Positions 1-64,000 of a DNA stretch of 64,000 bases are shown piece after piece (the stretch's first letter is position 1; every line of letters begins with the position of its first letter). The stretch lies in IMG/VR virus record IMGVR_UViG_3300047392_000199, positions 1 to 64,000 of that record, one strand, 5' to 3'. The DNA comes from a virus. Made by a program: the position numbers and the translations under genes. The notes under the pieces are model-generated. The model was not told where the DNA came from, did no database searches, and saw only the letters and a program-made list of their open reading frames with translations.

Positions 1-570
1 AGTTCAAGTGCGTTAACAACTAATGCTGGAACAGGATGGTATGCTCAAAATATATCAGGTTCTGGATGGTGTTATAGATATTGGACAGGATCTTCATTCT
101 CTACATTATTAATATCAGGAATTAGCACATCACCCGGTAGTTGGTATGATATTTCAACAACTGCTACTGCAATTTATGGTACAGTTGGAAATATTATGTA
201 CGCTAATGGAACATATAATGCATGTTCATCTACTGTAAATCCAAATGATATTGCAACTACTAAGATATGGTCAACTGTGTCTGATATAGACTCATTAACG
301 TCAGGACAGACTGCATATTCAGTTGGTGCTGCTTCAGGATCTTATGCACCTGTTGATTTTTCATACGCAAATTCAACATATGGTGGAGGATATATTTCAG
401 TTTCACCTTGTTATAGATTATTAGGTTATCAATTCAGTACTGGAAAGGTAACTAGACAAAGTATATCTTGCGTTGAATATAATGCAGGATATGATAATCC
501 TGGAGGTGGTGGATATTGTTCACCGTCCTCAGGCGGTGGTAGTAGCGGTGGAAGCTTTAATCCATTTTAA
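1..570 (+). CDS. C-terminal part of a fibre/adhesin-like virion protein (5' end outside window)
   Basis: The reading frame is open from base 1 with no stop until 570, so the first internal ATG at 196 is not the real start. The visible 189 residues are rich in Ser, Thr, Gly, Tyr and Asn with scattered Cys, and end in a Gly/Ser-rich tail (CSPSSGGGSSGGSFNPF). This composition is typical of phage receptor-binding or fibre-tip proteins, and the next genes are virion-type. I recognise no specific domain. It could also be a large baseplate or head-fibre protein. Confidence 0.6.
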   Translation, partial: SSSALTTNAGTGWYAQNISGSGWCYRYWTGSSFSTLLISGISTSPGSWYDISTTATAIYGTVGNIMYANGTYNACSSTVNPNDIATTKIWSTVSDIDSLTSGQTAYSVGAASGSYAPVDFSYANSTYGGGYISVSPCYRLLGYQFSTGKVTRQSISCVEYNAGYDNPGGGGYCSPSSGGGSSGGSFNPF

Positions 571-600
571 ATAAAAACTAATATAAATTAAGATAAGATA

Positions 601-1410
601 ATGATAAATTTAAATTTTTTAAAAACAATGAACAGGAGTGTTTATACATTCATAGTAATGTTGATTGTTATTTTGCTTTTTCTAAAGCAATGTAATTCTA
701 TTTCAACTTTAAAAAATGAAAAAGAAATTGCAAAAACTGAAGCTAACAGACAATTAAATAATTTGTTAGCAACACAAGATAGTGTTAGAGTTCTTATAAA
801 AGAAAACGGAGGAATTGTAGCTTCTAAAAGAACTTTAGAACTTACTTATGCTGAATTAAAAAAGAATAATGCTGAAACAATTGCTGAATTTAAATCAGCA
901 ATGGGAGATATTAAAAACCTAAAGAATGCTAATTCTCTTCTTAAAACACAGATTGATATTTTAAGCAAAATTCATGGAGATCCAGCAAATGTTGATCAGA
1001 AATCTGATACTACTGCAGTAATCACGTTTAACAAAGATGATGATTTTGGAAAAGGTAATACTAGAAAATTTAATGGAAAGGTAGAAGTATCTTATATTAA
1101 TAAGAAATTTGGAGCTTCTCCCGGCGATTTTACGTTTAGTCAAACTATTAAGCTATATGCATTGACTGAAAAAACAAAAGAAGGATTTGAGCAAATCAAA
1201 ATAGCAACTGACTATCCTGGAATTACTTTTGGAGAGATTGAAAATATAAACTTGATAAATAATAAACTGAATAAGCCTGATAAAAAAGCTGGATGGTCAG
1301 TTGGAATGGGTGTTGGATATGGATTTTCTCTAATCAATGGACAATCAATTCAAACTGGACCTAACGTAAGTATTGGATTATTCTGGAGCCCTAAGTGGTT
1401 AAGATTCTAA
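601..1410 (+). CDS. Membrane-anchored coiled-coil protein, unknown function
   Basis: The 269-aa product has one N-terminal hydrophobic segment (about residues 13-29, VYTFIVMLIVILLFL) followed by K, Q and Cys. A long heptad-like region of Lys/Glu/Asn-rich residues spans about 36-125. The C-terminal third is more beta-like and ends with a Gly/Ser/aromatic stretch containing GMGVGYGFS. A signal anchor followed by a coiled coil, next to virion genes, fits a spanin-like or lysis-accessory protein. Proteins of this style are common in Bacteroidota phages, but I cannot assign a role. It starts 30 nt after the fibre-like gene, with an A-rich leader and no clear ribosome-binding site. Confidence 0.55.
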   Translation: MINLNFLKTMNRSVYTFIVMLIVILLFLKQCNSISTLKNEKEIAKTEANRQLNNLLATQDSVRVLIKENGGIVASKRTLELTYAELKKNNAETIAEFKSAMGDIKNLKNANSLLKTQIDILSKIHGDPANVDQKSDTTAVITFNKDDDFGKGNTRKFNGKVEVSYINKKFGASPGDFTFSQTIKLYALTEKTKEGFEQIKIATDYPGITFGEIENINLINNKLNKPDKKAGWSVGMGVGYGFSLINGQSIQTGPNVSIGLFWSPKWLRF

Positions 1411-1428
1411 AATTATTATAAAAGAAAA

Positions 1429-3495
1429 ATGGCAAAATCATCTAAGTTTATTGGATTAGACCAAGATATTATTCTGGAATTCATATATCATGACCAGACA
1501 AATCCTCAAGATTATGCAATCGAGACGGATAACAATGGTAGTGAGATTAAGATTCTAGATACCGTTGATGGAGATTCAACTGAGACAAGATATTTAATTC
1601 ACGAACTTGGAGCTGATGTTGTAGAATTTAGTGTTGATACCGATGGAATCTATATTACTGTAAATAATTTTGCAGGTAGAGAACTTCAATTGCAAAATGG
1701 TAAAACATATAAATTCGATTTAAGTAACCTAAACGATCCAACTAACTTTACAATCAGTGGAGGAGGAACAGCAAATTATTCTGCTCTATCTGGAATTTTA
1801 ACTTATAATCCTAATACAAATGGATCTTATAGTTACGAATACACTGACACAACTTTAACACCTGATAAAATTTATACAGGTGGAAAGATTATAGTTGGTG
1901 ATAAAGCAAATCCTTTATTTTCAGTTCCTTACCAACAAACTGGTAATACAATCAAAACCGCAAGCGGTGAGATTGGAAGATACTATGCTGTTCAACATGA
2001 CGTTGACGGTAACAGATATGCTCTTTTAAACAACTCACTTGATTATTTAGATACAGCAGGTTGGGATGGTACTAATAGCGCTGGACTAACGGTTGTTACA
2101 ATTCCTTCAAATACAATCTATTATGATACTATTCGTCTTCACTTAAGAACTGGATTTAGTTTTGGCGCTAGAGGATATGATGGATTCTTATTTCAAGTTA
2201 AAACTCCAAGACTTTCTGGAATTGAAAACTACTTAACTTCTATTGTTTATAAAAATTCAAGTAACTTTGAGATTCAGAATCCAAATCCATTTGTTCTTTC
2301 TGGAGTTTCATATTCAAAATTCATTGAGATTAAAGTTCCATCTTTAGTTAATATGTTTGATAATAACTTGAACTTAGATTTTCAAGATGCATTCTACGCT
2401 GACCATACTACTGGAGGTTATGATGTTTTAGATTCAACTGCAGGATATGGAATCAATTTTAAATTAATTGACCAAATCATCGATATTGCTGGAATTGAAT
2501 ATGCTGATGTTTCTCATGGTATTGAGTTAACTTTACCACAAGAAGACGAATTCCAAGATATTGTTGGTGTAATTGAAGAAGCAGCGGATGGAGACTATTT
2601 TAATCTATACGGTCTTAAAGATGGAAGTCAAAATGAATTTGCTGATTATATCCTAACAAGACAAAATAATACTGGAGATGATATTACAATCTTCCATGAT
2701 ATTGAAGTTAGAGAATTACTTGGTTTAAGTTATGAAAAAACTTTTAGCACTACATTTGTACAGACTGAAGGATATGACCAACCGATTATATTTAGACCAG
2801 TTATTAAGAACTCAAATGTCGCATCTGCGTTTTTAATTAACTATGTTTTACGAGTTTATAATGAGACAGATAATACACAGATTGTAAAACAATCGACTCT
2901 TATATATAATAAGCCTGCAAAATATGGTAAAAGAATTGCTAAAATAGATTTAGGTTCTAATGTTGTAAATAAAATTTACAATACTTTAGCAGATACAACT
3001 TCAAATAGAAGTTTAACCAACTTTGTTAATTCTATTAGACCAACTGTTGGAGAAACAAAATATGTTCCAGTTGCAATTGATACAACTAATATCCTGGCAG
3101 GAACTAGTAACATGGCTTTAGGAAACGCAGTTTCAATTGGTGAATATTTTACCGAAGGAAATGCAACCATAACTCTTTCTAAAATTTCAGATAACTTTGT
3201 TAAATTTAGAATTGCTCAAGTTGATGGAACTTCTACAAAAGCAGTAAGTTTAGTTGGAGCTGAAAGTATTGAACTTATATTAAAGAGTGGTACTGTTAAA
3301 TCAAGCGTAACATTTGATCCATCTTTCCCTGGAGTAGATGCTGGAATTGGAGAAATCCTATTTAAAATTCCAAAAGCAACCGCTGCTAGATTTGATGAAT
3401 CAGATGCAAACATGAATAAAGATATGTTCTACATTAATTTAGTTAATGGAAGTACCAGTTCTTTATTATACTACGGAAATGTAAACATCATATAA
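1429..3495 (+). CDS. Large virion structural protein, unknown
   Basis: The 688-aa product has no membrane segment. Its Thr/Asn/Gly-rich, beta-prone composition, with repeated short hydrophobic strands, suggests a tail, baseplate or fibre-associated virion protein. The ATG follows an A-rich leader by a few bases. The stop codon overlaps the next start in a TAATG arrangement, so it is probably translationally coupled to the tube-fold protein downstream, which supports a baseplate or tail location. I do not recognise a T4 equivalent. A sequence-profile search against T4 gp7, gp10, gp11 and gp12 families would be the useful test. Confidence 0.6.
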   Translation: MAKSSKFIGLDQDIILEFIYHDQTNPQDYAIETDNNGSEIKILDTVDGDSTETRYLIHELGADVVEFSVDTDGIYITVNNFAGRELQLQNGKTYKFDLSNLNDPTNFTISGGGTANYSALSGILTYNPNTNGSYSYEYTDTTLTPDKIYTGGKIIVGDKANPLFSVPYQQTGNTIKTASGEIGRYYAVQHDVDGNRYALLNNSLDYLDTAGWDGTNSAGLTVVTIPSNTIYYDTIRLHLRTGFSFGARGYDGFLFQVKTPRLSGIENYLTSIVYKNSSNFEIQNPNPFVLSGVSYSKFIEIKVPSLVNMFDNNLNLDFQDAFYADHTTGGYDVLDSTAGYGINFKLIDQIIDIAGIEYADVSHGIELTLPQEDEFQDIVGVIEEAADGDYFNLYGLKDGSQNEFADYILTRQNNTGDDITIFHDIEVRELLGLSYEKTFSTTFVQTEGYDQPIIFRPVIKNSNVASAFLINYVLRVYNETDNTQIVKQSTLIYNKPAKYGKRIAKIDLGSNVVNKIYNTLADTTSNRSLTNFVNSIRPTVGETKYVPVAIDTTNILAGTSNMALGNAVSIGEYFTEGNATITLSKISDNFVKFRIAQVDGTSTKAVSLVGAESIELILKSGTVKSSVTFDPSFPGVDAGIGEILFKIPKATAARFDESDANMNKDMFYINLVNGSTSSLLYYGNVNII

Positions 3496-4046
3496 TGATA
3501 TTAAATAGTAGAAATAATTTATACAATTTTAAACTTCCAAGGAATTTCATTCCTAAGGAGGTCGCTGATCAGTATAAAAAGTATTTGAATAGAATACCCG
3601 GTTCGATTATTACTGAACCAATAGATTATGTTAACTATTCGATTCAAGGTATTAATTTACCTGGAGCAAGTTTTGATCCAGTAACTCAAGCACCAAATGA
3701 TGGTACTATTGTTTATCATAGAGGAGCAATGCCATTGCAAAACTTAATCGAAAGAGAGTTTACAATAACAATGCAACTCTTAGACGGATTCATCAATTAT
3801 TTTATTATGATGGATACGATGTTATACTATTATGATAAATCGACAAGACCTGAATTCATTGAAGATTTAAAATTGCAAATTATGGACGCTGAAGGTATTC
3901 ATGTAATTTCAGCAGTATTCCATCAGCCAATTATGAATTCAATTTCAGAGCTTGATTTAAATATGAGTCAAAACGTTGCAGAATTTAATACATTTACATG
4001 TAATTTTAAGTATAACAAATTTGCTCTTAAGCTAGAAATTGACTAA
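3495..4046 (+). CDS. Tail-tube-fold protein, baseplate/tube-associated
   Basis: The 183-aa product resembles phage tail-tube-type proteins in length and layout. It has an N-terminal segment with YSIQGINLPG, a central stretch of alternating strands (REFTITMQLLDGFINYF), and a C-terminal strand block ending in FTCNFKYNKFALKLEI. A clear gp19-type tube protein exists elsewhere in the window (60409-60963), so this one is more likely a paralogous baseplate cap or tube-initiator protein in the role of T4 gp48/gp54, although it is much shorter than those. The start overlaps the previous stop (TAATG). The fold assignment is by pattern only. Confidence 0.45.
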   Translation: MILNSRNNLYNFKLPRNFIPKEVADQYKKYLNRIPGSIITEPIDYVNYSIQGINLPGASFDPVTQAPNDGTIVYHRGAMPLQNLIEREFTITMQLLDGFINYFIMMDTMLYYYDKSTRPEFIEDLKLQIMDAEGIHVISAVFHQPIMNSISELDLNMSQNVAEFNTFTCNFKYNKFALKLEID

Positions 4047-4067
4047 TAAAAATCTAATATATACTAT

Positions 4068-4436
4068 ATGAAAACATTTGCTGAATATTTAGCTGAACAA
4101 GACGTAACTGCAAAAGACCTACAGGTTCTATCAGAATCCCTTGTTTCAGAGTGGACTCCAGAATTAGAGGCTAAAGTAGATGCTGCATTAGAAGAATTTA
4201 CCTCTACATATATGAATGAAGATGGTACTTATAATATCGAACGTTTCAATGATGAACTTACTAATGAAGGTCTTCTTGGTTCTATTATTGGTGGTTTAAC
4301 TGGATTTGCTCTTGGTTCTACAATTGGTAAAACAGTAGCTAAAGTATTGGGAGTTCAAAGTGGAGTCCTTTACGATTTATTAACTTCAAGATTAGTTGGT
4401 GCCGCTCTTGGTGCAACTCTTGGTAATAGAATCTAA
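4068..4436 (+). CDS. Small protein with capsid-targeting-like N-terminus and glycine-zipper C-terminus
   Basis: The 122-aa product begins MKTFAEYLAEQ, which closely matches the T4 internal-protein targeting signal (M-K-T-Y-Q-E-F-I-A-E followed by the prohead protease cut). The middle is acidic. The last ~55 residues are a Gly/Ala/Leu zipper (GSIIGGLTGFALGSTIG and GAALGATLG) that could insert in membranes. Together these suggest a protein packaged in the head and possibly ejected into or through the host membrane with the DNA. That role is inference; the two sequence features are directly visible. Confidence 0.55.
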   Translation: MKTFAEYLAEQDVTAKDLQVLSESLVSEWTPELEAKVDAALEEFTSTYMNEDGTYNIERFNDELTNEGLLGSIIGGLTGFALGSTIGKTVAKVLGVQSGVLYDLLTSRLVGAALGATLGNRI

Positions 4437-4437
4437 T

Positions 4438-5073
4438 ATGAATTATATAGGGATAGATTTCTCATTAAACTCTCCGGGTATTGTTGTTCTAAATAATGAA
4501 CTTAACTTTATTTCTTTCTTAAAGCCAGGATCTGGCACAAAAGCTGACCAAGCTTTACAATCTCATATCTCAACTCTTAGTGGCGTAACTCTTGTTCCTC
4601 AACCAGAATATGAGAAGTCTAAAGAGTTTTCTTCTCAAGAACTTTTAAAACTTAATCGTTTTGTCGATATGGCAGAACAAATTATCGGTCTTATTAAAAC
4701 TAAGATTGACGACACTTCATGTGTTTTTGCATTTGAAGGTGTTTCTTATGGGTCGAATGGAGGAACAAATAATCTTATTGATATGGCAGCTGCAGCAGCA
4801 ATCTTCAAATACAAGATAATTACTTCTTTTGATAATATTGAGAACATTCTTACGGTTGCTCCATCAACAATTAAGAAGCATGCTGGAAAAGGAAACATGA
4901 ATAAAAGACTTTTGTGGGACGTTTTTACCGAGAATCGTTTGAGTGATCCGAACCTGGAGTCCTCGGAGCTCCATAAACACGTTAAAACCCTTGAAATTGG
5001 GAAGTCCGTCCCGAAGCCGTTAGATGATTTGGTGGACGCTTACTTCCTTGCAAGCTATATTTCAGCGCTCTAA
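4438..5073 (+). CDS. RuvC-like Holliday junction resolvase
   Basis: The 211-aa product starts MNYIGIDFSLNSPG, the first strand of a RuvC/RNase H-like nuclease with Asp7. Later acidic positions fit the family: Glu100 in FAFEG, and Asp197/Asp200 in the C-terminal DDLVDAY helix. It probably cuts branched DNA before packaging, a task done in T4 by the unrelated endonuclease VII (gp49). I chose the ATG one base after the previous stop instead of an upstream in-frame start that overlaps the preceding gene. The last ~150 bases are markedly richer in G+C than the rest of the gene. Confidence 0.7.
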   Translation: MNYIGIDFSLNSPGIVVLNNELNFISFLKPGSGTKADQALQSHISTLSGVTLVPQPEYEKSKEFSSQELLKLNRFVDMAEQIIGLIKTKIDDTSCVFAFEGVSYGSNGGTNNLIDMAAAAAIFKYKIITSFDNIENILTVAPSTIKKHAGKGNMNKRLLWDVFTENRLSDPNLESSELHKHVKTLEIGKSVPKPLDDLVDAYFLASYISAL

Positions 5074-5174
5074 GAACCTTATCTTCACCTGAAACCCAAA
5101 TCTTATATTACACTTGTCACGGTTTGTTTCAAGATTTTAGAACTATTTTTTAAAAAAGTGAAAATATTTTCAAA

Positions 5175-5182
5175 GATATATA
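5175..5182 (+). promoter_or_regulatory. Late-type promoter box (GATATATA)
   Basis: It matches the box found ahead of the virion genes in this window. It lies about 140 nt upstream of the gp32 start, farther than the usual 19-30 nt, so it may give a second, late transcript of gp32. Confidence 0.35.
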
Positions 5183-5217
5183 GAATGAGTGAGTAAGACA
5201 CCTTTTATTTGAAAAAA

Positions 5218-5246
5218 TGAAACAAATCTAATTTACTTGATATAAA
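5218..5246 (+). promoter_or_regulatory. Replication-class promoter of gp32
   Basis: TGAAAC at 5218-5223, then 8 nt, TTTAC at 5232-5236, and GATATAA at 5239-5245. The same arrangement precedes 18880, 20264, 30124 and 49417. The spacing places transcription start near 5252, at the base of the leader hairpin. Confidence 0.6.
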
Positions 5247-5251
5247 CCTTA

Positions 5252-5288
5252 ACGTTTTAAAATTTAAAGGGCCCTTAAAGTTTAACGT
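5252..5288 (+). promoter_or_regulatory. Leader hairpin upstream of gp32
   Basis: Imperfect inverted repeat: ACGTT...TTTAAAGGG pairs with CCCTTAAAG...AACGT around the palindrome AAGGGCCCTT. It occupies the predicted 5' end of the gp32 mRNA and stops 36 nt before the ATG. T4 gp32 represses its own translation through a structured leader, so a similar autoregulatory role is plausible. Transcript stabilisation is an alternative. Confidence 0.5.
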
Positions 5289-5324
5289 ATTAAACAATTT
5301 AAAGAAAATTAAAGTATTAAAGAC

Positions 5325-6251
5325 ATGGCAGATTTTGACATTTTCAACCTTAGTGTTGACGCAGTAGACACACATGAAGTACAGAGCACAGGTTCTGGTA
5401 ACGACATCTACAAACCAACAGCCGATGAAGGCAAAGACGGAACTTACAAAGCACTTATTCGTTTTGTTCCTAACCCAAAGAATCCCCGCAATTCACTTGT
5501 TAAAAAGTACGTACATTGGCTAACTGATGCTAGTGGTGACGGAAAATTAGTTGACTCACCATCTTCTATTGGTGAAAAGTGTCCAATTGCAGAAGCATTC
5601 TTCAAATTACGTAAATCAGACTCAGCAGTTGATCGCAAGATTGCAGACAAGTTGAAAAGACGTGAACAGTATTACGCTTTGATTAAAATTATCAAAGATC
5701 CTCAACACCCTGAATTCGAAGGTCAGTACAAAATCTTCAAGTTTGGTTACAAAATCAAAGAGAAAATCGATGAAGAATTGAAACCAGCATTTGGAGAACC
5801 AACTCAAATTTTCGATCTATTCAATGGTAAAAACTTCGAACTTATTATTACTCGTCAAGGCGAATATAATAACTATGACAAGTCTAAATTTGCATCTAGT
5901 AAATCAGCAATCACTGTTGATGGAGAAGCTGCTGAAAAGACCCAAGAAGTTATGACCAAAATCAAAACTGAATTAGATGCAGCTCCTTCTTTAGAACCAT
6001 ATGAATACAAAGCATGGGATGATGAAACTCGCGATTTCGTGAACTCATTACTTCGTCAGTATTTGAATCCAGGTTCTTCAATCGATGAGATTGTATCAAA
6101 ACCAAAAGCTAAAGCAGCTCCTAAAGCTGAGCCAAAAGTAGAAGAGTCAAATGATTTTGATTTCGATACAACACCAGCTCCTAAGACAGAAGCAGCAGCG
6201 GTAGATAGTTCTGATGACTTAGATTCGTTTTTGAATGACCTCGACCTCTAA
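5325..6251 (+). CDS. 32: Single-stranded DNA-binding protein, gp32-like
   Basis: The 308-aa product coats ssDNA during replication and recombination. The gp32 layout is visible: an N-terminal basic/polar segment, an OB-fold core with many Lys/Arg and aromatic residues (KYVHWL, KRREQYYALIKI, KIFKFGYKI), and a C-terminal low-complexity region of Lys/Pro/Ala then Asp/Ser ending in DDLDSFLNDLDL. The acidic tail is the usual protein-protein recruitment arm. The T4 zinc cluster (His plus three Cys) is not conserved: only HW and one Cys (GEKCPIAE) remain. The stop overlaps primase gp61 by 17 nt. Confidence 0.85.
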   Translation: MADFDIFNLSVDAVDTHEVQSTGSGNDIYKPTADEGKDGTYKALIRFVPNPKNPRNSLVKKYVHWLTDASGDGKLVDSPSSIGEKCPIAEAFFKLRKSDSAVDRKIADKLKRREQYYALIKIIKDPQHPEFEGQYKIFKFGYKIKEKIDEELKPAFGEPTQIFDLFNGKNFELIITRQGEYNNYDKSKFASSKSAITVDGEAAEKTQEVMTKIKTELDAAPSLEPYEYKAWDDETRDFVNSLLRQYLNPGSSIDEIVSKPKAKAAPKAEPKVEESNDFDFDTTPAPKTEAAAVDSSDDLDSFLNDLDL

Positions 6252-7314
6252 TATATCAGAAGACTTAAAACACACAATCAAACTCTTAGTTAAGAAAGTA
6301 TTAGTTCAAGAACATACGGTCCAAAATAAGACGATGATAAAGGAAATGCCAGGGCGAATAACTCTGGCATGTCCTTATTGTGGTGACTCGTATTCCGATG
6401 ACAAAAAGAAACGTGGTAATATCTATTGGGACACTTTACAATATCATTGTTTTAACTGTTCCCAACATGGTGATGTTTATAGTTTCTTAAAAGATCACGG
6501 AATCCGCTTTGGTAATTCTGAAGATTCAGTTCAAGTAATTGAGTGGATTAAAGAAAACAAATCAGAGTCCCATCATGTCGATGTTTTACAGTATGGTATA
6601 TTTGAAAAGATCGGTCAAGTTGCACCAACAACAGAAGAGTTAAGAGTTGCACTTAAGATGACCTACATTTCAGTAGGAGATGCGCCTTGGTTATATCTAA
6701 GAAAGAGATTCCTTTCAAACAAATTAGAAAACTTCCTCTATTCCCCCAAAGACAAAAGAATTTATGTTTTAAATTTAGGACCCGAAGGAAAAGTAATTGG
6801 AATGCAGTCAAGAACTCTTGTTAAAACTAGCAATTCTAAATACTTGACTTACGATCTTGAAAAGATATTAGAGTGGATGGGAAAACCTATTGAAATAGAC
6901 GAAGCAGAGAAAATGGCAATTAGTAAAATATCAACCCTATTTGGTATTATGAAAACTGACTTTACTCGACCAGTTACAATATTTGAAGGACCATTGGATC
7001 GAATGTTTATGAATAATTCATTAGCACTTTCCTCTGTAGGAAGAGACACAACCGAACTCGACCAGGTTCCAACGGTTCGTTATATGTTTGATAATGATAA
7101 AGCTGGTAAAACAAAAATGATTGAAAAGCTAAAAGCTGGAAAATCAGTCTTTATGTGGTCAAAATTTCTCAAAGATACTAAAATGGATAAATATAAAGAA
7201 CCTATTAAAGATTTAAACGACTTAGTAATGGCCGCTTACATAAACAAAAGTGATTGTTTAACTAAAATAAATGATTACTTTTCAAACTCAATGTTAGATG
7301 CGTACTACTTATAA
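6235..7314 (+). CDS. 61: DNA primase, gp61-like
   Basis: The 359-aa product makes RNA primers for lagging-strand synthesis with helicase gp41. An N-terminal zinc ribbon is clear: CPYC at 46-49 and HCFNC around 71-75. A Toprim-type catalytic region follows, with FEGPLD near 247-253 and DNDKAG near 284-289. Its length matches T4 gp61 (about 340 aa). The ATG lies 17 nt inside the gp32 gene, so the two genes are probably coupled. Confidence 0.85.
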   Translation: MTSTSNISEDLKHTIKLLVKKVLVQEHTVQNKTMIKEMPGRITLACPYCGDSYSDDKKKRGNIYWDTLQYHCFNCSQHGDVYSFLKDHGIRFGNSEDSVQVIEWIKENKSESHHVDVLQYGIFEKIGQVAPTTEELRVALKMTYISVGDAPWLYLRKRFLSNKLENFLYSPKDKRIYVLNLGPEGKVIGMQSRTLVKTSNSKYLTYDLEKILEWMGKPIEIDEAEKMAISKISTLFGIMKTDFTRPVTIFEGPLDRMFMNNSLALSSVGRDTTELDQVPTVRYMFDNDKAGKTKMIEKLKAGKSVFMWSKFLKDTKMDKYKEPIKDLNDLVMAAYINKSDCLTKINDYFSNSMLDAYYL

Positions 7315-7537
7315 AAATAGACAGGTTCTAGCTATGATAGAACAAGAATTTGAAGATTTCGAAAAGGACAGAGAAAACAGCAGCAAAGGATTAAAAACTA
7401 TTGTTGACTTTGGAGTTTCAAAAATTGAATATGATGGTACAACAATTAAAACACAGTTGAAACCCAAGTTCAAAGCAAAGATTAAAAGCAGTGTTTATAT
7501 TAAACCTAACTCAGACAGCAAAAACTCGCTGTTTTAA
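7298..7537 (+). CDS. Small acidic/basic protein ending in a clamp-binding-like tail
   Basis: This 79-aa protein of unknown function lies between primase and UvsY. It has an acidic helix (EQEFEDFEKDRE) then a Lys-rich half, and ends KNSLF. That tail matches the end of the polymerase C-half and several other DNA enzymes here, so it may dock on the gp45 clamp. The chosen start overlaps primase by 17 nt, as seen for other junctions here; an ATG at 7334 is the alternative and would give 67 aa. Confidence 0.5.
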   Translation: MRTTYKNRQVLAMIEQEFEDFEKDRENSSKGLKTIVDFGVSKIEYDGTTIKTQLKPKFKAKIKSSVYIKPNSDSKNSLF

Positions 7538-7547
7538 AATTAAATAA

Positions 7548-7982
7548 ATGGAAGTTGAAACTAAAGTAAATAAATTGCAGCAGTTAGATGAATATCTAGC
7601 TACTCAAAGGACTGAATGGACTAGTAAAATTCGAGGTGTTGCAGACGATTTAAAGCATGGTAACAACCTCCCAGAAGTCTCATCGTACGCATTAAGTTAT
7701 CGACAAATTTTAGTCGATATGATTGCATCTATTAGTTCTAAAATCAGAACACAAAAAGCAAAAATAGATCGAGAATATAAATCAGCGTGGGTAGGATATT
7801 ATCAATATGATTATAAACTATCTGATGGACAACGCGCTAAATTTATTGAGGCTGACTTGTCAGAAGATTATCAAGTACAACAATTATTAGAGATGCAAAG
7901 AGATTTCTTTAATGGTTCTGTAAAAACTCTTGATAACATCGGATTCGCAATTAAGAATCGAATTGACATGAAACAGTTATAA
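7548..7982 (+). CDS. uvsY: UvsY-like recombination mediator
   Basis: The 144-aa product helps load UvsX recombinase onto gp32-covered ssDNA. It matches T4 UvsY (137 aa) in length and in the C-terminal signature: here NIGFAIKNRIDMKQL, in T4 a closely similar GFAIKHIQDMRAF. The rest is helical and charged. Its neighbour is UvsW, the same adjacency as in T4, which strengthens the call. Confidence 0.75.
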   Translation: MEVETKVNKLQQLDEYLATQRTEWTSKIRGVADDLKHGNNLPEVSSYALSYRQILVDMIASISSKIRTQKAKIDREYKSAWVGYYQYDYKLSDGQRAKFIEADLSEDYQVQQLLEMQRDFFNGSVKTLDNIGFAIKNRIDMKQL

Positions 7983-7997
7983 AAATATTAGAATGTT

Positions 7998-9506
7998 TTG
8001 GTAATAACATTAACAGACGATAATAGGTTTCTACGAATCGACGAAGCAAGTGAAATTGAAATTGAACAAATTAATTTAAGTCTCACTAAAAGAATTGACG
8101 GATGGAGATTCAACCCCTTAGTTAAGAGGGGAGTATGGGATGGTTACGTCTCGTATATTAAAGATAATAAATGGATTCCTGTAGGTTTATGGAGATATGT
8201 CATGGAAACCTGCAAGGAATACAATTTTGATTTAAAACTAAATGGTATCACCAGATTGTTTGATCGAAATATTACAGCCGAAGGATTTGAAACTTGGGCA
8301 AATTCATTTTTTGATGGTTATCATCTTCAACCAAGAGACTATCAAATTGACGCATCTTATAATATCCTAAAATTCAGAAAATGTCTTGCTGAATTGGCAA
8401 CATCTGCTGGTAAAACGATGATTTCGTTTATGACAGTTGCTTATATGTTAGAGAAACAAAAGGCACAGAAAATCCTTTTTATAGTACCTAATGTTTCACT
8501 GGTTGTACAAGCTAGCGAGGACTTTGTTGATTATAATTGGAGAAACCAAGTGAAGATACGTATCCAACAGATCTACTCAGGTCAGAAAATTAAACCCAAT
8601 TCGAATGTCGTAATTGGTACATATCAATCCCTAATTAAAAAAGAAAAAGAATATTTTGATGACTTTGACGCAGTTATAGTTGATGAAACACATAAAGCAA
8701 AATCACAGTCAATTAAAGATATTCTAGCAAAGTGCAGAAATGCACAATATAAATTTGGTTTATCTGGTACAATTCCAAAAGATGGTACTCTAGATAAACT
8801 AACACTAATGTCCCAAACCGGTCCGGTAATTACTGAAGTAAAAGCAGCTTTCTTACAACAAGAAGGACATATTGCTCAGTGCCGAGTTAAGGTTATTGAA
8901 ATGGATTATGCTCCAGCCGCAACAAAGCAGGCTTTTATGGAGTTAGCACAAAATAGATATGAAAGCAAAGATGTTTTCCAACTCGAACAAAATTATATCA
9001 TCAACAACAAAGCACGCCTTGACTTTGTTGTCAACGTTATTTCCAGAATACCAAGGAATTCTCTTGTACTTTTCCACAGAATCGAACATGGTAAAAAATT
9101 ATACGATGCTCTTCGCCAACGAAGCCAAAAGAAGGTTTATTATGTTGACGGAGGGACAGATTCTGATATTCGAGAAGAATACAAAAAGAAAATGGAAGCT
9201 GGTGAAGAGATCGTCATCGTTGCCTCTTATGGTACGTTTTCTACCGGAATCTCAATTAAAAAGATTCATAGCGTCTTCTTCACAGAATCATTTAAATCAG
9301 AAGTCATCATTAGACAATCAATTGGTCGAGGACTTAGACAACATGAGTCCAAAAAAGAGGTAATTATTGTAGATTTCGTTGATAATTTATCAACACCTGA
9401 TTGGGAATGTTACCTATTTAGACACGGTCAAGTTAGACAACAAATCTATAAGCAAGAAAAATTCAATTTCGACATCAAACAGGTTACATTTGATGGGTCT
9501 GAATAA
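7998..9506 (+). CDS. uvsW: UvsW-like recombination DNA helicase
   Basis: The 502-aa SF2 helicase, almost exactly the length of T4 UvsW (503 aa), unwinds branched recombination and replication intermediates. Motif I is ATSAGKT near 133-140, motif II DETHKA near 228, and motif VI RQSIGRGLRQH near 437. The N-terminal domain contains the family-typical WRFNPLVKRGVWDG. No ATG fits the start: the frame has a stop at 7989-7991, and TTG at 7998 is the first usable codon. The nearby ATG at 7993 is in another frame and closes at once. Confidence 0.85.
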   Translation: MVITLTDDNRFLRIDEASEIEIEQINLSLTKRIDGWRFNPLVKRGVWDGYVSYIKDNKWIPVGLWRYVMETCKEYNFDLKLNGITRLFDRNITAEGFETWANSFFDGYHLQPRDYQIDASYNILKFRKCLAELATSAGKTMISFMTVAYMLEKQKAQKILFIVPNVSLVVQASEDFVDYNWRNQVKIRIQQIYSGQKIKPNSNVVIGTYQSLIKKEKEYFDDFDAVIVDETHKAKSQSIKDILAKCRNAQYKFGLSGTIPKDGTLDKLTLMSQTGPVITEVKAAFLQQEGHIAQCRVKVIEMDYAPAATKQAFMELAQNRYESKDVFQLEQNYIINNKARLDFVVNVISRIPRNSLVLFHRIEHGKKLYDALRQRSQKKVYYVDGGTDSDIREEYKKKMEAGEEIVIVASYGTFSTGISIKKIHSVFFTESFKSEVIIRQSIGRGLRQHESKKEVIIVDFVDNLSTPDWECYLFRHGQVRQQIYKQEKFNFDIKQVTFDGSE

Positions 9507-9530
9507 TGGACAAAGTTCATTAAATCATAC

Positions 9531-9540
9531 GAATATATAA
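9531..9540 (+). promoter_or_regulatory. Late-type promoter box GAATATATAA
   Basis: It lies 29 nt before the start at 9569, matching the spacing used for capsid and tail genes, and marks the following accessory block as late-expressed. Confidence 0.5.
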
Positions 9541-9568
9541 GATAAGACTGTAAAAAAATATTAAAACA

Positions 9569-11551
9569 ATGGAACTAAACAAAATTACATCGTTTAAGAC
9601 TTTCTCAGAATTAAAATCTCAAAAGGATGCAGTTAAAACTGAGCAAGAAAATAAGACGAAAAGAGTTAAATCTTTAGAGAAAATCTCTTCTATTTTAGAT
9701 GAATTGGAAATCAATGATATGTCTGAGTTAGACGAAGAGAAGAAAAAAGCTTTATATGCTAAATTATTTAGTGAAGATCGTGCTGAAGAAATTGAAGCAG
9801 AAATCGTTGCTAAAGGTAAAGAAAAAGATGAATCTGACGAAGTTGGCGATATTGCTGGTAAAGGAGTTGCTGATGAAGTTGAAGAGGATAAAGCTGAAGA
9901 TATCGAAGACGATATTAATAAATTAGGAGAACCTAAAGAGGAAGAGCCTAAAGATGGCGAAGAATTAGAATCTGAACTTGATGAGGCTAAAGTTACATTA
10001 GATGCAATGGAACCAGACGAAAAAGGTCTAGTTGCTTTTTGTAAGAAAAAAGGCATCAAATGGAAAATTGTAAATATGAATGGTCCAGCTGCTAATTACC
10101 CAGAAGTTGAGTACATTGGTAAAAAGAAGGATCTTGAAACAATGATTCAAGATTTTTGGGGTAAAGATAGTGGTTTAGAAGAGTTTATTGAAGAATCTAT
10201 TGTTTCTGAAGCTCGTTCTATTAACAAGATCCAAAATGAATGGACTAAAGTAACAGCTGGTATGGCTGAACTTGCTAAACAATGGAAAGCCGCTGAAGGT
10301 GATGCAAAAGATGCATTACTTACTAAAATGAAAGAAGAAACTGCTAAGAAAAAAGCTTTAGAAGCTGAATTAGATGATGCAGTTACTGGTAAAGATAAAG
10401 ATTTAGAATTAGTAGTTACTGAAGGTAATGCTTTAACTGAAGGTTCTCATGGTATGGCAAAAAGATTACTTCAAGAAATTATTGATGGTAATACTTCAAG
10501 AGCAGAAGGTACTAAAATGTCAAAAGAGTTAGCTGCACATTTTCTAACTTGGGTTGAAAGTTCTCCATTCGGAAAGAAAAACGGAAACTTACCATTAGAT
10601 ATGTTAATTAAAGCATCATTTAACTGGGGTATTGAAAGAGGTTTAGATCCTAAATTAAAAGGTGAATTATCAAAATTAAAAGAAACTGTTAAAGAATCTA
10701 ATGAAATCGAAGAGGGTAATGCTTTTGGAGATGCTGTTAGAAAGGCTAAAGAAGCTGGAGAGAAGGAATTCGAATTTGACGGTAAGAAATATAAAGTTGA
10801 AGAGTCTAAACACAATCCATCTGTTAAAGTGGTTGTAGAATCTGTAAATGAAGCAAAGCAATTTGATAAAGATTATGCAGATATGGAAACTTCTATTAAA
10901 AGAGGTATTGGTTGGATCGATCCAGACTACGTTGGAGATACATGGGAAAATTCATCAGATTCGATTGACTTCGAATTAGTTAAAGTTGAACTTTATAAAA
11001 GATTATTAAAAGCTGGTCTTTTATGGTATGGCGATGATGAAAAAGAAACTCAAGTTAAATCTCTAAAAGAATTAGGTATTAAAGAATCAGTTGTTAATGA
11101 AGCTGAAATTAAATCTGAAGATGAATTTAAAGATTATGCAATGACTGTTTTGAAAAAGGCATTTGGTGACGAATTTGATGAAGCTAAAGCTGGAGAAGTA
11201 GTTGATGGTATTCTTAAAAAATGTGACGGTGATTTCGGTGCTGCAGTTGGAATGTTAACAAGTTCTCTTGGAGAATCTGTTACTAACGAAACAATTGATG
11301 TTTCATATTGGGAAGATTACAATGATGATACTTCTGGTCATGCAGATCCATCATATGCAACTAAAGTAAAAGTTTTTGATATTGCATTTGAAGAAGCTGT
11401 AGAAACATGGAATGAAGAAGCAGACGGCGAAGAAAATCAAATTGATGACGATCAAGCTAGAAAGATTGAAAAATTAGCATACGAATTCTATAAGAGAAAA
11501 AGATGGATTTCAATCAATATTATTCACGCAATGATCGCACAGGAATCCTAA
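9569..11551 (+). CDS. Polyprotein-like acidic late protein, probably packaged in the head
   Basis: The 660-aa, very Lys/Glu/Asp/Ala-rich protein has no known catalytic motif. Short separators that resemble prohead-protease sites recur: SIVSEAR (about 210), ALTEG, EIEEG, ESVNEA, ESVVNEA and GESVTNE. They divide the chain into compact 50-100 residue modules. One module contains KEFEFDGKKYKV, a small element I have seen in other T4-like phages. T4 gp21 cuts after (L/I)xE before A, G or S, and several sites here fit, allowing Val for Leu. It has a late box upstream and a terminator downstream, so it is a one-gene unit. Its function is unknown; a head-internal protein cut into pieces is my inference. 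Confidence 0.5.
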   Translation: MELNKITSFKTFSELKSQKDAVKTEQENKTKRVKSLEKISSILDELEINDMSELDEEKKKALYAKLFSEDRAEEIEAEIVAKGKEKDESDEVGDIAGKGVADEVEEDKAEDIEDDINKLGEPKEEEPKDGEELESELDEAKVTLDAMEPDEKGLVAFCKKKGIKWKIVNMNGPAANYPEVEYIGKKKDLETMIQDFWGKDSGLEEFIEESIVSEARSINKIQNEWTKVTAGMAELAKQWKAAEGDAKDALLTKMKEETAKKKALEAELDDAVTGKDKDLELVVTEGNALTEGSHGMAKRLLQEIIDGNTSRAEGTKMSKELAAHFLTWVESSPFGKKNGNLPLDMLIKASFNWGIERGLDPKLKGELSKLKETVKESNEIEEGNAFGDAVRKAKEAGEKEFEFDGKKYKVEESKHNPSVKVVVESVNEAKQFDKDYADMETSIKRGIGWIDPDYVGDTWENSSDSIDFELVKVELYKRLLKAGLLWYGDDEKETQVKSLKELGIKESVVNEAEIKSEDEFKDYAMTVLKKAFGDEFDEAKAGEVVDGILKKCDGDFGAAVGMLTSSLGESVTNETIDVSYWEDYNDDTSGHADPSYATKVKVFDIAFEEAVETWNEEADGEENQIDDDQARKIEKLAYEFYKRKRWISINIIHAMIAQES

Positions 11552-11569
11552 TAAAATAGAATAAATATT

Positions 11570-11601
11570 AGACCTGAGTATAAAACACTCAGGTCTTTTT
11601 T
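11570..11601 (+). terminator. Intrinsic terminator
   Basis: AGACCTGAG pairs with CTCAGGTCT across a 9-nt loop, followed by a run of T. It closes the 9569-11551 unit. The next start codon is only about 8 nt beyond the T run. Confidence 0.8.
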
Positions 11602-11608
11602 GAATATT

Positions 11609-12889
11609 ATGAAACTACACAACTACAACGGATTCTTACTAGAAAAATGGAACTCAAAGTTTCCATCTTTAGTAATGGAAGGTGGTGCAGCAGGTCACAT
11701 GATGCACCCATTTGACGATAACTCATTGACCTTCGGAGACATGAAACAATTAATTGATTCTGCTTTACAGGGTCGTTTGGACTTTGAAGAGGCTCCAACT
11801 GAAAAAACAGATGGACAGAATCTATTTGTTACAGTTACTGCGGCAGGTAAAGTTTTATTTGCCAGAAATAAAGGACAAATGGCTAACCCAATTGATTTAA
11901 ACTCAATCATTTCGATGTTCAAGGATCACCCATCTGCTGGAGTAAGAGATACATTCACTTACGCAGCTAGTGACTTAGCAAGTGCATTAGGATCACTAAA
12001 GGGATCAGACTTAGAAGACTTTAATGATGGTAAATCATTTATGAACATGGAGTTAATCTATTCTGGAAATTCAAATGTAATTAATTATGACCGTGATGTT
12101 ATTCAATTCCATGGTATTGTTCATACTGATGGAGCTGGAAATCAAATAGGTTCTGATTCTAGTGTAGCTAGAAAAGTACAAGCCGCTCTTAATAAAGTGG
12201 AAGCTGACGTACAAAAGACATTTAAAATTATTCCTCCACAAGATTTACAGATTGGAAAAACTGTAAACTTTGACGAGAAAAAGAAATACTTTTTAGACAA
12301 AGTTCAAGCTCTAGAAAATACTTATAAATTATCTGATTCAGATCCTGTATCTAAATACCATGAAATGTGGTGGACTGAATTAATTGCTAAAACCTTTCCT
12401 GATTTAGATACAATTACACAAGCTGGATTGGTACAAAGATGGGCATTTGATGACAAGAAAACATTAAACATGCGAGATGTTAGTAAACAAATTGGTGATA
12501 GTGAATATAAAAAACTACAGGAATTTGAAAAAACTGATGCTAAAAAGAAATACAAAGAAAACATTATGCCATTCGAGAATATCTTTCTTGAATTAGGTTC
12601 AGTCGTATTAAAGAATGTTTCAAATTTATTAGCAGCAAACCCAGATCAAGAAATGCAGAGACTTCACAATCAAATTAGAACTGAAGCTGACAAAATCAAA
12701 CAAAACGGAGACCTTTCACAAATTTCAAAAGTTGAATCAGAATTGGCACGTTTAGAAAGAATTGGAGGAATTGATTCAATTATTCCAAGTGAAGGTTTAG
12801 TTTTTAAATTTAAAGGTAAATTGTACAAATTAACTGGTACATTCGCTGCAATAAATCAATTAATGGGTATTATAAAATACGGAAGATAA
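11609..12889 (+). CDS. KxDG nucleotidyltransferase / ligase-like protein
   Basis: The 426-aa product carries the core motifs of covalent nucleotidyltransferases (RNA/DNA ligase and capping-enzyme superfamily). Motif I is EKTDG with Lys66. FARNKG follows, then a motif III-like FMNMELI with Glu148 and QFHGIV after it. Near the C-terminus SEGLVFKFKG combines motif IV (EG) and motif V (KFK). From memory it resembles an uncharacterised family of cyanophage T4-like proteins with a KWDG motif. The N-terminus (YNGFLLEK, then LVMEGG) may be a capsid-targeting and cleavage signal. I use ATG 11609 rather than the in-frame TTG at 11600, which lies in the terminator T tract. It is tightly followed by a second ligase-like gene. 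Confidence 0.6.
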   Translation: MKLHNYNGFLLEKWNSKFPSLVMEGGAAGHMMHPFDDNSLTFGDMKQLIDSALQGRLDFEEAPTEKTDGQNLFVTVTAAGKVLFARNKGQMANPIDLNSIISMFKDHPSAGVRDTFTYAASDLASALGSLKGSDLEDFNDGKSFMNMELIYSGNSNVINYDRDVIQFHGIVHTDGAGNQIGSDSSVARKVQAALNKVEADVQKTFKIIPPQDLQIGKTVNFDEKKKYFLDKVQALENTYKLSDSDPVSKYHEMWWTELIAKTFPDLDTITQAGLVQRWAFDDKKTLNMRDVSKQIGDSEYKKLQEFEKTDAKKKYKENIMPFENIFLELGSVVLKNVSNLLAANPDQEMQRLHNQIRTEADKIKQNGDLSQISKVESELARLERIGGIDSIIPSEGLVFKFKGKLYKLTGTFAAINQLMGIIKYGR

Positions 12890-12890
12890 A

Positions 12891-14744
12891 ATGGCACTAC
12901 AAAAACTTAGAGATTTCTATCAATCTTCGAACACTGAAGTATTCAATGACTTAATGAAGAATAAAGTTGTTGTGTCAGAAAAGATAGCAGCACCTTCTCT
13001 TTATGTTAGAAGAGGTTTAAATGGTTTTGAATTTTTTAAAAATGGAACCAGTGAAGAACTATCGATTATTGATAGAACTTTAGTATCTTTGTATGAAACT
13101 GCAATTAAATATTTTCAAGGACTTTCTCCTGAAATTAAACAATCTATGCCAATAGATTGGAAATTTGGATTTGAATATCTTCCAGAAGGAGATGCGTCTC
13201 CTTTAGATTACGATTCAGTTCCATTAAACTATTTAATACTTACTCATATCCAAGTTACCGGAGATAATGGTAAGCCAAGAAAGATTATTAATGATACTCA
13301 TGTCCTAAACAAATGGGCAAAAACTTTTGAAGTTCAACAACCACCAGTTCTTTTTGAAGGAATGTTAGATTCAAATCAACAAGCTCAATTAAGAAATTTG
13401 GTATCAATGAGTAACGAACAATACCAACAAGAATTCTCTGATAAATCTTTTACAAGAGAAGCATTTCATATCTTCAATAGAAATTTATCAAAATCTACAT
13501 TAAACGATAATTTAGATAAAGAAATCGATGGTTTAATTATCTCATTTGTAGAAGGTACAAAAATCAAATCATTTAAAATGGAAGCCTTTGACCGTGTAAA
13601 TGAGTCAAATGAAGATAGAGAGTCAAGTCATATGTACCAGATCACAATGGTTGACTTATTAGAATTCTTAAATGATTACAATTTAGACGAAATTGAATTA
13701 AACGAGGAGAACTCGGATTTACGATACATTGAATTAGTTTCAGCTATCTACAATCAATATCTAAACAAAAATGCATTTAAATATGTTGGAGCTAAATTTG
13801 ATTCAGCTAGCTTTGCTACTGCAGAATGCTTCCAACTTAATACACAATATATTAAAAACGAAACAACATTAAAGTATCTTGAGAACAACGTTCTTTCTGA
13901 ACTTTATAAAATTGTTGTTGGTAGTTTAAGAAAGAAACGAGTTAAAGAGAGTTCAATTATTACTGGACTTTTATTTACTCAATTAAATGAAATCGTAGAA
14001 AAGATCGAACAAAAAATCTTTGTTGAAAATTCTGACGAAAATGCAGTATATGATTTTAAAAATTATATTATTCATGATCGAGTAGCAAACAGTCAAAAAA
14101 TTACTGAAGCTCTTAAAGTTGATTATCCATCACAAGGAAAAGAGAAAGTAAATATCTTTGTTGGTAGATTCCAACCTTTTACTCTAGGACACGTTAAGGT
14201 TTTAGAAACTCTTTACAAGCAAAACGGATTCCCAGTTATAGTATTTTTAGTTAAAGCAAAAACTGTTAAGAAAGAGGATGCTGTTAAACGTCCTTATGAT
14301 GTTGAAACACAAATTGAAATGTTTAACAATGTACAAAGAGAATATAAATTCTTAAAGCAAGTTATTGTTGTTCCTTCTGCTGCAATTGATGTTATGTTTA
14401 ATCAACTTAGACCAAATTACGAACCAGTTCTTTGGGGTACTGGAACTGACCGAATGAAAGCATATGGATATATGGTTAATAATGACAAGTATCGTGATGA
14501 ACTTGGAGTTTTACCAGAATTTGGTTTATATGAAATCCAAAGAGGAGATGATGATATTTCTGCAACAAAGGTTAGACAATCTTTACTTGATGACAACGTT
14601 AAAGAATTTAATAAAATGACCCCAAACTCGCTTCACTCTATGTTTAATGACCTTAAACAAAAATTAGAGACTTCTATTGCTAACGAATCAATAGTACATG
14701 AAGAAGAGTTTTTAACATTCGAACAATTTATAAACAAGATATAA
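12891..14744 (+). CDS. Fusion: ligase-like domain + NMNAT-type nucleotidyltransferase
   Basis: The 617-aa product. N-terminal half: SEKIAAPSLYV (Lys31), FGFEYL (Glu95), EIDGLIISF (Glu211) and KSFKME (226-231) follow the motif order of ligase-type nucleotidyltransferases, but motif I lacks the usual Asp-Gly. A helical linker follows. C-terminal part: GRFQPFTLGH (425-434) and ISATKVR (556-562) are the signature pair of cytidylyltransferase-like enzymes such as NMN adenylyltransferase. The last residues (LTFEQFINKI) look like the capsid-targeting motif, but at the C-terminus. It starts 1 nt after the previous stop and overlaps the next start. The domain pairing suggests NAD or nucleotide-cofactor chemistry linked to nucleic-acid end repair; the substrate is unknown. 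Confidence 0.65.
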   Translation: MALQKLRDFYQSSNTEVFNDLMKNKVVVSEKIAAPSLYVRRGLNGFEFFKNGTSEELSIIDRTLVSLYETAIKYFQGLSPEIKQSMPIDWKFGFEYLPEGDASPLDYDSVPLNYLILTHIQVTGDNGKPRKIINDTHVLNKWAKTFEVQQPPVLFEGMLDSNQQAQLRNLVSMSNEQYQQEFSDKSFTREAFHIFNRNLSKSTLNDNLDKEIDGLIISFVEGTKIKSFKMEAFDRVNESNEDRESSHMYQITMVDLLEFLNDYNLDEIELNEENSDLRYIELVSAIYNQYLNKNAFKYVGAKFDSASFATAECFQLNTQYIKNETTLKYLENNVLSELYKIVVGSLRKKRVKESSIITGLLFTQLNEIVEKIEQKIFVENSDENAVYDFKNYIIHDRVANSQKITEALKVDYPSQGKEKVNIFVGRFQPFTLGHVKVLETLYKQNGFPVIVFLVKAKTVKKEDAVKRPYDVETQIEMFNNVQREYKFLKQVIVVPSAAIDVMFNQLRPNYEPVLWGTGTDRMKAYGYMVNNDKYRDELGVLPEFGLYEIQRGDDDISATKVRQSLLDDNVKEFNKMTPNSLHSMFNDLKQKLETSIANESIVHEEEFLTFEQFINKI

Positions 14745-15853
14745 TGGCACAAACAAACGGAGACATTAGAGCAAGATTTGCTGCAGCGTTATCAGCATTA
14801 GAAGAACTTAATGAAGGTTCTGAAATTCCGGTTTCTATCGGTAAAGATGTAATTGGAACAGTAAAACCAAATGATACTGATACTATTGACCATCTTAAAA
14901 GTTTAGTAAATTCATCAGCTTCTAAAGAAGCTGTTATTACCTTTCTTTTAGGAATTGGTTACCCTGCTGACCAAGCAGAAATATTGTTTACAATTCTTTC
15001 TAGAAATAATGATTTAGGATCTTTTGCTAGTTATATTCAAAATAGAACAATAACAATATCAAGTTTACTTGGTAAAGTTTCTGATGCAAATAGTATTAAT
15101 TCAAGCATTGGAGTACCTGGAAAAGCATCAGTTGGTTTTTATGGTATGTCATGGAGAACTTCTCCGCCAATGGGACCTGGAGAAGTATGGTTAAGTACCG
15201 TATTAGCAGGTGGTAGAAGACCTAATGGATCTGAAAAAGGAGACGTTATTGTTGATGGTACTGAATTAGAAGTTAAAGGTCCAAATGGCCGTTTAATCGG
15301 TCAAAGTGGATATGGAGACGCTAAGCAAATGAGAGTTCATTTTTATAATGCAATGACAAATATTGCTGCTAATTTAGGACATACTGATTTTACTGCAATT
15401 GACAGTGGTAAAGATAATTTCTGGAATGTTGGTAAAAAATCTGGAGAAGGAATTGAAACTAATTTAAAAGCAATCTCTAAATTAAATAAAGGTTTCTCTT
15501 CTAAAGATACATTAATGATTTCTGCTGAAATCATTGGCGCATTTAGAAATTACCTACTTAATTTAGATGTTTCTAAATATTCTGGAGTATTATCAAATTG
15601 TATTGGCAAAGATGGATCTATTAATACTGATAAATGGCATGCTGAAATATTACCAATGTATTTTGAATATTATCACTCTCATGAGTTATTTAGTTATATA
15701 GCTTTCACCTCTAGTAATGGTAAGTTTTTATTAATTGATGCTTCTACATTTAGAGATGCTTATAATAGAGGGTTAATTAATTTTACAGCAGCACCAAGTT
15801 TTACTAATGGAGCAGGTTCCCAAGGTGGAACTTATGGTATAACTATAAAATAA
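14744..15853 (+). CDS. PD-(D/E)xK nuclease-like protein
   Basis: In this 369-aa product the centre has a restriction-endonuclease-like core: Glu147 in PGEVWL, then GDVIVDG with Asp167, and ELEVKG with Glu176 and Lys178. The spacing fits E...D...ExK. The N-terminus contains EELNEGSE, a good LxE-G prohead protease site near residue 24, so the first ~24 residues may be a capsid-targeting propeptide. The start overlaps the previous stop (TAATG), making a tight three-gene unit with the two ligase-like proteins. DNA cleavage is inferred from the motif only. It could act on host DNA early after ejection. Confidence 0.5.
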   Translation: MAQTNGDIRARFAAALSALEELNEGSEIPVSIGKDVIGTVKPNDTDTIDHLKSLVNSSASKEAVITFLLGIGYPADQAEILFTILSRNNDLGSFASYIQNRTITISSLLGKVSDANSINSSIGVPGKASVGFYGMSWRTSPPMGPGEVWLSTVLAGGRRPNGSEKGDVIVDGTELEVKGPNGRLIGQSGYGDAKQMRVHFYNAMTNIAANLGHTDFTAIDSGKDNFWNVGKKSGEGIETNLKAISKLNKGFSSKDTLMISAEIIGAFRNYLLNLDVSKYSGVLSNCIGKDGSINTDKWHAEILPMYFEYYHSHELFSYIAFTSSNGKFLLIDASTFRDAYNRGLINFTAAPSFTNGAGSQGGTYGITIK

Positions 15854-15856
15854 TCT

Positions 15857-15864
15857 GATATATA
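15857..15864 (+). promoter_or_regulatory. Late-type promoter box GATATATA
   Basis: It lies 25 nt before the start at 15889 and would drive the 15889-18525 genes late. Confidence 0.5.
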
Positions 15865-15888
15865 GAGTATAAAAATAAGAATTTAAGA

Positions 15889-17232
15889 ATGAATTTTGAC
15901 GATTTTTTACAATCACTTAACGAATCTGAAGCAGTAAATGAAGCTGGAATTGTCCTAAAAAGACAATATACTGAAGCTCATCCTGCTAAAACTGCATCTA
16001 AAACTGCAGTTATTCGTAATAAAGTTATTGAAGCCATCAAAGATGGTAAATTAACTAAAGAAGAATTCAACCTAATTTTAACTAAAGTTTCTGAAGATCA
16101 GAAGAGATGGTTAAAAAGAAATAACCACTTCTTTAATCTTTCTGAAGATGGTGTTACATTGTCAAAAGCAGGACTTAAAATCTATAATGAGCTTACAAAA
16201 GAAAATAAAATACAAAATAAACCTAGATTTGAAATGAAAAGATTAGTAGAATCATTCTCAGAATTTGTTGAGAATAATAAATTAAATGAAGCATTTGCAT
16301 CTTCAAAGCTTGCAAGTCTTTTGACTGGAGGCGCAAAAATGCCAAAGGATCTTCCAGGTGCATTCTATAGTATGTCACAATTAGCACTTGATAAAATTCA
16401 AGATATTGATATTATTGAAATGGATCCAGAAACTGCTAAAAAAGAAAAAAGAGCTAACGCTGTATATTTTTATTTTACAACAAATGAAAAAGAGAATCCA
16501 TACACTCAACAAGATTGGGGTACAAGAACAATTCCAGCAAACACTCTATTAGCTATTACTAATGGTCAAAATGAATGGATGAATGCTGAATGGTCAAGCA
16601 GATATGGTAGATCATCAAGCAAAACTTTAAAAGTAACTAAAAGAGATGATTCTGCTGGTATTTCAAAATCTTCTGCAAACTCTAGTTATGGTTCTAAAAT
16701 CTCAAGCTTAAAACAAGTTGTTGAACTTGCTGATAGAGCATATTGTTTAGATTTAGATATTCTTAGAGCAAGATATTCTACAAGAACTTTAAAAGATGAA
16801 AGATACGCTGCTAAAAAAGGAGCTATCGCATTCCAAACTGATAAAGATTTTAAAGCAGAAAACTTAAAGAGATACAATGAAATTTTAGCTACTAAAGCAG
16901 CCGCATTACCATTAGATTCTCTAGTTGCAAATGCAATTGATACAATCGCTGGTCAAATCAAAGATGGTTTAGCTAAAGGTTTAAAAGGAAGATACGATGA
17001 ACTTATTGTTGGTTTAGATCCAAAAGGAAGAGAAGTTAAAATGAATGATGCTGCAAATCTAATGAGAAATATCTTAGATGAATATTCTAGATACGTTGGA
17101 GATGCTGCTCAACAAGAAAAAGAAGTAGCTGCAGGTTACGGTGGTTCTTACTACGAAGGTAGCATGAAACAACGCGCTAAAAATCTTCAAGATTACATGA
17201 AGAAAATTGACAACTTAAACTATGCTTGGTAA
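15889..17232 (+). CDS. Probable head-internal protein, unknown function
   Basis: The 447-aa product begins with a targeting-like segment (FDDFLQSLNE, then EAVNEAG). A second copy of the same kind of motif occurs near residue 120 (SFSEFVENNKLNEAF), as if a ~125-residue prodomain were removed by the prohead protease. Downstream are a Ser/Lys/Arg-rich region and helical segments; a WSSRYGRSSS stretch stands out. I recognise no enzyme family. Size and late expression would be compatible with an internal effector such as T4 Alt, but no ADP-ribosyltransferase motif is convincing. Confidence 0.5.
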   Translation: MNFDDFLQSLNESEAVNEAGIVLKRQYTEAHPAKTASKTAVIRNKVIEAIKDGKLTKEEFNLILTKVSEDQKRWLKRNNHFFNLSEDGVTLSKAGLKIYNELTKENKIQNKPRFEMKRLVESFSEFVENNKLNEAFASSKLASLLTGGAKMPKDLPGAFYSMSQLALDKIQDIDIIEMDPETAKKEKRANAVYFYFTTNEKENPYTQQDWGTRTIPANTLLAITNGQNEWMNAEWSSRYGRSSSKTLKVTKRDDSAGISKSSANSSYGSKISSLKQVVELADRAYCLDLDILRARYSTRTLKDERYAAKKGAIAFQTDKDFKAENLKRYNEILATKAAALPLDSLVANAIDTIAGQIKDGLAKGLKGRYDELIVGLDPKGREVKMNDAANLMRNILDEYSRYVGDAAQQEKEVAAGYGGSYYEGSMKQRAKNLQDYMKKIDNLNYAW

Positions 17233-17236
17233 TAAT

Positions 17237-17782
17237 ATGAAACATGTACAACTATACGAACAATTCGTAACTGAAAAAGCATACCAATTGACTGGAATTT
17301 ACGGTGCAAAAGGTATTATTGGAAAAGTTCTATTTGCTTTTAAGAAAGAAATCGAACGAATTAAATACGAAGGAGATGCTGACTCAACTTTAGCAGAACT
17401 TAATGACGTTTGGACCAAATGGGCTGATAAAGACGGCGCAAAAATCATCGAACAGGAAGTAATGAGAGTTGTTAATAACAAAGAAGCTATCGTTTATATA
17501 GTTGCAACTTTATCTAAAGCTCAATGGATTGCAGATGTAGTTAATAGATTAAATACACCGACTGGTACAGAACTTTTTGTTTCTTTAAACCATGATTTTG
17601 TGATTAACGTTGGTTTTGCAGATGATGTTGATGGAAATAAATTCTCTAGAAAACTTGATGGTATGACAAATACTGCAATTCCAGTAGATATAACTGAAAT
17701 CGTTGGATCTTTTGATTCTGCAATAGGTTATAATAACGTTGAAATCAGAAAGAACATCTTTTTATCAATAGATGCAAAATAA
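17237..17782 (+). CDS. Small protein with capsid-targeting-like N-terminus
   Basis: The 181-aa product begins MKHVQLYEQFVTEKAY, matching the [FY]xx[FY][ILV]xE motif shared by several proteins here. I prefer ATG 17237 over 17222 because it places that motif at the N-terminus as in its relatives; the earlier start overlaps the previous gene. The remainder looks like a compact alpha/beta domain, and I do not recognise it. A second head-internal protein downstream of 15889 is the simplest reading. Confidence 0.5.
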   Translation: MKHVQLYEQFVTEKAYQLTGIYGAKGIIGKVLFAFKKEIERIKYEGDADSTLAELNDVWTKWADKDGAKIIEQEVMRVVNNKEAIVYIVATLSKAQWIADVVNRLNTPTGTELFVSLNHDFVINVGFADDVDGNKFSRKLDGMTNTAIPVDITEIVGSFDSAIGYNNVEIRKNIFLSIDAK

Positions 17783-17790
17783 TTTATAAG

Positions 17791-18258
17791 ATGCCAGCAA
17801 CAAGCAAATCACAACAAAAACTAATGGGAGTAGCATATGCCGTAAAAGCAGGACATATGCTACTTTCTGATGTTTCTGCAGAATATCAAGACAAAGTAAA
17901 AGATTTGACACTTTCAATGACTTTAAAACAGCTTAAAGATTTTGCATCAACTCCACATGAAGGACTTCCTGATACAGTTGATGAATCTAGTTTAGGATTT
18001 GCAACAAATACTGGTGGACCACAAAGTACTTTTATGCCAGGTGCTGGAATGGGAGCTATTAAACTTCCAAATATGGGAACCGGAGAAATCGGTTCTGGTG
18101 ATGTTCCAAAAGGAGCAGGTTGGGCAGAAGACGAATATGAAGAAGAGAAAAAGAAAAAGAAGAGAAGAGAAAAACTACAAAAGAATACTGAAAAACCAGT
18201 AAAAACCTTTGAACAGTTTATTTTCGAAAAACTTAATCCATCTTTAAAGGACAAATAA
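17791..18258 (+). CDS. DUF3008-like protein with C-terminal targeting motif
   Basis: The 155-aa product starts MPATSKSQQKLMGVAYAVK and continues with LKQLKDFASTPHEGLP. This pairing is familiar from small proteins of many T4-like marine phages and some bacteria (DUF3008-type). A Gly/Pro-rich linker and a run of about ten Lys/Arg/Glu follow. The chain ends VKTFEQFIFEKLN, a near-perfect copy of the capsid-targeting motif but at the C-terminal end. Function unknown; packaging in the head is inferred from the motif and neighbours. Confidence 0.5.
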   Translation: MPATSKSQQKLMGVAYAVKAGHMLLSDVSAEYQDKVKDLTLSMTLKQLKDFASTPHEGLPDTVDESSLGFATNTGGPQSTFMPGAGMGAIKLPNMGTGEIGSGDVPKGAGWAEDEYEEEKKKKKRREKLQKNTEKPVKTFEQFIFEKLNPSLKDK

Positions 18259-18525
18259 ATGCTAAACATTATTTTACTAGGAGGAGAAAAAGATAAGAAT
18301 TGGTCAGAAGCAGCAGTTGAAAAAATTATAAATTCAATTAACTCTTGCCAATCTTTAAAACAACTAATGACATGCAGAGCATTAGTTAACAATTACCTAT
18401 TTGCTGCAATCATAGCAGGAAACGAGGCAGATGATGATAATCTACGATTAGTCTCGTCTCTATTACACTTCTTAGTTAAGAGTAAAGAGAATCAACTTAT
18501 TAAGGAAATGGATCTTATTTCCTAA
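18259..18525 (+). CDS. Small helical protein, unknown
   Basis: This 88-aa product begins directly after the previous stop. It is predicted largely helical with two hydrophobic stretches and two Cys (SCQSLKQLMTC). No family recognised. It is the last gene before a promoter at 18557-18580, so it probably ends the late unit that starts at 15889. Confidence 0.5.
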   Translation: MLNIILLGGEKDKNWSEAAVEKIINSINSCQSLKQLMTCRALVNNYLFAAIIAGNEADDDNLRLVSSLLHFLVKSKENQLIKEMDLIS

Positions 18526-18530
18526 AATAT

Positions 18531-18577
18531 TTCACTAAATATTTTTTTATGTCATGGAAATTGTTTATATTTACATA
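18531..18577 (+). repeat. Copy 1 of a 47-nt promoter-containing repeat
   Basis: By eye 43 of 47 bases match 50384-50430. Both copies begin TTCACTAAA, contain TTTTTTATGTCA and end TTTATATTTACATA. They lie just ahead of 18599 and of the RNase H gene at 50455. Confidence 0.75.
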
Positions 18578-18580
18578 TAA
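18557..18580 (+). promoter_or_regulatory. Replication-class promoter (variant)
   Basis: GAAAT at 18557-18561, 8 nt, TTTAC at 18570-18574, then ATATAA directly at 18575-18580. It lies 18 nt before the start of the 76-aa gene at 18599. Confidence 0.5.
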
Positions 18581-18598
18581 TATTTAAACAATCTCAAC

Positions 18599-18829
18599 AT
18601 GATAAAATCAGCAAAAGACAAAAAGAAAGGTCCAATCGAAATCGATCTTAATGGACCAGAAGGAAACGCATTCTACTTAATGGGAATGGCAATGAACTTT
18701 GCTAAACAACTAGGTTGGTCTCAAGAACAAAAGTCAAAACTTAGAGTAGAACTGACATTTTCAGACTACGAAAACCTAATTAACATCTTCGATAAACATT
18801 TCGGCGAGTTTGTAATTTTATATCGATAA
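18599..18829 (+). CDS. Small conserved T4-like protein, unknown
   Basis: The 76-aa product has the pattern KKGPIEIDLNGPEGNAF followed by a helix (MAMNFAKQLG) and ELTFSDYENLI. Proteins with this layout recur in T4-like phages as conserved hypotheticals. It has its own promoter, is separate from the late block upstream, and opens the early/middle region. It is probably cytoplasmic; no catalytic motif. Confidence 0.6.
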   Translation: MIKSAKDKKKGPIEIDLNGPEGNAFYLMGMAMNFAKQLGWSQEQKSKLRVELTFSDYENLINIFDKHFGEFVILYR

Positions 18830-18833
18830 TTTC

Positions 18834-18860
18834 GAAACTTTTTTAAATTTACGTATATAA
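18834..18860 (+). promoter_or_regulatory. Replication-class promoter
   Basis: GAAAC at 18834-18838, 9 nt, TTTAC at 18848-18852, TATATAA at 18854-18860. It lies 20 nt before the ATG at 18880. Confidence 0.6.
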
Positions 18861-18879
18861 GTACTAAACATATCGAGCT

Positions 18880-19173
18880 ATGAGTATTTTAGAAGAAGCA
18901 GACAAAATCGTTAATCACAGATCAGAAGAAGCAGACCGTAATTATGGTCCTTTCTCAGAAGGTATGGATCGTGCAGCAATGATTTTTCAAGGAATGACTG
19001 GTATTCCAGTAACTGGAGAACACATGTTTAAAGCATTAGTTGCTTTGAAATTCTCTAGAGAATCTTATAACCATAAGAAAGACAATTTGCTTGATGCAGT
19101 TGCCTATATCCAAGGATTAGAGAATTACCTTAATGAGATTGAAGAATCTCGTCCAATCAAATCAAATGACTAG
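18880..19173 (+). CDS. DUF6378-like small phage protein
   Basis: The 97-aa product has the layout ILEEADKIVNHRSEEADRNYGPF ... GMTGIPVTGEHM ... ALKFSRE. This is characteristic of a widespread small phage family (DUF6378-type) found near nucleotide and DNA metabolism genes; its biochemical role is not known to me. It overlaps the start of the SGNH-domain gene by 8 nt, so the two are coupled. Confidence 0.6.
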   Translation: MSILEEADKIVNHRSEEADRNYGPFSEGMDRAAMIFQGMTGIPVTGEHMFKALVALKFSRESYNHKKDNLLDAVAYIQGLENYLNEIEESRPIKSND

Positions 19174-20215
19174 TATTTACGAAATTAAAGACAAGTTAGC
19201 TGGCAAAAAGATTGCAATTGATGATGTTGTAACAACTTACAGCTCAAAAAAAGAATCACACAAATCTGCGTGGGCATATTTACTTATGTCTCAATTAAAA
19301 AGTCTAGGATTAGATGTTACTGTTTTGACAAAAGACAGTAACATTCATGATTTCGACGTTTGGATGGTAGCCTTACCAATGGAATTCCAAGGTAGTTACA
19401 ATCTTTTTGGCGGTGCAGGAGATGAACCAGCTGCTAGAATCCAGAGATTTATTGATTTTAAAGGAGATGTGTATTGTCTTAATAGACAAATGCCAGATGT
19501 TGGCGCATTTGCACAATCTCGTATGAATTCTTGTACAGACAATTGGAAATCATTAGACGTTGCAATCCTGTCATCAAGGTCAAACAATGTCGAGTCAATT
19601 GATTTAACCCTTAACTCGGAAATCTTTGTACTCGGTGATAGCCATTCAGTCTCTGCTTACGTTCCAGGAGCAAACATTTCCAGAAATGATGGTAAAACAT
19701 TATTTGGAGTTATTAAAGAAGGAATGCAGAATTATATTCCTGCTGGAACAAAACACCTAATTACATATTTTGGTAACATTGATGTTAGACACCATTTGTG
19801 CCGCCAACCAGATCCAATTGCAGCAACTGAATCTCTAGTTAAAAACTATGTTGAACACTTAAAAAGTCTAGGCATGGAAAAGATCAGTGTTATGCAATTA
19901 CTACCAATCGACCACGAAGAGAGAAGAATTCCAAAGACTGGATTCTACAAAGGAACACCATTTTATGGAAATTTAGAAAAAAGATTGGAAATTTGTCGAA
20001 TTTTTAACAATAAGCTGAGTATATATCTAAGTGAGGCCGGATATGAATTTATCCAATGGCCAAGCGAATGGTACAAGCTAAGCCCAAAAGACTATGCGGA
20101 CATTTATATGGAGAAACCAGGATCGGTGCACCTTTCACGAAATTATTATCAATATGATTTCGAAACTGGCCAAAAGAATCCAGCATTAAAACCAAAAGTC
20201 ACGAGTTTATTTTGA
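19166..20215 (+). CDS. Two-domain protein with SGNH-hydrolase-like C-terminal domain
   Basis: The 349-aa product. The first ~150 residues look Rossmann-like (KKIAIDDVV, SLGLDVTVL, HDFDVWMVALPM). The second domain carries SGNH blocks: GDSHS (157-161), GNID (about 203-206) and SVHLS (about 321-325, candidate catalytic His). It would cleave or transfer an ester, acyl or glycosyl-linked group. The chain ends VTSLF, the clamp-binding-like tail also found on the polymerase C-half. I chose ATG 19166, overlapping the previous stop, rather than an earlier ATG at 19133 deep inside that gene. It sits directly ahead of inositol-phosphate synthase, so a role in the same pathway is inferred. Confidence 0.55.
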   Translation: MTSIYEIKDKLAGKKIAIDDVVTTYSSKKESHKSAWAYLLMSQLKSLGLDVTVLTKDSNIHDFDVWMVALPMEFQGSYNLFGGAGDEPAARIQRFIDFKGDVYCLNRQMPDVGAFAQSRMNSCTDNWKSLDVAILSSRSNNVESIDLTLNSEIFVLGDSHSVSAYVPGANISRNDGKTLFGVIKEGMQNYIPAGTKHLITYFGNIDVRHHLCRQPDPIAATESLVKNYVEHLKSLGMEKISVMQLLPIDHEERRIPKTGFYKGTPFYGNLEKRLEICRIFNNKLSIYLSEAGYEFIQWPSEWYKLSPKDYADIYMEKPGSVHLSRNYYQYDFETGQKNPALKPKVTSLF

Positions 20216-20240
20216 AACCTTTTATAAATTACAAGTATAA
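20214..20240 (+). promoter_or_regulatory. Replication-class promoter of the inositol-phosphate synthase gene
   Basis: GAAAC at 20214-20218 (overlapping the upstream stop), 9 nt, ATTAC at 20228-20232, GTATAA at 20235-20240. It lies 24 nt before the ATG. Confidence 0.55.
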
Positions 20241-20263
20241 CTTAAAACAAATTACTAAAAATT

Positions 20264-21442
20264 ATGAGTAAAATTAAAGTTGCAATCATTGGTACAGGAA
20301 ACTGTGCTAAGTCTCTCGTAGAAGGAGTACAATTCTACACAGAAAATCAAGCAAATATTGATGGTATGATGCGTAGCGATATCGGTGGATATGGCGCAAA
20401 AGACATTGAATTTGTTTGTGCATTTGATATTGATGAGCGTAAAGTAAATCAACCATTAGGTGTTGCATTGAAACAACGTCCAAATTCTGCATGGGATATC
20501 GTTTCAACTATCGATTCTACTGCTCCAGTTTATGAAGCTCCAGTTATTGATGGTTATGCATTGTTAATGGACGCGTATCCAGAATCAAATCGTTTCTTGG
20601 TTTCTGAAGAGTTGAGAAATTCAACTGAGACAAATCGTACTGAATGGACCGATAAAAAGGACAGACAGTGGAAAGACAAAATTATTGGTCTTTTAAAACA
20701 ACACGAAGTTGAAGTATTGATTAACTACTTACCAGTAGGTTCTCAAGCAGCAACAGAATTTTGGGCAGAAATCTGTCTAGAAACTGGAATTTCTTTCGTA
20801 AACTGTATTCCAGTATTTATTGCATCTGATCCAGCATGGGAGAAACGTTTTATTGACGCAGGTATTCCATTGATTGGTGATGATATGCGTTCTCAATTTG
20901 GTGCATCTATCTTGTCTCAAATGTTACAAGAACTTGCATTCGAAAGAGGTCACGTAGTAAGAGCACACATTCAACGTAATGTTGGTGGTAACACTGACTT
21001 CTTGAATATGGAAGACAAAACGCGTTTGAAATCTAAAAAGATTTCTAAAGAGAACGTAATCCGCGCTCAGAATGATATTCGTGGAATATCAACAGAAGGT
21101 TCATTCTTACATGCAGGTCCTTCAGAGTACATCTCATTCTATGGAGATAACAAAGTTGCTAACTTCCGTTTAGAACTTGAAGGATTTGGTGGAGCACCAG
21201 TTATTTTTGATGCTCAACTATCTGTACAAGATAGTCCAAACTCTGCAGGAGTTGTAATTGACGCTCTACGTTATGTTAGAGTTGCAAGAGAAATGGGAAT
21301 TGTTGGTGCTTTAAGAGGACCATCAGCATTTACCCAAAAGACACCACCTCAACAAATGATGTTTGTTGATGCTGTTCAAGAATGCGAAGCTTTAGCAAAT
21401 CGTAAACTTACTAAAGTTACGGAGAAACAAGTTAAAGCTTAA
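20264..21442 (+). CDS. ino1: Inositol-1-phosphate synthase (Ino1/MIPS family)
   Basis: The 392-aa product converts glucose 6-phosphate to myo-inositol phosphate using NAD. An NAD-binding start is visible (IIGTGNCAKSLVEG, 8-21). Family motifs run through the chain: INYLPVGSQAAT, NCIPVFIASDP, RNVGGNTDF, and SPNSAGVVIDALRYVRVAREMG near the C-terminus. The length fits the shorter prokaryotic/archaeal form rather than the ~500-aa eukaryotic enzyme. It has its own promoter and a strong terminator, so it is a stand-alone transcription unit within the cluster. The enzyme is unusual in a phage and suggests inositol is used for nucleotide, glycan or lipid modification. Confidence 0.85.
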   Translation: MSKIKVAIIGTGNCAKSLVEGVQFYTENQANIDGMMRSDIGGYGAKDIEFVCAFDIDERKVNQPLGVALKQRPNSAWDIVSTIDSTAPVYEAPVIDGYALLMDAYPESNRFLVSEELRNSTETNRTEWTDKKDRQWKDKIIGLLKQHEVEVLINYLPVGSQAATEFWAEICLETGISFVNCIPVFIASDPAWEKRFIDAGIPLIGDDMRSQFGASILSQMLQELAFERGHVVRAHIQRNVGGNTDFLNMEDKTRLKSKKISKENVIRAQNDIRGISTEGSFLHAGPSEYISFYGDNKVANFRLELEGFGGAPVIFDAQLSVQDSPNSAGVVIDALRYVRVAREMGIVGALRGPSAFTQKTPPQQMMFVDAVQECEALANRKLTKVTEKQVKA

Positions 21443-21453
21443 TTAATCCAACA

Positions 21454-21484
21454 AGATGGAGAGTTTTGCTCTCCATCTTTTTTT
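21454..21484 (+). terminator. Intrinsic terminator after ino1
   Basis: AGATGGAGAG / CTCTCCATCT with loop TTTTG, then seven T. It is a strong stop just 11 nt after the gene end; the HAD gene begins 11 nt beyond. Confidence 0.85.
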
Positions 21485-21495
21485 AATTTAGAAAG

Positions 21496-21873
21496 ATGAA
21501 AAATCAAGAAATATTCGCATACGATTTTGATGGTGTAGTTTCTTTAGGAATTAGACCAAGATTCAGTGATGATGTTATTATCACAGGTAGATGTCAAGAA
21601 GAGGCGCCATACGTTTTTGAAAAATTAGCGGAAATGGGAATCTCTACAAATGTTTACTTTAATCAAATGACTTTACAAGAAAGAGGAAATCATACAGTTG
21701 AAGCTCGTGTTTTCTCTGGTCGTCATAAAGCAAGAACTATTTATAACCTTAAAGAACAAGGTATTGATGTAGTTCGCTTCTTTGATGATGACGAAGTTCA
21801 AATTGCGGTTATTAAACAATGGCACCCTGATTTGGATATTGTCCATGTAGTATCAACATTAGTAGAAAAATAA
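21496..21873 (+). CDS. HAD-like phosphatase
   Basis: The 125-aa HAD-superfamily protein has the nucleophile motif YDFDGVV (residues about 7-13), a motif II-type IITGR (about 29-33), a Lys in GRHKA (about 75-79) and the acidic motif FFDDDE (about 95-100). This is a minimal HAD core without a large cap. In this setting it could dephosphorylate inositol phosphate or a modified nucleotide; T4-like phages also use HAD proteins as polynucleotide 3'-phosphatases. The substrate cannot be read from the sequence. Confidence 0.65.
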   Translation: MKNQEIFAYDFDGVVSLGIRPRFSDDVIITGRCQEEAPYVFEKLAEMGISTNVYFNQMTLQERGNHTVEARVFSGRHKARTIYNLKEQGIDVVRFFDDDEVQIAVIKQWHPDLDIVHVVSTLVEK

Positions 21874-21882
21874 AATCAATCA

Positions 21883-22905
21883 ATGAAATTCGGAATATTA
21901 AATATCTATATTAATACTTCATGTAATACAAATCGAGCAAATGGATTAGAAATCTATTATCTTCGAAAGGCATTACTTGAGGCAGGACATGAAGTGTCTA
22001 TTATTGGACATAAAAACTTAAGAAATGCCGAACAAGAATATTATGTAGATGCTAATGAAGCCGAATGGGAAACTTATGATGGTATATTCATTCAATTAGC
22101 AAAAGATAATTTCTTTGGCGGTGGATTAAAACCACATACAGTTGCAATCGTTGAAGGTATTGCAAAAGCAAAGAATAAAATCTACAATCTTGCAACTGAT
22201 CCAATGTTTCCACCAATTAATCCTGCCAGATCTTTAGCAAGATTTAATTTATGTCAAGATTATGTTGACGTATGGGATGACCTAATTGAAGATTCGATTC
22301 AAATCTTTCCAGGAAAAGACATTAAGAAATTTAATGGATGGAAGAAGGGAAATGTAATGAACTTCAACCTATTCGGATATATTTTCAAGAATCTATTTAC
22401 TGAAAGAGAATTGGCCAATCCAACTCTATTTCACGGAGAAGATACTAAAAGATGGGATGTTATCTATTTTGGTAGAAACAGAAAAAGGTATCGTGAAAGT
22501 ATGTTGCAAAAATATATTCCAAAAGATACTAGAAATTTATTGGTTGGATATAAAAGTAAAAATGTACCATCAACCCAAATCAATCCAGTTTCGCATGACG
22601 AGATGATGTATCTTGTTAATCAATCTAAAGTTAGTCTAATTATCGGAGATGAAGAGCATTTAGATAATGTTGTTACATATCGTTTTTATGAAACTCTAGC
22701 TTCTAATTCATTAGCAGCAATTCAAATTGAATACGATCCAAATAAAAAGCTTATTCAGGATCCAGTACTTAGAAAGGTATTATATGTTAAAAATGCCGAA
22801 GATGTTAAAGTACTAACTGAATTATATTCAAAAGATTTAATTGATCGTCAAAAACGAGAATTAGCCAGAATATTTAGTGAAATTAACAAACCTATAGAAT
22901 TATAA
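21883..22905 (+). CDS. GT-B-like glycosyltransferase
   Basis: The 340-aa product begins with a Rossmann strand (MKFGILNIYINTS) and NGLEIYYLRKALLEAGHEVSIIG, the usual start of GT-B fold glycosyltransferases. The second half has DVIYFGRNRKRYRE and, near 255-285, SLIIGDEEHLDNVVTYRFYETLASNS, which resembles the sugar-nucleotide-binding E-x(7)-E region. No membrane segment, so it is cytoplasmic. In T4, glucosyltransferases modify hydroxymethylated DNA bases; the neighbours here make a DNA target plausible, although a surface glycan target cannot be excluded. Confidence 0.55.
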   Translation: MKFGILNIYINTSCNTNRANGLEIYYLRKALLEAGHEVSIIGHKNLRNAEQEYYVDANEAEWETYDGIFIQLAKDNFFGGGLKPHTVAIVEGIAKAKNKIYNLATDPMFPPINPARSLARFNLCQDYVDVWDDLIEDSIQIFPGKDIKKFNGWKKGNVMNFNLFGYIFKNLFTERELANPTLFHGEDTKRWDVIYFGRNRKRYRESMLQKYIPKDTRNLLVGYKSKNVPSTQINPVSHDEMMYLVNQSKVSLIIGDEEHLDNVVTYRFYETLASNSLAAIQIEYDPNKKLIQDPVLRKVLYVKNAEDVKVLTELYSKDLIDRQKRELARIFSEINKPIEL

Positions 22906-22906
22906 T

Positions 22907-23575
22907 ATGCTTACGAAAAGTCAAAGAGAACTAAAAGCAAACTACATAAAATATCTTAATGCAACCGAAAGGATTGACAAAGATATGATTAAAGATTGCA
23001 TTATCCATTACATTAAACCTGAAGTAGATTATACTGATAAAGTTTGTCTTGATTTAGGTGGAAATGTTGGTGGATTTACTAAATTAGCAATAGATCATGG
23101 TGCAAAACAAGTTATCACAGTAGAATGTGATGTAAGAAATTACACTAAGTTATCTCAAAGTTTTGCAGAAGAACCAAAAGCAAAGATTATTCATGCTGCG
23201 GTTTCTGGAAGCAATGACAAAACTATTAAAATCTATAAAGGAAATAGTGGTGGTTCTCATTGTTCTACGTCAATCATGAAAAGAAGTACTTTCCATGACT
23301 ATGATGAGGTACAAAATTTACATATTCAAGAATTGTTAGATATGTACAAACCAGATATTATCAAAATTGATGTTGAAGGTGCCGAGTATCAAATCTTAGA
23401 ATTCATTGAAGCTTACTATCCTGAAGTAATTTTTGTTGAATTACACATGGGAAAAGTAAAAGAACATGCCAAACCAGCTATTGAAAGATTATCAAATTTA
23501 TACCCAATCAATGAGGTAAATAGTTTTATTGTCTTTAAAGAAATTGGCGGATATGATTGTTGGTTTAAAAAATAA
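22907..23575 (+). CDS. FkbM-family methyltransferase
   Basis: The 222-aa SAM-dependent methyltransferase has motif I VCLDLGGNVGGFT (46-58), an acidic residue after strand two (VITVECD), and the family-typical IIKIDVEGAEYQIL near 147-160, followed by VIFVELH. FkbM enzymes usually O-methylate sugars or cyclitols rather than DNA bases directly. It is separated from the glycosyltransferase by one base, implying that the two act on the same product, for example a base-linked sugar or inositol. Confidence 0.75.
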   Translation: MLTKSQRELKANYIKYLNATERIDKDMIKDCIIHYIKPEVDYTDKVCLDLGGNVGGFTKLAIDHGAKQVITVECDVRNYTKLSQSFAEEPKAKIIHAAVSGSNDKTIKIYKGNSGGSHCSTSIMKRSTFHDYDEVQNLHIQELLDMYKPDIIKIDVEGAEYQILEFIEAYYPEVIFVELHMGKVKEHAKPAIERLSNLYPINEVNSFIVFKEIGGYDCWFKK

Positions 23576-23584
23576 AATAATAAA

Positions 23585-24634
23585 ATGAGTAATATAATTG
23601 AAAGCGTAAATATGGATGTCGTGAAAGACATCGGTCGTTTCTTTAATAAAGTAAACGAAAGAGCCCTTTATAATATGGGAGTGCTGGATAGTTATGATAG
23701 CGGTGGAGACGATGCTCTTGGAGAAACTGTAGAGTATTTCCATCCACAAATTACTCTAGACGATCGTATGAGATATATCATGGAGAATATTGTATATGCT
23801 CCAATCTCAATGGACAATATTATTTGCAATACAATTATTTCCCACTTTTATGGAGCTCGTGGAATTCACCAAGTTCTAACAAGAGATCCAAATCCAAAGA
23901 CAGCATTAATTGATTTTGAAAGACTTTTAGTTGATCGAGATTATGAGAATAAAATTCGTAAGAATTTAGAAGATGCAGTTTCTTTAGGTTTACCAATCTA
24001 TGGAAGTACGGAATTACGTACTAGTCTTTTTGGAGCAGCAAATAATTATGTTGCTCAGTTGAGAAATCAACCAAGAGATGCTCATAAAATTAACATTCTT
24101 TTATGGGTAGCTTCTTTTATACCTCGAGGTATCACAGGAAGAATGGCCCAGGTTAAATCTTTAAACGAGATGTATGATATTATCTCTTCGCTTGAAGGAG
24201 TAGGACAGTACTACGGTTACCACTGTTCAACGTCTAACTCGGTAAATCCAAGAATTCCAATCAATCACGATGAAAGATTTTGCGTACCAGGTCCTGGAGC
24301 AAGATTTACATTAGACCTAATGTTTGGAGAAGGTTGCAATATTCCTTATGGTGATAGAGTTATTTGGTTCCGTGAAAACTATAAAGACCTTATTGGAGAT
24401 ATTCCATTACATGAATCAACTCATAATATTTATGTTGATGGTAAGAAGATTTTCCAAGAAGAACAAAACGATCTTAAAACTTATGGATGCGAGGTTGGCC
24501 TTTGTCAGTATGGCGTTTATTACCGATTAAGAAACAATCCACATTTAATTAGTCGTCGAAAGGTTGCAAGAACTGATGATTCAGTTATGGAATACTTTTT
24601 TAATAATAATTTTGAACAAAACTCGCTTTTCTAA
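23585..24634 (+). CDS. aGPT-Pplase / 5hmdU-kinase-helical-like DNA hypermodification protein
   Basis: In this 349-aa product the C-terminal two thirds match the pattern of a DNA-glycosylase-like helical family tied to hypermodified thymine in phages (alpha-glutamyl/putrescinyl-thymine pyrophosphorylase and related helical domains). Visible are LEGVGQYYGYH near 204-214, then DERFCVPGPGARFTLDLMF near 229-247. Members of this family act on 5-hydroxymethyluracil in DNA or attach groups to it. The chain ends FEQNSLF, a clamp-binding-like tail. It follows the FkbM methyltransferase by 10 nt. The family call is from memory of the motif and needs a profile search. Confidence 0.55.
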   Translation: MSNIIESVNMDVVKDIGRFFNKVNERALYNMGVLDSYDSGGDDALGETVEYFHPQITLDDRMRYIMENIVYAPISMDNIICNTIISHFYGARGIHQVLTRDPNPKTALIDFERLLVDRDYENKIRKNLEDAVSLGLPIYGSTELRTSLFGAANNYVAQLRNQPRDAHKINILLWVASFIPRGITGRMAQVKSLNEMYDIISSLEGVGQYYGYHCSTSNSVNPRIPINHDERFCVPGPGARFTLDLMFGEGCNIPYGDRVIWFRENYKDLIGDIPLHESTHNIYVDGKKIFQEEQNDLKTYGCEVGLCQYGVYYRLRNNPHLISRRKVARTDDSVMEYFFNNNFEQNSLF

Positions 24635-24657
24635 TATAATAACCTATAGATGTTATT

Positions 24658-25080
24658 ATGAAAGCAACGAGTATCAAAAACCTTTTCCTAGACGATTTTA
24701 GACAACCACATGATTGCATGAGCTACATGCCGTACCGAATTGGTACACATTCAGCAATGTATACTCAACAAGAATGGTCAGTTGTTAAAAACTATGACGA
24801 ATTTACCGAATGGATTACTTTAAATGGTCTTCCTGAAATGGTATCATTCGATCATGATTTAGCAGATGAACATTACAGCCCAGCAATGTGCGGAGATGGA
24901 GCTGACTATCCAACTGAATTTGATGAAAAAACAGGTTTAGACTGTGCTAAATGGTTAGTTAATTATTGTATTGACAATAAGTTTAAATTTCCATGTTTTG
25001 AAGTACATTCAATGAATCCAGTCGGCTCAGAAAGAATTAGAAATTATATTCAAGATTACATCAAATTTAGTAAACAATAA
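24658..25080 (+). CDS. Cyclic-phosphate-processing receiver-domain protein (Cpr-like)
   Basis: The 140-aa receiver-like fold has the motif set of the predicted cyclic-phosphate-processing family: LFLDDFRQP (9-17), MVSFDHDLADEH (about 60-71) and CFEVHSMNPVGSERI (about 117-131). The family is thought to handle cyclic phosphate ends left by RNA damage. In this phage it may complement the ligase-like enzymes at 11609-14744, or serve nucleotide processing with the neighbouring dUTPase. Confidence 0.65.
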   Translation: MKATSIKNLFLDDFRQPHDCMSYMPYRIGTHSAMYTQQEWSVVKNYDEFTEWITLNGLPEMVSFDHDLADEHYSPAMCGDGADYPTEFDEKTGLDCAKWLVNYCIDNKFKFPCFEVHSMNPVGSERIRNYIQDYIKFSKQ

Positions 25081-25103
25081 TAAATAAAACTATAGAATAG
25101 TAT

Positions 25104-25571
25104 ATGGCAAATATTGATAATGAATGTAAAGATTTAGAAGTAAATGACTTCTATGATAAATCTACCACGCATCTGGCGGATATTATGAATCACCAAAAAG
25201 AAATGCAAGAAAAAACTTATGGATTTGATTTTGACAATATGTCAATCAGAGACATTATGAATTTCTGGCATGTTAATACACACGCAGTAGTTGATGAAAT
25301 TCATGAAATGACTGATGCTCTTGGTGGTATTAAAGATGGAGATGGTAATGCAGTTTGGAAATATTGGAAAACAGCTCATACTAAATATGAGAACATGAAA
25401 ATTTCCGATCTTTCAGAAAATGATCGCAAAGAACTTTATATGGAATGGGTAGATATTCTACACTTCTTTATAAATTATGCTGCTTCAATCGGATTAGACG
25501 CCAAAACAGCATACAATTACTACTTTGCAAAAGCAGAAGAGAATAAGCAACGCCAAAAACGAGGATATTAA
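25104..25571 (+). CDS. 56: dUTPase/dCTPase, all-alpha NTP pyrophosphatase
   Basis: The 155-aa product resembles dimeric dUTPases and T4 gp56. The metal-binding pattern is visible in DEIHEMTDALGG (about 71-82) and EWVDILHFFINYA (about 115-127), with KAEENKQRQKRGY at the end. It hydrolyses dUTP (and possibly dCTP) to the monophosphate, keeping uracil out of DNA and supplying dUMP for thymidylate-type chemistry. dUMP would also be the precursor for 5-hydroxymethyl-dUMP if the adjacent modification cluster works on thymine. The stop overlaps the polymerase start (TAATG). Confidence 0.8.
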   Translation: MANIDNECKDLEVNDFYDKSTTHLADIMNHQKEMQEKTYGFDFDNMSIRDIMNFWHVNTHAVVDEIHEMTDALGGIKDGDGNAVWKYWKTAHTKYENMKISDLSENDRKELYMEWVDILHFFINYAASIGLDAKTAYNYYFAKAEENKQRQKRGY

Positions 25572-26980
25572 TGTTATTAGACATCGAACAAAGAGAAAAA
25601 GAGGTTATGGTTTCCTTTTATAATAAAGAAGGAGAAGTAGCTTTTAAAAGATACCCAATCAATCAATACCAAAACTGGTTTGTTTGTGATGCTAAAGATC
25701 GTGAAGCAAGTACTCAATTTAAAAATTGGGATAATCGTCCCGTTAAATTAGGTACATCTAGACAATTTAATAAGTTTTCTTTGGTATATTTTATGGATAA
25801 TCTTCCTGAAAAGGATAAAGAAGAGATTTATGCATACAATATGCCAAAGACTTATTTTGTCGATATTGAGACTGAAATTGTTGATGGTTTCCCTAAAGCA
25901 GAAGAAGCTAAATCTAGAATCTTAACTTTCTCAATTATTACTCCAAATAAAAAGACAATTGTTCTTGGATTAGAAGACCTTTCACCTGAACAAATTAGTC
26001 AAATTGAAAAAGATACTAATGAGTATTTTAAACAATTAGATTCTGATTGGACTTTTCAATATATTAAGTTTAAATCTGAATACGATATGGTTTATACGTT
26101 CTTGTATAAATTCATGCCTAAATTCCCAATGATGTCAGGTTGGAACTTTATCAACTATGACTGGCAATATATTGTTAATCGTTGTAAAAGATTACAAATT
26201 GATATTGCAGATTCAGCACTAACAAAAGCAGTAGATTCTACAGATTCAAGACCACTTCACATGGGTATTCTTGATTACATGCAATTATATGACAAATATG
26301 ATAAATCTGTAAAAGTTAAAGAATCAAATGCTCTTGAATATGTTGCAGGTCAAGTTCTAGGTTTTGGTAAAATCAAGTACAATGGCGGTTTACAAGACCT
26401 TTATCGTGATGATTTTAAAAAGTATGTTTATTATAACGTAGTCGATAGCGTGTTAGTATATTACATTGACCAGAAATTAAAATCAATGGAAGTACTTCTA
26501 ACACTTGCAAATATTACAAGAATGCCTCTTTATAAAGCAGCATCCCCGGTTGCCGTAACTGAAGCATTAATTGCCCGTAAAATGGCAGAATCTGGTTTTA
26601 GAATTGGAACCGAACAAAGATCTGACGGTAAAAAAGATACACAATATGCAGGTGCATTCGTAAAAGAACCTAAAGTCGGTTTCTACCACGGAGTAAGTGC
26701 ATTTGACTTTGCATCTCTATATCCATCTATTATGCGACAGTTCAATATCTCACCAGATGCATTTGTTGAAAAAGTTCCACTTTCAAAGATTGAAGAACGC
26801 AGAGCAGATAAAAATGTTATTGTTTGTGAAAATGGAGTTGTTTATCGTAATGAAGATTCAATGTTAAAAATGATTCTTACAGATTTATATTCAAAAAGAA
26901 AGCAATATAAGTCTACATCTTACGATCTATATACAAAAGCAGAACACTACAAAAAGTTATTAGAAAAGAAAAAAGATTAA
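25571..26980 (+). CDS. 43A: DNA polymerase gp43, N-terminal half (exonuclease + palm motif A)
   Basis: The 469-aa N-terminal half of a family B polymerase. Proofreading motifs: VDIETEI (Exo I), GWNFINYDWQYIV (Exo II) and YNVVDSVLVYYID (Exo III). Polymerase motif A is present as FDFASLYPSIMRQ (about 378-390). The chain then enters the fingers helix (LTDLYSKRKQYK) and stops cleanly with KKD. The missing fingers second helix, motifs B and C and thumb are in the separate gene at 30870. Together the halves give 867 aa, close to T4 gp43 (898). The reading frame is intact, so this looks like a working split gene, not a pseudogene. Confidence 0.9.
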   Translation: MLLDIEQREKEVMVSFYNKEGEVAFKRYPINQYQNWFVCDAKDREASTQFKNWDNRPVKLGTSRQFNKFSLVYFMDNLPEKDKEEIYAYNMPKTYFVDIETEIVDGFPKAEEAKSRILTFSIITPNKKTIVLGLEDLSPEQISQIEKDTNEYFKQLDSDWTFQYIKFKSEYDMVYTFLYKFMPKFPMMSGWNFINYDWQYIVNRCKRLQIDIADSALTKAVDSTDSRPLHMGILDYMQLYDKYDKSVKVKESNALEYVAGQVLGFGKIKYNGGLQDLYRDDFKKYVYYNVVDSVLVYYIDQKLKSMEVLLTLANITRMPLYKAASPVAVTEALIARKMAESGFRIGTEQRSDGKKDTQYAGAFVKEPKVGFYHGVSAFDFASLYPSIMRQFNISPDAFVEKVPLSKIEERRADKNVIVCENGVVYRNEDSMLKMILTDLYSKRKQYKSTSYDLYTKAEHYKKLLEKKKD

Positions 26981-27064
26981 CTTCCGGACTATGTCTGCTG
27001 GGTTATCTTTAATATATAAAGAAATCCTAATACAATGGCCTGGAAGTTAAAACTCTAGGCCATT
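26977..27064 (+). other. Pseudoknot-like RNA element after the polymerase N-half
   Basis: TTAACTTCC (26977-26985) pairs with GGAAGTTAA (27042-27050), and AATGGCCT (27034-27041) pairs with AGGCCATT (27057-27064). The second arm of the first stem lies in the loop of the second, and the stems abut at 27041/27042, an H-type pseudoknot layout. A further small repeat, TCTAG-T-CTAGA, follows at 27064-27074. It may be a terminator/processing signal or a remnant of the event that split gene 43. Confidence 0.5.
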
Positions 27065-27098
27065 CTAGTCTAGACAAAAAGTAAAAAAAATTAAAAAA

Positions 27099-28115
27099 AT
27101 GGAAAATTCAAAATCATCATTATTTGTTGAACGTGTCGAGTACAAACCTTTTGAATATCCAATGTACTATACCGAAGGATGGCTTCCGGTAATGCAAGCA
27201 CATTGGTTACACACAGAGATTTCAATGCAAGGCGATCTTAAAGATTGGAATGAGCATCTAACTCCTTCTGAAAAGAACCTTGTTGGAAATATATTATTAG
27301 GTTTTGCTCAAACAGAATGCGCAGTTTCAGATTACTGGACTAATATGGTAACTAAATGGTTCCCAAAACACGAAATTAGACAAATGGCGATGGCTTTTGG
27401 TGCAAACGAAACAGTACATGCTGTAGCATACTCATACTTAAATGAGACCTTAGGATTAGAAGATTTTGCAGCATTTCTTAAAGAACCTGCAACTTCTCAG
27501 AAATTTGAATTCTTAGTTGAAACTAATAATGATTATACTCATTTAGATTTACAACATAATGCAGATGCTAGAAAAGACGTTGCCCGATCACTTGCAATCT
27601 TCTCTGCTTTCGCTGAAGGAGTTTCACTATATTCATCATTTGCAGTTTTATATTCATTCCAGATGCGTAACCTACTTAAAGGTATTGGTCAGCAAATGAA
27701 ATGGTCAGTTAGAGACGAATCACTACACTCTAAAATGGGTTGTCAACTTTTCCGTCACATATGTGAAGAATATCCTGAATTAAAAGAAGCAGTTCAATCT
27801 CAAGTTGAAGAGGCTGCAAAACTTATGGTTGAAATGGAATTCCAATTTATCAATAAAATGTTTGAAATGGGAGACCTTGAAAACATGCAAGCTGATGACC
27901 TTAAAGAATTTATTAAGAAAAGAGCAAATGAAAAACTAAACGAATTAGGATATGAAAGCATTTTTCATTATAGTGAAGCAATGGCTAGTCAATTAGACTG
28001 GTTCTATCACTTAACAGGAGGACATACACATACTGACTTTTTTGCAATTCGACCAACTGATTACTCTAAAGCAGGAGAAGACGAGAATTGGGACGAGGAC
28101 GACATGTTTTCATAA
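27099..28115 (+). CDS. nrdB: Ribonucleotide reductase class Ia, small subunit
   Basis: The 338-aa beta subunit makes the tyrosyl radical for deoxynucleotide synthesis. Iron ligands and radical site are in place: Glu73 (QTE), Glu104 and His107 with the radical Tyr111 at the E. coli Y122 spacing (NETVHAVAY), a Glu in FAEGVSLY and E..H in RDESLH. The C-terminus is acidic (DENWDEDDMF), as needed for docking on NrdA. It sits between the two polymerase halves, upstream of nrdA with a 31-nt gap. Confidence 0.9.
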   Translation: MENSKSSLFVERVEYKPFEYPMYYTEGWLPVMQAHWLHTEISMQGDLKDWNEHLTPSEKNLVGNILLGFAQTECAVSDYWTNMVTKWFPKHEIRQMAMAFGANETVHAVAYSYLNETLGLEDFAAFLKEPATSQKFEFLVETNNDYTHLDLQHNADARKDVARSLAIFSAFAEGVSLYSSFAVLYSFQMRNLLKGIGQQMKWSVRDESLHSKMGCQLFRHICEEYPELKEAVQSQVEEAAKLMVEMEFQFINKMFEMGDLENMQADDLKEFIKKRANEKLNELGYESIFHYSEAMASQLDWFYHLTGGHTHTDFFAIRPTDYSKAGEDENWDEDDMFS

Positions 28116-28146
28116 GAATAAATACAATACAAATTAAATATTTTAG

Positions 28147-29964
28147 ATGGATCAAATTAATCACGGAGAACAACAAGGCTGGGAACTAGGAGTAGATTTC
28201 CCAGTTTGGGGTAATACAGAAATTTATGTTAAAACAATATCAAAAGGATATTTGTTAAAAGGTGAAACACCTAAAGATGCTTATTGGAGAGTTTCAACAA
28301 GCGTTGCAAAAAGATTAGGAAAGCCTGAATTGGCAAGCAAATTCTTCGATTATATTTGGAAAGGTTGGTTAAACTTGGCTACTCCAGTTTTATCAAACAC
28401 GGGTACTGAAAGAGGATTACCAATTTCATGTTTTGGTATTGATGTTGCAGATTCTATTGCCGATATTGGTGGTAAGAATTTAGAAATGATGTTACTTGCA
28501 AAACATGGTGGTGGAGTTGGAATTGGTGTAAATCAAATTCGTCCAGCAGGAGCTAATATTTCTCAAAATGGTACATCTGATGGTGTAGTTCCTTTCATTA
28601 AAATTTACGATAGTTCAGTTCTAGCAACCAATCAAGGGTCAGTTAGAAGAGGAGCAGCATCAGTAAATATTGATATTGAACATGGCGATTTTTGGGAATG
28701 GTTAGAAATTAGAGAACCTAAAGGAGATGTTAATCGTCAATCTTTAAATATGCACCAATGTGTTGTTGTTTCAGATAGTTTCATGGCTAAATTAGAAGCT
28801 GGAGACAAAGAAGCAAGAAAACGTTGGGCTGCAGTTCTTAGAAAAAGAAAATCAACTGGAGAGCCTTATGTAATGTACAAAGGAAATGTTAACAGAGCAA
28901 ATCCTGAAGCTTACAAACAAAATGGTTTAAAAGTTTATATGACAAATATTTGTTCAGAGATTACTTTACACACTGATGAGAATCACTCATTTGTTTGTTG
29001 TTTAAGTTCATTGAACTTGGCTAAATATGATGAGTGGAAAAATACTGACTTAGTATATACATCAACTCAATTTTTAGATGGAGTTCTTTCTGAATTTATT
29101 AGTCGTGCAAAATACATGAGAGGTTTTGAAAACTCAGTTCGTTCTGCTGAAAAAGGTAGAGCATTAGGACTTGGAGTTTTAGGATGGCACACATATTTAC
29201 AAGATCGTAATATTCCATTTGATTCCCTAATGGCTCAATTTGAAACTAGAAAGATTTTTAGTCAAATCAAAATTGAATCTGAAAGAGCAAGTAGAGATAT
29301 GGCGACAGAATATGGAGAACCTTTATGGTGTGTTGGTACTGGAATGAGAAACACACATTTACGTGCAATTGCTCCTACAGTTTCTAACTCTAAATTATCT
29401 GGTAATGTTTCTGCAGGTATTGAACCTTGGGCAGCAAACGTATTTACAGAACAAACAGCCAAAGGTACTTTCATTAGAAAGAATCCAACATTAGAAAAAG
29501 CTTTATCATTTGTTAAAAAGAATAATAAAGAAACATGGGATCAGATTTTAGCCGATGGCGGATCAGTTCAAGGTTTAGATTGGATGGATGAATACTTTGT
29601 ACGAATTGGAGAGAAATTAGAAGAGAAAGCAGGAAGACCTATTCATATTGAGAAATTAAATGAATTAGAAAATGTTCATAAAGATGAATTCATTCCAATG
29701 AAAGATGCTTATAGAACATTTAAAGAAATTAATCAAATGGAATTAGTTAAACAAGCTGGACTTCGACAACAATATGTCGACCAAGCAGTTTCATTAAACT
29801 TAGCATTTCCAAATGAGGCCGAACCTAAATTTATCAATCAAGTGCATTTAGAAGCTTATAATCAAGGAATCAAAACACTTTATTATATGAGAACTGAATC
29901 AGTACTTAGAGGAGATATAGCACAAAGAGCAATGGATCCTGATTGTTTAAGTTGTGATGGATAA
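28147..29964 (+). CDS. nrdA: Ribonucleotide reductase class Ia, large subunit
   Basis: The 605-aa alpha subunit. Active-site residues are visible: the redox Cys in ISCFG near residue 95, NICSEI with Asn267, Cys269 and Glu271, the partner Cys in CCLSSLNL near 281-288, and the C-terminal electron-transfer pair DPDCLSCDG. The N-terminus starts directly before the catalytic domain, and the ~90-residue ATP-cone regulatory domain of T4 or E. coli NrdA is missing, so dATP feedback inhibition is probably lost. No intron or intein is seen. Confidence 0.9.
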   Translation: MDQINHGEQQGWELGVDFPVWGNTEIYVKTISKGYLLKGETPKDAYWRVSTSVAKRLGKPELASKFFDYIWKGWLNLATPVLSNTGTERGLPISCFGIDVADSIADIGGKNLEMMLLAKHGGGVGIGVNQIRPAGANISQNGTSDGVVPFIKIYDSSVLATNQGSVRRGAASVNIDIEHGDFWEWLEIREPKGDVNRQSLNMHQCVVVSDSFMAKLEAGDKEARKRWAAVLRKRKSTGEPYVMYKGNVNRANPEAYKQNGLKVYMTNICSEITLHTDENHSFVCCLSSLNLAKYDEWKNTDLVYTSTQFLDGVLSEFISRAKYMRGFENSVRSAEKGRALGLGVLGWHTYLQDRNIPFDSLMAQFETRKIFSQIKIESERASRDMATEYGEPLWCVGTGMRNTHLRAIAPTVSNSKLSGNVSAGIEPWAANVFTEQTAKGTFIRKNPTLEKALSFVKKNNKETWDQILADGGSVQGLDWMDEYFVRIGEKLEEKAGRPIHIEKLNELENVHKDEFIPMKDAYRTFKEINQMELVKQAGLRQQYVDQAVSLNLAFPNEAEPKFINQVHLEAYNQGIKTLYYMRTESVLRGDIAQRAMDPDCLSCDG

Positions 29965-29971
29965 AATTCCG

Positions 29972-30018
29972 GTGTCTATATTTATATAGGCACATTTTAG
30001 GACCGTTATAGTTAACGG
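29972..30018 (+). other. Two tandem hairpins after nrdA
   Basis: Hairpin one: GTGTCTATA / TATAGGCAC (29972-29993, one G-T pair). Hairpin two: CCGTTA-TAGT-TAACGG (30003-30018). With the terminator that follows at 30022 they make three successive hairpins in under 90 nt. Confidence 0.5.
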
Positions 30019-30021
30019 GTT

Positions 30022-30059
30022 GGGCAGAGAAACGTTCGCTACTATCTCTGCCCTTTTTT
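30022..30059 (+). terminator. Intrinsic terminator after nrdA
   Basis: GGGCAGAGA / TCTCTGCCC with a 14-nt loop, followed by six T. It ends the polN-nrdB-nrdA transcript before the clamp promoter. Confidence 0.85.
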
Positions 30060-30060
30060 A

Positions 30061-30088
30061 TGAAACAAAACCAGTTTACTCGATATAA
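30061..30088 (+). promoter_or_regulatory. Replication-class promoter of gp45
   Basis: TGAAAC at 30061-30066, 8 nt, TTTAC at 30075-30079, GATATAA at 30082-30088. It lies 36 nt before the ATG and directly after the terminator. Confidence 0.6.
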
Positions 30089-30123
30089 GTATCATATCAA
30101 ACGTTTCTAAAAAAAGTTTATTC

Positions 30124-30870
30124 ATGAAATTACACATTGACAAAGTAGACCAAAACAATTTTATTGGTTTCGTAAACAGATTGAAACTTATTGACTCTTT
30201 TATCTATTTTAAGATTAAAGGCGATCAAGTAGTTTCTTCAGCTTACTTGCCACAGCGAGATGCTGTGAAGCACAACGCTCTTCCATTAGGAGAGATTTTC
30301 GTAACATCAGGCGAAACACCTGAAAAAGAATTAAAAGTTGCATTTTTTGATGCTGCTAAATTAATCGAAGCATTTAAACAATTCGACTACCAAGGTATCC
30401 ATGGTGAAATCGAATTTATTGAAAATGATGAAGATTGCGTAGCAACAAGCTTTAAAATCTTTAATGATGATTTAGAAATCACATTATCTTGTTCAGAACC
30501 TTCTTTAGGTTACAAAGATTTAACAGAATCTCAATTACAAGGAATCTTCAATACTGAAGGATCTGATTTCGTATTCGAATTAAGTAATGTAGAAGCTGGA
30601 AAAATCAAATCTTTATTCAACTTAGATAAAGATGAAACATTTAGTATCTCATCTTCTGATGATGGTGTTAAAATTAGTGGTAAATCATACAGCAAATTAG
30701 TAAGTACTGAATTTGAAGGTGATAAAGCAAGTGTAACAGTTTATAAAAAGTATTTGAGTTTACTTGACAAAGAGGACTACAAAGCTTACGTATTCGGTAA
30801 TCGCGTAGTATTACGCTCTACTGAATCTGCTACTTTATTAACTATTGCAACATGCCAATCCGCTGATTAA
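30124..30870 (+). CDS. 45: Sliding clamp, gp45-like
   Basis: The 248-aa ring clamp (T4 gp45 is 228 aa) tethers polymerase and also activates late transcription. It has the two-domain clamp layout with weak sequence identity: FINRLKLIDSFIYFKIK-type first strands, an acidic middle (IEFIENDEDCVA) and a second domain from about residue 140. It has its own promoter and overlaps the polymerase C-half by one base, so clamp and polymerase C-half are made together. Confidence 0.75.
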   Translation: MKLHIDKVDQNNFIGFVNRLKLIDSFIYFKIKGDQVVSSAYLPQRDAVKHNALPLGEIFVTSGETPEKELKVAFFDAAKLIEAFKQFDYQGIHGEIEFIENDEDCVATSFKIFNDDLEITLSCSEPSLGYKDLTESQLQGIFNTEGSDFVFELSNVEAGKIKSLFNLDKDETFSISSSDDGVKISGKSYSKLVSTEFEGDKASVTVYKKYLSLLDKEDYKAYVFGNRVVLRSTESATLLTIATCQSAD

Positions 30871-32066
30871 TGACAATTGAAGAACTACTAAATAAACCTG
30901 AAGAGCAACTTACCAGAAACGAGCTTGAAATCTTGGCTACTCATTTTAAGAATGAGTCAGCCAAGTTTACAGCTTATGAACAAGCCGTTAAAGTAACTTT
31001 AAACTCTATTTATGGAGCCTTTGGGAACCAGTGGTTCCATTTTTTCAATATTGATATTGCCGAATCCATCACATTACAAGGACAAAATGCAATTCTTTAT
31101 TCTGCAAAAATTCTAAATAAGTATTTCCAAGAATTCTTTATTAAAGATACTGATGTTCATCAAAAATTAAACATTAAAGTTAAGCATCAAATTCATAAAG
31201 AAGCCGTAATTTATATCGATACCGATTCGAATTATGTGCAGTTTGAAGAGATGTACAATTCTATTGAATGGCTTGGCGAAAAGATGGACATTGCTACATT
31301 TATTTTAGCAATTTACAATCTTAGAATTAAAGAGTATATTTCTAAAGCACTAGATAAATATGCATCTTCTAGAAACACTGAAAGCTTCTTGCAATTTGAA
31401 TTAGAATCTATTGCTTATGCCGGAATTTGGATGGCCAAAAAGAAGTACATTCAAGATATTGCATGGGAAGACAAGTTAAAAGAACATGAAAGATACCCGT
31501 CACTTAAGAAAGTAAAAGTTATTGGATTCGATTCTATTCAATCCTCAACTCCAACTTTTGTTCGTAAGAAATTAACTGAAGCAATTCAATTGTTATTTAC
31601 TGAAAAACCTAATGCTGATACTCTTAGTATTATGGTAAACTTTCTTAAGAAAACTAAGAAAGAATTTAAGATGGCAAACATTGATGATATTACATTCAAT
31701 AAGAGAACAAATAATATTGAAAAATATATCGTTGATGACCATATTGAATTCCAGTATGGTTCTAAATGTCCACCTAACGTGAAAGCTGCAGGATTCTACA
31801 ATTATCTATTGAACAACAATCCAAAGTACAAAAACAAGTACAAATTAATTGGTAATGGCGAAAAGCTAAGATTGTATCATTGTAACCATAAAACTTGCGA
31901 AATGTTTGCATATTTTCCTGGTGACCATCCATATGAAATTGCACCACCTATCGATTATGAAGTACAATTCGAAAAGAGTATGATTGATCCATTAAATCGT
32001 GTATTAGAATCGATTGGATTACAAACTCTAAATAGAAACTTAATTTATTCAACTTCATTATTTTAA
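30870..32066 (+). CDS. 43B: DNA polymerase gp43, C-terminal half (motifs B, C, thumb)
   Basis: The 398-aa C-terminal half of the split family B polymerase. It begins with the returning fingers helix. Motif B is KVTLNSIYGAFGN (about 41-53), motif C YIDTDSNY (about 116-123, the second catalytic Asp), and MAKKKYIQDI is the DNA-binding KKxY element. It ends YSTSLF, a clamp-binding-like peptide, as expected for a T4-type polymerase C-terminus. The start overlaps the clamp stop (TAATG), leaving no room for an intron half upstream. The two halves must therefore associate as proteins. Confidence 0.9.
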   Translation: MTIEELLNKPEEQLTRNELEILATHFKNESAKFTAYEQAVKVTLNSIYGAFGNQWFHFFNIDIAESITLQGQNAILYSAKILNKYFQEFFIKDTDVHQKLNIKVKHQIHKEAVIYIDTDSNYVQFEEMYNSIEWLGEKMDIATFILAIYNLRIKEYISKALDKYASSRNTESFLQFELESIAYAGIWMAKKKYIQDIAWEDKLKEHERYPSLKKVKVIGFDSIQSSTPTFVRKKLTEAIQLLFTEKPNADTLSIMVNFLKKTKKEFKMANIDDITFNKRTNNIEKYIVDDHIEFQYGSKCPPNVKAAGFYNYLLNNNPKYKNKYKLIGNGEKLRLYHCNHKTCEMFAYFPGDHPYEIAPPIDYEVQFEKSMIDPLNRVLESIGLQTLNRNLIYSTSLF

Positions 32067-32069
32067 TCC

Positions 32070-32219
32070 ATGGAAAATAAAAAGACAATTGAACTCTTAG
32101 AAGAGCTAGTCAAAAATAATCCAAATGATATGGAACTTGGTAAAGCGATTAGGACTTTTATAATAGAATTAGAAGCTTCTAAAAAAGAAGTAGAAAAACA
32201 AAATAAGAAAAATGATTGA
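32070..32219 (+). CDS. Small coiled-coil protein (49 aa), unknown
   Basis: The ATG is 3 nt after the polymerase stop. The frame encodes a charged helix (MENKKTIELLEELVKNN ... FIIELEASKKEVEK) and overlaps the next ATG by 8 nt. The tight packing on both sides and the heptad-like spacing support a real gene. No family recognised. Confidence 0.5.
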   Translation: MENKKTIELLEELVKNNPNDMELGKAIRTFIIELEASKKEVEKQNKKND

Positions 32220-32406
32220 TACATCAAAACTAAGTCCTGAACAATTAGAAGTAATTGAAAAATATAGAGAAATCTATGGTAGAGTAGGTTCTTTAAAGAT
32301 AAGAATTGAAATGCTAAAACAAGAACTTACTGATTCAATTAATGAAATTAATGAACTTCGAGTAAAAGAAGCAGACCTTTTTAAAAATATAGAAAACAAT
32401 GGCTAA
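32212..32406 (+). CDS. Small coiled-coil protein (64 aa), unknown
   Basis: The product is a continuous amphipathic helix (IEKYREIYGRVGSLKIRIEM). Its stop overlaps the uvsX start by 8 nt. It forms a coupled series with the 49-aa gene and uvsX. It may be an oligomerisation partner in recombination, but no motif proves that. Confidence 0.5.
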   Translation: MIDTSKLSPEQLEVIEKYREIYGRVGSLKIRIEMLKQELTDSINEINELRVKEADLFKNIENNG

Positions 32407-33520
32407 AAAACTAACATCATTCACGTTTGACGATATCAACGCTGAATTATCAGAATTAAACCCACTAGGATCCATTATGGAAACTTCAGATTTCTCTGAA
32501 GTAACTGAATGGTTAGACACGGGAAACTATCATTTAAATGCATGTGTTTCCGGAAGTCTTTTTGGTGGATGGCCGAATAACCGATCTTGTTCAGTTGCAG
32601 GTCCTTCAGGAACTGGTAAAACATTCTTAATGTTAAATACTGTACGAGAAGCAATCAACATGGGTTACAGCGTCATCTATTATGACTCTGAGGCAGCAGT
32701 TGATAAAGACTTAATGAAGAAATTTAACATTGATACGACAAAAGTCAGTTATCAACCTGTTAATACAGTACAGGAGTTTAGAACTTCAGTAACTTCAATT
32801 ACTAAGAAAATGCAAGAAGCTAAACGAGGTGGAGCAGAAATTCCAAAAGTTATGATCGTTTTAGACTCTGCTGGTAACTTAGCAACTCAAAAAGAAATCG
32901 AAGATGCAGCATCAGGATCTGATAAAGCAGATATGACTCGTTCTAAAGTATTAAAATCAATCTTTAGAATTATCATGACTCCAATGGCTGATTTAAAGAT
33001 TCCTTTCTTATTTACAAACCATACGTATCAGTCTCAGTCATTTATACCTCAACAAATCGCAGGTGGTGGAACTGGACCTGAATATGCAGCATCTATTGTG
33101 TTAATGTTAAACAAAGCACAATTAAAAGATGGAGCAGAAAAAGTTGGTATTATTGTAACTGCAAAACCTGCTAAGAATCGTTTTGCCAAACCAACTGCAA
33201 TTAAATTCCATTTAGATTTTACTAAAGGAATGAATCGTTATGTTGGATTAGAGCAATATGCAACTTGGGATATTTGTGGAGTAACTAGAGGAATTATAGA
33301 TCCTAAGACTAAAGAGAAAATCAAGAAAGATACAGCTAAAACTTGGATTTGCGAGCATTTAGATGAAGCAGTACCAAACAAAGAGTTCTTTACTGATAAA
33401 GTATTTAATCAACAGGTTCTTGAAAGAATTGAAAAATATATCCAACCATTATTTAATTACAATACATCAGGAGATGACGCAGGATTTGACATTGATGATG
33501 TTATAGATTCAGAAGATTAA
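32399..33520 (+). CDS. uvsX: UvsX recombinase (RecA-like)
   Basis: The 373-aa strand-exchange ATPase has Walker A GPSGTGKT near 69-76, catalytic Glu in YYDSEAA (about 97), Walker B MIVLDSAG near 157-164, and the DNA-binding loop region containing FTNHTYQS. Its length is close to T4 UvsX (about 390 aa). The mediator UvsY (7548) and ssDNA-binding gp32 are also present, so the full recombination-dependent replication set is here. Confidence 0.9.
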   Translation: MAKKLTSFTFDDINAELSELNPLGSIMETSDFSEVTEWLDTGNYHLNACVSGSLFGGWPNNRSCSVAGPSGTGKTFLMLNTVREAINMGYSVIYYDSEAAVDKDLMKKFNIDTTKVSYQPVNTVQEFRTSVTSITKKMQEAKRGGAEIPKVMIVLDSAGNLATQKEIEDAASGSDKADMTRSKVLKSIFRIIMTPMADLKIPFLFTNHTYQSQSFIPQQIAGGGTGPEYAASIVLMLNKAQLKDGAEKVGIIVTAKPAKNRFAKPTAIKFHLDFTKGMNRYVGLEQYATWDICGVTRGIIDPKTKEKIKKDTAKTWICEHLDEAVPNKEFFTDKVFNQQVLERIEKYIQPLFNYNTSGDDAGFDIDDVIDSED

Positions 33521-33521
33521 T

Positions 33522-33833
33522 ATGCAACCAAATGTCTACAAAATTGAGGAAGACAAGTTGCCAATCAAATATATCTTAGGAATTGAACAAGAATTTCCAG
33601 ATTTCCCAGATGCTTTTGACATTGTCTATGCCTTTATAAACCGTGCGATCAGAAATCCTGATCGACACGGTGCATCTTTTACCAAGGCAGCATTGATAAA
33701 TTATCATGCAAAGGGTAAAGAAGAACAATCTGAAAGAGGATTGAAACATGCAATCGAATTAGGACTTATTGATTGTACTTGTGAAACAGAAGGCAAAGAG
33801 TCTTATACAATACTTATAAACCCATTCATATGA
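33522..33833 (+). CDS. Small protein between uvsX and gp41, unknown
   Basis: The 103-aa product may be a winged-helix-like domain: helices around residues 28-45 and 53-65 (SFTKAALINYHAK), then GLKHAIELGLIDC and a beta hairpin ending YTILINPF. Position between recombinase and helicase suggests a helicase-loader or primosome accessory, but it is half the size of T4 gp59 and not recognisably related. The stop overlaps the helicase ATG by 4 nt. Confidence 0.5.
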   Translation: MQPNVYKIEEDKLPIKYILGIEQEFPDFPDAFDIVYAFINRAIRNPDRHGASFTKAALINYHAKGKEEQSERGLKHAIELGLIDCTCETEGKESYTILINPFI

Positions 33834-35137
33834 ATTTCGGACAAGATTTTGAAAAAATATTCTTTAAGCTATCGCTATCCAAGCCAAAGTATTTAGAAGC
33901 AATTAAAAAAGGATTCTATACTTCGGAAGATATTGACAGCTTACACTATCTTGCAGGTAAATTTTATGATAAATTTCATGAAGCTCCAAGCGCTGAGCAA
34001 ATGAAGTTATTAACTCAGAAGATAACAAAGAAAATCGATCCAGATATGGTCGATATGATTTATGATTCTGATTTAAAACAATATGACGAAGAATGGTTAA
34101 CATCTACTGCAGAAGCATGGATTAAATGGAGAAACTTTGATACAACTTTAGTTGATACAATCGAATACATTAAATCTACCAATGTTACTCCAGAAAATGC
34201 AGATCAAATCATTTCTAAAGTTAAAACATTAATCAATGATAGAAACTCATTAGTATTTAATTCTGATATTGGATTAGATTTCTTTAATCCAGAGCATCAC
34301 CAATACAATGAGTCTTCTAAGTTCCCAACACCTTATGTTTTCTTAGACCGAATTCTTGGAGGTGGTTATGATAAATCTGGTACTTTAACAGTTTATGTCG
34401 GAGAACAAAACATTGGTAAATCTATTTTCTTAGCAAATGATGCGGCACACTTTGTTAAAATGGGTACAAATACAGCAGTAATTACTGCTGAGATGGCAGC
34501 TTACAAATTCATGCGAAGAATTGGTTCTAATTTATTAACAATTCCAATGAATGAGTATGATGAAAAAGCAAAAGCAACTGATTATATTCGTAGAAGATTA
34601 GAAACTGTAGGAGATGGATTAACTCCTCCTGGACAATTATTTGTTAAGCAGTTTCCTACATCACAAGCAACCGTTCCAGATATCGAAGCTTATTTAAAAC
34701 AAATCGAAGAAGAACGTAAAATTAAATTAGGTGCAGTTGTAATTGACTACATCAACATTTTATCTAATTATAGAAATCCAAACTCTGAAAACACTTACTT
34801 AAAGATTAAGCAAATTGCTGAAGATTTAAGAGCAATGGGTGTTAGAAATAATTGGTTAATTGTAACAGCAACTCAGATTACAAGAAGCGGTTATAATTCT
34901 ACCGACATCGGAATGGGAGATGTATCAGAATCTGCTGGTCTTTCTCATACTGCCGATGTTATGTTAGGTATTATTCAAGATGATTTAATGAGAGCAAGTT
35001 ACGAATACTGGCTTAAAGTATTAAAAATTCGTGATGGAGAAGGAAAAGGTATGAAGTGCAAATTGAATATCAATTATACTTATATGCGTTTAACTGAAAC
35101 TGATGAAACAACAAACTCAAACATACACTCAATATGA
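33830..35137 (+). CDS. 41: Replicative DNA helicase, gp41/DnaB-like
   Basis: The 435-aa RecA-fold hexameric helicase unwinds the fork and works with primase gp61. Walker A is GEQNIGKS near 190-197, with VITAEMAA (the catalytic Glu) near 219-226, Walker B GAVVIDYINIL near 302-312, and ATQITRS with the downstream arginine region. The N-terminal ~140 residues are helical, as in gp41. It overlaps both neighbours by 4 nt. Confidence 0.85.
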   Translation: MNFGQDFEKIFFKLSLSKPKYLEAIKKGFYTSEDIDSLHYLAGKFYDKFHEAPSAEQMKLLTQKITKKIDPDMVDMIYDSDLKQYDEEWLTSTAEAWIKWRNFDTTLVDTIEYIKSTNVTPENADQIISKVKTLINDRNSLVFNSDIGLDFFNPEHHQYNESSKFPTPYVFLDRILGGGYDKSGTLTVYVGEQNIGKSIFLANDAAHFVKMGTNTAVITAEMAAYKFMRRIGSNLLTIPMNEYDEKAKATDYIRRRLETVGDGLTPPGQLFVKQFPTSQATVPDIEAYLKQIEEERKIKLGAVVIDYINILSNYRNPNSENTYLKIKQIAEDLRAMGVRNNWLIVTATQITRSGYNSTDIGMGDVSESAGLSHTADVMLGIIQDDLMRASYEYWLKVLKIRDGEGKGMKCKLNINYTYMRLTETDETTNSNIHSI

Positions 35138-35577
35138 CGCAAAAAGTAGATAAAATATTTAATAATACTTTTGAAAGCTCTGAGTTCGAACTTAACGGTT
35201 CGATTTCATTCGAAGTTTCAAAACAGTATTCTGATGACAGATCGGAAGATGAGAAAATAGAGTTGGAAATGATTCGTAGAGATATTCACTCTGCTATTTT
35301 AAATTCAAGATTCAAGCATTTCAACGACTTAGATGATATGCACGATACTAAGAAATTAAAAAAGATTGATATTAACGAAGTCTATGAATTTATAGTTGGC
35401 GAACTAGTTAAAAAATATTCATTAATTGAATTGTTTAGCGAAACTTGCGAATATTTTAATGTTCATCCTACTAAGTTCTATTCATCACTTGGAAATAAAT
35501 TCAAAGAAGACCTAATCCAAGAACTTGATATAAGAACTAATATTTTAAAAAGAAAAAAGATAAACCGTTTGTTCTAA
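35134..35577 (+). CDS. 33: gp33-like late transcription co-activator
   Basis: The 147-aa product. The C-terminal ~55 residues (helix KKYSLIELFSETCEYFNV, then a second helix with FKEDLIQELDI) fit the layout of T4-like gp33 proteins, which bridge RNA polymerase and the clamp. It ends KKINRLF, a clamp-binding-like tail, which is what gp33 needs. The N-terminal half is acidic and probably flexible. gp55 (40193) and gp45 (30124) are also encoded here, completing the late-transcription trio. The family call rests on layout and context rather than strong identity. Confidence 0.5.
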   Translation: MTQKVDKIFNNTFESSEFELNGSISFEVSKQYSDDRSEDEKIELEMIRRDIHSAILNSRFKHFNDLDDMHDTKKLKKIDINEVYEFIVGELVKKYSLIELFSETCEYFNVHPTKFYSSLGNKFKEDLIQELDIRTNILKRKKINRLF

Positions 35578-36692
35578 TGATCGATGAAAAAACACTAAAA
35601 CAACCCGTAAAAAGAATTTGGATTCTTGGTGATATGCACTTAGGAGTCAGAGCAAATTCTGTAGAATGGCTAGAAATACAACAAGAATATTATGATAATG
35701 TTTTTGTTCCAACATTGAAAGCAAATTATCAAGAAGGAGATGTACTAGTACAGGTTGGTGATGTGTTTGATAATAGACAAAGTATCAATTTAAAAGTTCT
35801 ACATTATGCTGTAGATTTATTTGAACGTCTTGGTAAAATTATGCCAACTCATGTTATCTGCGGAAATCATGATATTTGGGCTAAGAAATCAAATGATGTT
35901 ACTTCAATTGATACTCTTAAATGGATCCCAAATGTTGGTATTTATAAGAAATGTAAAACATTTAATTGGGGTGGAAAGAATATCTTATTGATGCCATGGA
36001 GAAGAGATGCAAATCATGAAGCTGAAACCCTAGCTAAGTATTCTAAAATAGACATAGTGTTCTGTCACTCTGAAGTTACAGGAATTAAACTAAACGCTAA
36101 GGTTAATAATCAACATGGTAATTCAATTGAAACCTATAGCGGTTATACTGCTGTCTATTCTGGACATATTCATTACCGACAAAAGAAGGGTAAATTAAGA
36201 ATGGTTGGTACTCCATATCAGTTAACTCGATCAGATTCAAACAATCCTAAAGGATTTGATTTGGTTGATTTAGCAACAATGGACGAAACATTCTTTGAAA
36301 ATCAAACCTCACCAAAGTTTGTTAAATACAATTTAGCAAATCTTTATAATACTCCATTAGGAGACTTTAAGAAAGAAATTGAAAACAATTTTGTGGATCT
36401 ATACGTTCCAGCTAAAATTGCAGCATCTAATTCCCTTTCTAAATTAATTAATAAGATTCAAAAGATTAGTCGAAAGATCGAACCAAATATTTATGATGAG
36501 GAGAACTTCTTAGATAAAGATTTCTACGATCTAGATGAAATTGAGGATTTGTACAAAAATTATAACATTTTGCACTTATGTAATTTGTATGTTGATGGAT
36601 TAAGTCATGATGATGAAATGAAACAACAGATCAAAACTAGACTAAAACAATTACACGACCAATGTGCATATAACTACGATATTGAACAATGA
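35577..36692 (+). CDS. 47: Recombination nuclease gp47 (Mre11/SbcD-like)
   Basis: The 371-aa metallophosphoesterase nuclease subunit has GDMHLG (16-21), GDVFDNRQS (about 61-69), the GNHDIW motif (about 95-100) and GHIHYR (about 196-201). With gp46 it resects DNA ends for recombination-dependent replication and degrades host DNA. T4 gp47 is 339 aa. It is coupled to gp46 by a 4-nt overlap. Confidence 0.88.
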   Translation: MIDEKTLKQPVKRIWILGDMHLGVRANSVEWLEIQQEYYDNVFVPTLKANYQEGDVLVQVGDVFDNRQSINLKVLHYAVDLFERLGKIMPTHVICGNHDIWAKKSNDVTSIDTLKWIPNVGIYKKCKTFNWGGKNILLMPWRRDANHEAETLAKYSKIDIVFCHSEVTGIKLNAKVNNQHGNSIETYSGYTAVYSGHIHYRQKKGKLRMVGTPYQLTRSDSNNPKGFDLVDLATMDETFFENQTSPKFVKYNLANLYNTPLGDFKKEIENNFVDLYVPAKIAASNSLSKLINKIQKISRKIEPNIYDEENFLDKDFYDLDEIEDLYKNYNILHLCNLYVDGLSHDDEMKQQIKTRLKQLHDQCAYNYDIEQ

Positions 36693-38362
36693 AAATAAAA
36701 TCAATCGAATTCAAGAACTTTGCAAGTTATGGTAATAAAGTACAAAAACTAACCCTACCTGAAGATTCTTCTGAATTATACTTAACAACTGGTAAAAATG
36801 GCGACGGTAAAACTACTGTCGCTAATGCTATTATATACGCATTGTATGGTAAATTAGAAGGAATTAAATTAGCTGACTTGCCGAATAGAATCAATAAGAA
36901 TCTTTGGGTTCGAATTGTTATTCAATGTAAAAATATCGAAGTTATTATTGAACGTGGTCTAGCACCTGCAATATTTACAGTTTCTCTTAATGGTGTTGAG
37001 TATGATAAAGCCGGTAAAAGATCGGTACAAGATTACTTAGAAGAGGAAGTTTACGGTATACCATACCATGTGTTTAAGAACATTATCATTTTGTCTGTGA
37101 ATGATTTTAAATCATTTTTAACAATGACACCAGGTGATAAGAAACAGATCATCGATAAGATGTTTGGATTCTCTATCTTAAATGATATGCAAAAAGCCAT
37201 TAAAGAAGAGAGAAAGAATATTAAGAGTGATTTAGATGCTTTTGAAAGAGAGTTAAAACAAATCAGCGAGAATGTTATTTCAGTTCAAGTTAAATTAAAT
37301 CAACTATTAGAGGAATCTGACCAAAAAAGTAAAGATAAAATCGAAGAGTTGAAAGCATCATTGATTAGCATGAATGATGATAAAAAGAAACTTGAAGAGG
37401 CTATTGGTAAAATTAAGAAATCAATAGGTACTAAAGCAACAGATCTAGACACATCAAAATCTTCTTACTCTAAATTAAAATATGAGTATGAAGAGCTTCA
37501 AAGAAAATTAAAGTTGTATGAGAAAAATGCGTGTCCAACATGCGAAGCACCTCTTTCAACTGAATTCCATATTGAAAGAAAGAATGAAATTGAACATAAA
37601 TGTACTGGAATTCCAGATCAAATGAAAGTTCACGAAGACGAGATTAGAGATATTGGTGAAGAGATTACAGGTTTAAGAGCCAAAGAACGTCAAGTCCTAG
37701 ATCGAGTTTCTGGTATGACTGTTTCAATCGAATCTCTTAAAGCAGAGTTACTTAAAATTAAAAGTAGCCTTAGTGATAATAAAGAATTCGATCATTTAAA
37801 ACAAATCATTCAGGATTTTGAAAATAAAGAAGCAGAAAAAGATACTCAAAAAGCAGCATTAAATTCTGATTATAATTTCTTAGAAGCAATCGAATCAGTA
37901 TTAGGAGAAGATGGTGTTAAGAACCTTGCAGTTAAAACAATTCTACCAGGTTTAAATGCAAATATTGCAGCAATGGCAGCAACAATGCACTTACCATTCC
38001 ATATTCGTTTTGATGAGAAGTTTGATTGTATCATTAATCACTTAGGAGAGAATATTAATCCAATGACTCTTTCGACTGGAGAGAGAAAGAAGGCCGACTT
38101 TATCGTAATTATTGCAATTATCAAGATTCTTAAATTAAGATTCCCTCAATTAAACTTGTTATTTTTAGATGAGTTACTAAGTTCTGTCGACCAAGACGGT
38201 ATATACAATATCTTAAAAATCTTAAGTCAGGTTATTAAAGAGAGCAAAATTAATACATTTGTAATTAATCACACTGTCCTACCTCACGAAATGTTTGATA
38301 AAAAAATACACATATATAAAGAAAACGGGTTCTCAAGATTTGATATTGAGTCCATCGAATAA
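36689..38362 (+). CDS. 46: Recombination ATPase gp46 (Rad50/SbcC-like)
   Basis: The 557-aa product, close to T4 gp46 (560 aa). Walker A is GKNGDGKTT (35-43), a zinc-hook CPTC lies near 282-285 flanked by coiled-coil arms, the ABC signature STGERKKADF is near 459-468, and Walker B is LLFLDELLSSVD near 489-500. It pairs with gp47. Ten nt separate it from the tail-completion gene. Confidence 0.9.
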   Translation: MKIKSIEFKNFASYGNKVQKLTLPEDSSELYLTTGKNGDGKTTVANAIIYALYGKLEGIKLADLPNRINKNLWVRIVIQCKNIEVIIERGLAPAIFTVSLNGVEYDKAGKRSVQDYLEEEVYGIPYHVFKNIIILSVNDFKSFLTMTPGDKKQIIDKMFGFSILNDMQKAIKEERKNIKSDLDAFERELKQISENVISVQVKLNQLLEESDQKSKDKIEELKASLISMNDDKKKLEEAIGKIKKSIGTKATDLDTSKSSYSKLKYEYEELQRKLKLYEKNACPTCEAPLSTEFHIERKNEIEHKCTGIPDQMKVHEDEIRDIGEEITGLRAKERQVLDRVSGMTVSIESLKAELLKIKSSLSDNKEFDHLKQIIQDFENKEAEKDTQKAALNSDYNFLEAIESVLGEDGVKNLAVKTILPGLNANIAAMAATMHLPFHIRFDEKFDCIINHLGENINPMTLSTGERKKADFIVIIAIIKILKLRFPQLNLLFLDELLSSVDQDGIYNILKILSQVIKESKINTFVINHTVLPHEMFDKKIHIYKENGFSRFDIESIE

Positions 38363-38372
38363 TATATAGAGT

Positions 38373-39281
38373 ATGGCATCATATAACGTAAAATACAATT
38401 CCGACGATTCAGTTATCCGACATCTTATTATCGGATTCCTAGCTGATTTAAATAACAAAGTTTATTTTTATCGTCAATTAGAAGAGAATAAAAGAGCAGT
38501 AATTGATGTTCCCTTTTATTACTCAGTAACTGGAGATGATGATTTTTTAAGGGACAATTTCTTATTTACAACAGCGGTTGGTCCTGATTGTGTACCAAAT
38601 AAAGCTTATGCCGATGGTAACTATGAAACAATTCCAAGAGGAGTTGCCAATTTAGAGTCTATTCAAATTGATTCAGCCAAATTGGTTAATCGTCGAAATA
38701 GAGGAGCATATACTCGTTTAGATGAGAATGGTTCTATGCAAGGATATACTGCAGAATTTGAAATGATTCCAATTACAATGTCCTTTGCTGTTGAAATTTT
38801 AGTATCTTCTCAGTTAGATGCATTAAAGATTACAGAGATGTTAATCAAAAAGATGTATAAGTCCAATTATTATTATGCTGAAGTTGGACACTTAAATGAG
38901 GGTACATATAAATTAGCGGCATACTATGCAATGCCAGACGATTATAGCCCAGAACGACCAATTGAATATACTTTTGAAAGTAAGGGTAAATATAAAATTG
39001 CATTAACTTTAGAAGTGAACTCTTTCTTACCAGCCTTTGATTTAGGTGATGGATATGATTTAACAGATAAATTAGGTCTTGACTACAGTAGTAATGGAAA
39101 TGATCCAAATGGTGTTACAGGTAAGAGACCACAATCTGAAGGAAATACTGAAATGCATATCGGTAACCGAATGTTTGAGATCAGATCGACAACAATTACT
39201 GATCAGACACCGTCTGAATTTAAAAGAGGATTCATAAACAATGATGACGTTAATATTATCAGTAAGAAGAACGATATATAG
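38373..39281 (+). CDS. 15: gp15-like tail completion / proximal sheath stabiliser
   Basis: The 302-aa product begins with a segment typical of T4-like gp15 proteins: VIRHLIIGFLADLNNKVYF, then VPFYYSVTG. A central region follows where FEMIPITMSFAVEIL and later FESKGKYKIALTLE occur in the order seen in gp15 (strand blocks around an invariant Pro-Ile-Thr). gp15 caps the tail tube and sheath at the neck. The call is from pattern memory. A short AATATATA sequence overlaps the upstream stop but seems too close to the ATG to be its late promoter. Confidence 0.55.
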   Translation: MASYNVKYNSDDSVIRHLIIGFLADLNNKVYFYRQLEENKRAVIDVPFYYSVTGDDDFLRDNFLFTTAVGPDCVPNKAYADGNYETIPRGVANLESIQIDSAKLVNRRNRGAYTRLDENGSMQGYTAEFEMIPITMSFAVEILVSSQLDALKITEMLIKKMYKSNYYYAEVGHLNEGTYKLAAYYAMPDDYSPERPIEYTFESKGKYKIALTLEVNSFLPAFDLGDGYDLTDKLGLDYSSNGNDPNGVTGKRPQSEGNTEMHIGNRMFEIRSTTITDQTPSEFKRGFINNDDVNIISKKNDI

Positions 39282-39286
39282 AACTA

Positions 39287-39294
39287 GATATATA
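39287..39294 (+). promoter_or_regulatory. Late-type promoter box GATATATA
   Basis: It lies 26 nt before the start at 39320. A second GATATATA lies at 39273-39280, overlapping the upstream stop. Confidence 0.5.
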
Positions 39295-39319
39295 ATAAAA
39301 GAAAAAAACCAGAGTAAAA

Positions 39320-40084
39320 ATGACTAAAAACATTCTGTCTCCAATTAATCAAACCGAAAACGGAGTTCAATTCTATTTGAATGGACGCGTATTTGAGATG
39401 GTTGGTTCTGAAATAAAAGAATTAGAGCTTAACCAAATTACGCCTGAATTTGGCAACAAAATCAGAGCTATTCAAACGTTTACATTTACTAATGAAAACG
39501 TAAAATGGTACTATGGTGCCGCAAGATTTAACTACAATATTGCTGAAGGTAAATTTACTTGGGGTAACTCAGAAATTTTAGGCGAATCATTTGTTAATCA
39601 TGTTGTAGCTGCAGGAGCAGTTAAATATGAGCACAAAATCACTGCTGAATTATTTGAAAATCTACCATCAATGTTAGAGTCTTTCATTCAATTAGATTTC
39701 GTATCTTGTTTTGAAGGAAATAACAACTCAGTAGATTTAATGAAAGTTGAAAATAATATTTTCGTTTCTAGATTTAATTCTGAAAATAGAATTGCTAAAT
39801 TCTTTAAAGCTGAAAACGCAACATCTGCATTAGAGTACGTTAAAGAACAAACTGGTCAAGATGCATCAGCATTCTTAGTAGAATTCTTAGAAGTTGAAGC
39901 AGTAGAAATTGCAGAAAAAGCAAAAACTATTATGGCTTACGAATCTACAATTGTATTCTTAAAAGAGCAAAGAGAATTATTAGCAAATGCTGATAAAAAG
40001 AATCCAGAAATTAAAGCAGCTGACAAATTAATCAACGAAGAGATTAAAGGTTGGGAAGCTAAAATTGCTGAGTTAAACGCTTAA
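39320..40084 (+). CDS. Late protein of unknown function (254 aa)
   Basis: It has its own late box upstream and a strong terminator downstream, so it is a single-gene late unit. The N-terminal 150 residues are mixed alpha/beta (VQFYLNGRVFEMVG, WYYGAARFNYN). The C-terminal 70 are helical and Lys/Glu/Ala-rich (EIAEKAKTIMAYES ... GWEAKIAELNA). No family recognised. It could be a virion protein, since it is flanked by tail and head genes. Confidence 0.5.
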   Translation: MTKNILSPINQTENGVQFYLNGRVFEMVGSEIKELELNQITPEFGNKIRAIQTFTFTNENVKWYYGAARFNYNIAEGKFTWGNSEILGESFVNHVVAAGAVKYEHKITAELFENLPSMLESFIQLDFVSCFEGNNNSVDLMKVENNIFVSRFNSENRIAKFFKAENATSALEYVKEQTGQDASAFLVEFLEVEAVEIAEKAKTIMAYESTIVFLKEQRELLANADKKNPEIKAADKLINEEIKGWEAKIAELNA

Positions 40085-40107
40085 GATTTTATACACATAC
40101 AAATTTT

Positions 40108-40136
40108 AAAGGGATCGCTATGCGATCCCTTTTTTG
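40108..40136 (+). terminator. Intrinsic terminator
   Basis: AAAGGGATCGC / GCGATCCCTTT with a 3-nt loop (TAT), followed by T. It closes the 39320 unit. Confidence 0.85.
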
Positions 40137-40160
40137 AGTTAATAAACAAATCTATTATCG

Positions 40161-40170
40161 GCTATATAAT
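40161..40170 (+). promoter_or_regulatory. Promoter-like box CTATATAAT
   Basis: It lies 23 nt before the GTG of the sigma-factor gene. It is less like the GATATATA consensus and could be read by either polymerase form. Confidence 0.35.
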
Positions 40171-40192
40171 ACCTAAAAATATAGAAAATATC

Positions 40193-40591
40193 GTGGCTGA
40201 AAGAAAACCCAGAGCAAATAAAAACTATCTAAATAACAGAGATTTTTATACGGCTATATGCGAATCAAAGGATCAGGACAAACTGACTAGAGACGCAGAA
40301 AAGATGCTAATCTTATTAGCAGAAAAAGCTTTAAATAAATTAAGATTTGTTAATGATGATGACCGAGCAGATTGTCTGCAATTTGCTATACTAGACTTAT
40401 TAAAATATTGGAGAAACTTTAATCCCCAATACACAAATGCATTTGCATATTTTACAGAAATTGCTAAAAGAGGATATGCAAAAGGATGGAATAAACTGCA
40501 TCCTTTAAAGTACAAAGGCACTATTTCTTTAGATCGTACCAGTAATGGTGACAGCGACGGAGAAGGTGGCGGCGGAATATATAGTATCTAA
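40193..40591 (+). CDS. 55: Late sigma factor, gp55-like
   Basis: The 132-aa product has a sigma region-2-like core: DRADCLQFAILDLLKYWRNF followed by NAFAYFTEIAKRGYAKGWNKL. This is the same order as in T4-like gp55, which directs host RNA polymerase to late promoters with gp33 and gp45. It is shorter than T4 gp55 (185 aa) and ends with a Gly-rich tail, GGGIYSI. The start is GTG at 40193; no ATG fits. It overlaps the head-completion gene by one base. Confidence 0.75.
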   Translation: MAERKPRANKNYLNNRDFYTAICESKDQDKLTRDAEKMLILLAEKALNKLRFVNDDDRADCLQFAILDLLKYWRNFNPQYTNAFAYFTEIAKRGYAKGWNKLHPLKYKGTISLDRTSNGDSDGEGGGGIYSI

Positions 40592-41076
40592 TGTCAATAA
40601 AAAACGTCAAACCAAGCAAGAATTCAGGATTTGTTCAAGGATATTATCAGCCCGAAAATAAAAGTAAATACGTTGGACAATCACCGATAATTTTCCGTTC
40701 CTCATGGGAGCGGAAATTCATGATTTGGTGCGATCGAAATGAAAGAGTTATTTATTGGTCAAGCGAACCTGTAGAAATTAAATATTTCTGGAGACTTGAT
40801 GGTAGAGAACATAAATACAGTCCAGACTTTTTTATTAGAGTCTTACAAGATGATGGTAAAACCAAAGACATTCTTGTAGAAATTAAACCAGAAGACCAGC
40901 TTAAAAAACCGCTTCCACCTAAGAAAGCATCAACTAAATCTCTTAATAGTTATAAGTATATGGTCGAGCAGTATACTAAAAATTTGGATAAATATATAGC
41001 AGCCAAATCATACTGTTCCAATCGAAATTGGAATTTTCAAATCTTAACAGAAAAGACAATTAATGGGTTACATTAA
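40591..41076 (+). CDS. 4: Head completion nuclease-like protein gp4
   Basis: In this 161-aa product the pattern PIIFRSSWERKFMIWCD, then EPVEIKYFW, KYSPDFFI and ILVEIKPEDQ is that of T4-like gp4 (50/65). It has the TnsA-like nuclease core residues E..D..ExK. gp4 acts when the filled head is trimmed and made ready for the tail. It overlaps the next gene by 14 nt and sits with gp55 and the portal gene. Confidence 0.8.
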   Translation: MSIKNVKPSKNSGFVQGYYQPENKSKYVGQSPIIFRSSWERKFMIWCDRNERVIYWSSEPVEIKYFWRLDGREHKYSPDFFIRVLQDDGKTKDILVEIKPEDQLKKPLPPKKASTKSLNSYKYMVEQYTKNLDKYIAAKSYCSNRNWNFQILTEKTINGLH

Positions 41077-41743
41077 AGACCAAATAAAGCAAATGTTCAA
41101 AGACAATGGCGGATATGCCAGAGCTAAGAGTGTGGCGACTAATTGGTTTAAAACCTCATTAGATGCTAGAGAGGCAATGGAAGCCAAATCTACCCGAAAA
41201 AGATTTGAACCAGGTAAGATTTATGTTTTTAAATATGAACACCCAATTACCGAAGAGAGAATGAAATGGTTTGATAAATCACCAGTTGTCCTAGCACTAG
41301 ATACTAAAGACCATACCGACATTGGTATTAATTTAAATCTACTTCCTGCAAAATTTAGACAGGAAATGTTAGATGCTCTCTATACGAGAATGCAAAGCAA
41401 AATTAAAATGAACGAGAAGGGTACCAAAGCAAATGACGCTAGAAAACAAAAACCTTTGATCGATCTTAAATATGAGAATGCAAAAAAGTTTTTAGATCGT
41501 TATGGATTTGGATTTGCAATTAGAAGATATTTACCTAATTTAAAGAAAAACCAGGCGGTTGTAAGTTATGAAAGTTGGCCGAAAATAGCAATATGTGAAT
41601 TTGCAAAAATACACGGCGCCACAGTTACTCAGATTCGGAATGAGTTTAAACAATATAATATTGATAAAAACAATAAACCGAAAGAGATTCCTGCTACAAA
41701 GGATAACACTAGGAATAATGACAATAAAAATCTTAATATATAA
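41063..41743 (+). CDS. Conserved T4-like late protein, possibly gp2-like DNA-end protector
   Basis: In this 226-aa product a basic helical N-terminus is followed by KIYVFKYEHPI, KSPVVLALD and GINLNLLPAKFRQEMLDALY. The last motif marks a family common beside head-completion genes of T4-like phages, which I associate with gp2 (protection of DNA ends from RecBCD). The C-terminal 25 residues are Asn/Lys-rich and disordered. Adjacency to gp4 is consistent, since genes 2 and 4 are neighbours in T4. The exact family is uncertain. Confidence 0.4.
   Translation: MGYIKDQIKQMFKDNGGYARAKSVATNWFKTSLDAREAMEAKSTRKRFEPGKIYVFKYEHPITEERMKWFDKSPVVLALDTKDHTDIGINLNLLPAKFRQEMLDALYTRMQSKIKMNEKGTKANDARKQKPLIDLKYENAKKFLDRYGFGFAIRRYLPNLKKNQAVVSYESWPKIAICEFAKIHGATVTQIRNEFKQYNIDKNNKPKEIPATKDNTRNNDNKNLNI
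41735..41743 (+). promoter_or_regulatory. Late-type promoter box AATATATAA
   Basis: It overlaps the upstream stop and lies 23 nt before the portal ATG. Confidence 0.5.
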
Positions 41744-41765
41744 AACAATAAAAAACTAAAGCTAC

Positions 41766-43367
41766 ATGGCGGGATTTGTAAATAAAAATGGACCTTTCAG
41801 TGCCAAGAGACCTTTTAATCTAAGTGATGGATTAAAAAGGCTTTCGTCATTTGGAATGTACTATGACGATCTAGTACTTAGACAATCTCAAGCGATTGGA
41901 CCTATGGAAGATCAGTTTGGTTACGGCCAAATGAACATGATGGGTTCAGACAATGATGATATTTATGGAGCATTTGCTGCTCTATCAATGGCTGATACAA
42001 ACATGCGTAAGAACATTCCGTTCTTCGACATGAATTACAAAACAAAGAGAGAAGAACTAAGAAGTTTCTCAATGCATGATGAGATTGAGGACATTCTTGA
42101 TATTCTTTGTGATGAAGCTATTGTATATGATGAGAAGAATTTCATCGCCAATCCTGATATTATTGGTATGGAAGTTTCTGATGATGTAAATAGTTATCTT
42201 AATAAAGCATACAGAAACATCTATCAGTATTTTGGTTTTGCAGCTGATCAATCAGCATGGTTCTATTTCCGCAAATGGTTAGTTGATGGTTATCTATCAT
42301 TTGAGATTATCTATAATCCAGAAATGACGGAAATCATCGGTTTTAAAGAAATCGATCCAGTTACACTAGTACCTGGTTATAATAAAGAAGATGGTAAAAA
42401 AGTTTGGATCCAGTTTAAAGATGATCCAATTAAAGAGAGAAAATTATATGATTCTCAAATTATTTATATCTCTTACTCTTCTATCACAACAGCATCTAGA
42501 ATTTCTTATGTTGAACGTTTGATTAGATCGTTTAACCTAATGAGAGTTATGGAACATACCCGAGTTATTTGGGCTGTTACCAACGCTTCTTACAGAATGA
42601 AATTCATTATCCCTGTTGGAGGTAAATCTAAAACACGTGCTAAACAATCGTTGGCACAATTAATGAATAACTATAAAGAAGTTGTAGATTTCGATTGGGA
42701 TTCAGGTATGCTGAAAACTAATGGTAAACCAATGCTACAATTTAATAAAGAATATTGGTTACCATCTAAAGATGGAGAACAACCAGAAATTGAAACACTT
42801 GGTGGAGATGGTCCGGAATTATCAGATACTGAAGCATTGAAGTACTTCACTGATAAATTAAAAGCAGTTTCTAAAATCCCTTACAATAGATTTATGTATG
42901 AAGATGGCGGTGGAGATTTCAATCTTGCTGCTGATGGTATGATCCGTGACGAGATTAAATTTGCTAAATTTATTAATCGTTTAAGAAGTTCATGGCAAGA
43001 GATTCTTGTTAAGCCACTCTATATTCAAATGTGTCTTAAGTACCCTGAGTTCTCAGATGATCCTGGTTTCAAAACACAAATTTCATTAAGATATAATGAA
43101 GAGAACATGTTTGCTGAACTGAAGGAAATGGAGATAATGGAGAAACGTCTTGACTTCATCTCTAACATGAATAGTAACCTTATGATTACAAATCCAGTTA
43201 CAATGGAAGAAGACCACTACTTCGATCTTGAGTTCTTGGTTGACAGATATTTAAAAATGTCTCCAGACGATAAAGAAGCTAATAAAGCTTATAAAGCAAG
43301 AGCTGAAGCTAAAAAAGCCGAAGAACCACCAGCTGATCCAATGGGAATGATGGGTGGAGGAATGTAA
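41766..43367 (+). CDS. 20: Portal vertex protein gp20
   Basis: The 533-aa dodecameric portal (T4 gp20 is 524 aa) is the site of DNA entry and tail attachment. The family pattern is visible: REELRSFSMHDEIEDILDILCDEAIVYDE, the clip/stem region EIDPVTLVPGY, YVERLIRSFNLMRVMEHTRVIWAV, and a C-terminal stretch with PYNRFMYEDGG and RLRSSW. A short Met/Gly tail ends the protein. The head-gene order (portal, core protein, protease/scaffold, capsid) matches T4. Confidence 0.88.
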   Translation: MAGFVNKNGPFSAKRPFNLSDGLKRLSSFGMYYDDLVLRQSQAIGPMEDQFGYGQMNMMGSDNDDIYGAFAALSMADTNMRKNIPFFDMNYKTKREELRSFSMHDEIEDILDILCDEAIVYDEKNFIANPDIIGMEVSDDVNSYLNKAYRNIYQYFGFAADQSAWFYFRKWLVDGYLSFEIIYNPEMTEIIGFKEIDPVTLVPGYNKEDGKKVWIQFKDDPIKERKLYDSQIIYISYSSITTASRISYVERLIRSFNLMRVMEHTRVIWAVTNASYRMKFIIPVGGKSKTRAKQSLAQLMNNYKEVVDFDWDSGMLKTNGKPMLQFNKEYWLPSKDGEQPEIETLGGDGPELSDTEALKYFTDKLKAVSKIPYNRFMYEDGGGDFNLAADGMIRDEIKFAKFINRLRSSWQEILVKPLYIQMCLKYPEFSDDPGFKTQISLRYNEENMFAELKEMEIMEKRLDFISNMNSNLMITNPVTMEEDHYFDLEFLVDRYLKMSPDDKEANKAYKARAEAKKAEEPPADPMGMMGGGM

Positions 43368-43390
43368 TTCTAAAATAAAAATCAATATAA

Positions 43391-43732
43391 ATGAAAACTA
43401 TTAAAACATTTGAACAATTCATTTCTGAAGCTGAAGCTTTAAAGGCTGAAGATTCTAAAGTATATGTTGACGATCTGTCTTTAGATAGCGGAGAAGTTAT
43501 TAAAGCTGCTGAAATCTTAGGAGCTATTGCAGCATCTGCTACTGAAAAAGAATTTGAAGATTATTTCTTTGCTCAATATGGTCAAACCGCATTTAAAGAC
43601 GGTGATATGTCTAAGTTGAAAGAATACTATAATGAGACTAAAGAAGAGGAAAATAAAGAAGAAACCGAGAAAGAGGGTAAGAAAAAAGATGATGGCGCAA
43701 GCGATCCGACTGCGGATCTAGGTGAGTTATAA
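43391..43732 (+). CDS. Prohead core / internal protein with capsid-targeting N-terminus
   Basis: The 113-aa product begins IKTFEQFISEAEAL, the best match in the window to the T4 internal-protein signal (prohead protease site ISE-A). The rest is acidic and ends in a run of Glu/Lys. It occupies the position of T4 genes 67/68, which encode small prohead core proteins. It is probably assembled inside the prohead and cleaved on maturation. Confidence 0.6.
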   Translation: MKTIKTFEQFISEAEALKAEDSKVYVDDLSLDSGEVIKAAEILGAIAASATEKEFEDYFFAQYGQTAFKDGDMSKLKEYYNETKEEENKEETEKEGKKKDDGASDPTADLGEL

Positions 43733-43764
43733 TTTATTTTTTAAAAAATTCAAAAAATCAATCA

Positions 43765-43772
43765 GATATATA
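43765..43772 (+). promoter_or_regulatory. Late-type promoter box GATATATA
   Basis: It lies 23 nt before the protease-scaffold start, in the 62-nt gap after the core-protein gene. Confidence 0.55.
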
Positions 43773-43794
43773 AACAAACATACTGTCAATAAAT

Positions 43795-45789
43795 ATGACT
43801 ACACAAAGTAAATTACTTATTCTAGAAAGATCCGGTAATACCCTATCTTTTAACAAGGATGAATCCGGTGCAGGATCTTATGTACTAGAAGGATGCTTTG
43901 GAGAAATTGGTGTAAAGAACAGAAACAATCGTATTTATACGGAAGCTGAATATGTTCCTCAAATCGAATCACTTCAAGCAAAAATCCAATCATCTAAACT
44001 ATTAGGTGAATTAGACCACCCACAAAATTTCGACATCTCTCTTAAGAATGTATCACATGTTATCGAAGAATTATCTTATAACAAAGATACTAAACAGGTA
44101 ATGGGAAAAATCAGATTATTAGATACAGATGCAGGTAGACAAGCAAAAGCATTAGTTGATGCTGGAGTTCCTTTACATATCTCTTCAAGAGCTGCTGGTA
44201 CTGTTGAATCTAACGGTCAAGTTAAAATCAAACAATTATTTACTTATGATTTAGTTGCAGATCCTGGATTTGCTAATGCTGAATTAAAAAGAGTTAATGA
44301 GTCTTTTGGTTTTGAAGACGCTGGTGATATTCTGATTTATGAGATAAATAATCCAGAAAACAATCAAACACAAACTATAGAAGAAAACAAAATGGAACAA
44401 TCAAGATTCGTATCAACTGAGGATTTCAATAAGTATTCTAAGTATTTAGCTACTGAAATCAAAGGTTTAAAAGAGTCTCTAACTGAAAAGAACAACGACA
44501 CTTTTGCTAAAGAAGTTGAGAATCTTAAAGAGTACTCTAGTTACCTTGCTGAGAAAATGAATTCAGTTGTTGAATACAACAACTACTTAGCAGAAAAATT
44601 AGATGATTCAATTCAACACGGCGATCATATCGCTGAGAAATTGGATCAATCAATCCAATACAGCGAAAAAATTGGAGAGTCAGTTAATAAAGTAAAAGAA
44701 TATTCTAATTACTTAGCTGAAGCATTCAACGATGGCGCTGCAACTCATGAAAACATGATGAAGTATGTAACTTACTTAAAAGAAAACTTAGAGAAAGTTA
44801 CTGAATACGCTGAGTATATCGCTGAATCAGTTAACAAAAACTTAATTGTTGAAGCTGATGGTGAAGAAGCTGGTCTTCCTGCTGAAAAAATCAAGAAAAT
44901 GTCTGACGACAAAACTCCAGAAGTAGAATTTGACGGTAAAAAAGTAGCAACTGGCGAAGATGCTATCGAAGATACTGCTAAAGACCTTGAAAAAGATCTT
45001 AAAGATTCTAAAGCAGAAGGAGAAAACATCGGTAAAGAAGTTACTGAAGCTGCTGACGGTTTAACTGGTACTCCAGCTGCAGATCTTAAAGATGATTCTA
45101 AAGATGTTACACCTCCAGTTGTTGATGGTGATGGTAAGAAATATGCTAAAGCTGAAGACAGAGCTGAAGATGATACTAAAGAATTAGATAAAGATTTAGA
45201 AGCTGCAAAAGCAACTAAAGGAGAAGTTGTTGCTAAAGAAGTAACTGAAGAAGTAGACAGAATGGATGCTTATAAAGCAGCTATCACTGAGAAATTACAA
45301 GCATTAGTTGAAAAAGCAACTGTAAAAGTAGCTACTGAACCTAACTTCTTTAAATTTATTTCTGAATCTAAAGTAGAAGAATTCAAAACTCTTGCTGAAG
45401 AAGATAAAAACAAAATTGTTTCTGTAGTTGAAGGAAAAGGATTCTTAACTGAATCTCAAATCTACGCTTTATGGAACAATGCATTGGCTACAAGAAGTTC
45501 TGAAGAACCAATGGTACTTAAAGCAATGCCTGCAGAATACAGAGAAACTTGGAATGGTTTATCTGAATCTAAAAAGAATCAAATCTTGGCACAGTCTAAA
45601 TATCATAAATTAGAAACTGAATATCAAGTAAGAAACTTCTGGCAACAAAGAGACCTTAGAGAGGTTACTCCAGTAATGGAAAAAATCGAAGTTGTTAACG
45701 AAAGTAACAAAGTTGAAGAAAAAGCAAACACATTAGGTTATGATTTAACTGATATGAAAGAAGCTTTTGCTAAAAAATTCAAAAAGTAA
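43795..45789 (+). CDS. 21: Prohead protease gp21 fused to scaffold gp22
   Basis: The 664-aa product. Residues 1-~195 are the serine protease of T4 gp21/S77 type: GELDHPQNF with His75 and HISSRAAGT with Ser130/131. From ~205 a scaffold-like coiled coil follows with about seven repeats of a ~20-residue unit around EYSxYLAEK (YLAEKM, YLAEKL, HIAEKL, YLAEAF, YIAESV). An acidic Asp/Lys/Glu/Ala region and a helical C-terminus complete it. T4 encodes protease and scaffold as neighbouring genes 21 and 22; here they are one chain. Many repeats contain LAE or IAE, so the protease could shred its own scaffold. Confidence 0.75.
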   Translation: MTTQSKLLILERSGNTLSFNKDESGAGSYVLEGCFGEIGVKNRNNRIYTEAEYVPQIESLQAKIQSSKLLGELDHPQNFDISLKNVSHVIEELSYNKDTKQVMGKIRLLDTDAGRQAKALVDAGVPLHISSRAAGTVESNGQVKIKQLFTYDLVADPGFANAELKRVNESFGFEDAGDILIYEINNPENNQTQTIEENKMEQSRFVSTEDFNKYSKYLATEIKGLKESLTEKNNDTFAKEVENLKEYSSYLAEKMNSVVEYNNYLAEKLDDSIQHGDHIAEKLDQSIQYSEKIGESVNKVKEYSNYLAEAFNDGAATHENMMKYVTYLKENLEKVTEYAEYIAESVNKNLIVEADGEEAGLPAEKIKKMSDDKTPEVEFDGKKVATGEDAIEDTAKDLEKDLKDSKAEGENIGKEVTEAADGLTGTPAADLKDDSKDVTPPVVDGDGKKYAKAEDRAEDDTKELDKDLEAAKATKGEVVAKEVTEEVDRMDAYKAAITEKLQALVEKATVKVATEPNFFKFISESKVEEFKTLAEEDKNKIVSVVEGKGFLTESQIYALWNNALATRSSEEPMVLKAMPAEYRETWNGLSESKKNQILAQSKYHKLETEYQVRNFWQQRDLREVTPVMEKIEVVNESNKVEEKANTLGYDLTDMKEAFAKKFKK

Positions 45790-45824
45790 ATTTTTGAAAA
45801 TTTAGAAAATTCGAAAAAAGAATT

Positions 45825-45834
45825 GAATATATAA
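45825..45834 (+). promoter_or_regulatory. Late-type promoter box GAATATATAA
   Basis: It lies 49 nt before the chosen capsid start, slightly farther than the usual spacing, giving a longer A-rich leader for the most abundant protein. Confidence 0.55.
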
Positions 45835-45882
45835 TAAAACAATAAAACGACGATAATTAGATAAGAAGCAAAAATCTAAAGT

Positions 45883-47448
45883 ATGTCGAGCATTACGCTA
45901 AAAACAAAAACAAAAAACACATTCTCAAAAATGGCAAATTTAATTAATGAAGCTGAAATCAGAGAAACTTGGGCACCGATCATCGAATCTGCTACAGGAA
46001 TCAACGATGCTTCTAAACTAGCTTGGATGTCAGAGTACTGCCACAATCATAAATTGTATGAAGATGCAAACATGATGGCTTTAGGTAGCGCTGGTAACAT
46101 CTTTGGTATGGGTGCTGTAACTTTACCTTCTGCATTTGGTACAAACGTAACAAACGCACAAAAAGGTTCTGGTGACAAATCTCCTACTTTATTACCTTTA
46201 GCAATGCAAGTTGCTGCACAAACAATTGGTCTTGATTTAGTACCAGTAATCCCTATGGCTGGTCCAATGGGTCTTTTATCTTACTTAGACTTCGTTTACG
46301 AAGGTGGTAAGTTATCTGGAACTACTTCTCCAACTTACGTTAAAATGGATTCTACTTATGCAGGTATTCAAGATATCGCTGCATCTGCTGGTGTTTATAT
46401 CGGTTTTGACTACGTTGGTAAATCACGTATCGATGGTTACTCTATCTTTAAACTTTCTGGTAATCCAGTTGCATCTATTGCTGCTGACTTTATCTTAGGT
46501 TGGGATGCACAAAACAGTGGTACTAACCCTACTTCTACTCAATTGGACATCCAATTAGTAAAAGCATTAGAAGATCACGTTCCAGGATTTGCTGGAGTAC
46601 AAAATGCGTCTAACATCTCTGAACCTTTTACAAGAGGAGTTGGTGAACAAACTAATGAGAAGATCATGGGTCTTTCATTGTTCTCTAAAGCTGTTGAAGC
46701 TAAGACTTTCCAAGTTGCAGCTGCAGTAACTCGTGAGCAAGTTCAAGACTTAAAACAATTCGGAGTTGATGCTGTTGCACAAGTTGAAGCAGTTTTAGTT
46801 AACGAATTAACTCAAAACATCAATGATTTAATCATCAATAACGTTGGTGCATTAGGAGTATTAAATATCACTAAAGCTGCTGCAGCTGGTGATCTTCCTA
46901 GTTCTACAGCATTGAACGTAAAATTACTTCTAGCTTCTGCATTTACTGGTGGTCAAACAGAAGGTTCTGAGCACAGAAAAATCTTAACTGGAATTTTAGC
47001 AGCTGCTAACTTGATCGCTAACCGTGGTCGTCGTGGTGCTGGTAACTTCTGTGTTGTAGGTCCACAAGTTGCTACAGTATTACAATCTGTTGCTGGTTTC
47101 GTACCAAATCCTTTTGCTAATACTATTTCTCAAGCTGCTGGTGCTATCTACCCTGTAGGTTCTGTAGCTGGAATTCAAGTTTACACTAACCCAAAATGGG
47201 CTTGGAACTACCAAGATGTTTTAGTTGGTCGTAAAGGAGATGGTAATGGTCCTGGATTAGTTTTCATGCCTTACTTAATGGCTGAATCAGTTCAAACTAT
47301 CGCTGAAGGAACTATGGCTCCTAAAATCGCGGTTAAATCTAGATTCGCTCTAGTTGAAGCTGGTTTCCACCCTGAAACTCAATACGTTAAGTTCAGTATT
47401 ACTAAATTAGATGGTAATGCATTCTCTAACTTGTTAAACTTGGTTTAA
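45883..47448 (+). CDS. 23: Major capsid protein gp23
   Basis: The 521-aa HK97-fold capsid protein equals T4 gp23 (521 aa). Matching elements include KAVEAKTFQVAAAVTREQVQDLKQFGVDA (compare gp23 VIEAKSRQLKAAYSIELAQDL), GRRGAGNFCVVGPQVATVLQS and the C-terminal strand block. An in-frame ATG at 45931 (MANLINEAEI) is an alternative start, but 45883 suits the late box better and leaves LINE-A as a possible maturation cleavage site for gp21. A terminator follows. Confidence 0.9.
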   Translation: MSSITLKTKTKNTFSKMANLINEAEIRETWAPIIESATGINDASKLAWMSEYCHNHKLYEDANMMALGSAGNIFGMGAVTLPSAFGTNVTNAQKGSGDKSPTLLPLAMQVAAQTIGLDLVPVIPMAGPMGLLSYLDFVYEGGKLSGTTSPTYVKMDSTYAGIQDIAASAGVYIGFDYVGKSRIDGYSIFKLSGNPVASIAADFILGWDAQNSGTNPTSTQLDIQLVKALEDHVPGFAGVQNASNISEPFTRGVGEQTNEKIMGLSLFSKAVEAKTFQVAAAVTREQVQDLKQFGVDAVAQVEAVLVNELTQNINDLIINNVGALGVLNITKAAAAGDLPSSTALNVKLLLASAFTGGQTEGSEHRKILTGILAAANLIANRGRRGAGNFCVVGPQVATVLQSVAGFVPNPFANTISQAAGAIYPVGSVAGIQVYTNPKWAWNYQDVLVGRKGDGNGPGLVFMPYLMAESVQTIAEGTMAPKIAVKSRFALVEAGFHPETQYVKFSITKLDGNAFSNLLNLV

Positions 47449-47491
47449 TCTGTATTGAAACTAATATAACTATCAATTAGTATATTATATG

Positions 47492-47525
47492 AAAAGGCTC
47501 TCCATTGGAGAGCCTTTTCTTTTTT
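47492..47525 (+). terminator. Intrinsic terminator after the capsid gene
   Basis: AAAAGGCTCTCC / GGAGAGCCTTTT with a 3-nt loop, then CTTTTTT. It isolates the capsid transcript from the 47577 gene. Confidence 0.88.
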
Positions 47526-47537
47526 ACCAAGAAAAGT

Positions 47538-47547
47538 AAATATATAA
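47538..47547 (+). promoter_or_regulatory. Late-type promoter box AAATATATAA
   Basis: It lies just after the terminator and 30 nt before the ATG at 47577. Confidence 0.5.
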
Positions 47548-47576
47548 ACCATATCCAAACATAAACATAAAAGAAT

Positions 47577-48836
47577 ATGGAACAATCAAAATTTAATAGT
47601 TGGTACACTAGAGTTCTAGAAGCCGTTAATACGCCTGAACCTACAGCAACTACCGAAACTGAAGTTGAAACAAAACCTACAGGATCTGCTGGTCCAGAAA
47701 CAGGTTCATCAACTCCATCTTTTTCAAGAGAAGAAATCATTAATGATATTGATACTATCATGACTCATCTTTCTCAATTAGGTTCTCAAGTTAAAGAAGA
47801 ACTTGAAAATGATGAAGTATTTGACGTAAACGAAGCTGGTGAAGAAACAGCAATGTCAAAAGTTAAAGATTTCTTATTTGCACCTAAATATCGTTCAATG
47901 CAGGCTAAAATCAATAAAATGAAGATGAATGCATTAGATATTAAAATCACAGCTGATAATTTAGGAGGAAAAGAAGGTACACCTGAAAAAGCAAAAAAAG
48001 ATATGTTGTTAACTAAAAAGACAACATTAGATAATCAAATTGATAATCTTCAAAAAGCAGTTGATTCTAAAGCTCAAGACCGAGGATCTTATGTACAAAA
48101 AGTTTTAAAATCTGAAAAGATTAAAGGACAAATGGATTTAGTTAAAAGAGCATCTGGTCAAGAAGATGATCCAGCTAAGAAAAAATCTTTAGCAGATTCT
48201 GCAAAAGAATTAGCTGCAAGATATAAAGAAGAACAAGAAGCCGTTAAAGATTTAAAAGATAAAGCTGAACCATCTCCAGAAGAAAAGGCTAAAGCTGAAA
48301 AGGATAAAGCTGATAAAGCAGAAGCTAAAAAGAAAGCAGATCAAGAAAAGGCTGATAAAGAAGCTGAAGATGAAAAAGCAGCAGCAAAAGCAAAAGAAGA
48401 TGCAATTGCAGCCGATAAAAAAGCAGAAGATGAAAAAGCAGCAGCTGATAAAGCTGAAGCTGACGACAAAGAAGCAGCTGACGATAAAGCAGCAGCAGAT
48501 AAAGAACCAAAGGAAGAGCCTAAAACTGAACCAAAGGAAGAACCAAAGGAAGAACCTAAGAAAGGAGAACCAGAAGATAAAAATTCTAAAGACGGAATGA
48601 TCGCAAGATATAAAGAACTCTTAAAGAAAGCTGAAGAATCTGGTGATGAAGAGAAAATCAAGAAAATCAAAGATAAAATTGCCGCAATTTCTGCAAAAGA
48701 ATCATGGCAATTAGAAGGTACCGAATTAGGTAGAATATTAGAAGCTGAATTAAGATTATTAGAATCTCAAACTAAATTAAATGAAAATAAATTTGGTATG
48801 TCAGTAGCTGAAAAAATGAGAATTCTATTAGGTTAA
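47577..48836 (+). CDS. Lys/Glu/Ala-rich low-complexity late protein, probably head-internal
   Basis: The 419-aa product starts with FNSWYTRVLEAV, a targeting-like motif with a possible VLE-A cut. Residues ~225-345 are very low complexity (repeats of A, D, K and E, then PKEEPK units). The C-terminus has several protease-like sites (RILEAE, RLLESQ, KLNENK). It is located directly after the capsid gene under its own late promoter. A DNA-packing or core protein is a fair guess; nothing enzymatic is visible. Confidence 0.5.
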   Translation: MEQSKFNSWYTRVLEAVNTPEPTATTETEVETKPTGSAGPETGSSTPSFSREEIINDIDTIMTHLSQLGSQVKEELENDEVFDVNEAGEETAMSKVKDFLFAPKYRSMQAKINKMKMNALDIKITADNLGGKEGTPEKAKKDMLLTKKTTLDNQIDNLQKAVDSKAQDRGSYVQKVLKSEKIKGQMDLVKRASGQEDDPAKKKSLADSAKELAARYKEEQEAVKDLKDKAEPSPEEKAKAEKDKADKAEAKKKADQEKADKEAEDEKAAAKAKEDAIAADKKAEDEKAAADKAEADDKEAADDKAAADKEPKEEPKTEPKEEPKEEPKKGEPEDKNSKDGMIARYKELLKKAEESGDEEKIKKIKDKIAAISAKESWQLEGTELGRILEAELRLLESQTKLNENKFGMSVAEKMRILLG

Positions 48837-49342
48837 TTAACTTTAGAATTCTTTTTAGCCAATTTTAAAAGCTCTTGTTGTTCATTCAACAGGAGCTTTT
48901 TTACATATTTACGAAATTCTACTGAGGATTTAAGAATTCGGCTATCGACCATTGGAGCCTTTAAAATGTCGTGGTATTCTGGATGGACAAAGTTTTCTAT
49001 ACTAAAGTCATCTGTTCTACAAGTGATTGGCTTACCACTGACGGCACAAACCCAAGGGATTGAGTTATAATTGTCTAAGAGTTCTGATTTCTCTACGATT
49101 GACCCGGTTGACCAGTCATAGTACATACGGTCTTTATACTTGAATGGTTGTACCGAGTAGTTTGTAAGTTCTAATAGTATTTGTACAAATTGATCGTCTT
49201 TGGCTCTATCCTTGATGATCGGATGATCCGCTAAGAATCTTCTCTGCAGCCTGGATAGGTACTTTAATATGATACCATACTTATTAGATGGAAAAGGTCC
49301 ACCTGTTCGAACAATCTTTGGAAATCTAACTCTAAATGCCAT
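48833..49342 (-). CDS. Only minus-strand gene; unknown 169-aa protein
   Basis: Convergent with the 47577 gene (4-nt overlap at the ends) and divergent from gp44. The product is basic at the N-terminus (FRVRFPKIVRTGG), has aromatic strands (DRMYYDWSTGSIVEK) and WVCAVSGKPITC with two Cys, and ends with a helix (NEQQELLKLAKKNSK). No + strand gene covers it, and codon use is ordinary, so I take it as real. No family recognised. Its 3' coding end contains a hairpin that can terminate both strands. Confidence 0.6.
   Translation of the reverse strand: MAFRVRFPKIVRTGGPFPSNKYGIILKYLSRLQRRFLADHPIIKDRAKDDQFVQILLELTNYSVQPFKYKDRMYYDWSTGSIVEKSELLDNYNSIPWVCAVSGKPITCRTDDFSIENFVHPEYHDILKAPMVDSRILKSSVEFRKYVKKLLLNEQQELLKLAKKNSKVN
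48867..48902. terminator. Bidirectional terminator inside the end of the minus-strand gene
   Basis: AAAAGCTCTTGTTG / CAACAGGAGCTTTT with a 6-nt loop (TTCATT). It is followed by T on the + strand, with a T-rich stretch also on the - strand side. It can stop both the 47577 and 48833 transcripts. Confidence 0.7.
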
Positions 49343-49359
49343 ATAGTTTATTTATTTTT

Positions 49360-49387
49360 GAAACTAAAAGAGCATTCTTGATATAAA
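49360..49387 (+). promoter_or_regulatory. Replication-class promoter of gp44
   Basis: GAAAC at 49360-49364, 8 nt, CATTC at 49373-49377 (a weak TTTAC), GATATAA at 49380-49386. It lies about 30 nt before the ATG. Confidence 0.55.
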
Positions 49388-49416
49388 TTAAACTAAAAGT
49401 GTATAAAAAATAATTT

Positions 49417-50367
49417 ATGGTTCACTCTCTTTTTACAGAAAAATATCGTCCGAAGAATCTATCGGAATTAATCTTACCAGATCGTGTAATGTCCAAATTT
49501 GAAAATGGAATCACACAGAATATGTTATTAGCTGGAAGTCCAGGAACTGGTAAAACATCTACAGCAAAAGCAATTGTTAATCAATTTGGTTTGCCGTACA
49601 TTTATATCAACGCATCGACTGATACTTCAGTTGAAGTTATCCGTACCAGAATTACGGATTTCTGTTCAACAATGTCAATCTTAGATGACCAAGGCAAATT
49701 CAAAGTAGTTATCTTGGATGAGGTTGATGGAGTATCTGACCAGTTCTTTAAAGCATTACGTGCAACCATGGAACAATTTGCAAGTAACTCACGTTTTATT
49801 GCAACTTGTAATTATGTTAATAAGATTCCAGATCCAATTCTTTCTCGTTTTGAAGTTATCAATTTTGACTTTGATAAAGCTGAAGAGACTGAGTTGACTA
49901 AGAAATATATTAAGAGAGTTTACGAAATCTGTGGTAAAGAAGAGATGACAATTGAAAAACCAGCATTGGTTGAATTTGTTAAACGTAACTTCCCAGACCT
50001 AAGAAGTACTCTTAATAAGTTGCAAGGTTATAAAACTCAAGGAACAGGAAACATCACAATTGATGATGTTAAGAAATTTAACTCAGTTTATAAAGATGCA
50101 TTTGAATTAATCTTTAACGAAACTGATCCTGCAAAGAACTATAAAGTTTTAGTTAGTGACTATTCAAATAGAGTTGATGATATTCTACAATCTCTAGGAA
50201 ATGATTTCATTGAATATGTGCAAGCTGAAAAACCAAATAGTGTTAAGCATATTCCTCAAATTGCAATCTGTGTAGCCAAACATCAAGCTCAAAGAGTTAA
50301 TGTTATCGACCCAATCATTACAATGTTGAGTTGCTTTTACGAATTACAAACGATCGTAAGATCGTAA
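49417..50367 (+). CDS. 44: Clamp loader large subunit gp44
   Basis: The 316-aa AAA+ ATPase (T4 gp44 is 319 aa) has Walker A AGSPGTGKTS near 39-48, Walker B VVILDEVDG near 100-108, sensor I ATCNYVNKI, and the SRF arginine finger (DPILSRFEV). With gp62 it opens gp45 and loads it on DNA. The C-terminal domain ends ELQTIVRS. It begins a small replication operon that continues with RNase H after a second promoter. Confidence 0.88.
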   Translation: MVHSLFTEKYRPKNLSELILPDRVMSKFENGITQNMLLAGSPGTGKTSTAKAIVNQFGLPYIYINASTDTSVEVIRTRITDFCSTMSILDDQGKFKVVILDEVDGVSDQFFKALRATMEQFASNSRFIATCNYVNKIPDPILSRFEVINFDFDKAEETELTKKYIKRVYEICGKEEMTIEKPALVEFVKRNFPDLRSTLNKLQGYKTQGTGNITIDDVKKFNSVYKDAFELIFNETDPAKNYKVLVSDYSNRVDDILQSLGNDFIEYVQAEKPNSVKHIPQIAICVAKHQAQRVNVIDPIITMLSCFYELQTIVRS

Positions 50368-50383
50368 AATAATTCAAAAATAA

Positions 50384-50430
50384 TTCACTAAACAGTTTTT
50401 TATGTCAAGAAAATTGTTTATATTTACATA
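50384..50430 (+). repeat. Copy 2 of the 47-nt promoter-containing repeat
   Basis: By eye 43 of 47 bases are identical to 18531-18577. It lies in the gp44-RNase H gap and contains the promoter at 50409-50430. Confidence 0.75.
50409..50430 (+). promoter_or_regulatory. Replication-class promoter (variant) of RNase H gene
   Basis: GAAAA at 50409-50413, 9 nt, TTTAC at 50423-50427, then ATA. It lies 25 nt before the ATG. Confidence 0.45.
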
Positions 50431-50454
50431 AGAAACAAATTAAAGAAATAATAT

Positions 50455-51675
50455 ATGAAGCTCGGAAATCATACACTACTTATCGATGGTAACTATTTCA
50501 TCCACAGTAGATTGTTCGTTCTACCAAGACCTAAAAGCGGTGCCTTACTTGGTGATGATGCGAGCAAAGGACAGTTCATTCGAAAACTTGCAATCGACTT
50601 TGCATCTGAAGTTCGAAAAATGACTCCTTTTGTTAATCAAATCGTTTTTGCGGTTGATTCAAAATCTTGGCGTAAGGATCTATTTCCAGAAGCGCAATAT
50701 AAAGGTACACGTACTCAAGATAGTTCAGTTGATTGGTCGGCTGTCTATGAAGTATATGATGAATTTAAATTAATCCTTGCTAAAAAAGGTGTTATTGTAA
50801 ATCAAGTTAAAGGTGCAGAAGCTGATGATATTCTTTTTGCATGGTCGACCTATTTAAATACACAAGGTAAGAATTGCATTATTTGGACTGGTGACCGTGA
50901 CATGATTCAATTAGTTGATTACTCAAAGGCAACTGACGGTTATTCACTATGGTACTATAACACTAAACGTAAATTAATTGCATTCGAAGGATTCAATGAT
51001 ATTTTCAGCAATACAACTGAATTAGAAATCTCAAATGATGATTTGTTATTCAATATGGACAGTCCTAGTCATCAAAGTGATCGTATTAAAAATGAAATGA
51101 TTGATTGGATGAAAAAGAATTCAATTGAAGTCGAAGAAATTAACTGTGATCGTTTCGTTTTCCAAAAGATTCTAATGGGCGACAAATCTGATAATATTAA
51201 ATCAGTTGTTACGTACCAAAAACCTATGAAAAATGGTAAAGATCGTACATTCTCAATTACCGACAAACAGGCAGAAGCTATCTTAGAACAATACATTAAA
51301 GAAGAAGGCGAATTTGTTATTGACCACATGTTTAACAAAACACAAGTTGATAAGATTGTTAACCTGATTTATCGCGTTATTGGTCATGACACTCAAGCAA
51401 ATATCCTTAATAGATTTAATCAAAATCTTGATTTGATGCTGCTTCACTACAATACAATACCAGAACCAATTCAACAGGAAATTACTAAAGTAATTGATCG
51501 TGATAAAGAAACTGAACCAGCAATTATGGTACTTTCTCAAATGGAAAAGATTCTTGAAGGATCTAGTTGGTTGAAAAAAGCAAATCAAACTCCGGTAGAT
51601 TTTGATGCATTTGCTGGTCTAGATGAGAATGAAACAAAAGACAAAGATTCATCTACAACTATTAAATTGTTTTAA
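50455..51675 (+). CDS. rnh: 5'-3' exonuclease / RNase H (FEN-1-like)
   Basis: The 406-aa flap nuclease removes RNA primers. The PIN/FEN acidic set is visible: LLIDGN (Asp11), FAVDSKSWRKDLF, QYKGTR, KGAEADD (about 121-127), TGDRDM (about 144-149) and MGDKSDNI. It is longer than T4 RNase H (305 aa), with an extended C-terminal region ending TTIKLF, a clamp-binding-like tail. Its promoter lies in the 47-nt repeat. Confidence 0.8.
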   Translation: MKLGNHTLLIDGNYFIHSRLFVLPRPKSGALLGDDASKGQFIRKLAIDFASEVRKMTPFVNQIVFAVDSKSWRKDLFPEAQYKGTRTQDSSVDWSAVYEVYDEFKLILAKKGVIVNQVKGAEADDILFAWSTYLNTQGKNCIIWTGDRDMIQLVDYSKATDGYSLWYYNTKRKLIAFEGFNDIFSNTTELEISNDDLLFNMDSPSHQSDRIKNEMIDWMKKNSIEVEEINCDRFVFQKILMGDKSDNIKSVVTYQKPMKNGKDRTFSITDKQAEAILEQYIKEEGEFVIDHMFNKTQVDKIVNLIYRVIGHDTQANILNRFNQNLDLMLLHYNTIPEPIQQEITKVIDRDKETEPAIMVLSQMEKILEGSSWLKKANQTPVDFDAFAGLDENETKDKDSSTTIKLF

Positions 51676-51827
51676 TGCCAGAAATTGTAGAAGAAATCTT
51701 AAAAGAAGCAAAAGAATGGGGTCTTGAATATGAGGTAAAGGTATTCGCCGAAAGTCACATGTCTCAAGACCCAAGTCTTTCAATAGAACAAGCCTACACT
51801 GAGGCATATAATGATTGGATAAAATAA
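51675..51827 (+). CDS. Small acidic protein (50 aa), unknown
   Basis: The ATG overlaps the RNase H stop (TAATG), and gp62 begins 4 nt after its stop. The product is an acidic helix (MPEIVEEILKEAKEWGLEYE), then ESHMSQDPSLSIEQAYTEAY and NDWIK. Coupled position on both sides supports a real gene. No family recognised. Confidence 0.55.
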   Translation: MPEIVEEILKEAKEWGLEYEVKVFAESHMSQDPSLSIEQAYTEAYNDWIK

Positions 51828-51831
51828 AACT

Positions 51832-52260
51832 ATGCTAGATGAAACTAAATTATTCGACTTTGTGAAAATCATGTTTACAAAGCCGAAAGACTATAAAAAT
51901 ATTAAGGACTTTAATAAGAAACGTCATCATTTCATGATTAACCGTTTCTTTTCAATTAAGTTTCCTGCAAATGCACAAGCATTTAATATCAATGGTATTA
52001 ATGGACTTGCAGTTATTGATAGTTGGGCTCTAGTAGCTCAACGTTTTTCTGCGGTTCCACCCTGGATTTATACAAAAACTAAAAAATCTGAATCGGCACC
52101 TGTCGATAAAAAAGAATACATACCTAGTCAAGAGGCAATCGAATTCTATATGAAAAAGAATGAGATTGGTAAAAGAGAATACAATGAAGCTTTAAAGTTT
52201 TTCAAAAAAGAAACACTCGAAGAACTTAAAAGACTTGATGAAAATATAAAAGTTTATTAA
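51832..52260 (+). CDS. 62: gp62-like clamp loader small subunit
   Basis: The 142-aa product fits the T4-like gp62 pattern: an N-terminal FDFVKIMFTK, then HHFMINRFFSI (typical FMINR), PPWIYTKTKK, and a charged helical end (EALKFFKKETLEEL). T4 gp62 is 187 aa. It is located after gp44 and RNase H. It completes the gp44/gp62 loader. The call is based on short motifs and context. Confidence 0.55.
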   Translation: MLDETKLFDFVKIMFTKPKDYKNIKDFNKKRHHFMINRFFSIKFPANAQAFNINGINGLAVIDSWALVAQRFSAVPPWIYTKTKKSESAPVDKKEYIPSQEAIEFYMKKNEIGKREYNEALKFFKKETLEELKRLDENIKVY

Positions 52261-52940
52261 TGCAAGATGATTTCTCAATGTATGATGCTGCCGATGTTGT
52301 TGATATCGTGCTTTTTAAATACAATTATAACGATAATAAACTTTGGACTGGAATTAGAAACAAAATAGAGTTTCTTAGCCCTGATAAAAATTCAATAATT
52401 GTTACTAAAGATCAGCTTCTAGATTTTATTGAAAGAGAATTCCCAAATGAGATTAATTTATTTAATTCAGTTGGATTTGAAGTTATGCATAAAGAGGTCA
52501 ATTCAATCTTCTTTATTACTAAACTTCTTACTCAAATGAAACATCTTAGATGGATCAAATTAACTCTTAATAAGAATAGAACTTACAGCAGATTGACCAA
52601 GGATGAAGGAGGTCAAGATACAATTAAATTTGGATTTAAAATACTTCACTTAACATTAAAGACCTTTGAGATTTTTGATGAAGATGAAGTAGTTATTTTT
52701 AATAAAGTCCTACATGAACAACGAATCCTAGATGAAGGTGTTCCATATAAAAGACTAAAGCTAAATGACCTATTAGATCGTTTAGATCGATGGTTAATGG
52801 TTGCTGATAAAGGAAAAGTTAAAGAACTTTCAGACAATGAGATGGATGTTGTAGATACAATTTCTATCATGTTAGATATGATGAGCGATCCAAAACTAGG
52901 TGGCGATAATCCAGAAGTCCTACTAGTCACCGATTACTGA
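52260..52940 (+). CDS. Unknown 226-aa protein coupled to gp62
   Basis: It starts on the gp62 stop (TAATG). Mostly alpha-helical with mixed charge: MYDAADVVDIVLFKYN at the start, LLDFIEREFPNEINLF, MKHLRWIKLTLNKN and a C-terminal EMDVVDTISIMLDMM. No membrane segment and no recognisable enzyme motif. It ends the replication unit before the late box at 52941. It may be a replication accessory protein; this is position-based only. Confidence 0.5.
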   Translation: MQDDFSMYDAADVVDIVLFKYNYNDNKLWTGIRNKIEFLSPDKNSIIVTKDQLLDFIEREFPNEINLFNSVGFEVMHKEVNSIFFITKLLTQMKHLRWIKLTLNKNRTYSRLTKDEGGQDTIKFGFKILHLTLKTFEIFDEDEVVIFNKVLHEQRILDEGVPYKRLKLNDLLDRLDRWLMVADKGKVKELSDNEMDVVDTISIMLDMMSDPKLGGDNPEVLLVTDY

Positions 52941-52950
52941 GAATATATAA
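52941..52950 (+). promoter_or_regulatory. Late-type promoter box GAATATATAA
   Basis: It lies directly after the 52260 gene's stop and 20 nt before the neck-protein start. It marks the switch from replication to virion genes. Confidence 0.55.
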
Positions 52951-52969
52951 ACAAAATTAACTCATTGTA

Positions 52970-54916
52970 ATGGTTACAGGTAGTATTGCAACAGCATACG
53001 GCGATTTTCTAATTGCATCAATCAAGACTCCATATTTAAACTTAAAGAAAGTTTTAACATGGAACATACTTTCTGGAGTATCAGACGTTTCAACATTAGG
53101 AACCCTAAGTTTTACTAGTGGTTCTACTGTTGTTTCTGGAACAGGAACAGACTTTACTCGATTTTTCCAAAATTCACATTTTATTATTGTTGGAAACCGA
53201 ATTTTAGAAATTGCAACCGTAACAAATAGTACAACATTAGTACTAACTCTTCCAGTTAATTTCTCTGGTTCTGGATTTACTTTTTACCGACCAGAAGACG
53301 CAAATAACAAATTTGATTATTCTTTTAGACTTTCTACTGATAAAGGTAAAACTTTTAGTGAATTTTCTGACTTAAATACAGGTACATTACCTGGAGATAT
53401 TAAAGCATACTTATGGAATTCAGGAGCTGATGTACTAATTGATTTTGGTGCAGAAGTTGCAGCATTAAATACTGGTGCTAAATTAACATTTATCTCTGCA
53501 ACTTTAACGGTTGAAACGGTTGCTGGAACAATTGAATCATGTCCACATTTTTGTACAACATGCACAGATCCTTTCATTTATTCAGGTTGCGCAACAATTG
53601 AAGCAACTTGCTCAGATCCTAATGCGCTATTTCAACCATATAAACAATTTAGATCCCAACAGACTTATATACAATTAGCAAACATCGTTAAGAATATATT
53701 TGGTCATCAAGTTACTTACTTTAGAACTGAACCAGATAAGAGAACAAAGGACGTTATCTTAATGGAATATTCATTACATAATGTTGTTGACCAGGACGTT
53801 GTTAAAATCTTGGTTCCAGACAATGAATTTCCGCAAGAATCTACAACTAATTTTGATATGTTTGGTATGGAATTTGAAGATTTCGAAATTCATATTACTC
53901 AACAAGAATTCCAAACTGTTTTTGGACAGGGTACAAGACCACGTGAGCATGACTATATGTTTATTCCAATTATTAATAAAATGTACATGATTAATTCAGT
54001 TTCTTTAGGAGACCGTTTTAATGAGACAATCACATATTGGAAAGTGATGTTGACTAAATACCAAAATGATACAGCAGTACTTAAAAATAGTTTTGAATCT
54101 CTAACTGACTCATTAACCACCGATATTGACGAAGTATTTGGTGCTGAAATTCAAGATGAGTACATCAAAAATACTAAGCCTGAAATTTTCCAAACAGTTT
54201 CAACTGCCTATTTAGATGGTATTAGAAATTTTGTATCTGCTGACTTAAAAATTATTGATAATGAAATTAAGAATAGATGGACAACCGTTTCTAAAAATTA
54301 TTACGATCTTTCAAAAGTAACAGTTGGATCGCCAGCAATTGAATACACATCCCCTGTAAAATCATCAACTGGATTTGGATTAACATGTTGGTTCTCTCCA
54401 GAATTTAATTTTAGTTCAACAACCGACTATTGGGTATTTGGAAACACGACAATTAACAAAGGAGTTAAAGTTACCATTTCCGGACAGAACATTAAAGTTT
54501 ATATCAATGCAAACACATATACATTTACAACAAATGTTATTATGGGAAAAGATAGATGGTATGGTCTGGTTATAAATGGTAACAAACAATTTAATCAATT
54601 ATCAGTTGCTCTATATTCATTAGATCCAAATAATAATAATGGACGTCCACAATCTTCTTCAAATGATTTAGTAAAAGTATTTGAAGAGACTAGAAATCAA
54701 GTTTATAATATTGCTTGGGATATTCCTGAATCTAAATATTCACTTAAAGGTGGATTGTTAAAATTAACTAATGTACGATTATTTAATATTCCAGTTGAAA
54801 CAGAACAACATAGTAATGTGTTAAACCAATATGTTGTTCATGATAATCAACTTGCAAATATTATAGATAATGCTATCCCGTCTCTTGGATTCCAGAAATT
54901 CAGAAACTCACGATAA
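52970..54916 (+). CDS. 14: gp14-like neck protein with extra domains
   Basis: The 648-aa product. N-terminal ~60-110: a common phage beta module (SFTSGSTVVSGTGTDFTRFF). A Cys cluster near 190-215 (SCPHFCTTCTD, then GCATIEATCSD) could bind metal. The centre (about 255-365) has the neck-protein pattern FDMFGMEFEDFEIHITQQEF ... GQGTRPREHDYMFIPIINKMYMI. The C-terminal ~200 residues include WYGLVINGN and look like a lectin/LamG-type beta domain. T4 gp14 is 256 aa, so this is a much enlarged version. It lies upstream of the terminase genes. Confidence 0.5.
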   Translation: MVTGSIATAYGDFLIASIKTPYLNLKKVLTWNILSGVSDVSTLGTLSFTSGSTVVSGTGTDFTRFFQNSHFIIVGNRILEIATVTNSTTLVLTLPVNFSGSGFTFYRPEDANNKFDYSFRLSTDKGKTFSEFSDLNTGTLPGDIKAYLWNSGADVLIDFGAEVAALNTGAKLTFISATLTVETVAGTIESCPHFCTTCTDPFIYSGCATIEATCSDPNALFQPYKQFRSQQTYIQLANIVKNIFGHQVTYFRTEPDKRTKDVILMEYSLHNVVDQDVVKILVPDNEFPQESTTNFDMFGMEFEDFEIHITQQEFQTVFGQGTRPREHDYMFIPIINKMYMINSVSLGDRFNETITYWKVMLTKYQNDTAVLKNSFESLTDSLTTDIDEVFGAEIQDEYIKNTKPEIFQTVSTAYLDGIRNFVSADLKIIDNEIKNRWTTVSKNYYDLSKVTVGSPAIEYTSPVKSSTGFGLTCWFSPEFNFSSTTDYWVFGNTTINKGVKVTISGQNIKVYINANTYTFTTNVIMGKDRWYGLVINGNKQFNQLSVALYSLDPNNNNGRPQSSSNDLVKVFEETRNQVYNIAWDIPESKYSLKGGLLKLTNVRLFNIPVETEQHSNVLNQYVVHDNQLANIIDNAIPSLGFQKFRNSR

Positions 54917-54934
54917 TTATTGGGATAGATATTC

Positions 54935-54942
54935 TATAAATA
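54935..54942 (+). promoter_or_regulatory. Late promoter with exact T4 consensus TATAAATA
   Basis: It lies 11 nt before the gp16 ATG. It is the only perfect match to the T4 late box in the gaps examined. Confidence 0.55.
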
Positions 54943-54952
54943 ATATCATATT

Positions 54953-55633
54953 ATGTCAGAAGAAAAAGATAAGAATAGGCCAATTCGTGACCAGGCAGAG
55001 GATATTCGTAAAGAATTAGAATGGTTAATTGGTGATGAGGAATCTTTAACAGATTTAGTCGACACAGATACTCCATTGCCATCTGTCCCACCGGCACATA
55101 AAAGTCCTGCAGTTTCATATAGTACTTTAAAATCAAGTTCAGAAACTCAGGCTAAGAAAACGATTACAGCATTAATGAAATTCTATCTCGATGCAGACAT
55201 TATCGAGAATGATGAGTATGTTAAGGCAAAAAAGAAGATGGATGAAATGACAATGTCCTCTCTAGTTTATCAGCTTCAAGCTGGTGAAAGAGCCCTAACA
55301 ATACTATTAGAAACTATTGAAGATGGAGAGCTGTCTCCGAGAATGTTCGAGGTATTGGCAACTTTACAAAAGTCGATGCTCGATATTATAAAATCACAAA
55401 CCATGTATTTGATGGCAACTGAAGAATCTAACAAGAGAATTGCTAGAGATATTGAAGTTTACCGTAAAAACACAAATACAGCTCAGATTGAGGAAGTTGG
55501 AGGAGATTCTAAAGATCCAAATATCCAAAGAGGTACAAAGGACCTAATGAGAATGATTCAAATGGGAATTAATCAATCTGGCACGGATGAAGGTCTTGAT
55601 GTGATTGAAATAAACCCAGAAGATAATGAGTGA
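54953..55633 (+). CDS. 16: Terminase small subunit gp16
   Basis: The 226-aa product lies directly upstream of, and overlaps (8 nt), the large terminase, the T4 arrangement. It has an acidic disordered N-terminus (residues 1-60), a central helical core (KKTITALMKFYLDADIIE, MSSLVYQLQAGERALTILLE, LATLQKSMLDIIKSQTMYL) and an acidic tail. It recognises DNA and stimulates gp17. T4 gp16 is 164 aa. Confidence 0.75.
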   Translation: MSEEKDKNRPIRDQAEDIRKELEWLIGDEESLTDLVDTDTPLPSVPPAHKSPAVSYSTLKSSSETQAKKTITALMKFYLDADIIENDEYVKAKKKMDEMTMSSLVYQLQAGERALTILLETIEDGELSPRMFEVLATLQKSMLDIIKSQTMYLMATEESNKRIARDIEVYRKNTNTAQIEEVGGDSKDPNIQRGTKDLMRMIQMGINQSGTDEGLDVIEINPEDNE

Positions 55634-57443
55634 TAATATATGGATTCCTAAGGATTCCGATGAAACACAAGCAGCCAAAGTAGTATGGTCAACTAAAGCA
55701 ATTAATGATTTAACAGTCGCTTTAGATAAAGGTTACCGTCCTCAAGTGTCAATGCCTTTTTATGAAGGTAAACAACATTTAAAGAGAGGTAATATTGTAT
55801 TTGAGTACACTGATGCTGAAATTACAGAAATTGCAAAATGCGCACATGATATTGTGTACTTTGCTGAGAAATATGCGGTTGTAATGACCGATGAAGGGAT
55901 TCAAAAGGTAAAACTTCGTGAATACCAAAAAGATATGTTGAGAAACTTTCAACATAATCGATTCAATATTGTTCTAGCATCCAGACAGATGGGTAAAACC
56001 GTAACAGCGTCAATTTTTAACGCTTGGTTTATTTGTTTTAATGTGGACAAGAATACCCTACTTTTAGCCAATAAGGGAGAAACTACTAAAGAGATTATTG
56101 ATAAAGCAAAAGTTGTAATTGAACATTTGCCGTTCTTTATGAAACCGGGAATTATCAAATATGACGTTATGAACGTTCGATGTGATAATGGTTGCCGTCT
56201 AGTAGGACAATCAACTACAGCTAAAGCAGGTATTGGTTTTACTATTCATAATCTATACTTAGATGAGTTTGCCCACATCCATCCAAATATTGTTGATGTA
56301 TTCTATGAAAACGTTTATCCAACCCTATCATCTTCGAAAATATCTAGGATTAATATTACATCAACTCCAAATGGATTTAATAAATTCTATGAAATTTGGG
56401 CAGCAGCAATTGATGGAAAGAATGCGTACACACCAATGCGAATTGACTGGTTCCAACATCCAGATCGAGATGAAGCATGGTACAAACGAGAATTAGAAAA
56501 CTTAGGTTCAGAAGAAGCATTTAACAGACAATATGGTAATGAATTCGTAAGTTCATCTTCTCTTCTACTTTCACCAGGATCCCTTGGTAAGTTAAGAAAG
56601 AACTCAGGTAAATTCGTTTTTCATGAACTAGAAGACTTTGATAATATACATATTGACGTAAAAGGATTCCTAGGATTTAAGCCAGGATTCGATATTGAAA
56701 CTGTTAAAGAAGAGGGTAAATATTGGTTATTTACAATCGATATTGCAGAAGGTTCGGGCCGAGATTACTCAGTAATTAATGTGTTTGAGGTTATTGCAAT
56801 GTCTAAAAAAGAAATTGAAGCTTCTGAAAATCCAGGAGCAATGTATGATTTCTTTAAATTAGATCAAGTTGCAGTATTTAAAAGTAATGAACATCCGATT
56901 GAAGATTTTTCTAAAATATTATACACATTGGCAATTGATGTTTTTAACTCTGAGAACGTTAAAATGCTAATTGAATTTAATACATACGGAACAATTCTAT
57001 TAAAATACTTACAGACGGTATTCCCACAGCGTAATGATTTCGATGAAGATATGATTCTTCGTTTTAAACATCGACATGATTCTAAAGGAGTAAAACCAGG
57101 ACTTAGATTACGATCTGATAATAAAGCAGTATTTTGCCAAAATTTCAAGAAACTAATCGAAGGAAATAGGATAAATATTAATGAAGTTGAAACAGTTAAC
57201 GAAGCTTCATTATTTGGTGTTAACAAGAGCGGAAATTATTCAGCACAAATGGGTCATGATGACTTAATTATGTCAGCAATTATTTCAACTGAGTTTTTTG
57301 GAACAACCGATTACGCCGATTTTATTGAAGAAATCTTAGATGTTATTGACGAAAAATTACATGATTTCATGGAAGCAACACTCTACAAGGACAACCAGTC
57401 CCAAGGAGACTTGCAATATGACATCTATGATTTATTAAGTTAA
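55626..57443 (+). CDS. 17: Terminase large subunit gp17
   Basis: The 605-aa packaging motor (T4 gp17 is 610 aa) has Walker A ASRQMGKT near 118-125, Walker B YLDEFAHI near 212-219, coupling ITSTPNGFNKFYE, and an RNase H-like nuclease domain beginning FTIDIAEGSGRDYS near 368-381. It packages headful DNA through gp20. Confidence 0.92.
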   Translation: MSDNIWIPKDSDETQAAKVVWSTKAINDLTVALDKGYRPQVSMPFYEGKQHLKRGNIVFEYTDAEITEIAKCAHDIVYFAEKYAVVMTDEGIQKVKLREYQKDMLRNFQHNRFNIVLASRQMGKTVTASIFNAWFICFNVDKNTLLLANKGETTKEIIDKAKVVIEHLPFFMKPGIIKYDVMNVRCDNGCRLVGQSTTAKAGIGFTIHNLYLDEFAHIHPNIVDVFYENVYPTLSSSKISRINITSTPNGFNKFYEIWAAAIDGKNAYTPMRIDWFQHPDRDEAWYKRELENLGSEEAFNRQYGNEFVSSSSLLLSPGSLGKLRKNSGKFVFHELEDFDNIHIDVKGFLGFKPGFDIETVKEEGKYWLFTIDIAEGSGRDYSVINVFEVIAMSKKEIEASENPGAMYDFFKLDQVAVFKSNEHPIEDFSKILYTLAIDVFNSENVKMLIEFNTYGTILLKYLQTVFPQRNDFDEDMILRFKHRHDSKGVKPGLRLRSDNKAVFCQNFKKLIEGNRININEVETVNEASLFGVNKSGNYSAQMGHDDLIMSAIISTEFFGTTDYADFIEEILDVIDEKLHDFMEATLYKDNQSQGDLQYDIYDLLS

Positions 57444-57463
57444 TAAAATCAGAGATAGAAACA

Positions 57464-57471
57464 GATATATA
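57464..57471 (+). promoter_or_regulatory. Late-type promoter box GATATATA
   Basis: It lies 28 nt before the sheath start. Confidence 0.55.
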
Positions 57472-57498
57472 GAATAAAGAAAAAAAGATCAAAATAAC

Positions 57499-60375
57499 AT
57501 GGCACTAAGTCCTCAATTATTGCAATTCAAGAGTTCAGGTGTTTATCGATTAGAATTCGATAAATCACAAACAACGAACTTTGCTACAGAGACTATCAGA
57601 TTGGTAGTTGGTCACTCTAAAAAGGGCCCTTATAATACTCCAGTGTTCATTCAATCTGTTGAAGATTTTAACTCAATCTTCGGTGGAATTGATAGAAACT
57701 TAGAGAAAAAGGGTATCTTCTTCCACAGATCTGCATTTGCAGCTCTTACTAGAGGTCCAATCCTTGCCTTAAATTTAGCAACATTCGAAGCGTCTGATGA
57801 AATCAGTTATGCAGCACCAGTTACCAATGGTAGCTCTTTTACTGCAACTGCTGATTCAGGAAGCGACGAATACACTAAGTTTTTCGACACTGATAAATTC
57901 TGGTATCCAAGCGATGCTGCTGTTATCTCAACAATTGGTACAGATAACAACCGAATGATTAACTTCATTAACATCAAACAAGAGCCAATTACTATTTTTG
58001 TAAGAAAGGCACAAGACGTTGCTACATTCGAAGTTACTGCTAGAGAGTGGTACGGAGAAGGTAATGTTCCTGCATTCTTAAATGATAAAGATTATTTGTC
58101 AGATTTTATGGTAGACGTTTTCGTTTTCAAAGGTGAATTCGATGCTGCTACTTTAGCAACTGACCCAGTTTACAAAAACTATTTTAACACAGACGGTTTA
58201 TTAAAAGACCAATTAGCTGCTTTCTCTAATTTAAGACAAGTTTCTTTAATTGCTCAATACACTGGTTCATTAATTCCTAACTTCAAAGACCTTGAAGGTA
58301 GAAACATGTATGTTGAAACAATGATTAACGCAGAAGCTAGAAGAACTGGTTTATTCTGTGCAGTTGATGAAGATAATGTACAAGATGAAATGGGAACTAA
58401 TGTTGATTTAGTTGGACACGTATTTGATAAAGATCAAAATTACGATCTATTATCTTACAAAGTAAACCAAGATTTAAATCCAGCATCTGGTACTACAGTT
58501 TCTTTAGGAGCTGGTCACGTTGAACAAGCTCAAACTAGTTTAATTTCTGTTCCTACTTTAACTGCTTCTGGAATTACTGCTTCAGGTTCAGTATTGAAGA
58601 TTTATTCTACAACTAACCTATCTGGAGATTTTACAACTTCTAAATATCTTAAAACTGGTGCTTCTACTTGGGGTATTATTACTGGATCACAGTATATAAC
58701 TGGTGCTGAACCATATACTCAAGTAACAATCACTGGAACTGTATATGCTTCTGCTTATACTTCATTAGTAGCTGCTGATAATATTCCTTATGGAACATTT
58801 AATGCTGCTGTAACTGAAGTTGGAACTGGTAATGATGCTAATAAATTATTTGCACACCATTCTGATTTAACTTCATTAATTGCAGTTGGAAGCTTTATTC
58901 AAGCGCAAACAACTGGAGAATATGTTGAAGTAACTGGAGTTTCTTATAATCCTGCAGTAGGAGTTGATAAAACAACTATCACATGTGATGGAGCTGTTAA
59001 AACTGCATTAGGTGGTTTAACTTCATTTAAAAAATATGCAATTACAACCAAGAGAGTTATCACTTATAATGGTACTGAATTAAATGCAGCTGGTAATGGT
59101 AATGTTACCGCAACTTATGCAAACTTAGGTGGTGGTATTTTCACTTTCACTTATGCATCTGCAATTTCAACAGTAACTCTTAAGAAAGGAATGTATGTTC
59201 CTTCTACAACTTCTGGAAGACTTGCTAAAATTAAATCAGTATCTAAAGCAAATACAGGAGGAACAACTTATGTTGTAACTGTAACTTGTGATTCTGAAGT
59301 ACCTAATTCATTCGGTGGACAATATGTTGTTTCTTTTGAAGAAGCAACTGACGTATATGTACCATTTATTTTATCTAAAGCTTCTATTGGTGATAAATCA
59401 ATCGCAGATTGTTTATTAGCATTAAGCGGAACTAACTTATTTGACGCATTAGCTGACAAAGATTTAATTCTTTACAGATATATCGTTGATACTTTTGGTT
59501 CTTATGATACTGTTGAAGGTATTCAAAACAAGAAAGAACTTTCTTTCTTAGCACACGAAAGACAAAATGTTGCAGCTATCTTAAATGCACCAACAATTGC
59601 TGATTTCAAAAAATCAACTAATCCATCATTTACTGATGCGAGTGGAGCATTTGATGCAATGTACTTAAAAGATGGTGGAAACTTGGATAAAAATCCAACT
59701 GCATTCTATACACTTCCTTCAATCAATGATGGAGCTAACTATGGTTTCTATTATGGTCCTGGTTTATTAATCAGAGAGAACGGAAAAGACATCGTTGTAC
59801 CACCAGCTGCTTACGTATCTAATAACTACATTGATAAATATTCAACTGCATTACCTTGGTCAATTATTGCTGGTCCAAGAAGAGGAGTTGTATCTGGAAC
59901 TGGAGTTGTTGGAGTTGAATACGCTTTTGATAAAAATGATAGAGATGTAATTGAACCATTTGGTATCAACCCTATCGTTTTCCAAAGAGGAGTAGGTTTA
60001 ACTATCCTTGGAAATAAAACTGGTCAACAATCAGTTAAATCAGCACTTTCTTCTGCACACGTAAGAGAAGTATTGATCCACATCCAAGAAGGTTTAGCTA
60101 ATATTCTTAAAGGTTATGTTTTTGAATTTAACACAGCACAAACAAGATTGGAAATTAAAACTTTAGCAGACGCATTTATGGCATCAGTTAAAGCAGACCA
60201 AGGTGTTTATGACTTTAAGAACGTTATCGATCAATCAAATAACACTAATGAAGTTATCGACAACAACATTGGTATCTTAGATACATTTGTTGAACCAGTT
60301 AAAGGTTTAGAAATCGTTGTTCATAGAACTACAGTATTAAATACTGGCGAAATCCAAACTGGAAACTTCAGCTAA
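57499..60375 (+). CDS. 18: Tail sheath protein gp18, enlarged
   Basis: The 958-aa contractile sheath subunit. The N-terminal region (IRLVVGHSKKGPYNTP, ALTRGPILALNL) and the C-terminal region (INPIVFQRGVGLTILGNKT, then VREVLIHIQEGLANILKGYVFEFN) are typical of myophage sheaths. T4 gp18 is 659 aa. About 300 extra residues (roughly 325-630, Thr/Ser/Gly/Ala/Val-rich and repeat-like) form an inserted outward-facing beta domain. The insertion is unusual and may decorate the tail. Confidence 0.88.
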   Translation: MALSPQLLQFKSSGVYRLEFDKSQTTNFATETIRLVVGHSKKGPYNTPVFIQSVEDFNSIFGGIDRNLEKKGIFFHRSAFAALTRGPILALNLATFEASDEISYAAPVTNGSSFTATADSGSDEYTKFFDTDKFWYPSDAAVISTIGTDNNRMINFINIKQEPITIFVRKAQDVATFEVTAREWYGEGNVPAFLNDKDYLSDFMVDVFVFKGEFDAATLATDPVYKNYFNTDGLLKDQLAAFSNLRQVSLIAQYTGSLIPNFKDLEGRNMYVETMINAEARRTGLFCAVDEDNVQDEMGTNVDLVGHVFDKDQNYDLLSYKVNQDLNPASGTTVSLGAGHVEQAQTSLISVPTLTASGITASGSVLKIYSTTNLSGDFTTSKYLKTGASTWGIITGSQYITGAEPYTQVTITGTVYASAYTSLVAADNIPYGTFNAAVTEVGTGNDANKLFAHHSDLTSLIAVGSFIQAQTTGEYVEVTGVSYNPAVGVDKTTITCDGAVKTALGGLTSFKKYAITTKRVITYNGTELNAAGNGNVTATYANLGGGIFTFTYASAISTVTLKKGMYVPSTTSGRLAKIKSVSKANTGGTTYVVTVTCDSEVPNSFGGQYVVSFEEATDVYVPFILSKASIGDKSIADCLLALSGTNLFDALADKDLILYRYIVDTFGSYDTVEGIQNKKELSFLAHERQNVAAILNAPTIADFKKSTNPSFTDASGAFDAMYLKDGGNLDKNPTAFYTLPSINDGANYGFYYGPGLLIRENGKDIVVPPAAYVSNNYIDKYSTALPWSIIAGPRRGVVSGTGVVGVEYAFDKNDRDVIEPFGINPIVFQRGVGLTILGNKTGQQSVKSALSSAHVREVLIHIQEGLANILKGYVFEFNTAQTRLEIKTLADAFMASVKADQGVYDFKNVIDQSNNTNEVIDNNIGILDTFVEPVKGLEIVVHRTTVLNTGEIQTGNFS

Positions 60376-60380
60376 AATTA

Positions 60381-60390
60381 GATATATAAA
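60381..60390 (+). promoter_or_regulatory. Late-type promoter box GATATATAAA
   Basis: It lies 19 nt before the tail tube ATG. Confidence 0.55.
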
Positions 60391-60408
60391 AAAACAATAA
60401 AAAACAAG

Positions 60409-60963
60409 ATGGCTTTACCACATTATTCACAAGACCAGACAAGCAGAAAAGGTTCTCAATGGGAACCGGTACAAAGTAACCTTTTTGAAGTTACTGTTAT
60501 TCCACCTGCAGGTGTAAAAGGTTCTCCATTGTTATTACAACACGTTAATAGCATCGGTGGTTTGGATCTATATAGAGAAGTTTCTGAAGTTCAACAAAAG
60601 TACAAATTCGCTACTCGTTCTTACGCTGGTATGCCGGACAATACTTCATTGGACATCAATATCAATTTCTCTTTGAACTTAAATGATTCAAATCAAGCTT
60701 ACCTATATAAAACTTTAAGAGAATGGTATAATTTACAATACGATCCTCAAACAGGTTTAATGGGTTTGAAGAAAGATTACACTGGAACTTTAGTTATCGT
60801 TCAGTTCAATAGAGCTGGAGATATTTACAGAACAATCACTTTAGAAGATTGCTTTATTAAATCAGGATTACCGTTTACTAACGAATTAAGTTATGACTCA
60901 ACAGATCCTGCTACTTTAGAAGTAACTTGGAAGTGCGATACTTTTAAAGAAGTATTAGCGTAA
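60409..60963 (+). CDS. 19: Tail tube protein gp19
   Basis: The 184-aa product lies directly after the sheath gene, as in T4 (gp19 is 163 aa). The chain has the tube layout: NLFEVTVIPPAG, a kinked strand region (KFATRSYAGMPDNTSLDININFSLNLN) and a C-terminal strand block ending PATLEVTWKCDTFKE. A terminator follows. Confidence 0.85.
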   Translation: MALPHYSQDQTSRKGSQWEPVQSNLFEVTVIPPAGVKGSPLLLQHVNSIGGLDLYREVSEVQQKYKFATRSYAGMPDNTSLDININFSLNLNDSNQAYLYKTLREWYNLQYDPQTGLMGLKKDYTGTLVIVQFNRAGDIYRTITLEDCFIKSGLPFTNELSYDSTDPATLEVTWKCDTFKEVLA

Positions 60964-60975
60964 TTTAAAATTTTA

Positions 60976-61010
60976 CAAAAGGGATGGCGAGAGTCATCCC
61001 TTCTTTTTGT
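60976..61010 (+). terminator. Intrinsic terminator after tail tube gene
   Basis: AAGGGATG / CATCCCTT with an 8-nt loop, followed by CTTTTTG. Confidence 0.8.
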
Positions 61011-61013
61011 AAA

Positions 61014-61023
61014 GAATATATAA
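61014..61023 (+). promoter_or_regulatory. Late-type promoter box GAATATATAA
   Basis: It directly follows the tube terminator and lies 20 nt before the ATG at 61043. Confidence 0.55.
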
Positions 61024-61042
61024 TATATTATTAAGATAATCT

Positions 61043-61261
61043 ATGTCAAACAAACTAACCAGGAAACTTCAGGTATTAATTACCGATGAAGAAGTCCAAG
61101 CTCTTAACATAATCATTTTAAATGATGCGTTAGAAGCTGAACAAAGACCTATTTCAGTTTCTGCGTTTATTAGAGAACTAATAAGACGAGAAATTGATCG
61201 ACGTCCCGAATTAAATAAAGAATGGGACAAAACAAAAGTTAAACACTTAAAATCAAAGTAA
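61043..61261 (+). CDS. Small ribbon-helix-helix-like protein
   Basis: The 72-aa product: a beta strand (KLQVLITDEE), then helix VQALNIIILNDALEAE, and ISVSAFIRELIRREIDRRP. This order resembles ribbon-helix-helix DNA-binding proteins, so a local regulator is possible. It sits inside the tail operon, 1 nt ahead of the baseplate hub gene, which is odd for a regulator. An assembly chaperone is the alternative. Confidence 0.4.
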   Translation: MSNKLTRKLQVLITDEEVQALNIIILNDALEAEQRPISVSAFIRELIRREIDRRPELNKEWDKTKVKHLKSK

Positions 61262-61262
61262 T

Positions 61263-62228
61263 ATGGCAAACAACAAGAATCAAAACGACGAAACAAACAT
61301 GGAAGAACAGTACCGTAAAATGGTAGAAGCTAAAGAAGCTCAAGGACATCAAGTAGAAGAGAGAGTTGACTTAGGAAAGGTAAACATGGATCGCTATGCA
61401 ACACAAACAGCAGCAGACCCAGATTTGCACTTAGGTTATCATTCAATTGATATTACTGGATTACCATCAGGCGGAAGATTCTATCCAAGTGATGCTAAAA
61501 TGGCAATCAGACCGGCACAAGTTGCTGAAGTACGTCATTTCTCAACTATCGATGAAGGTAACTTATTAGATATTGAGGACAAATTAAATCACATTGTAAA
61601 AAACTGTGTTAGATTCCAATGCGGCGCAAAAGTACTATCGTACAAAGACATCTTAGAAGAGGATAGAATTTATATTCTATTATCAATCAGAGACTTAACG
61701 TTCCCTGAACCAGAATCTAAATTAACTATTAAAGCAACAACTAAAGATGGTGAAGAATTCGATGCTGAACTTTCAGCTAGATATTTTCAATTATCTCAAA
61801 TTCCAGATGAAATTGCAAAATATTATGACGATGAAAAACGTGCATTTGCAATTCAAACTAAAAGCTTTGGTACAATTCTTATGAGACCACCTTCAATTGG
61901 TGTTATGGAAGCAGTAACAAATTACATTAAAGTTCGTCAAGTTGAGAAAAAAGCTTGGGATCAATCTTATTTACAAATCATTCCTTACTTAAGTTTAGAT
62001 TGGAGAGGATTTAATGATGAGAAAATCTTTAAAGGTGAAATCGAGTTCCACAGTTGGAACACACAAAAGTATTCATTAATATATAGACTCGCAGAAAAAA
62101 TGCGAATTGGGGTACAACCTGAAATGTTGGTGCCACACGAGGATGAGGAGGTTCTCGTTACTATCGGCTTTCGTGACGGGATCAAATCTCTTTTCGTTGT
62201 TCAAGATATCGCTGGAGAACTTCTTTAA
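61263..62228 (+). CDS. 26: gp26-like baseplate hub protein
   Basis: The 321-aa product. The middle matches T4-like baseplate hub proteins of the gp26/gp51 type: LPSGGRFYPSDAKMAIRPAQVAEV, HFSTIDEGNLLDIEDKLNHIV and DRIYILLSIRDLTFPEPE. Its length exceeds T4 gp26 (208 aa). The C-terminus reads GELL followed by TAA at 62226-62228. The +1 frame is open across the end and continues into the next small gene, so a frameshift product is possible. Confidence 0.6.
   Translation: MANNKNQNDETNMEEQYRKMVEAKEAQGHQVEERVDLGKVNMDRYATQTAADPDLHLGYHSIDITGLPSGGRFYPSDAKMAIRPAQVAEVRHFSTIDEGNLLDIEDKLNHIVKNCVRFQCGAKVLSYKDILEEDRIYILLSIRDLTFPEPESKLTIKATTKDGEEFDAELSARYFQLSQIPDEIAKYYDDEKRAFAIQTKSFGTILMRPPSIGVMEAVTNYIKVRQVEKKAWDQSYLQIIPYLSLDWRGFNDEKIFKGEIEFHSWNTQKYSLIYRLAEKMRIGVQPEMLVPHEDEEVLVTIGFRDGIKSLFVVQDIAGELL
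62223..62228 (+). promoter_or_regulatory. Candidate +1 frameshift site (CTT TAA)
   Basis: A CTT codon followed by the stop TAA: slipping one base gives TTT and then AAG ACG, which enters the frame of the 62245 gene. The geometry is that of the bacterial release-factor-2 frameshift (CTT TGA). It is unproven; the RF2-type Shine-Dalgarno stimulator is not seen right upstream. Confidence 0.25.
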
Positions 62229-62244
62229 GACGAAGTTCTATCTC

Positions 62245-62478
62245 ATGTATCATCTGCATTTACAACCATCTGAGATCGATAGACTTGATTATTACGAATA
62301 TTGGTACATCGTTAAAGACCTTGCAGACTATATTAAGAGACAGAATGACGGACAAAAAGGTCAAGAAGAAGGTGCAATGGAGAAATATGGAGATCCTCAA
62401 AAAATGGCAAAATCAAAAATGCCTAGTATGAAAACACCATCATTCAAAACACCAAGTTTTAAGACTCCTAAGTTCTAA
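62245..62478 (+). CDS. Small basic-tailed protein, possibly a frameshift extension of the gp26-like protein
   Basis: Starting at ATG 62245, 77 aa: MYHLHLQPSEIDRLDYYEYWYIVKDL, then a Gln/Lys-rich segment and threefold KTPSFKTPSFKTP at the end. The frame is open well upstream, and the residues before the ATG (NFFKTKFYL) also look coding. A longer product made by +1 shift from the 61263 gene, or an unusual earlier start, would include them. A helical YYEYEY-type chaperone-like motif lies between tube/hub and tape measure genes, where tail assembly chaperones usually lie. Confidence 0.5.
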   Translation: MYHLHLQPSEIDRLDYYEYWYIVKDLADYIKRQNDGQKGQEEGAMEKYGDPQKMAKSKMPSMKTPSFKTPSFKTPKF

Positions 62479-62482
62479 GCTT

Positions 62483-62490
62483 GATATATA
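62483..62490 (+). promoter_or_regulatory. Late-type promoter box GATATATA
   Basis: It lies 24 nt before the TTG start of the tape-measure-like gene. Confidence 0.5.
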
Positions 62491-62513
62491 GTAAAAAATA
62501 AGATTCATAGATT

Positions 62514-64000
62514 TTGAGTATCTTTAAAAGTCCATTTGAACGACTATCAGTCGACAATCTTACATATATTAGTACATCCACCCAGATTACTGCAGAGGCA
62601 GTTAGTCCGGGTGGAATACTATTTGGTAAGGTTGAAGAGATGGTTAGATTATTAAAAACCATTGCTAAGAATACAGCAAACTCTGGTAAACAATCCGGTG
62701 GAAATTCTGGAGGAGGTTTAGGTATTGGAAATGCCATTGCCCTAAAAATAGTTGGTGGTAAAGGACTTGAAGGTATCGGTAAAGGATTGGCTGCAATCGT
62801 TGACGCCATCGAATCTATGAAATCAAATAGTAAAGAATTTAAAGCAAAAGCAGAAGCTTTAGTTTTAACAATTGACGCTATTTCAAAAATTGGACCAGCA
62901 ATTCTTAAATTTGCCGGTTATTTATTCTTAGCAACACCACTATTAATAGTTGGTATGATAGCTGCCCCATTATTTGGATTGGCATTATTCATTATAGCAA
63001 AAGTTTTACAATTTGCATCAAAACCTTTATCAGATCCAAAAACACAACAAGCATTAATTGCAATGGGTGATGTTGCAAAAGCAATCTTATTATTTGGAGT
63101 TGCTTTAGTTTTAGCATCGGTAATTTACCCAGCTGGAATGTCTGCATTACCATATATTGTAATTTCATTATTGGCAATTGGAGGACTCTTCTTTTTGCTA
63201 GATAAAATGGGTGTTGACAAATCTATGAAACGAATCAGTATTGGATTAATGTTTGCTGCTGGAGCTATCGTTTTATTAGGACTTGCATTCTTATTAGTAG
63301 ATACAATGTATCAAGCAATGGACGATCCTGCAATGACAATGTTAATGATTGCTGGAATGGTTGTAGGTACTGCAGTTGTATTCTGGTTAGCTGGTAAGTT
63401 TGCTAAAGAGATACTTTTAGGTTCTCTTGTTATGATATTTGCTGCAATACCAATTATATTATTAGGAGTTGCGGCTTCTATCTTTGCGGCATCTATTACT
63501 CCAGATGAAGCTGGTTGGATTACAATCGGTCAAATCGGAGCATTAGTTACTGGAGTAGGTCTTGTTATGGGACTTGCTGGAGTTGCATCAGCATTTATAC
63601 TTGCTGGAGCTGCAGCAATGATTGTTGCTGGACTTGCCTTAGTATTTGTTTCTTTAGGAGCTGCTGCAATGGCTAAGTTATTTAGCACAACTGATATGAC
63701 TAAAATGCTTGGAGATTCAGGACATGAAACTGAAGGATTTATGGGATTTGGTGGTGGAAGAATGATGAGTAATATGGAATGGTTGATGTTATCAATTGCA
63801 CGTTCATTTACTCTTAATCCTCTTTCAATTGGATCTATGTATGCTACTGCACCCGCTATGATTTTAGTTGGAGCTGCATTAGCAACTGTTGCTTATGGAA
63901 TTAAGAAAGTTCAAGATTTAAAAATTGACTATGAAGTTTTACCAGATCAAATTGGTAAATTAGTTACAGTTTTAGCTGGAGCTTTTGGAGCTATTGGTGA
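62514..64000 (+). CDS. Probable tail tape measure protein, 5' part (continues past window)
   Basis: The frame is open from a TTG at 62514 to the end of the window (495 codons). A stop in frame at 62508-62510 and the absence of an early ATG make TTG the best start. The N-terminus (SIFKSPFERLSVDNLTYIS) is followed by a Gly-rich linker and long Ala/Gly/Leu/Ile-rich hydrophobic segments with many predicted membrane helices (for example GLAFLLVDTMY, LVMIFAAIPIILLGV). Length, hydrophobicity and position after tube and hub genes suggest a tape measure, which also lines the tube and reaches the host membrane. Confidence 0.6.
   Translation, partial: MSIFKSPFERLSVDNLTYISTSTQITAEAVSPGGILFGKVEEMVRLLKTIAKNTANSGKQSGGNSGGGLGIGNAIALKIVGGKGLEGIGKGLAAIVDAIESMKSNSKEFKAKAEALVLTIDAISKIGPAILKFAGYLFLATPLLIVGMIAAPLFGLALFIIAKVLQFASKPLSDPKTQQALIAMGDVAKAILLFGVALVLASVIYPAGMSALPYIVISLLAIGGLFFLLDKMGVDKSMKRISIGLMFAAGAIVLLGLAFLLVDTMYQAMDDPAMTMLMIAGMVVGTAVVFWLAGKFAKEILLGSLVMIFAAIPIILLGVAASIFAASITPDEAGWITIGQIGALVTGVGLVMGLAGVASAFILAGAAAMIVAGLALVFVSLGAAAMAKLFSTTDMTKMLGDSGHETEGFMGFGGGRMMSNMEWLMLSIARSFTLNPLSIGSMYATAPAMILVGAALATVAYGIKKVQDLKIDYEVLPDQIGKLVTVLAGAFGAIG

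Follow-up and report, generated by a model that had tools for sequence, protein, structure and literature searches.

The window, by which we mean the whole stretch of viral DNA that was analysed (64,000 nucleotides), contains a block of reading frames that lie in line on the + strand, as the preliminary description had reported. The block probably serves to hypermodify DNA cytosine in a large phage of the T4 superfamily, a virus of aquatic bacteria. Of the 59 genes listed for the window, about 40 went through family searches. A DNA-level search of the block against named phages gave no match. The features used below are the following.

18880..19173, + strand: DUF6378 protein of 97 aa (PF19905, 8.7e-9)
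19166..20215, + strand: SGNH-fold enzyme (SGNH) of 349 aa with the tail ...VTSLF (GDSL fold match, catalytic residues; phrog_13881, 2.8e-58)
20264..21442, + strand: myo-inositol-phosphate synthase, MIPS/INO1 (PF01658, 8.7e-22; 1gr0, 5.3e-79; phrog_33138, 2.9e-147)
21496..21873, + strand: small HAD-type phosphatase (HAD), proposed inositol-phosphate phosphatase (DxDG, T, K and DD motifs)
21883..22905, + strand: DNA beta-glucosyltransferase-like protein (GT), tailoring slot (PF09198, 4e-7; phrog_7922, 2.5e-16; 1bgt, 3.2e-15)
22907..23575, + strand: FkbM-type SAM methyltransferase (FkbM), tailoring slot (PF05050, 5.8e-15)
23585..24634, + strand: helical DNA-base transferase of the HMUDK_hel/aGPT-PPlase type (HEL) with the tail ...NSLF (PF18723, 3.5e-12)
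24658..25080, + strand: cREC domain protein, adjacent to the block (PF20274, 7.4e-21)
25104..25571, + strand: all-alpha NTP pyrophosphatase, dUTPase/dCTPase-like (phrog_173, 1.3e-12; phrog_18650 dUTPase, 3.1e-9)
30870..32066, + strand: DNA polymerase, C-terminal part, ending in ...STSLF (phrog_1918, 3e-69)

The DUF6378 gene lies directly upstream of the SGNH gene and overlaps its start, and its homologue adjoins SGNH in many relatives, also in the distant contig L177. The SGNH frame opens mechanically at 19133. Since a start at 19166, as given in the preliminary description, overlaps the upstream stop and coincides in the alignment with the initial Met of several homologues, it is the better fit. 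The protein consists of a BGT-like N-terminal domain, which aligned with the BGT-like GT (hhalign E 4.6e-5), and of an SGNH/GDSL domain (residues about 155-350), which aligned with many GDSL esterases at Z 10-11. The residues Ser170, Asn215 and His333 (numbering of ORF 19133) were invariant in 11 of 11 divergent SGNHs picked for diversity, and the same GDS serine, Asn and His were kept in 16/16 closer members (the window and 15 of 18 SGNHs; L009, L004 and L005 were left out). The fold match and these invariant residues bear out the assignment of an SGNH domain. The Asp expected in Block V three positions ahead of the His (DxxH) was absent, the window having GSVH and others QSVH or KSVH; thus the acid of the triad is either missing or supplied from elsewhere.

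The second gene had been called an inositol-phosphate synthase, and this holds: it is homologous to INO1 over the full length, conserved motifs included, its best PDB match being the M. tuberculosis INO1 (1gr0), followed by a cyclitol synthase (6k96, 3.8e-46). The HAD protein has no Pfam match. All four HAD motifs (D10, D12, T30, K78, D98, D99) were invariant in 18/18 aligned sequences (the window, 16 of 31 non-redundant HADs and L199), which agrees with the phosphatase call at the level of sequence motifs, the fold not having been examined. In a further count HAD accompanied MIPS in 40 of 41 contigs with room, and it is also found near MIPS in Mendera and Cr30.

The order SGNH, MIPS, HAD, a variable slot and HEL recurs in the close relatives, in dozens of contigs, and is thus beyond chance. 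Where the contig left room, SGNH was present in 84/84, HAD in 82/82 and HEL in 54/54 cases; 19 loci repeating a contig, the named phages and the contigs short on the relevant side were omitted from these counts. The MIPS scan kept the best 80 of 120 loci, the SGNH scan the best 80 of at least 542. A second, divergent clade carries MIPS, HAD, SGNH and HEL in one locus, with a MIPS only about 46% identical to that of the first.

No gene of the hydroxymethylase family could be detected in the whole 71,163-base record of the window, which extends the earlier statement that the window has no dUMP or dCMP hydroxymethylase. The missing first step was found in relatives. A dCMP-hydroxymethylase-like protein with the specificity Asp was present in 6/6 relatives of at least 139 kb and in 0/9 relatives of at most 95 kb; one of the six large ones (G006) has cluster proteins 92-100% identical to those of the window. 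Among the contigs of the second clade with room, 15 of 18 have a hydroxymethylase match in the locus that contains MIPS, HAD, HEL and SGNH, and the motif, found in 29 of 43 loci, always has Asp and never the Asn of thymidylate synthase. The Asp-type enzyme also occurs near SGNH in L177, L180 and L183-L196. Because these hydroxymethylases are of the dCMP type, the modified base is probably 5-hydroxymethylcytosine (hmC); hydroxymethyluracil is disfavoured, the substrate being inferred from the dCMP-type Asp.

The preliminary description placed the product of the gene at 23585 among helical proteins of the aGPT-PPlase/5-hydroxymethyluracil type, and the profile search assigned it to HMUDK_hel (PF18723) with 46.7 bits (cut-off 25); the HEL of the second clade scored 44.3 bits. 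The AlphaFold2 model of HEL (pLDDT 87) had PUGT (8z2n) as its best structural match, with Z 10.4 and rmsd 4.0 over 230 residues. DUF2419 came second at Z 9.5, within 1 Z of PUGT, a tie under the rule of the tool used. Apart from one hypothetical protein, the matches down to Z 5.6 were PUGT, DUF2419 and DNA glycosylases, and the next stood at Z 3.6. Judged from this predicted model, HEL has a DNA-glycosylase-like fold, with the caveats that Foldseek alone gave PUGT at E 0.39 and that Z 10 is a modest value where the protein is helical. A HEL profile (the window and 20 of 22 non-redundant HELs, without the named phages L003 and L005) aligned with the HMUDK_hel protein of Ackermannvirus Menlow (5e-8, 109 columns) and found nothing among the PDB sequences. 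The gene beside the Menlow protein was considered as a kinase and rejected, being MazG-like. No profile signal supported phage 25 p227nc, the Mendera 403-aa protein or the Cr30 ADDT as HEL homologues; in PDB searches by sequence the Mendera protein had no match, and the one match of the Cr30 ADDT was at chance level and was not PUGT. HEL-C, a second helical partner represented by 8 sequences picked for diversity, gave no homology signal with HEL.

The affinity of HEL to PUGT, which acts on a phosphomethyl pyrimidine according to the title of the PUGT work, raises the possibility that the phosphate is kept: inositol phosphate itself might be joined to hmC, or HAD might act on a DNA-bound 5-phosphomethyl intermediate. 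The HAD is unusually small, its best PHROG match, no better than E 0.011, is to a polynucleotide kinase family, and the block is without a known hmC kinase. Against this, HAD is also found together with MIPS in Cr30 and Mendera, which would be expected of an enzyme acting on the MIPS product, and no HAD match was found in 21 kb around the SGNH::HEL gene of 44RR (L003), where MIPS is absent. We consider this variant unlikely and prefer a HAD that dephosphorylates free inositol phosphate. That no hmC-activating kinase was identified, in the absence of a systematic search, counts against the preferred scheme; two loci of the L180-L196 set have a small thymidylate-kinase-like gene. According to PMC6457204, hmC is not a substrate of the known 5-hmU DNA kinase.

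SGNH and HEL both end in the -LF type of tail that the DNA polymerase of the same phage has, such endings being present in 5 of the 59 listed window genes (0.2 expected). The tails noticed earlier are thus real; that they bind the clamp is an inference from sequence. The two proteins share their C-terminal tails lineage by lineage, although no clamp-type tail is present on the SGNH copies of L180, L184 and PTm1, which counts against the preferred scheme. In the Aeromonas phages 44RR and AS4 the two are fused as SGNH::HEL, and HEL is homologous to the C-terminal half of 44RR ORF233c (E 1.3e-63, 330 columns). When the 44RR fusion was used to scan viral contigs, only the genome of 44RR itself was returned. 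A further fusion joins SGNH to a different partner in L179.

The slot between HAD and HEL, whose content can be swapped, is occupied by GT and FkbM. The former had been described only as a GT-B-like transferase and can now be named more specifically as a homologue of T4 DNA beta-glucosyltransferase: it aligned with 1bgt over residues 1-323, scored 30.3 bits with PF09198 (cut-off 27), and carries Asp at the T4 Asp position, where the 1nzd sequence has Ala. GT was present in 4/54 contigs scored, hence it is optional, and FkbM in 50/54, lying downstream of HEL and outside the slot in L099. The FkbM call stands at 56.3 bits with PF05050 (cut-off 22.7). Since FkbM and SGNH domains are often seen in surface-glycan clusters, and SGNH domains are present in viral tail proteins, the transferase, the methyltransferase and SGNH could in principle decorate lipopolysaccharide, capsule or capsid. 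We give this reading practically no weight and reject it, because GT, which has only T4 DNA beta-glucosyltransferase sequences among its PDB matches below E 0.05, is a homologue of a DNA enzyme, and HEL belongs to a family of DNA-base enzymes; the tail shared with the DNA polymerase and the linkage to the hydroxymethylase also oppose it. The families modifying capsids, lipids or lipopolysaccharide, which would have refuted the original proposal, were not those to which GT and HEL were assigned.

Two genes follow the block. The cREC identification and its adjacency were upheld, the membership in the pathway was not: many relatives keep the rest of the block without cREC, and it was dropped. The gene described as a dUTPase is indeed next door, and is more exactly an all-alpha NTP pyrophosphatase; the Pfam dUTPase_2 match (PF08761, 0.0021) fell below the cut-off. 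Possibly it plays the role of gp56, keeping dCTP low.

The stepwise inositol-based DNA hypermodification that had been proposed is supported by the DNA-modifying nature of GT and HEL and by the hydroxymethylase of the relatives, while inositol on DNA remains inferred. In the scheme we suggest, a dCMP hydroxymethylase, encoded elsewhere in genomes of this kind or at the same locus in the sister clade, would produce hydroxymethyl-dCMP, which would be polymerised into DNA containing hmC. MIPS would convert glucose 6-phosphate to inositol phosphate, from which the phosphate would be stripped by the small HAD enzyme. SGNH and HEL, held at the replication clamp via their C-terminal tails, would then act on DNA and jointly place inositol on the 5-methylene group of hmC. 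HEL would represent the transferase type of DNA-glycosylase fold that swaps an activated pyrimidine 5-methylene group for a nucleophile, as in other phages; that HEL forms the bond and that SGNH activates or acylates the acceptor are inferences. GT and FkbM may add a sugar or an O-methyl group to the adduct, in an order that is likewise inferred, and so vary the coat among related phages. We are highly confident that the cluster serves DNA hypermodification. Inositol on the base is likely, although it is inferred without any chemistry, and the whole hmC-inositol scheme with fork-tethered SGNH and HEL is, in our judgement, somewhat less secure but still fairly probable.

MIPS is a general metabolic enzyme, and the inositol genes might serve metabolism (a compatible solute, phosphatidylinositol or host takeover), their linkage being due to chance. 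The nearest relatives of the capsid include Prevotella phages, and Bacteroidota hosts are capable of making inositol lipids. The Menderavirus Ps15 paper (PMC9025141) lists MIPS only as a bacteria-like protein. This metabolic reading is very unlikely in view of the linkage with SGNH, HEL and the hydroxymethylase in two divergent clades, and because MIPS is also linked to an amino acid:DNA transferase (ADDT), both in Cr30 and in L202. The ADDT of Caulobacter phage Cr30 (PF18724, 1.3e-52) has MIPS and HAD nearby, together with a protein resembling DNA glycosyltransferases (phrog_842, 4.7e-8; TAGT below cut-off), and the ADDT-MIPS-HAD arrangement recurs in L202; here too MIPS and HAD stand near DNA-modification-type genes, a parallel to our cluster that favours our scheme. 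In Menderavirus MIPS and HAD likewise lie near genes of that type, there queuosine-type ones (QueC-, QueE- and GTP-cyclohydrolase-type), which counts against our scheme. The Mendera record had no match to PF00303, PF18723 or PF18724, and the Cr30 record none to PF18723.

The Aeromonas phages 44RR, 31 and 25 share with the cluster SGNH (fused to HEL in 44RR) and gene 42, and have no glucosyltransferase. We found SGNH and gp42-type genes in 44RR, AS4 and 25; for 44RR and 25 the gp42-type gene is also given in section 11 of PMC2993671. They differ in that no MIPS was found near SGNH: in 44RR and AS4, SGNH and HEL lie beside a sodium:solute symporter, and phage 25 has SGNH alone, two genes from a UDP-galactopyranose mutase. 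The symporter of 44RR as an inositol carrier is unsupported, its nearest relative being vSGLT. Since these genes stand in place of MIPS, the Aeromonas adduct may be a hexose, and because the SGNH/HEL pair also occurs without MIPS, it is not inositol-specific. SGNH/HEL might accordingly put another group (an amino acid, an acyl group or a sugar) on hmC in our phage too, inositol having a separate use, for example as a second coupling partner. L184 has a PLP-enzyme-like gene (Pfam 0.003, below the cut-off; phrog_7093 threonine dehydratase, 6e-27) and a small kinase-like gene. This reading is rather unlikely, since MIPS-HAD and SGNH/HEL stay in one locus across the two clades, from which we argue that inositol is the coupling partner there.

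The proposed pathway resembles the gp42/gp56/alpha-/beta-GT pathway of T4 in the dCMP hydroxymethylase of the relatives, the adjoining dUTPase/dCTPase-like gene, the full-length beta-GT homologue and the replication-fork setting. It differs in having MIPS, HAD, SGNH and HEL, which to our knowledge T4 does not use for glucosyl-hmC, and in that GT is optional. The RB69-like phages likewise carry hmC with a non-glucose group, arabinose being the difference, and we know of no MIPS/HEL/SGNH block in them. The thymidine hypermodification systems of M6, ViI and PaMx11 (aGPT-PPlase/PUGT/HMUDK) share PF18723 with HEL, and PUGT is its top structural match. In those systems hydroxymethyluracil is the starting base and receives amino acids or amines, whereas the hydroxymethylase linked here is of the dCMP type and the supply genes lead to a cyclitol.

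We lean, by a narrow preference, to a broader reading, in which SGNH and a helical partner that acts on DNA form a modular, clamp-tethered and as yet unassigned machine decorating hmC, and exchangeable supply cassettes set the product: MIPS and HAD would give inositol, the symporter or the UDP-galactopyranose mutase sugars, and the PLP enzyme an amino compound (L184 type). The window would then yield the first cyclitol-bearing DNA base, and the same machine would explain the protection of hmC in 44RR, 31 and 25. No paper on phage DNA with inositol was found by title or abstract, although coverage of the subscription literature was thin and absence from print is unproven. Mass alone cannot separate inositol and glucose adducts, which are isobaric, and inositol bases could for this reason have passed for hexosyl-hmC.

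If the model is true, phage DNA has inositol as a further substituent beside glucose, arabinose and amino compounds, and the installing enzymes are SGNH, with its BGT-like domain, and HEL, for which no earlier cytosine assignment was found. It would also bear on a question posed in 2010 in section 11 of PMC2993671, which left unanswered the fate of hydroxymethylcytosine in phages having gene 42 without a glucosyltransferase. The enzymes could be used for labelling hmC. The modification could act as a shield against restriction and CRISPR, the group on C helping the virus to hide from bacterial defences.

The gene block at 19166-24634 very likely serves DNA hypermodification on 5-hydroxymethylcytosine (hmC), with inositol as a likely but unproven adduct. 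The reading frames claimed for the block in the preliminary description were found as described when the ORFs of the window were checked:

19166-20215, + strand: SGNH-domain protein (SGNH)
20264-21442, + strand: myo-inositol-phosphate synthase (MIPS)
21496-21873, + strand: small HAD phosphatase (HAD)
21883-22905, + strand: DNA beta-glucosyltransferase-like protein (GT)
22907-23575, + strand: FkbM-type methyltransferase (FkbM)
23585-24634, + strand: HMUDK_hel helical protein (HEL)
24658-25080: cyclic-phosphate receiver protein (cREC)

By gene content (split DNA polymerase, ribonucleotide reductase, UvsX, DnaB-like helicase, SbcC/SbcD-like proteins, portal, major head protein, tail sheath) the source of the window is a large T4-superfamily phage. 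Its major head protein is closest to that of an uncultured 462-kb phage record (52%), followed by the Prevotella Lak phages (about 39%). The DNA polymerase occupies two ORFs (25571-26980, PF00136 and PF03104; 30870-32066, phrog_1918), between which lie both ribonucleotide reductase genes (27099-28115 and 28147-29964) and one more ORF. A 617-aa protein (12891-14744) carries a cytidylyltransferase-like domain in its C-terminal part (PF01467, 3.6e-7). Just upstream of SGNH, as in many relatives and in contig L177, a DUF6378 protein is encoded (18880-19173), the top PHROG of which bears the probably wrong name 'phosphofructokinase'.

MIPS matched PF01658 (8.7e-22) and the M. tuberculosis inositol-3-phosphate synthase 1gr0 (5.3e-79), the related cyclitol-phosphate synthase 6k96 being clearly weaker (3.8e-46). 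No Pfam match was obtained for HAD; its motif residues were all invariant in 18 of 18 aligned sequences. FkbM matched PF05050 (5.8e-15). The protein previously called a GT-B-like transferase proved to match T4 DNA beta-glucosyltransferase, both as the model PF09198 (4e-7) and as the enzyme itself (3.2e-15, residues 1-323 covered). It has Asp where the 1nzd sequence carries Ala instead of Asp, a residue which we take to be the catalytic base of the T4 enzyme.

The helical family proposed for the 23585 product was supported by the profile search (PF18723, HMUDK_hel, 3.5e-12), and its profile also matched the HMUDK_hel protein of Klebsiella phage Menlow (5e-8 over 109 columns). The top structural alignment of the HEL model (pLDDT 87) was the 5-phosphomethyl-deoxyuridine glycinyltransferase (PUGT) of phage PaMx11 (Z 10.4, rmsd 4.0, 230 residues), tied with the queuine salvage enzyme DUF2419 (Z 9.5, within 1 Z unit); a series of DNA glycosylases followed to Z 5.6, then a drop to Z 3.6. 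Since Foldseek by itself gave only E 0.39 for PUGT, and since helical proteins easily reach a Z near 10, the Pfam match bears much of the weight of this assignment. A lone HEL homologue (53% identical), possibly a cellular gene for defence or modification, was seen on a Crocinitomix algicola contig (L198:9956-10987); its neighbours are a 184-aa ORF that matched nothing in Pfam and a gene of the phage integrase family.

In the SGNH model (pLDDT 82) residues about 155-350 match GDSL/SGNH esterases at Z 10-11. All 11 members compared, ten of which are 21-65% identical to the window protein, keep Gly-Asp-Ser, Asn and His unchanged. The Asp usually preceding the His is missing from the aligned members. 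The N-terminal domain was matched by hhalign to that of GT (E 4.6e-5, 109 columns), weakening to 0.0017 when the SGNH profile was built from closer SGNHs. As a control, each of the 58 other proteins of the window was compared in forward and in reversed form (116 comparisons); GT ranked first at 1.2e-4, the runner-up reaching 0.014 over 18 columns. These profile comparisons suggest, and do not prove, that the two proteins share an hmC-DNA-binding module.

Viral contigs were scanned for MIPS (the best 80 of 120 loci taken) and HEL (37 loci), and 88 contigs carrying MIPS remained after repeated contigs had been dropped. Among these 88, drawn from both scans (for MIPS the best 80 of 120 loci), wherever the contig was long enough, SGNH lay upstream of MIPS (84/84) and HAD (82/82) and HEL (54/54) were present. 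The slot between HAD and HEL was variable among those 54: FkbM alone in 47 (one of which, L099, has it downstream of HEL instead), GT with FkbM in 3, GT alone in 1 and neither in 3. Since similarity to the window was the basis of their retrieval (their MIPS being 71-98% identical), the counts express conservation among relatives and not independence. cREC, which had been grouped with the block, does not belong to this constant set, as it is missing from many relatives.

Tails of the LF kind bind the T4-type clamp. The clamp-binding-like tails earlier remarked on SGNH and the helical protein are LF endings, present on both. In the window five of 59 listed genes end so (SGNH, HEL, the C-part of the DNA polymerase, an exonuclease-like protein and an unassigned 147-aa protein), where the frequency of the LF dipeptide would predict 0.2 (P 2e-6, with a motif picked after the fact); MIPS, HAD, GT and FkbM have no LF tail. 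Among the relatives from these two scans (the first clade), complete SGNH copies end in LF (44/47) or FNF (3/47), and HEL copies in LF (56/60), LFE (2) or neither (2).

The lack of a hydroxymethylase noted for the window holds for its 71,163-base record, which is without any thymidylate-synthase-family gene. When 15 relatives were searched, a divergent member of this family was present in all six of at least 139 kb and in none of the nine of up to 95 kb. In G006, a relative with cluster proteins 92-100% identical to those of the window, this copy was closest to T4 dCMP hydroxymethylase (2.3e-16), then to CMP hydroxymethylase and then to thymidylate synthase, with the caveat that two T4 entries in this comparison differ from wild type at the Asp/Asn position. 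By inference from this near-identical sister, a hydroxymethylase is predicted in the complete genome of the window's own phage. All six divergent copies carry Asp where true thymidylate synthases carry Asn, presumably the residue selecting dCMP, and four of the six records also possess a true thymidylate synthase. In Tenacibaculum phage PTm1 (L137) a divergent thymidylate-synthase-like match, at about 123231-123866 of the record, holds an in-frame TAA stop.

In a second clade the inositol genes and the hydroxymethylase are physically linked. A contig labelled Rhodobacteraceae (L199) encodes, in order, a gp42-like hydroxymethylase (1.3e-65 to T4 gp42), dCMP deaminase, a ferredoxin-type protein, MIPS (46% identical to that of the window), HAD, HEL (PF18723, 2e-11), SGNH and a C5-cytosine methylase-like protein. 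Scanning with this MIPS gave 43 loci; where there was room, HAD was found in 40/41 (including one contig of the amino acid:DNA transferase (ADDT) type, L202), HEL in 36/36, SGNH in 30/31 and a hydroxymethylase match in 15/18. The order differs in a few (e.g. L220, L224, L230). The hydroxymethylase motif, located in 29 of 43, had Asp every time and Asn never. The tails are unlike those of the first clade, yet SGNH and HEL agree within many contigs, being mostly LE-x-FF-like in both, PTLF in both in L220, and LLSF and LLEF in L224. The C5-cytosine DNA methylase-like gene after SGNH (L199:12194-13405, PF00145, 1.4e-19; also many of L203-L245) may belong to the same pathway, adding a group at C5 or altering one.

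MIPS and HAD also occur in Caulobacter phage Cr30, near an ADDT (PF18724, 1.3e-52) and a DNA-glycosyltransferase-like protein (phrog_842, 4.7e-8; TAGT, 8.5e-4, below cut-off). The arrangement resembles that of L202, where ADDT, MIPS and HAD stand in a row (1427-4208). In Stenotrophomonas phage Mendera they lie among queuosine-type genes, its record giving no match to PF00303, PF18723 or PF18724. Since these contexts differ, MIPS and HAD seem to be a supply module plugged into different base-modification systems.

SGNH is likewise found without MIPS. In Aeromonas phage 44RR it is fused to HEL in a single 795-residue protein (C-half to HEL 1.3e-63, 330 columns), adjoining a sodium:solute symporter gene (nearest vSGLT, 3e-103). 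Aeromonas phage 31 is likewise assigned an SGNH::HEL protein. Phage 25 has SGNH and gave no match to PF18723; a divergent copy could be missed, since 44RR itself reaches this model only at 4e-4. A UDP-galactopyranose mutase (5e-54), two genes upstream, and an unknown protein (phrog_14998) lie just before the phage 25 SGNH (L004:5773-7951), which suggests a galactofuranose-type decoration of its hmC. A gp42-type gene is present in 44RR, 25 and AS4. Petrov et al. 2010 (PMC2993671) give genes 42 and 56 and no glucosyltransferase for 44RR, 31 and 25; writing of phages of the RB69 and JS98 kind, they describe the existence of other modifications as unknown.

In 17 of 17 further loci (L180-L196) SGNH is directly followed by another protein, HEL-C, without sequence likeness to HEL; that it is helical is our reading and not a prediction. 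The two are fused in L179. An Asp-type hydroxymethylase accompanies 15 of the 17, and a PLP-enzyme-like and a small kinase-like gene were seen in L180 and L184, the only two with ORFs read. The cluster looks like another hmC hypermodification system. The SGNH copies of L180, L184 and PTm1 are without the clamp-type tail. On a 260-kb contig (L177:5577-10863) a dCMP-hydroxymethylase-type gene directly follows SGNH, near a dTDP-4-dehydrorhamnose 3,5-epimerase (PF00908, 8e-54) and a DUF707 protein; no MIPS match was obtained in this neighbourhood.

The results are consistent with a route in which hmC would be made first, MIPS and HAD would supply inositol, and SGNH and HEL would act on the DNA at the fork. 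By calculation, hydroxymethyldeoxycytidine carrying inositol as an ether would equal glucosyl-hydroxymethyldeoxycytidine in mass (about 419.15 Da, neutral). Since the 5-HMU DNA kinase does not phosphorylate hmC (PMC6457204), activation would require another kinase, or SGNH would activate the hydroxymethyl group, or HEL would work on hmC directly. The SGNH/HEL pair seems to form a broader hmC system, so far unassigned, with the inositol version as one of its forms.
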